A stretch of 15,898 nucleotides of DNA, taken from positions 1 through 15,898 of the forward strand of contig JASHPP010000674.1 of the NCBI GenBank assembly GCA_030038035.1, written 5' to 3'. Each line of letters opens with the position of its first letter. The stretch's first letter is position 1. This stretch comes from Trebonia sp. Its GTDB lineage: Bacteria > Actinomycetota > Actinomycetes > Streptosporangiales > Streptosporangiaceae. Both the position numbers and the translations under genes were made by a program. Positions 1-15,898 of the stretch are shown here, piece after piece. Below the pieces are notes generated by a model, which saw only the letters and a program-made list of their open reading frames with translations, made no database searches and had not been told where the DNA came from.

Positions 1-10
1 GTCACGCACA

Positions 11-36
11 GTGACGTCAGGATGCGTGCACGTCAC
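11..36. repeat. Inverted repeat near window start
   Basis: GTGACGT at 11-17 is repeated inverted as ACGTCAC at 30-36. A further GTCAC at 1-5 also pairs with 11-15. It lies about 65 bases upstream of the small gene starting at 100, so it could be an operator for that gene. There is no direct support beyond symmetry and location, and the left flank is cut by the window. Confidence 0.3.
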
Positions 37-86
37 GGCGCGTACCAGGCGGGCCGCCCCGCCGCCAGGTGGACGGCGGGCGGGCA

Positions 87-92
87 TAGGGT
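87..92 (+). promoter_or_regulatory. Putative -10 element of a leaderless promoter
   Basis: TAGGGT fits the actinobacterial -10 pattern TAnnnT. It ends seven bases before the ATG at 100, the spacing that would place the transcription start on the A of the start codon. No clear Shine-Dalgarno sequence precedes this ATG, which agrees with leaderless expression. This is a pattern match only. Confidence 0.35.
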
Positions 93-99
93 CGAGCAC

Positions 100-375
100 A
101 TGACCTCGCCTGAGCCAGAACACCTCGACAACCGCCACCGGGATACGCTGCGCCAGATCTTCGAGCATCCCACCAGCCACAACATCGAGTGGCGGGCGGT
201 GCTGTCGCTGCTGGAAGCCGTCGGCACGGTCACCGTGCGGCATGACGGCAAGGTCGACGTCCAGCTCGGGAGCGAGCAGGAGTTCCTCGAGCCCCCCGCC
301 GGCAAGGACGTCGACGCTCAGCTGGTCGTCGACCTGCGCCGGATGCTGACCAACGCCGGTTACGGCCCGCGTTAA
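100..375 (+). CDS. Small conserved-type hypothetical protein, HicA-like pattern
   Basis: The protein is 91 residues and soluble, with no signal peptide or membrane segment. I start it at the ATG at 100 (MTSPEPEH...) rather than an in-frame ATG at 22, because the intervening residues are arginine-rich and low quality and a TAGGGT box sits seven bases upstream. The core from about residue 26 to 90 reads as helix (EWRAVLSLLEAVG), three short strands (VTVRHDGK, VDVQLG, EQEFLEP), then KDVD and a helix (LVVDLRRMLTNAGYG). This helix-strands-helix pattern with LLxxxG and LRxMLxxAG resembles the HicA/YcfA double-strand-RNA-binding-like fold. The usual HicA catalytic GSH motif is not obvious, and no HicB partner lies beside it, so it is probably not a working toxin. 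It converges with the transketolase gene 16 bases away. Family assignment is inference. Confidence 0.6.
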   Translation: MTSPEPEHLDNRHRDTLRQIFEHPTSHNIEWRAVLSLLEAVGTVTVRHDGKVDVQLGSEQEFLEPPAGKDVDAQLVVDLRRMLTNAGYGPR

Positions 376-380
376 CGGGC
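365..380. terminator. Weak hairpin between convergent genes
   Basis: GCCCG at 365-369 and CGGGC at 376-380 can form a 5-bp stem around a 6-base loop that contains the TAA stop of the plus-strand gene. It lies in the 16-base gap between convergent genes, where a bidirectional terminator would be useful. The stem is short and no T-tract follows, so support is weak. Confidence 0.25.
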
Positions 381-391
381 GCCGGCGCGGC

Positions 392-2236
392 TCACCCGCT
401 GAGCGCTTCGCGCGCCGCCTGGGCGATCTGGCCCGCGGAGATTCCGGCCGCCTCCATCAGCTCCTCCGGGGTCCCCGAGCCCGGCAGGTCACGGACGGCC
501 AGGTGCCGGATGCGGACCGGATGCCCCGCGTCGTTGAGCGCCTCGAGCACCGCGCCGCCGATGCCGCCGGCCGGGTAGTGGTCCTCGGCGACCACGAGGC
601 GGCCCGCGGTCGCGTCCGCTGCCTGCACGAGCGCCTGGGTGTCGATCGGCTTGACCGAATACAGGTCCACGACGCGGGCGCGGATGCCCTCACCGGCCAG
701 CTGGTCGGCCGCGGCCAGGCAGTTGTGCAGGGTCACGCCGGCGCCGATGAGCGTCACCTGGTCGTCGGGGCCGGACCGCACAAGCTTCGAGCCGCCGATC
801 GGGAACGGCTCGTCCGGCCCGTACAGCACCGGGTACGCGCCTCGGGTGGTGCGCATGTAGACGATGCCGCCGCGCTCGGCCATCTGCGCCACCAGGCTCG
901 CGGCGCTCGTCGCGTCGCTCGGGTACAAGACCGTGGTGCCGTGCACGGCGCGCATCATCGCGATGTCTTCCAGGGCCATCTGCGACGGGCCGTCGGCGCC
1001 GATCTCGACGCCCGAGTGGGAGCCGCAGAGCCGGATGTTCGCCTGGGAGATGGCCGACATCCTGATGAAGTCGTAGGCACGGGTCAAGAACGCCGCGAAC
1101 GTGGCGGCGAAGGGGACGTACCCGCGGACGGACATGCCCACCGCGGCGGCGATGAGCTGCTGCTCGGCGATGAACATCTCGAAGTAGCGCTCGGGGTACC
1201 ACTTGGCGAACTCCTCCAGGTGCGTGGAGTTGTCCACCTCCCCGTCCAGGGCGACGACGTGCCCGAGCGCCCCGACCGCCGCGAGCGCCTGGCCGAAGGC
1301 CAGCCGGGTGGCGACCTTGGCGCCCAGCTCGAAGCGGGGCAGGTTCACTTCGCCGCTTGGCCACATCCGGGGCGTTCCGGCCTCCGGACGCGGCCCGGCG
1401 ACCACCAGGTCGCGCTGCCCGCCCAGCTCGATGATGGCGCGCTGCGCCATCGGCTCCGGCAGCGGCCTGCCGTGCCAGCCCTCGCGGTCTTCGACCTCGT
1501 CGAACCCGCGGCCCTTGCGGGTGCGGGCCAGGATCACCGTGGGCCGGTCCGCGCCGGCCGCGTCGAAGAACGCCTTGTCGATCTGCTCGATGTCGTGCCC
1601 GTCGATCACGACCGCGTGAGCGCCGAACGCCTCGGCCCGCCTGGCGTAGGCGTCAAGGTCCCAGCCCAGTTCGGTCGGGCCGCGCTGGCCGAGCCGGTTC
1701 ACGTCCACGATCGCGGTCAGGTTGCTGAGCCGGTAGTAGGCGGCCTTGTCCAGCGCCTCCCACATCGATCCTTCCGCGGTCTCGCTGTCCCCGCACAGCA
1801 CCCACACCCGGTACGGCAGCTCGTCCAGGTACCGGCCGGCCAGCGCGACGCCGACGCCGTCCGGGAGCCCCTGGCCCAGCGAGCCGGTGGCGACATCGAC
1901 CCACGGCAGCACGGGGGTCGGGTGGCCTTCCAGCCGCGAGCCGAACCGCCGGTACCTGGTGATCAGCTCCTCGTCGGAGACGACACCGGCCGCCTTGAAC
2001 ATCGAGTACAGCAGCGGGGACGCGTGCCCCTTGGAAAAGATGAGGTGGTCGTTGGCCGGGTCGTCCGGCCGCTGCCAGTCATAGCGGAAATGCCGGGCCA
2101 GCAGCACCGCCATCAGGTCGGCGGCCGACATGCTCGACGTCGGATGGCCGGATCCGGCCGAGGTGCTGCAGCGGATCGAATCGACTCGCAGCTGGGCGGC
2201 GAGCTCGCGGATCTGGTCCAGGATCTGCTCGGTCAT
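392..2236 (-). CDS. tkt: Transketolase, human-like short form
   Basis: Thiamine-diphosphate enzyme of 614 residues that transfers two-carbon ketol units between sugar phosphates (pentose phosphate and Calvin-type pathways, cytoplasm). I start it at the ATG at 2236 because AAGGAGAA stands just upstream; a longer in-frame start at 2278 has no such site. Visible motifs are GSGHPTS (residues 28-34), SKGHASP (68-74), GSLGQGL (118-124), and the ThDP/metal motif GDSE at 149-152 with Asn180 (DVNRLGQ). In the pyrimidine-binding domain the catalytic-glutamate region FIAEQQLIAAAVG is followed by FAAFLTRAYDFIRM. About 615 residues and these motifs match the mammalian-like transketolase subfamily, shorter than the usual bacterial TktA of about 660. 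It is co-oriented with, and 227 bases downstream of, a CODH large-subunit gene. Dihydroxyacetone synthase, a relative, is an alternative but is normally longer. Confidence 0.9.
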   Translation of the reverse strand: MTEQILDQIRELAAQLRVDSIRCSTSAGSGHPTSSMSAADLMAVLLARHFRYDWQRPDDPANDHLIFSKGHASPLLYSMFKAAGVVSDEELITRYRRFGSRLEGHPTPVLPWVDVATGSLGQGLPDGVGVALAGRYLDELPYRVWVLCGDSETAEGSMWEALDKAAYYRLSNLTAIVDVNRLGQRGPTELGWDLDAYARRAEAFGAHAVVIDGHDIEQIDKAFFDAAGADRPTVILARTRKGRGFDEVEDREGWHGRPLPEPMAQRAIIELGGQRDLVVAGPRPEAGTPRMWPSGEVNLPRFELGAKVATRLAFGQALAAVGALGHVVALDGEVDNSTHLEEFAKWYPERYFEMFIAEQQLIAAAVGMSVRGYVPFAATFAAFLTRAYDFIRMSAISQANIRLCGSHSGVEIGADGPSQMALEDIAMMRAVHGTTVLYPSDATSAASLVAQMAERGGIVYMRTTRGAYPVLYGPDEPFPIGGSKLVRSGPDDQVTLIGAGVTLHNCLAAADQLAGEGIRARVVDLYSVKPIDTQALVQAADATAGRLVVAEDHYPAGGIGGAVLEALNDAGHPVRIRHLAVRDLPGSGTPEELMEAAGISAGQIAQAAREALSG

Positions 2237-2398
2237 GGCGTTCTCCTTCGACTGCCAAGGTTCGGGCCGCTCTGGCACAGCCGGCCGCGAAGCCCGTCGC
2301 TGGTGGTTACCTTCGGCTACAACTGTGACACGAAACGATCACGCCCACTGGGACGGGGGCCGGCCTGCGGGCGGGGCATGCCGGCGGGCAGACGCCAC

Positions 2399-2436
2399 GG
2401 TCCGTTCGGAAAAATCTTCATTATCCCGAACGGACC
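2399..2436. promoter_or_regulatory. Perfect 11+11 palindrome, possible operator
   Basis: GGTCCGTTCGG at 2399-2409 and CCGAACGGACC at 2426-2436 form a perfect inverted repeat around a 16-base AT-rich core. It lies in the 227-base gap between the CODH large-subunit gene and the transketolase gene, about 163 bases upstream of the transketolase start. An operator for an independent tkt promoter is one reading. A hairpin that ends or processes the cox transcript is another, although no T-tract follows the stem in the direction of transcription. The rest of the gap (2237-2463) shows no gene. Confidence 0.5.
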
Positions 2437-2463
2437 GGCGCGCCTGTTCCCGGTCAGGGATGC

Positions 2464-4857
2464 TCAGCTGAGCGCCAGGTCGGGGCGGACCGGCCGGCCC
2501 TGGATGGCGCGCCACACGTTGGCCGGGGTCAGCGGCATGTCCGCGTGCACGACGCCGAACGGGGCGAGCGCGTCGATGACCGAGTTCACGACGGCCGCCG
2601 GCGAGCCGACGGTGGCCGACTCCCCGATGCCCTTGGCCCCGATCGGATGGTGCGGGGACGGCGTCACCGTCTGGCCGAGCTCGGGCGACGGGCACTCCAT
2701 CGACGTGGGCAGCAGGTAGTCCATGAAGGAGCCGCCCAGGCAGTTGCCGGCCTCGTCGAACACGATCGCCTGCATCAGCGCGATGCCGATGCCGTCGGCG
2801 ATGCCGCGGTGCACCTGGCCCTCGACGATCATCGGGTTGATCCGGACGCCGCAGTCGTCGACGGCGATGAAGCGCCGCACCCTGACCTCGCCGGTGCCCG
2901 GATCGACGTCGGTCACGCAGACGTAGGCCCCGAACGGGAACGTCAGGTTCGGCGGGTTGTAGACGGCGGACGCGTCCAGGTGCCCTTCGACCCCGTCCGG
3001 CAGCTCGAGCGTCGAGTGCGCGGCCATCGCGATCTCGGCGATGCCGCGGGCGGTGTCCGGGTCCCCGCGTACCCGCCACTTGCCGTCCAGCCACTCCAGG
3101 TCGTCGGCGGCCACCTCGAGCATCGCCGCCGCCACCAGGCGCGCCCGCTCCCGCACCTTGCGGGCCGCGACGACGGCCGCGGCCCCTGAGACGGGCGTGG
3201 ACCGCGATCCGTAGGTGCCAAGGCCGAACGGGGTCCGGTCGGTGTCGCCGTGCACGACCTCGACGTCGTCCGGCGACAGGCCAAGCTCGTGGGCCACGAG
3301 CTGCGCGAACGTGGTCTCGTGGCCCTGGCCCTGGGTCTGCACGGAGATGCCGAGCACCGCCTTGCCCGTCGGGTGCACCCGCAGGTCGGCGCCGTCGGCC
3401 ATGCCGAAGCCGAGGATGTCCATGTGGCTGCGCGGGCCGGCGCCGACGCCTTCTGTGAAAAAGCTCAGCCCGATGCCCATGTACTCGCCGCGGGCGCGCT
3501 TTTCGGCCTGCTCGCGGCGCAGGTCGTCGTAGCCGGCCATGTCCAGCGCCAGCCGCAGCGCGCGCGGGTAGTCGCCCGAGTCGTACTGCCAGCCGGTCGG
3601 GCCGGTGTAGGGGAACTGCTCGGGCTTGAGCAGGTTGCGCATCCTCAGCTCGGCCGGGTCCATCGACAGCTCGCGGGCCAGCATGTCGGTCAGCCGCTCG
3701 ACCAGGTACACGGCCTCGGTGACCCGGAACGAGCAGGAGTAGGCGACGCCGCCGGGCGCCTTGTTCGTATAGACGCCGGTGACCTCGCAGTACGCCGCCC
3801 GCATGTCGTAGGAGCCGGTGAAGATGTGGAAGAACCCGGCGGGGAACTTGGACGGCTGGGCGGTCGCGTTGAACGCGCCGTGATCGGCGAGCACCCGCGC
3901 GCGCAGCGCGAGGATCTTCCCGTCGGCGGTCGCGGCGATCTCGCCGTGCATGTGGTAGTCGCGCGCGAACGTGGTGGACATCAGGTTCTCTGACCTGTCC
4001 TCCATCCACTTCACCGGCCGCCCGGTCACCATCGAGGCGACGATGGCGCACACGTAGCCCGGGTACAGCGGCACCTTGGCGCCGAAACCGCCGCCAAGGT
4101 CGGGAGAGACGATCCGGATCTTGTGCTCGGGCACGCCGATGAGCGTGGCGTACAGCGTCCGGTGCGCGTGCGGCGCCTGGGTGGTCGACCACAGGGTCAG
4201 CTTGCCGGTGACGGCGTCCATGCCGGCGACGATCCCGCAGGTCTCCAGCGGGGCGGGATGGGAGCGCGGGTAGACCATGTCGCAGCCCACCACCACGTCC
4301 GCGGCGGCGAAGGCGGCGTCGGCGGCGGCCTGGTCCCCCGCGGCCCAGTCGAAGATCCGGTTGGAGCTGCGTCCGGGCAGGTCGTCCCGGACGAGCGGCG
4401 CGCCGGGGTCAAGCGCGGTCCTGGCGTCGATCAGCGGCGGCAGCGGCTCGTAGTCGACCGCGATCAGCTCGAGTGCGTCCCGCGCGGCGTACCTGTCGGT
4501 CGCGACCACGAAGGCGACCTCCTGGCCCTGGAACCGCACCTTGTCGGTCGCCAGCACCGCCTGCGCGTCGCCCGAGAGCGTGGGCATCCAGGCAAGGCCG
4601 CGCTGCGCCAGGTCCGCGCCGGTGAGCACGGCCATGACCTTGGGGTGGGCGAGCGCCGCGGTCGCGTCGACGGTCACGATCCTGGCGTGGGCGAGCGGGC
4701 TGCGCAGCACCGCGCCGTGCAGCATCCCCGGCAGGGAGATGTCGTCGACGAAGGTGCCCTGGCCCCTGATGAACCGCGCGTCCTCTTTGCGCGGCAGCGG
4801 CCCGTAGGCCCCGCCGGCCGCGCTGGCTGCGTTCCCTCCGTGATCACGGGCGTGCAT
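2464..4857 (-). CDS. coxL: Form I aerobic CO dehydrogenase, large (Mo-Cu) subunit
   Basis: Catalytic subunit of aerobic CO dehydrogenase (CO + H2O to CO2 + 2 electrons + 2 protons), a cytoplasmic xanthine-oxidase-family molybdoenzyme; 797 residues, normal for the family. The form I motif AYSCSFR is present, with Cys375 as the expected copper ligand. Other family motifs seen are DARFIRGQGTF near the N terminus, TTQAPH, GGGFGAKV, ADHGAF, GVYTNKAPGG, QTQGQGHETT, GTYGSRSTP, DDCGVRINPMI, and PHHPIGAKGIGES carrying the catalytic-base glutamate. I start it at the ATG at 4857, which has GGGAG at good spacing; the ATG at 4863 is possible. The start overlaps the end of coxS, indicating translational coupling. 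It resembles the characterised Oligotropha enzyme through the middle region (QFPYTGPTGWQYDSG, SFFTE). It is a distinct paralogue of the plus-strand coxL at 9209. CO activity is inferred from the motif. Confidence 0.93.
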   Translation of the reverse strand: MHARDHGGNAASAAGGAYGPLPRKEDARFIRGQGTFVDDISLPGMLHGAVLRSPLAHARIVTVDATAALAHPKVMAVLTGADLAQRGLAWMPTLSGDAQAVLATDKVRFQGQEVAFVVATDRYAARDALELIAVDYEPLPPLIDARTALDPGAPLVRDDLPGRSSNRIFDWAAGDQAAADAAFAAADVVVGCDMVYPRSHPAPLETCGIVAGMDAVTGKLTLWSTTQAPHAHRTLYATLIGVPEHKIRIVSPDLGGGFGAKVPLYPGYVCAIVASMVTGRPVKWMEDRSENLMSTTFARDYHMHGEIAATADGKILALRARVLADHGAFNATAQPSKFPAGFFHIFTGSYDMRAAYCEVTGVYTNKAPGGVAYSCSFRVTEAVYLVERLTDMLARELSMDPAELRMRNLLKPEQFPYTGPTGWQYDSGDYPRALRLALDMAGYDDLRREQAEKRARGEYMGIGLSFFTEGVGAGPRSHMDILGFGMADGADLRVHPTGKAVLGISVQTQGQGHETTFAQLVAHELGLSPDDVEVVHGDTDRTPFGLGTYGSRSTPVSGAAAVVAARKVRERARLVAAAMLEVAADDLEWLDGKWRVRGDPDTARGIAEIAMAAHSTLELPDGVEGHLDASAVYNPPNLTFPFGAYVCVTDVDPGTGEVRVRRFIAVDDCGVRINPMIVEGQVHRGIADGIGIALMQAIVFDEAGNCLGGSFMDYLLPTSMECPSPELGQTVTPSPHHPIGAKGIGESATVGSPAAVVNSVIDALAPFGVVHADMPLTPANVWRAIQGRPVRPDLALS

Positions 4858-5326
4858 CGTCATCGCTCCCGTCATGCCGCGCGGCCCACAGCACGGACCG
4901 GACGATGTTCTCATACCCCGTGCACCGGCAGATCTGCCCGGATATCGCCTCGCGTATCTCCGCCGCGGTCGGATCGGGGTTGCGGTCGAGCAGCCAGCGC
5001 GCGGTCATCATCATGCCCGGCGTGCAGAACCCGCACTGCAGCCCGTGACACGCGGAAAAGCCCTCCTGCACCGGGTCGAGCACGCCGTTCCTGGCCAGGC
5101 CCTCCACGGTCGTGATCCGCCTGCCGTCGGTCATCGCCGCCAGCACCGTGCACGACTTCACGGGCGTCTCGTCCAGCCACACCACGCAGGCGCCGCAGTT
5201 GGAGGTGTCGCAGCCCCAGTGCGAGCCGGTCAGGCCGAGCTCGTCGCGCAGGAAGTGGATGAGCAGCAGTCGCGGCTCGATCGCGGCCGTGTACTCCGCT
5301 CCGTTGACGGTCAGGGTGAGCTTCAT
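4844..5326 (-). CDS. coxS: CO dehydrogenase small subunit, two [2Fe-2S]
   Basis: Iron-sulfur subunit of 160 residues that passes electrons from the Mo-Cu centre to FAD. The N-terminal plant-ferredoxin-type domain has Cys39, 44, 47 and 59 (GCDTSNCGAC...KSC). The C-terminal helical domain has Cys98, 101, 133 and 135 (CGFCTPGM...CRCTGY) for the second cluster. Both cysteine sets are complete. The ATG overlaps the coxM stop as ATGA, and the gene's own end overlaps the start of coxL, so M, S and L are translationally coupled. Length and motifs are typical of CoxS/CutC. The C terminus (HDGSDDDARP) is acidic and unremarkable. Confidence 0.95.
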   Translation of the reverse strand: MKLTLTVNGAEYTAAIEPRLLLIHFLRDELGLTGSHWGCDTSNCGACVVWLDETPVKSCTVLAAMTDGRRITTVEGLARNGVLDPVQEGFSACHGLQCGFCTPGMMMTARWLLDRNPDPTAAEIREAISGQICRCTGYENIVRSVLWAARHDGSDDDARP

Positions 5327-6222
5327 GACGCGGGCCCGCCGGCGCGCGCGACGGCGGCGCGCAGCACCCTGGTGGTGAGTTCGCGCACGAGGTGGCGCTT
5401 GTAGTCGGCCGGGCCGCGCTGGTCGGTGACCGGGCGGCAGTGCTCGGCCGCGATCTGCCCCGCCCTGGCCAGGGTCTCCTCGTCGGCTGGGCGGCCGGTG
5501 AGGAAGTCTTCGGCCTCGGCGGCCACGAAATGCGCCGCGCCGACCGCGGTCAGCCCGATGCCGACGTCAGCGATGCTCTGCTTGCCACCACCGGCGTCCG
5601 CGAGCCAGACCGCCGCTCCGGCGGCGCCGACCGGCCAGTCGCCCGCCCGGCGGGCCACCTTCAGGTACGCGCTGCCGCCGCGCTGGCGTTCCGGCCGGAT
5701 CGGCAGCCTGATCTCTGTCAGCAGCTCGGACGGGCCGACCACGGTCTCGTACGGGCCGGTGTGGAACGCCCGGGCGCTTACCTCCCTGGTGCCGCCTGGG
5801 CCCTGGATGACCATGGTGCCCCGCACCGCCGCGAACGCCGCGGACAGGTCCTCGGAGGGGTCGGCCTGGCAGAGCGAGCCGCCCACGGTGCCCCAGTTCC
5901 TGACGATGGGATCGGCGATCACCCGCTCGGCGTCATGCATGATCTGGAAGTGCTCGCCCGCCAGCTGCGAGTCAAGCAGCTGAGCGTGCCTGGTCAGCGT
6001 GCCGATGCGCAGCTCGTCCCCGGCCCTGCCGATGTAGCACAGGTCGGTGAGCCCGTTGATGTCGACGAGCACTTCTGGCTGCGCCAGGCGCAGCTTCATC
6101 ATCGGGATCAGGCTGTGCCCGCCGGCCAGGATCTTGGCCTCAGGCCCGTACCTGGCCAGCAGCGCGAGCGCGTGCTGCACGCTGGTGGCCTTCTCGTACT
6201 CGACGTGCGCGGGAACCTGCAC
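5323..6222 (-). CDS. coxM: CO dehydrogenase medium subunit, FAD-binding
   Basis: FAD subunit (299 residues) that receives electrons from CoxS and delivers them to quinone or another acceptor. I start it at the GTG at 6222 (MQVPAHVEYEKATS), because GGGGGAGG lies five bases upstream; an ATG at 6303 would overlap the divergent regulator gene. FAD-binding motifs are AGGHSLIPMMKLR (near residues 32-44) and GTVGGSLCQADP (near 107-118), both in the canonical form. The C-terminal CO_deh_flav_C-type domain ends in DYKRHLVRELTTRVL. It is first in the minus-strand M-S-L operon, the order typical of form I clusters, and is divergent from the LysR gene at 6297. Confidence 0.93.
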   Translation of the reverse strand: MQVPAHVEYEKATSVQHALALLARYGPEAKILAGGHSLIPMMKLRLAQPEVLVDINGLTDLCYIGRAGDELRIGTLTRHAQLLDSQLAGEHFQIMHDAERVIADPIVRNWGTVGGSLCQADPSEDLSAAFAAVRGTMVIQGPGGTREVSARAFHTGPYETVVGPSELLTEIRLPIRPERQRGGSAYLKVARRAGDWPVGAAGAAVWLADAGGGKQSIADVGIGLTAVGAAHFVAAEAEDFLTGRPADEETLARAGQIAAEHCRPVTDQRGPADYKRHLVRELTTRVLRAAVARAGGPAS

Positions 6223-6240
6223 TACGACCTCCCCCGGCCC

Positions 6241-6254
6241 GGGGCCGCGGCCCC
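6241..6254. promoter_or_regulatory. GC palindrome in divergent coxM/lysR gap
   Basis: GGGGCCGCGGCCCC is a perfect 14-base palindrome centred in the 74-base gap between the divergently transcribed coxM (start 6222) and LysR gene (start 6297). LysR-type proteins commonly bind such shared gaps. In DNA this GC-rich, G/C-only palindromes arise by chance fairly often, and it lacks the T-N11-A form of a LysR box. Confidence 0.25.
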
Positions 6255-6296
6255 TGGTTGGAGAGGTCCCGGCGATGGGCCACACTGGATCTTGAC

Positions 6297-7244
6297 ATGA
6301 CACTCACCCAGCTGAACGCGTTCGTCCTGGTGGCCCGCCTGGGCTCGGTGCGGGCCGCCGCCGGCGCGCTTGGCGTGAGCGAGCCGGCCGTGTCGCAGGC
6401 TCTCACGGCGCTGCGCAACTACCTGGGCGACCAGCTGATCACCCGCGGCCCCGCGGGCATGACGCTGACGCCCGGCGGCTCCCGGCTGCTGGCTACCGCC
6501 TCCCAGATCGTGGTGCTCGGCGCCGAAGCGCACGCCGCGGTGCGGGCCGCGCAGGGCGCGCCGGAGCAGCTGCGGATCGTCGCCACCCCGACGTTCGCCG
6601 AATTCGTGGTCGGCCCGCTGGTCGAGGCGTTCAGCAGGCGGTTCCCCGGGCCCGTCGAGGTCTCCACGGGCGTGGCCGCCTCCGGCGAGCATGCCGTGCT
6701 TGTCGCGAACCGGCTCGCCGACGTCGCCTTCGGCCCGGGTGTCACGGGCGAGAACGAGATGCCGATCGTCAGCGAGCCCATCTTCAAGTACCGGCTGGCC
6801 GTGGTCGCCGGGGGGCACGGCAGGCCGCAGGGGGCGCCCAGGCAGTGGCGGTGGCTGGTGGACCCGAACGCGACCGACCCCGCCACCGCGACAGCCAGGC
6901 TGCTTGCCCGGCTGGGCGTTCCCGACGGCAACATCCGGGTCTTGCCGAGCCTGACCGCCGCGTGGGCGGCCGCCGCTGACGGCGCGGGCGTCGCGCCCGC
7001 GATCGAGCACCTGATTTCCGCCCAGCTGCGGCGCGGTGAGCTGTCGATCGTCGAGATGCCAGGGCTGCCCATGGACGAGTGCTGGTACGCGACGTTCCTT
7101 GAGCGGGAGTACCGCAGCAGCGCGGCCGGCGCGCTGCGCCGGTTCCTCGGCACCCCTGACGCCATGCAGCTGATGCGGTCGCCCGCCGCCGGCGTGCCGC
7201 CGTCCCGGTTCAAGCCCCCGGTGTATGTCACCATCTGGAGCTGA
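6297..7244 (+). CDS. LysR-type transcriptional regulator, CutR-like position
   Basis: DNA-binding regulator of 315 residues. The N-terminal winged helix-turn-helix covers about residues 1-60 (LTQLNAFVLVARLGSVRAAA, LGVSEPAVSQALTALRNYLG, ITRG). A LysR substrate-binding domain follows from about residue 88 (LRIVATPTFAEFVVGPLVEA) to about 290. The ATG at 6297 is chosen because it begins the normal LysR N terminus; no good Shine-Dalgarno is seen. It lies between two CODH operons, divergent from one and upstream of the other. In Mycobacterium sp. JC1 a LysR protein, CutR, is needed for CODH expression, so control of one or both operons is a reasonable inference. The ligand is unknown. The C terminus (RSPAAGVPPSRFKPPVYVTIWS) is a short extension beyond the usual fold. 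Confidence 0.9.
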   Translation: MTLTQLNAFVLVARLGSVRAAAGALGVSEPAVSQALTALRNYLGDQLITRGPAGMTLTPGGSRLLATASQIVVLGAEAHAAVRAAQGAPEQLRIVATPTFAEFVVGPLVEAFSRRFPGPVEVSTGVAASGEHAVLVANRLADVAFGPGVTGENEMPIVSEPIFKYRLAVVAGGHGRPQGAPRQWRWLVDPNATDPATATARLLARLGVPDGNIRVLPSLTAAWAAAADGAGVAPAIEHLISAQLRRGELSIVEMPGLPMDECWYATFLEREYRSSAAGALRRFLGTPDAMQLMRSPAAGVPPSRFKPPVYVTIWS

Positions 7245-7290
7245 AAACCCGCCATCAGCCATCATGTTCACCCAGCCGGACGTGTCGAGT

Positions 7291-7304
7291 TAAGCGTTAG
7301 CTTA
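7291..7304. promoter_or_regulatory. TAAGC-N4-GCTTA dyad, candidate LysR operator
   Basis: TAAGC at 7291-7295 and GCTTA at 7300-7304 form a perfect dyad in a locally AT-rich patch of the 164-base gap between the LysR gene and the 104-residue gene that leads the plus-strand cox genes. Interrupted dyads starting with T and ending with A are typical of LysR sites, although spacing here is T-N12-A rather than T-N11-A. No convincing -35/-10 pair is seen; CTATAC near 7339 is a possible -10 relative. Confidence 0.4.
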
Positions 7305-7408
7305 TTTGGCTGTTGCGGCGTGAGACACCGGGGCGCACTATACGGATGAAATTTCGTTGGCGACGATGCCGGCCTGGAGGCACCGTCCTATCGGGCGGGA
7401 GGCTGCGC

Positions 7409-7723
7409 ATGCGCATCGAGTCCAGCGGCCACAGCACGGGCAATCCGCGCCTGTACGAGCTGATCGAGCACGCGCCCAAGACCGGGAAGAGCCCCACGGT
7501 GTGGGCCTGGCCCGAGCTCGTCGACTATCTCAAGATCGCCGGGCAGCCGGTCTCCGGGCCGTGGCCGCCGCACCAGGAGCCGCGGCCTGACCCCGACTAC
7601 GAGGCGGGGCCGGTCGCGGTGGCCGACCCGCACTCGGTGCCCGCCGCATCGCCCGCCGAGACGCCTGCCGCGAGGCCCGCCACGGGGGCGGCTCCGGCCG
7701 GTCCCCCACACGACGCGGCCTGA
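7409..7723 (+). CDS. Unrecognised 104-residue protein upstream of coxM
   Basis: I do not recognise this protein. The ATG at 7409 is chosen for GGGAGG six bases upstream; an in-frame TTG at 7313 would add arginine-rich sequence that looks non-coding. The N-terminal half (about residues 1-55) seems folded, with a tryptophan/proline-rich segment (PRLYELIEHAPKTGK, TVWAWPELVDYLKIAG, GPWPPH). The C-terminal half is a low-complexity proline/alanine tail. There is no membrane segment, no cysteine pair and no known catalytic motif. It ends 42 bases before coxM and has the same orientation, so it is probably the first gene of the plus-strand cox operon. A role in CODH expression or assembly is only guilt by association. 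Confidence 0.65.
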   Translation: MRIESSGHSTGNPRLYELIEHAPKTGKSPTVWAWPELVDYLKIAGQPVSGPWPPHQEPRPDPDYEAGPVAVADPHSVPAASPAETPAARPATGAAPAGPPHDAA

Positions 7724-7765
7724 CCTGCGATTCACGTCATTTCCCGCCCACCCCGGAGGCAGCGA

Positions 7766-8641
7766 ATGTACCCATCGCGGTTCCGCTATGAGGCACCGCA
7801 TTCCCTGGACGAGGCCATCAGCCTGCTGCACAATGGCGGCGACTACGCCAAGGTGCTCGCCGGCGGCCAGAGCCTCGTCCCGCTGATGAAGCTGCGCTTC
7901 GCATCGCCGGAGCTCGTGGTCGACATCAACAACGTCCCCGGCCTCGGCTACCACCGGGCCGACCCCGACGGCACGCTCCGCATCGGGGCGCTGTGCCGCC
8001 ACGCGGATCTTGAGCACTCCGACCTGCTGCCGGGCACCCAGCCCACGATGGCCGCCGCGGCGCCGCTCATCGCTGACCCGATCGTGCGCAACCGGGGCAC
8101 GCTGGTCGGCTCGCTCTGTCACGCGGATCCGCAGGGCGACTGGGCGTCGGTCGTGGTCTCGCTCGGCGGTGCCGTGGTGGCGGCCGGGCCGGCCGGCCGG
8201 CGGGTGATCCCGATGGCGGACTTCGTGACCGGGCCGTTCCAGAACGTGCTGGCGCCGGATGAGATCGCGGTCGAGGCGGTCATCCCGCCCGCCAAAGGTG
8301 CCCGCGCGGGCGGCTACCTCAAGCTGGAGCGGCGGGTCGGCGACTTCGCCACGGTCGGCGTCGCGGTCGCGATCGAGACCTCGGGCGAGGTCGTGACCAG
8401 GGCCGGGATCGCGCTGACCGGCGTCGGCGGGTCCACGATCGCGGCGACCGACGCGGCCCAGGCGCTGGTGGGCCAGCCGCTGACCGCCGACACCATCAAC
8501 CGGGCGGCCGGTCTCGCCGCCGCGGCCGCGCAGCCGAGAACCGATCACCGCGGCAGCGCCGAGTACAAGCGGCACATGGTGGCGACGTTCGTCGAGCGCA
8601 TCTTGTCCCGGGCCGATCACGAGGCGGAAAGGGCAGCCTGA
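7766..8641 (+). CDS. coxM: CO dehydrogenase medium subunit, FAD-binding (second copy)
   Basis: FAD subunit of 291 residues in the second CODH set. GGAGG lies six bases before the ATG. The first FAD motif is [13 protein letters not shown] (near residues 32-44). The second reads [15 protein letters not shown], with Val where the usual TxGGS has its first Gly. The CoxM C-terminal domain closes with [15 protein letters not shown]. It stands first in an M-S-L triplet, and coxS starts one base after its stop codon. It differs throughout from the minus-strand coxM at 5323-6222 (for example AGGQS versus AGGHS), so this is an old paralogue or a separately acquired copy, not a recent duplication. Confidence 0.94.
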
Positions 8642-8642
8642 G

Positions 8643-9173
<531 letters not shown>

Positions 9174-9208
9174 CGACGGCGCTGAGACCAGACGGGAAGA
9201 GTAGGACA

Positions 9209-11596
9209 ATGTCGCAGGCAGTAGACGAGATCAAGATCGGCGGAATCGGCGCGAGCCGCAAGCGCGTGGAAGACGACCGCTTCATCCGCGGCAAGGGCAA
9301 CTACACCGACGACATCGTGCTGCCCGGCATGCTGCACATGGAGATCCTGCGCAGCCCGCTGGCGCACGCGCGGATCAGGTCCATCGACACCAGCAAGGCC
9401 TGGCAGATCCCCGGCGTCCACCTGGTGCTGACCGGCGAGATGATGGCCAGCAGGAACCTGGCGTGGATGCCGACCCTGTCCTACGACACGCAGGCCGTGC
9501 TCGCCACCGACAAGGTGCGCTTCCAGGGCCAGGAGGTCGCCTGCGTCATCGCCGACGACCCGTACATCGCCAAGGACGCGTGCGAGGCGATCGAGGTCGA
9601 CTACGAGCCGCTGCCGGTCATCGTCAACCCGACCCAGTCGCTGGCCCCTGACGCGCCGGTGATCCGCGACGACAAGGAGAACCAGCCCGACAACGTCATC
9701 TACAACTGGGAGGTCGGCGACGGCGAAGGCACCGACCGCGCGTTCGCGCGGGCGGACCTCGTGTCCAGGCTGGAGCTGCACTACCCGCGCTCGCACCCGT
9801 CGCCGATCGAATGCTGCGGCTCGATCGCCGACTTCAACAGGGCCACCTCCAAGCTCACCGTCTACATGACCACGCAGGCCCCGCACATCATCCGGGCCGC
9901 GGTCGCGATGGTGGCGGAGCTGCCCGAGCACATGATCCGGATCATCTCGCCGGACATCGGCGGTGGCTTCGGCAACAAGGTGCCGGTCTACCCGGGGTAC
10001 GTCTGCTCGATCCTGGCCTCGATCCTGCTGGAACGGCCGGTCAAGTGGATCGAGGACAAGTCGGGCAACCTGATCTCGACCGGGTTCGCCCGCGACGTGT
10101 ACCTCAAGGGCGAGATCGCGCTGCGCAAGGACGGCAAGATCCTGGCCGTCCGGATGCACACCGACGCCGACCACGGGGCGTTCTTCTCCGACGCCCAGCC
10201 GAGCAAGTTCAAGATCGGGCTGATGCACTCGGCCTTCGCCGCCTACGACATCCCGGTCGCCCACCTGACCGCGCGCGGGGTGTACACCAACAAGGCGCCG
10301 GGCGGGGTCGCCTACCGGTGCTCGTTCCGGGTGACCGAGGCGATGTTCTTCCAGGAGCGGATGATCCAGGCCGCGGCCAGCGACCTGGGCATGGACCAGG
10401 CGGCGTTCCGCCGGATGAACTTCGTGGCCGACGACGACTTCCCGCACCGCACGCCGTTCGGCTTCCTCACCGACTCAGGCCAGTACGCCAAGTGCCTGGA
10501 CGTCGGCCTGCAGGCGATCGGGTACGAGGACTTCCGGCAGCGCCAGGAGGAGGCCCGCTCCCGCGGCCGGCTGCTCGGCCTGGGCATCTCCACGATGACC
10601 GAGCCGCTCGGGGCCGGCAACAGCCGGGAGTTCGACATCCTCGGCATCAAGATGTTCGACTCCGCCGAGCTCAAGGTGCACATGACGGGCAAGGCGATCC
10701 TGCGGACAGGCGCGCGCACCCAGGGCCAGGGACACGAGACCACCTGGGCGCAGATCGTGGCCCACGAGCTCGGCATCCCGGCCGAGGACGTGGTGGTCGA
10801 GGAGGGCGACACCGACACCGCCCCGTTCGGCATGGGCACGTACGCGTCGCGCAGCACGCCGGTGGCCGGCGCGGCGGTGGCGATGGTGTCCCGCAAGATC
10901 CGCGCCAAGGCCCGCAAGCTGGCCGCGCACCTGCTTGAGGTCTCGGAGGAGGACGTCGACTGGGAGCTCGGCCGGTTCTACGTGCGCAGCGCCCCGGACC
11001 GCGGGGTCACCATCCAGGAATGCGCGATCGCCGCCTACAGCAACATGCCCGATGGCATGGAGCCTGGCCTGGAGAACACCGCCTACTACGACCCGCCGAA
11101 CCTTACCTGGCCGTTCGCGGTCTACATCATCACGGTCGAGGTAGACCAGAAGACCGGCGTGTGGGACGTGCTGAACGCGGTCGCGGTCGACGACTGCGGC
11201 GTCCGCATCAACCCGATGATCGTGGAAGGCCAGATCATGGGCGGGCTCACCGAGGCGTACGCGATGTCCAACATGCAGTTCATCACGTTCGACGCCGACG
11301 GCAACTGCGTCGGCTCGAACTACATGGACTACCTGCTGCCCACCGCGTGGGAGACGCCGGGCTGGGAGCTGCACAGCGAGGTCGTCACGCCGTGCCCGCA
11401 CCATCCGCTCGGCGCCAAGGGGATCGGCGAGTGCGCGGCCGTCGGCGGGCCTGCCGCGTTCGTGAACGCCGTGATCGACGCGCTGTCCGGCACCGGTGTC
11501 CGCAACATCGACATGCCGCTGCTGCCCGACCGGGTCTGGGAAGCCCTGACCTACCACCGCGACGTCTCCGGCGCGCCGCCGGTCCGGGGGGACTAG
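9209..11596 (+). CDS. coxL: Form I CO dehydrogenase, large (Mo-Cu) subunit (second copy)
   Basis: Catalytic molybdoenzyme subunit of 795 residues. The form I motif AYRCSFR is exact, with Cys371 as expected copper ligand. TTQAPH, GGGFGNKVPVYPGYV, ADHGAF, GVYTNKAPGG, RTQGQGHETT, DDCGVRINPMI and GAKGIGE are all present. AGAGTAGGAC precedes the ATG. Compared with the Oligotropha enzyme and the copy at 2464, several otherwise conserved stretches differ: TPFGFLTDSG in place of a GWxYDSG form, STMTE for SFFTE, HMTG for HPTG, and PCPHHPLGAKGIGEC in place of PSPHHPIGAKGxGES. The essential residues remain, so it should be a CODH, perhaps with altered properties. It is followed six bases later by the XdhC-YHS gene, which ties it to its own maturation functions. 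Confidence 0.94.
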   Translation: MSQAVDEIKIGGIGASRKRVEDDRFIRGKGNYTDDIVLPGMLHMEILRSPLAHARIRSIDTSKAWQIPGVHLVLTGEMMASRNLAWMPTLSYDTQAVLATDKVRFQGQEVACVIADDPYIAKDACEAIEVDYEPLPVIVNPTQSLAPDAPVIRDDKENQPDNVIYNWEVGDGEGTDRAFARADLVSRLELHYPRSHPSPIECCGSIADFNRATSKLTVYMTTQAPHIIRAAVAMVAELPEHMIRIISPDIGGGFGNKVPVYPGYVCSILASILLERPVKWIEDKSGNLISTGFARDVYLKGEIALRKDGKILAVRMHTDADHGAFFSDAQPSKFKIGLMHSAFAAYDIPVAHLTARGVYTNKAPGGVAYRCSFRVTEAMFFQERMIQAAASDLGMDQAAFRRMNFVADDDFPHRTPFGFLTDSGQYAKCLDVGLQAIGYEDFRQRQEEARSRGRLLGLGISTMTEPLGAGNSREFDILGIKMFDSAELKVHMTGKAILRTGARTQGQGHETTWAQIVAHELGIPAEDVVVEEGDTDTAPFGMGTYASRSTPVAGAAVAMVSRKIRAKARKLAAHLLEVSEEDVDWELGRFYVRSAPDRGVTIQECAIAAYSNMPDGMEPGLENTAYYDPPNLTWPFAVYIITVEVDQKTGVWDVLNAVAVDDCGVRINPMIVEGQIMGGLTEAYAMSNMQFITFDADGNCVGSNYMDYLLPTAWETPGWELHSEVVTPCPHHPLGAKGIGECAAVGGPAAFVNAVIDALSGTGVRNIDMPLLPDRVWEALTYHRDVSGAPPVRGD

Positions 11597-11601
11597 AAGT
11601 C

Positions 11602-12570
11602 ATGATGGCCGACGAGAGCTGGGGCGTCCTGGAGCAGGCCGCGGAGCTGGCGCGCCGCGGCGAGGCGTTCGCGCTGGCGACCGTGGTGTGGCGGCAGGGA
11701 CCGTCGTCGGGGAAGAAAGGCTCGCGGGCGATCATCACCGCGAGCGGTGAGCTGCACGGCTGGATCGGCGGGGCCTGCGCCGAGCCCGCGGTCATCCGCG
11801 AGGCCCGCCTGGTGATCGAGTCCGGCGACGCCCGCCTGCTGCTCCTGGGCAGCCCGGAGCAGTTCGGCGGCGCCGTTCCCGAGGGGATGGCCGTCGTGCC
11901 GATCTCCTGCCAGAGCGAGGGAGCGCTCGAGGTGTACATCGAGCCGGTGCTGCCCGCCCCGCGCCTCGTGGTCGTGGGCGGCTCGCCGATGGCGCAGACG
12001 CTCACGAGGCTGGCGCAGACGCTGGGCTGGCACGCCGACCTGATCGCGGGCGAGGACTTCGGCGCCGAGGACGCGGACCGGCACTCGATGGTCGTCGTCG
12101 CCACGCAGGGACACAACGACGAGGAAGTGCTCGAGCGGGCCGCGGCCGCCCGGCCGGCCTACCTTGGCCTGGTCGGCTCGCAGAAGCGGGGCACGGCGGT
12201 GCTCGGCTACCTTGCCGACCGGGGCGTGCCCGCCGAACAGCTGGACCACGTCCATGTGCCGGCCGGGCTCGACCTGGGCAGCACGACGCACACCGAGATA
12301 GCGGTCGCGATCCTGGCCGAGCTGGTGCAGCTGCGCGCCTCCGGCGCGATAGTCACCGCCGCGACGACGGCCGCGCCGGCCGAGCGGGCGGCGCGCGGCA
12401 CGGCGCCCGCCGCCGAGGCGATCGACCCGGTGTGCGGGATGACGGTGGTCACCGCCCAGGGCGGCGGGCTGCCGTTCGAGCACGACGGAACCACCTACTA
12501 CTTCTGCTGCGCCGGCTGCCGCCGGGCATTCGCGAACGACCCCGCCGCCTACGCGCACGCACCACGATGA
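11602..12570 (+). CDS. XdhC/CoxI-family cofactor maturation protein fused to YHS domain
   Basis: Protein of 322 residues. An N-terminal XdhC_CoxI domain (about residues 8-75) contains GPSSGKKGSRAII and HGWIGGACAEPAVIREA. A Rossmann-like XdhC C-terminal domain follows (about 115-245: APRLVVVGGSPMAQTLTRLA, YLGLVGSQKR, DLGSTTHTEIAVAILAEL). An alanine-rich linker then leads to a C-terminal YHS domain (about 277-320: IDPVCGMTV, YYFCCAGCRRAF, DPAAYA). XdhC proteins bind molybdenum cofactor and support its sulfuration before insertion. YHS domains bind metals and occur in copper-handling proteins. The fusion next to a Mo-Cu enzyme suggests a combined Mo/Cu maturation role, which is inference. The Cys of GGAC takes the place of the usual GGCVE. 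Start: the ATG at 11602, with a second ATG immediately after; the Shine-Dalgarno is weak (AGAAG), and the gene is probably coupled to coxL. Confidence 0.88.
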   Translation: MMADESWGVLEQAAELARRGEAFALATVVWRQGPSSGKKGSRAIITASGELHGWIGGACAEPAVIREARLVIESGDARLLLLGSPEQFGGAVPEGMAVVPISCQSEGALEVYIEPVLPAPRLVVVGGSPMAQTLTRLAQTLGWHADLIAGEDFGAEDADRHSMVVVATQGHNDEEVLERAAAARPAYLGLVGSQKRGTAVLGYLADRGVPAEQLDHVHVPAGLDLGSTTHTEIAVAILAELVQLRASGAIVTAATTAAPAERAARGTAPAAEAIDPVCGMTVVTAQGGGLPFEHDGTTYYFCCAGCRRAFANDPAAYAHAPR

Positions 12571-12598
12571 CAGGCCCCACGGTGAAGAGAGACACCCA

Positions 12599-13186
12599 AT
12601 GCTGATCAAGAACGAGTTCGAGGTCCCCGAACCGGTCGACAAGGTGTGGGAGTTCTTCCAGAACATCCCGCAGGTGGCCACCTGCCTGCCTGGCACCGAG
12701 CTGACCGAGGACCTCGGCGACGACAAGTACAAGGGGCGGGTCGCGATCCGGATGGGGCCGGTCCGGCTGCAGTTCGCCGGCACGGCCGACATCACCGAGC
12801 GGAACGAGGCGGCCAAGCGGATCGTCGTCAACGCGGCCGGCGCGGAGGAAAAGGGCCGCGGGCAGGCGAGCATGGTGGTGACGGCGACGCTGGCGCGGGC
12901 CGGCCGCGGCACGCGGGTCGACGTCACCCAGGACCTGCAGCTGGCAGGCGCCGCCGCGCAGTACGGGCGCGGCATGATCGCCGACGTCAGCTCGGTGCTG
13001 ATGCACGACTTCGCGGTCAACCTGCAGGACCGCATCGAGCGGATCGACCGGGGCGAGACGGCTGAGCAGATCGCCGCGGCGGCGGCCACCCCGGCGCGCG
13101 GCCTCACCCTCGGGCTGCGGGCCGCGCTGATGGCCCTGGCCCGGGTCTTCCGCCGGTTCTTCCTCCCGTACCACGCGACAACCTGA
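12599..13186 (+). CDS. coxG: CoxG, SRPBCC-fold membrane/quinone link for CODH
   Basis: Protein of 195 residues. Residues 1-150 are the CoxG SRPBCC domain (NEFEVPEPVDKVWEFFQNI, VATCLPGTELTE, KYKGRVAIRMGPVRLQFAGTAD), a hydrophobic-cavity fold. Known CoxG proteins are needed to attach CODH to the cytoplasmic membrane and connect it with quinone. The C-terminal 40 residues form an alanine-rich linker and a basic amphipathic helix (LGLRAALMALARVFRRFFLP) suited to membrane contact. It lies 28 bases downstream of the XdhC-YHS gene, and the first of the small membrane genes follows 21 bases later. This is the only coxG in the window, so it may serve both CODH copies. Confidence 0.92.
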   Translation: MLIKNEFEVPEPVDKVWEFFQNIPQVATCLPGTELTEDLGDDKYKGRVAIRMGPVRLQFAGTADITERNEAAKRIVVNAAGAEEKGRGQASMVVTATLARAGRGTRVDVTQDLQLAGAAAQYGRGMIADVSSVLMHDFAVNLQDRIERIDRGETAEQIAAAAATPARGLTLGLRAALMALARVFRRFFLPYHATT

Positions 13187-13207
13187 GCTGACATAAAGGA
13201 GAAGGCC

Positions 13208-13462
13208 ATGGTCCTGTGGTGGATCGGCAGCGTGATCTTGCTTGTGGTGGTGCTGCCCGTCGTCGTCTACCTGCTCAACCGGGTCCTCGCGGCGACCGAG
13301 CGGGTGCGCGCCGCGACCGACGACATCCTGGCCGGCGGGGTCGCCCTGATCGGCAAGCTCGACGGCGTCCCCGACGGGCTCGCCGAGACGGACTCGACCA
13401 TCGAGGCAGTGAAGGTCGGCGCGGTCCGGTACGCGGGCTCGGTCGCCAAGCTTCTCGGCTGA
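13208..13462 (+). CDS. Small single-span membrane protein 1 of cox-linked set
   Basis: Unrecognised 84-residue protein with a strong Shine-Dalgarno (AAAGGAGAAGGCC before ATG). One membrane helix covers about residues 3-23 (LWWIGSVILLVVVLPVVVYLL). A tail with early arginines follows (NRVLAATERVRAATDD), predicting N-out/C-in topology, then a helical region with GKLDGVPDGLAETDSTIEAVK. The VPxxL...T/N pattern recurs in the next gene, so these look like paralogues. It lies directly after coxG in one unbroken operon. No known cox gene (C, H, K, B) matches it by eye. A scaffold or docking role at the membrane is inference. Confidence 0.75.
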   Translation: MVLWWIGSVILLVVVLPVVVYLLNRVLAATERVRAATDDILAGGVALIGKLDGVPDGLAETDSTIEAVKVGAVRYAGSVAKLLG

Positions 13463-13491
13463 CGCGGATAAGCGGATAAGGAGCACCTGAC

Positions 13492-13719
13492 ATGCCAGCA
13501 GTCGCCTGGTTCACGCTGATCGTCGCCGCGCTGATCATCGCGATCACCGCGGTGGGCCTGCTGCGGGTGATCTTCCACCTGCGGGCGGTCCGCAAGACGC
13601 TGGCCGCCACCACCGGCGGCGTGCAAGCCGTCGCCAGCCTGACCAGCACCGTGCCCGAGCGGCTTACCTCGGTCAACGCGAACCTGAAGCCCGTCCGCGA
13701 CTTCTGCGAAACGATCTGA
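13492..13719 (+). CDS. Small single-span membrane protein 2 of cox-linked set
   Basis: Unrecognised 75-residue protein; AAGGAG lies about eight bases before the ATG. The membrane helix is at about residues 5-27 (AWFTLIVAALIIAITAVGLL). A basic stretch follows (RVIFHLRAVRKTL), so the tail should be cytoplasmic, then a polar helix ending STVPERLTSVNANLKPVRDF. The segment VPERLTSVNANLKPVR parallels VPDGLAETDSTIEAVK of the preceding protein in position and pattern. The final residues DFCETI contain the only cysteine. Function unknown; it shares the operon with CODH and CoxG. Confidence 0.75.
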   Translation: MPAVAWFTLIVAALIIAITAVGLLRVIFHLRAVRKTLAATTGGVQAVASLTSTVPERLTSVNANLKPVRDFCETI

Positions 13720-13732
13720 GAGGAGCCTTTCA

Positions 13733-14005
13733 GTGCAATCGCATGTCCTCGCCGCGGGATACAGCACCACCGGCTGGGTGGTGGGCTACACGATCGGCGG
13801 CGTGATCGTCCTCGTCGTCGTGGCGCTCGTGGTCCCGATCCTGCTGCTCGCCCGCTCGATCGGCAACGAGGCGCCGAAGATCAACGCCGGGCTGACCGAC
13901 GCCGTGCACAACACCGCGCCGCTCGCGGCGCTGCGCACCACGATCGAGCACGCAACGATCATCATCGGCGGGCTGCAGCGCGGCCGGGCCAGGCTGGGAG
14001 GTTAG
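13733..14005 (+). CDS. Small single-span membrane protein 3 of cox-linked set
   Basis: Unrecognised 90-residue protein. The start is GTG at 13733, seven bases after AGAGGAG. A longer N-terminal region (about 15 residues, with GYSTTGW) precedes one membrane helix at about residues 18-40 (YTIGGVIVLVVVALVVPILLLA). The tail (RSIGNEAPKINAGLTDAVHN, then TIEHATIIIGGLQRGRARLGG) is amphipathic and ends basic. It is more divergent than its two upstream neighbours but has the same helix-then-tail plan. The next gene starts two bases after its stop, so the two are probably translationally coupled. Confidence 0.75.
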   Translation: MQSHVLAAGYSTTGWVVGYTIGGVIVLVVVALVVPILLLARSIGNEAPKINAGLTDAVHNTAPLAALRTTIEHATIIIGGLQRGRARLGG

Positions 14006-14007
14006 CC

Positions 14008-14313
14008 ATGCACGCGCTCGCGATGTCAGCATTGGCGATGTCGGGCACCGAGCACACCCTGTGGGTGTGGGCCCTCATCGTCGGCCTGATCGTCCTGGTC
14101 GCGGTCGCGGCCCTGCTCAGCCTGCTCATCTACCTCGTGCAGGTCATCGACCGCCGGGTGGTGACGGTCCGCGACACGCTCAAGGCGGCCAAGGCGAACA
14201 CCGCCGACACCGTGCTGATCCCCCAGGTCGCCACCGGCGTGGACGCGGTCCTCGCCGAGGGCCTGCAGCACCATCTGTTCCTCGGCCGGGTGCTCGGAAA
14301 GGTGAAATCTTGA
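14008..14313 (+). CDS. Small single-span membrane protein 4, last residue altered by IS
   Basis: Unrecognised 101-residue protein; GGGAGG precedes the ATG. The membrane helix spans about residues 19-45 (VWALIVGLIVLVAVAALLSLL). A tail follows with DRRVVTVRDTLKAAKANTADT, then IPQVATGVDAVLAEGLQHHL and FLGRVLGKVKS. The tail is predicted cytoplasmic by the basic residues after the helix. Its stop codon TGA at 14311-14313 lies inside the inserted element. Rejoining the flanks gives GTG AAA TCC CGA TGA, so the native protein would end KVKSR and its stop would overlap the start of the next gene. The protein is therefore nearly intact. Confidence 0.75.
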   Translation: MHALAMSALAMSGTEHTLWVWALIVGLIVLVAVAALLSLLIYLVQVIDRRVVTVRDTLKAAKANTADTVLIPQVATGVDAVLAEGLQHHLFLGRVLGKVKS

Positions 14314-14450
14314 CATCCTCCCTCGCCTGGAGGCGCGGGATTCCAGCTACTCACATCCGAGAGGAGGCAAGCAGTTGAGGTTCGCGGTTCACCGGCCCGG
14401 CTTCCCGGTGGCCTCCCCGCGCAGTCACGGCGTGCCCCGCCGCGATGTTC
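14287..14450 (-). ncRNA. Putative omega (reRNA) guide RNA of TnpB
   Basis: TnpB elements of this family make a guide RNA from the 3' end of tnpB through the right end into flanking DNA. Here the right-end hairpin 14320-14339 (CCC/CGCC pairing GGCG/GGG around TGGA) would be the terminal scaffold stem, and the guide would be host sequence from 14306 downward, beginning TTCACCTTTCC on the minus strand. The 5' limit is a guess. The call rests on family knowledge and position, not on a recognised covariance model. Confidence 0.4.
14320..14339. repeat. Right-end subterminal hairpin of IS element
   Basis: CCC-T-CGCC pairs with GGCG-C-GGG around a TGGA loop, one mismatch in the stem. It lies between the tnpB stop (14351) and the element end. 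On the minus strand the following bases, GAGGATGTCAAG, are of the type often seen at right ends of actinobacterial IS605-like elements. Confidence 0.6.
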
Positions 14451-15550
14451 CTTGCCGCGTTTACGTCAGCGTTGCAGGCAAAGCCGCAGGCAGTGCACCG
14501 GAAGAGGGCTTGGCTCTCGCGCGACTTCCGGTCCACCTTCCCGCACTTCGAGCACCGCTGGCTCGTCAGCGCGGGCTTGATCTTCTCCACCCGGCCGGGC
14601 GCCTTCTCCGCCAACCGGCGGACCAGCAGCCCCCATCCGGACCGCAAGATGGCCCGGTTCAGTCCGGCTTTCGCGCGGACGCTGCGGCCCGGGCTCTCCC
14701 GCGTGCCCTTACCAGACCGGGTCATGGCCCCGATCCGGAGGTCTTCCACCCTGATTATGTCGAACCGGCGCGCAATATCCGTACTGACCTTCTCGGCCCA
14801 GTCCTTGCGCCGGTCGGTTTCCCGGGCGTGCAACTGGGCGATGGCATGCTTCACCCGAGTGCGGCGGTTCGATCCGCGCCTGGCGCGGGCGAGTTCGCGT
14901 TCCAGGCGCCGCATGCGCCTGCGCTCCTGAGCGGTCAGGCCGGGGACGTGCAGCAGTTCTCCTGTCGACAAGGCGGCAGCGACCGTAACACCGCGGTCGA
15001 TGCCCACGGCCTGTCCGTTACCTGGCGCTGGAAGCGGTTCGGGGACGGCGGCGAAGGCGACATGCCAGCGCCCGGCCCGGTCCCTGGTCACCCGGTAGGA
15101 CTTCACGCCCGGCGGCATCGTGCGCGACCAGCGGAACTGTACCCACCCCGCCTTCGGTACCCGCACCTGGCCGACATGGCGGGATGCCCGGCGCACATCC
15201 CATTGCCGACCGCGGCGCCCGACGATCCGGAATCCCTCGTCCCGCCCGGCCTTGCGCCAGCCCGGCCGCCGGGCCGGGTTGCGCGGGTCGAAGAATGCGG
15301 TCATTGCCCGTGCAAAGTCCCGCAGCGCCTGCTGCTGGACCATCTGGGAGCCTGCAGCCAGCCACGGATGCTCTTTCCGTGCCTGGGTCAGCTGCCGGCA
15401 TTGCTCCAGGTAGCCCGGCGCGCCCGCCCGGCCCGGGCGCCAGTGAGTATGCTGCTCGACCGCGAGGTTCCATACGTACCGGGCGTGGGCGCAATGATCC
15501 CGCAGCACCACCTCCTGGGCGGGCGTGGGGAGCAGCCGATACCGGGACAT
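14351..15550 (-). CDS. tnpB: TnpB RNA-guided nuclease (IS200/IS605 family)
   Basis: Protein of 399 residues, an intact TnpB, the ancestor-type relative of Cas12. An N-terminal helix-turn-helix region opens with YRLLPTPAQEVVLRDHC. The RuvC catalytic residues are all present: Asp185 (VGIDRGV), Glu269 (IRVEDLRIGAM) and Asp362 (CNADVNAARN). A zinc finger is formed by Cys333/336 (CSKCGK) and Cys352/355 (CTACG). TnpB cuts DNA at the excised or empty target site under guide-RNA direction and so helps retain the element. The ATG at 15550 gives the usual N terminus, without a clear Shine-Dalgarno. It is antisense to the host operon. With no tnpA in the element, movement would need a transposase supplied elsewhere. 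Confidence 0.92.
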   Translation of the reverse strand: MSRYRLLPTPAQEVVLRDHCAHARYVWNLAVEQHTHWRPGRAGAPGYLEQCRQLTQARKEHPWLAAGSQMVQQQALRDFARAMTAFFDPRNPARRPGWRKAGRDEGFRIVGRRGRQWDVRRASRHVGQVRVPKAGWVQFRWSRTMPPGVKSYRVTRDRAGRWHVAFAAVPEPLPAPGNGQAVGIDRGVTVAAALSTGELLHVPGLTAQERRRMRRLERELARARRGSNRRTRVKHAIAQLHARETDRRKDWAEKVSTDIARRFDIIRVEDLRIGAMTRSGKGTRESPGRSVRAKAGLNRAILRSGWGLLVRRLAEKAPGRVEKIKPALTSQRCSKCGKVDRKSRESQALFRCTACGFACNADVNAARNIAAGHAVTARGGHREAGPVNREPQLLASSRM

Positions 15551-15595
15551 GCGAACACAATAACGATGACCACTGACATTCCTGAGGAGGTGAAG

Positions 15596-15637
15596 CGGCG
15601 TTTCCTCCCTGGTCTGAAGGCCAGGGTTTCCACGCCG
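15596..15637. repeat. Left-end subterminal hairpin of IS element
   Basis: An outer stem CGGCG (15596-15600) pairs with CGCCG (15633-15637). An inner stem CCCTGGTC (15607-15614) pairs with GGCCAGGG (15619-15626), with one G-T pair, around TGAA. It lies 46 bases upstream of the tnpB start and two bases from the proposed element end, as for left ends of IS605-type elements. Confidence 0.6.
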
Positions 15638-15645
15638 CGATCCCG

Positions 15646-15898
15646 ATGACCTTGCTAGTCGTCCTGACCGTGGTCGAGATCGTCGTGCTGATCGCGGCCC
15701 TCGCGTTCTACCTGTTCTGGGTCGGCACCCTGCTCGCCCGCATCGCGACCAACCTGGAGGAGTGCGCGGAGATCGTCCGCGGCATCGTGGCCGACGCCGC
15801 GCTCATCGGCCCTGGCGTCGAGCACATCAACGAGACCGGCGGCGTCGTCGCCGGCGCGCTGCCGCTGCTGTACGGGATGGCCGAGGAGATCGTCACCG
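15646..15898 (+). CDS. Small membrane protein 5 of cox-linked set (partial, runs off window)
   Basis: Open to the window end, 84 codons seen with no stop. It begins MTLLVVLTVVEIVVLIAALA with one membrane helix over about residues 3-26, then LLARIATNLEECAEIVRGIV, a helical tail, and a segment IGPGVEHINETGGVV that echoes the VPxxL...N pattern of proteins 1 and 2. No Shine-Dalgarno precedes the ATG because the IS element ends seven bases upstream. In the reconstructed uninterrupted DNA, AAGGTG would lie eight bases before this ATG, and the start would overlap the stop of the previous gene as ATGA. Expression in the present arrangement is doubtful. Function unknown. Confidence 0.65.
   Translation, partial: MTLLVVLTVVEIVVLIAALAFYLFWVGTLLARIATNLEECAEIVRGIVADAALIGPGVEHINETGGVVAGALPLLYGMAEEIVT

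Follow-up and report, generated by a model that had tools for sequence, protein, structure and literature searches.

Five small membrane proteins downstream of coxG in a Trebonia carbon monoxide dehydrogenase operon are homologous to sets found beside [NiFe]-hydrogenases

Introduction

The route by which cytoplasmic carbon monoxide dehydrogenases (CODHs) and high-affinity hydrogenases reach the quinone pool during the uptake of atmospheric CO and H2 is an open question in the field. The closest described arrangement to that considered here is found in group 1l [NiFe]-hydrogenase clusters, in which five short transmembrane proteins, HylTM1-5, are encoded between the small and large subunit genes, and group 1m clusters are described in the same source as encoding two small single-span proteins of 82-92 aa (PMC9561532). 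For CODH itself, CoxG has been described as the membrane and menaquinone partner (PMC13240472), and the M. smegmatis enzyme has been called primarily cytosolic (PMC6794299).

The window analysed here is a stretch of 15,898 nucleotides from Trebonia sp. (assembly GCA_030038035.1, contig JASHPP010000674.1) that carries five small genes, p1 to p5, in a CODH operon. A preliminary description had taken these to be an undescribed cassette peculiar to CODH, a view that had to be given up in that homologous sets were found beside [NiFe]-hydrogenases and HylTM1-5 have been reported for group 1l (PMC9561532). As such the module is not wholly undescribed, its layout being known from group 1l hydrogenases. 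A literature search confined to open-licence papers, and hence not proof of absence, came upon no description of such a module in an operon for CODH in the portions of text that it covered.

Gene order of the window

The window operon encodes a form I Mo-Cu CODH, as indicated by the AYRCSFR motif of CoxL together with the neighbouring CoxM and CoxS, AYXCSFR being the active-site motif that we take to define form I. The features are as follows, with the position of each small gene in the hydrogenase order given as its slot.

7766..8641, plus strand: coxM, FAD subunit (Pfam FAD_binding_5, CO_deh_flav_C)
8643..9173, plus strand: coxS, 2Fe-2S subunit (Pfam Fer2, Fer2_2)
9170..11596, plus strand: coxL, Mo-Cu CODH large subunit, start approximate (Pfam MoCoBD_1/2, Ald_Xan_dh_C; AYRCSFR)
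11590..12570, plus strand: XdhC/CoxI-type protein with C-terminal YHS domain, start approximate (Pfam XdhC_CoxI, XdhC_C, YHS)
12599..13186, plus strand: coxG (Pfam COXG, 6.3e-15)
13208..13462, plus strand: p1, 84 aa, single-span, fourth slot
13492..13719, plus strand: p2, 75 aa, single-span, fifth slot
13733..14005, plus strand: p3, 90 aa, single-span, first slot
14008..14313, plus strand: p4, 101 aa, single-span, second slot
14310..15645, minus strand: TnpB-only insertion element of about 1.34 kb, ends approximate (inverted repeat 15595-15638)
14351..15550, minus strand: tnpB, RNA-guided endonuclease family (NCBIfam guided_TnpB; Pfam OrfB_IS605, Cas12f1-like_TNB)
15646..15898, plus strand: p5, third slot, truncated at 84 codons by the end of the window

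The five genes had been placed after CoxG from the start, in keeping with a coxG that adjoins coxMSL, scores 55.6 bits against Pfam COXG (PF06240; cut-off 22.2) and whose profile matches the CoxG family protein of PDB 8uds_D at 1.1e-35. With a GC3 of 0.92-0.98 and dN below dS in every comparison with six relatives, p1-p5 are real genes under purifying selection. They are not strictly consecutive as first described, a TnpB insertion that had been missed parting p4 from p5, and the sizes of about 75-101 codons given for them hold for p1-p4 (75-101 aa), p5 being truncated by the window end and having homologues with a median of 120 aa in relatives. The length of p2, 75 aa, recurs in 77 of 80 loci.

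The tnpB product scores 227.6 bits against NCBIfam guided_TnpB (NF040570; cut-off 100), which places it in the IS200/IS605-type TnpB family. The p4-p5 junction was insert-free in all 11 relatives compared, with a 4-nt overlap there in seven, and p4 and p5 overlap by 4 nt in 70 of 79 homologous loci. In the window p4 apparently takes its stop codon from the inserted element. The insertion also abolishes the overlap, for which reason expression of p5 may be poor in this strain. No match was obtained in an Rfam scan of the window at the gathering threshold, nor when viral contigs were searched for coxG or plasmids for p4.

Linkage and co-inheritance with CODH

The collinear p1-p5 set was present in all 80 homologous loci examined, with coxG just upstream of p1 in 72, that is in 72 of the 75 loci that could be judged, a contig end cutting five of the other eight. 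Among the closest relatives this bears out the conserved linkage to coxG that had been set beforehand as a check. CoxL was found in 64 of the 80. The three true exceptions (L024, L054, L075) carry the five genes with no cox gene nearby, two of them adjoining MarR and P450 genes, and these copies are derived members nested within the CODH clade. Elsewhere p3-p4-p5 occurs without other module genes (L125, L140, L142).

Across 396 Actinomycetota genomes p1 was found in 38, p4 in 37 and both in 35, a co-inheritance that also holds where p1-p2 and p3-p5 stand apart. The 37, like the Fisher value, include a p4 match in G303 (22 bits in a 554-aa frame, with no other module gene in L139) that was judged false and excluded from the counts of genomes with the module. 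Scored as p1 or p4, and with genome sets and identities compiled by hand, the module was present in 12/12 genomes at a CoxL identity of at least 70%, in 2/22 at 60-69% and in 8/26 at 54-59%. The phylum searches score part of the first-look candidates (12 of 56 in Trebonia kvetii, a near relative of the window; G001) such that misses occur; G082 has the complete hydS-p3-p4-p5-p1-p2-hydL layout (L146) yet gave no p4 match. In a survey of 200 genomes of the Trebonia kvetii order, with up to 25 candidates scored per genome, p4 was found in all three genomes with a CoxL 88-92% identical and in none of the 40 others, whose CoxL is 54-63% identical. Since CODHs of 54-63% identity are mostly without the module, it is unnecessary for CO oxidation in general. 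The membrane platform for CODH that was originally proposed is still the best-supported function, but no general feature of CODH.

Relatives beside [NiFe]-hydrogenases

Homologous sets adjoin a second CODH type and [NiFe]-hydrogenases, among them some that are called 1l-like and 1m-like here solely from the gene arrangements given in PMC9561532. Relative to the hydrogenase large subunit of L112, and again with genome sets and identities compiled by hand, the module (p1 or p4) was present in 7/7 genomes at 65% identity or more, 11/12 at 50-64% and 6/35 below 50%. The order between hydS and hydL is p3-p4-p5-p1-p2, both flanks being seen in L115, L122, L136, L137 and L146. A loose twin-arginine pattern, applied to residues 1-140 of 19 hydS frames that had not been trimmed, matched four of them (L122, L128, L136, L138); judged by eye, these matches precede or coincide with the likely start codons, and they are weak as Tat evidence.

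The slots of the 1l-like sets were defined by gene order in seven loci (L113, with four matches, was dropped) and are free of bias from labelling with CODH profiles. Against these the CODH profiles gave own-slot probabilities of 91-97%, the own slot being best for four of the five with a near tie for p5 (92% for slot p2, 91% for its own); the middle slot reached no more than 9-17 bits, matching p5 at some loci and p2 at others. Compared with the pooled hydrogenase set, the 1l-like slots found their own slot best in 5/5. This pooled '1m' set extends beyond 1m to a total of 20 loci linked to hydrogenases or to BirA/TPR genes, retains only matches above 25 bits and was labelled with CODH profiles, such that the own-slot matches of CODH to it (5/5, 98-99.7%) are partly built in.

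Protein families

No family in Pfam or NCBIfam reached its cut-off with p1-p5. The closest was DUF2561 (PF10812) with residues 8-62 of p3 (22.3 bits, cut-off 27.8); membership of p2 in DUF948 (PF06103) was likewise rejected (14.4 bits, cut-off 37.2). With CODH profiles alone p3-p4 was the only clear pair of homologues (97%); the nine remaining pairs reached at most 56% and controls with reversed profiles at most 4%, and the five were not retained as a single family. The VP/IP...N/D pattern that several had been said to share is not one motif. When the profiles were widened, the proteins seemed to fall into two subfamilies, p1/p3/p4 and p2/p5. Profiles of p1, p4 and p5 found no convincing chain among PDB sequences, the chains of Huc being absent from their matches; the PDB relatives of p5 were mostly designed coiled coils (best 2.8e-6), taken to reflect coiled-coil-like composition, and were discarded. 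A Foldseek search with the p5 model gave no match.

Topology and helices

Each protein has a single hydrophobic segment at its N-terminus, in agreement with the one membrane helix first predicted, and the tails are probably helical and cytoplasmic. Lysine and arginine average 0-0.3 ahead of this segment and 1.4-4.2 over the following 20 residues, a distribution that suggests an N-out/C-in topology, although aspartate and glutamate exceed lysine and arginine on the C-side in p1, p3 and p5. AF2 models predict one helix over residues 2-86 for p5 (sequence of L012, the Trebonia kvetii locus) and helices at 2-50 and 54-83 for p1 (window sequence). The hydrophobic period of the tail is 3.45-3.55 in all five, with p≤0.009 against 2000 shuffles for p1, p2, p3 and p5; p4 fell below significance in the same comparison (p 0.10).

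C-terminal ends and enzyme specificity

The membrane ends of p1-p5 are alike across enzymes. The difference between conservation within CODH and identity to the hydrogenase set grows towards the C-terminal end of all five proteins (Spearman 0.30-0.48, p≤0.01). Taken by itself, conservation within CODH increases significantly along the chain in just two of them, p3 and p4, and certain distal stretches are common across enzymes (LGG in p3, residues 61-72 in p5). The CODH p5 has an extension with a conserved PASGxRRSRL motif, and the hydrogenase set is without this tail. An HH pair in p4 is invariant in 46 CODH rows; as a universal cofactor ligand it was rejected, being missing from the hydrogenase p4 of L111, L112, L120, L122 and L137, and it is at most CODH-specific as judged from the alignments.

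Proposed mechanism

The module is probably a shared device keeping CO- and H2-oxidising enzymes at the cell membrane. The form of it that we favour, with some reserve, is an exchangeable five-helix membrane stalk that docks a cytoplasmic CODH or hydrogenase. The five proteins would be subunits of one membrane module, each spanning the membrane once (N-out) and then reaching, with a long and largely amphipathic helix, into the cytoplasm in which CODH and CoxG would act, and the five helices would probably bundle into the stalk. The membrane-distal C-terminal ends, with the PASGxRRSRL extension of p5, would dock this CODH clade or its CoxG, and the docked enzyme would be kept at the membrane, where menaquinone reduction would be possible. 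With other C-terminal ends the same module would serve 1l-like, 1m-like and other [NiFe]-hydrogenases and the second CODH type, and it is this service of several enzymes with varied ends that would make it an exchangeable docking unit. Such a module would give two unrelated enzyme families a membrane device in common, and it predicts that module-bearing CODHs are membrane-bound and released on deletion of the module; relatives lacking it need not be. More tentatively, several kinds of trace-gas oxidase, from two clades of CODH and several groups of [NiFe]-hydrogenase, could share an enzyme-independent stalk of two paralogous subfamilies as their device for docking and quinone delivery; this stalk would have changed partner more than once, with mainly the far C-terminal ends retooled for each enzyme.

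A less likely alternative is a hydrophobic tube, built from the five amphipathic helices, that would conduct menaquinone to the enzyme in the manner of HucM and in the case of CODH would pass it to CoxG. The long helices predicted for p1 and p5, the amphipathic tails and the presence of the module at hydrogenases with no CoxG-profile match in the stretch examined (for example L112, L120, L122) are in keeping with this, as is the description of HucM as a coiled-coil tube with a hydrophobic lining and a probable menaquinone conduit; HucM is, however, described as a single, peripherally membrane-associated protein (PMC10017518), and menaquinone binding is ascribed to CoxG itself (PMC13240472, citing Kropp et al. 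2025). CoxE-like, BirA-like and TPR genes near many modules, and the XdhC-type gene upstream of coxG in the window, could instead point to a platform that keeps assembly factors at the membrane outside the working enzyme. Maturation of Mo-Cu CODH differs from that of [NiFe] enzymes, yet the module is common to both, and many related CODHs are without it, which makes such a platform unlikely. The cox-less copies that adjoin MarR, P450 or MFS genes would favour a further reading, in which p1-p5 make up a membrane complex of another kind, such as a channel or a signalling complex, that has no contact with CODH and is co-inherited for regulatory reasons. This is most improbable, for those copies lie as derived members inside the CODH clade and the C-terminal ends vary with the partner enzyme.

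Comparison with known systems

For the docking stalk a functional parallel is HucM of Huc, by analogy only, in that amphipathic helices would link enzyme to membrane; HucM is one protein of 188 residues forming a tetramer (PMC10017518), in contrast to five transmembrane proteins here, and the best reading is that the module would work somewhat like it. CoxG (PF06240) is a gene neighbour of p1-p5 but an unrelated protein family. The group 1m clusters resemble loci with similar-sized p1-p2 homologues near BirA-like and TPR genes, for example of 82 and 86 aa (L120), but differ in that p3-p4-p5 are also present in L114, L118, L120 and L128, divergent from the hydrogenase genes. Like HylTM1-5, the window p1-p5 are a set of five short single-span proteins, and the 1l-layout loci analysed here have five genes homologous to p3-p4-p5-p1-p2 in that order. 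The window set differs in following coxG in the order p1-p5 and serving a CODH, rather than lying between hydrogenase subunit genes, and in its CODH-specific C-terminal ends and p5 tail. On these profile comparisons it is a module homologous to the 1l-layout five-gene set and not a 1l cluster.

The CODH cluster and its inserted element

The window carries a form I Mo-Cu CODH cluster comprising coxM, coxS, coxL (with an AYRCSFR motif), an XdhC/YHS gene and coxG, followed by p1-p4, a TnpB element and the start of p5, the C-terminus of which is absent from the window. The small single-span membrane proteins p1-p5 are referred to here as the module. The opposite strand carries a second, divergent set of form I coxM-coxS-coxL genes, its coxS being called by position only.

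2464-6303, minus strand: second cox set, form I, coxL with AYSCSFR
6258-7244, plus strand: LysR-type regulator between the two cox sets
14310-15645: TnpB-only element at the p4/p5 junction, with tnpB at 14351-15550 on the minus strand

Transketolase genes occur both near the second cox set (window 392-2278, minus strand) and near an orphan p3-p4-p5-p1-p2 module in locus L117 (4005-6713, minus strand).

GC3 is high in p1-p5, with dN below dS for all five in every comparison made (six relatives). Searching with the p4 protein returned 4158 relatives at E<=0.001 from 4200 candidates, a Trebonia entry being among the 120 of 4158 matches listed.

At the p4/p5 junction the window reads AAAGGTGAAATC then TTGACATCC..., about 1.34 kb in total, before ATGACC begins p5; one end of the element bears an imperfect inverted repeat. 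A comparable insert was absent from all 11 relatives compared at this junction, where p4 and p5 overlap by 4 nt in seven and by 1 nt in two; the gap is 70 nt in L017 and 95 nt in L046. The 4-nt overlap is present in 70 of 79 fetched loci. The p4 reading frame is intact despite the element, which appears to supply its stop codon, while the overlap of p5 with p4 has been lost through the element and inspection by eye found no clear ribosome site before p5.

Linkage to CODH

Scanning a species-genome collection with an alignment of p4 yielded 191 confirmed loci, and among the best 80 of these module gene order was collinear in every one, with CoxG present in 72 (CoxG-p1 spacing median 13 nt, range -4 to 143) and CoxL in 64. 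Five of the eight loci without CoxG (L001, L034, L052, L068, L072) begin at a contig end, which does not account for its absence from L024, L054 and L075. Both L024 and L054 are preceded by MarR-type genes and followed by P450 genes, and their source MAGs carry another copy (L009, beside coxG; L040, in a full cox locus); an MFS gene lies near L075. All three lack cox genes, yet in the module tree they nest within the CODH clade near the window. The 80 loci are largely actinobacterial, with L055 and L069 titled as Acidobacteria and a Poseidoniales archaeon, through either misbinning or transfer.

As these 80 loci are the closest relatives, a sample chosen independently of the module was needed. 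Searches of 396 genomes from the phylum of Trebonia kvetii detected p4 in 37, p1 in 38 and both in 35 (Fisher 3e-44, uncorrected for relatedness). Presence of p1 or p4 varied with CoxL identity to that of the window, being 12/12 genomes at 70% or above, 2/22 at 60-69% and 8/26 at 54-59%, and the loci of the two genomes in the middle band (L131 in G023, L128 in G205) adjoin hydrogenase genes. In a second sample, of 200 genomes from the order of T. kvetii, CoxL was found at E<=1e-180 in 43; the three with 88-92% CoxL identity were exactly the three with p4, which was not found in the other 40 (best identity 54-63%). The module is therefore a marker of certain CODH clades, not of CODH at large.

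The module beside hydrogenases

Weaker p4 matches in the phylum sample fall in other clusters, including hydrogenase loci. Relative to the hydrogenase large subunit of L112, p1 or p4 was present in 7/7 genomes at 65% identity or above, 11/12 at 50-64% and 6/35 below 50%. Of 36 genomes with a credible p4 match, 34 have at least some module genes on a fetched stretch shared with CODH or hydrogenase genes. The exceptions are G398 and G130, the latter carrying its matching CoxL on separate contigs. Additional module parts lie apart from these enzyme genes in three of the 34 (L125 in G172, L140 in G269, L135 in G386).

Hydrogenase subunits were found by Pfam in L112, L118, L120 and L124, with 5aa5 the top match of solved structure for the large subunits of L112 and L124; hydrogenase groups are assigned here from gene arrangement only. 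In the 1l-like layout five small genes lie between the subunit genes, as hydS-p3-p4-middle gene-p1-p2-hydL (L115, L122, L136, L137, L146), with one flank only seen in L133 and L138. The middle gene, its slot set by position, matches weakly (9-17 bits): p5 is its top-scoring profile in L122, L133 and L138, p2 in the remaining four loci. L113 was rejected as an example, having instead four weak matches (10-35 bits) upstream of adjacent hydS-hydL. In L118, L120 and L128, p3-p4-p5 diverge from hydS-hydL and p1-p2 lie past TPR and BirA-like genes. A second CODH type has the hydrogenase gene order, coxG-p3-p4-p5-p1-p2-coxM-S-L-coxE (L121), which L134 resembles but with no CoxG match. In L119, hydrogenase genes beside p3-p4-p5 are split into many small frames, reflecting decay or poor assembly.

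Modules of both enzyme kinds can also have larger membrane proteins nearby (about 200-280 aa where sized).

L112:10831-12937: three tandem larger membrane proteins; also in L111, L116, L123, L126, L127, L130, L147 and L148

These are weakly similar to the p proteins, and those of L112 have DUF948 and laminin-type coiled-coil matches, all below cut-off. In L111, L112, L116 and L127 a trio of larger coiled-coil membrane proteins accompanies both the module and hydrogenase genes.

Slot homology and module phylogeny

In profile-profile comparison with 1l-like slots from seven loci, CODH p1-p4 each matched their own slot best (97, 95, 94 and 97%), with slot p4 a close second for p3 (93%), and p5 was a near tie between slot p2 (92%) and its own (91%). 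Own slots were best in 5/5 cases against the pooled set of 20 hydrogenase- or BirA/TPR-linked loci, both for the 1l-like slots and for the CODH profiles (98-99.7%, partly by construction since members were labelled with those profiles). The off-slot matches suggest two subfamilies, p1/p3/p4 and p2/p5.

In a midpoint-rooted tree of joined module proteins (41 taxa, ultrafast bootstrap), modules mostly grouped by partner enzyme. Support was 100 for three groupings: the first CODH clade together with L126/L130 and the copies near P450 and MFS genes; the second CODH type with the orphan L135; and the 1l-like modules. The 1m-like rows formed no single clade. The second CODH type joined a hydrogenase set and L117 (support 89) and not the first CODH clade, a moderately supported hint of more than one partner switch.

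Protein architecture and comparison with known systems

The distribution of basic residues about the TM segment is consistent with an N-out/C-in topology, although acidic residues outnumber basic ones on its C-side in p1, p3 and p5. AF2 predicted p5 as a single helix (2-86, mostly pLDDT >90) with a short low-confidence tail helix (pTM 0.44), and p1 as two helices breaking just before the VP site (pTM 0.49). Tail periodicity was 3.45-3.55, significant in four of the five proteins.

Within CODH, the C-terminal segments rank among the best conserved (p1 73-84, 0.87; p2 61-72, 0.81; p4 73-96, 0.86-0.87; p5 61-84, 0.82-0.83), equalled by TM-proximal residues 25-36 of p1 and p3. Mostly 0.15-0.31 of these segments is shared with the hydrogenase set, except p5 61-72 (0.40) and the LGG end of p3 (0.62), against 0.38-0.47 for the TM parts. 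CODH conservation minus hydrogenase-set identity climbs along the chain in each of the five; for within-CODH conservation taken by itself, the increase is significant in p3 and p4 only. A simple reading would be a common membrane stalk with enzyme-specific tips.

HucM (PMC10017518) shows, by analogy only, how a helical stalk might double as a quinone tube, and CoxG is described as a menaquinone partner (PMC13240472). PMC9561532 describes group 1m clusters as containing two small single-TM proteins along with TPR and BirA genes. For group 1l it reports that five short proteins with predicted TM segments (HylTM1-5) are encoded between the subunit genes, the arrangement also seen in the five complete 1l-like loci here.
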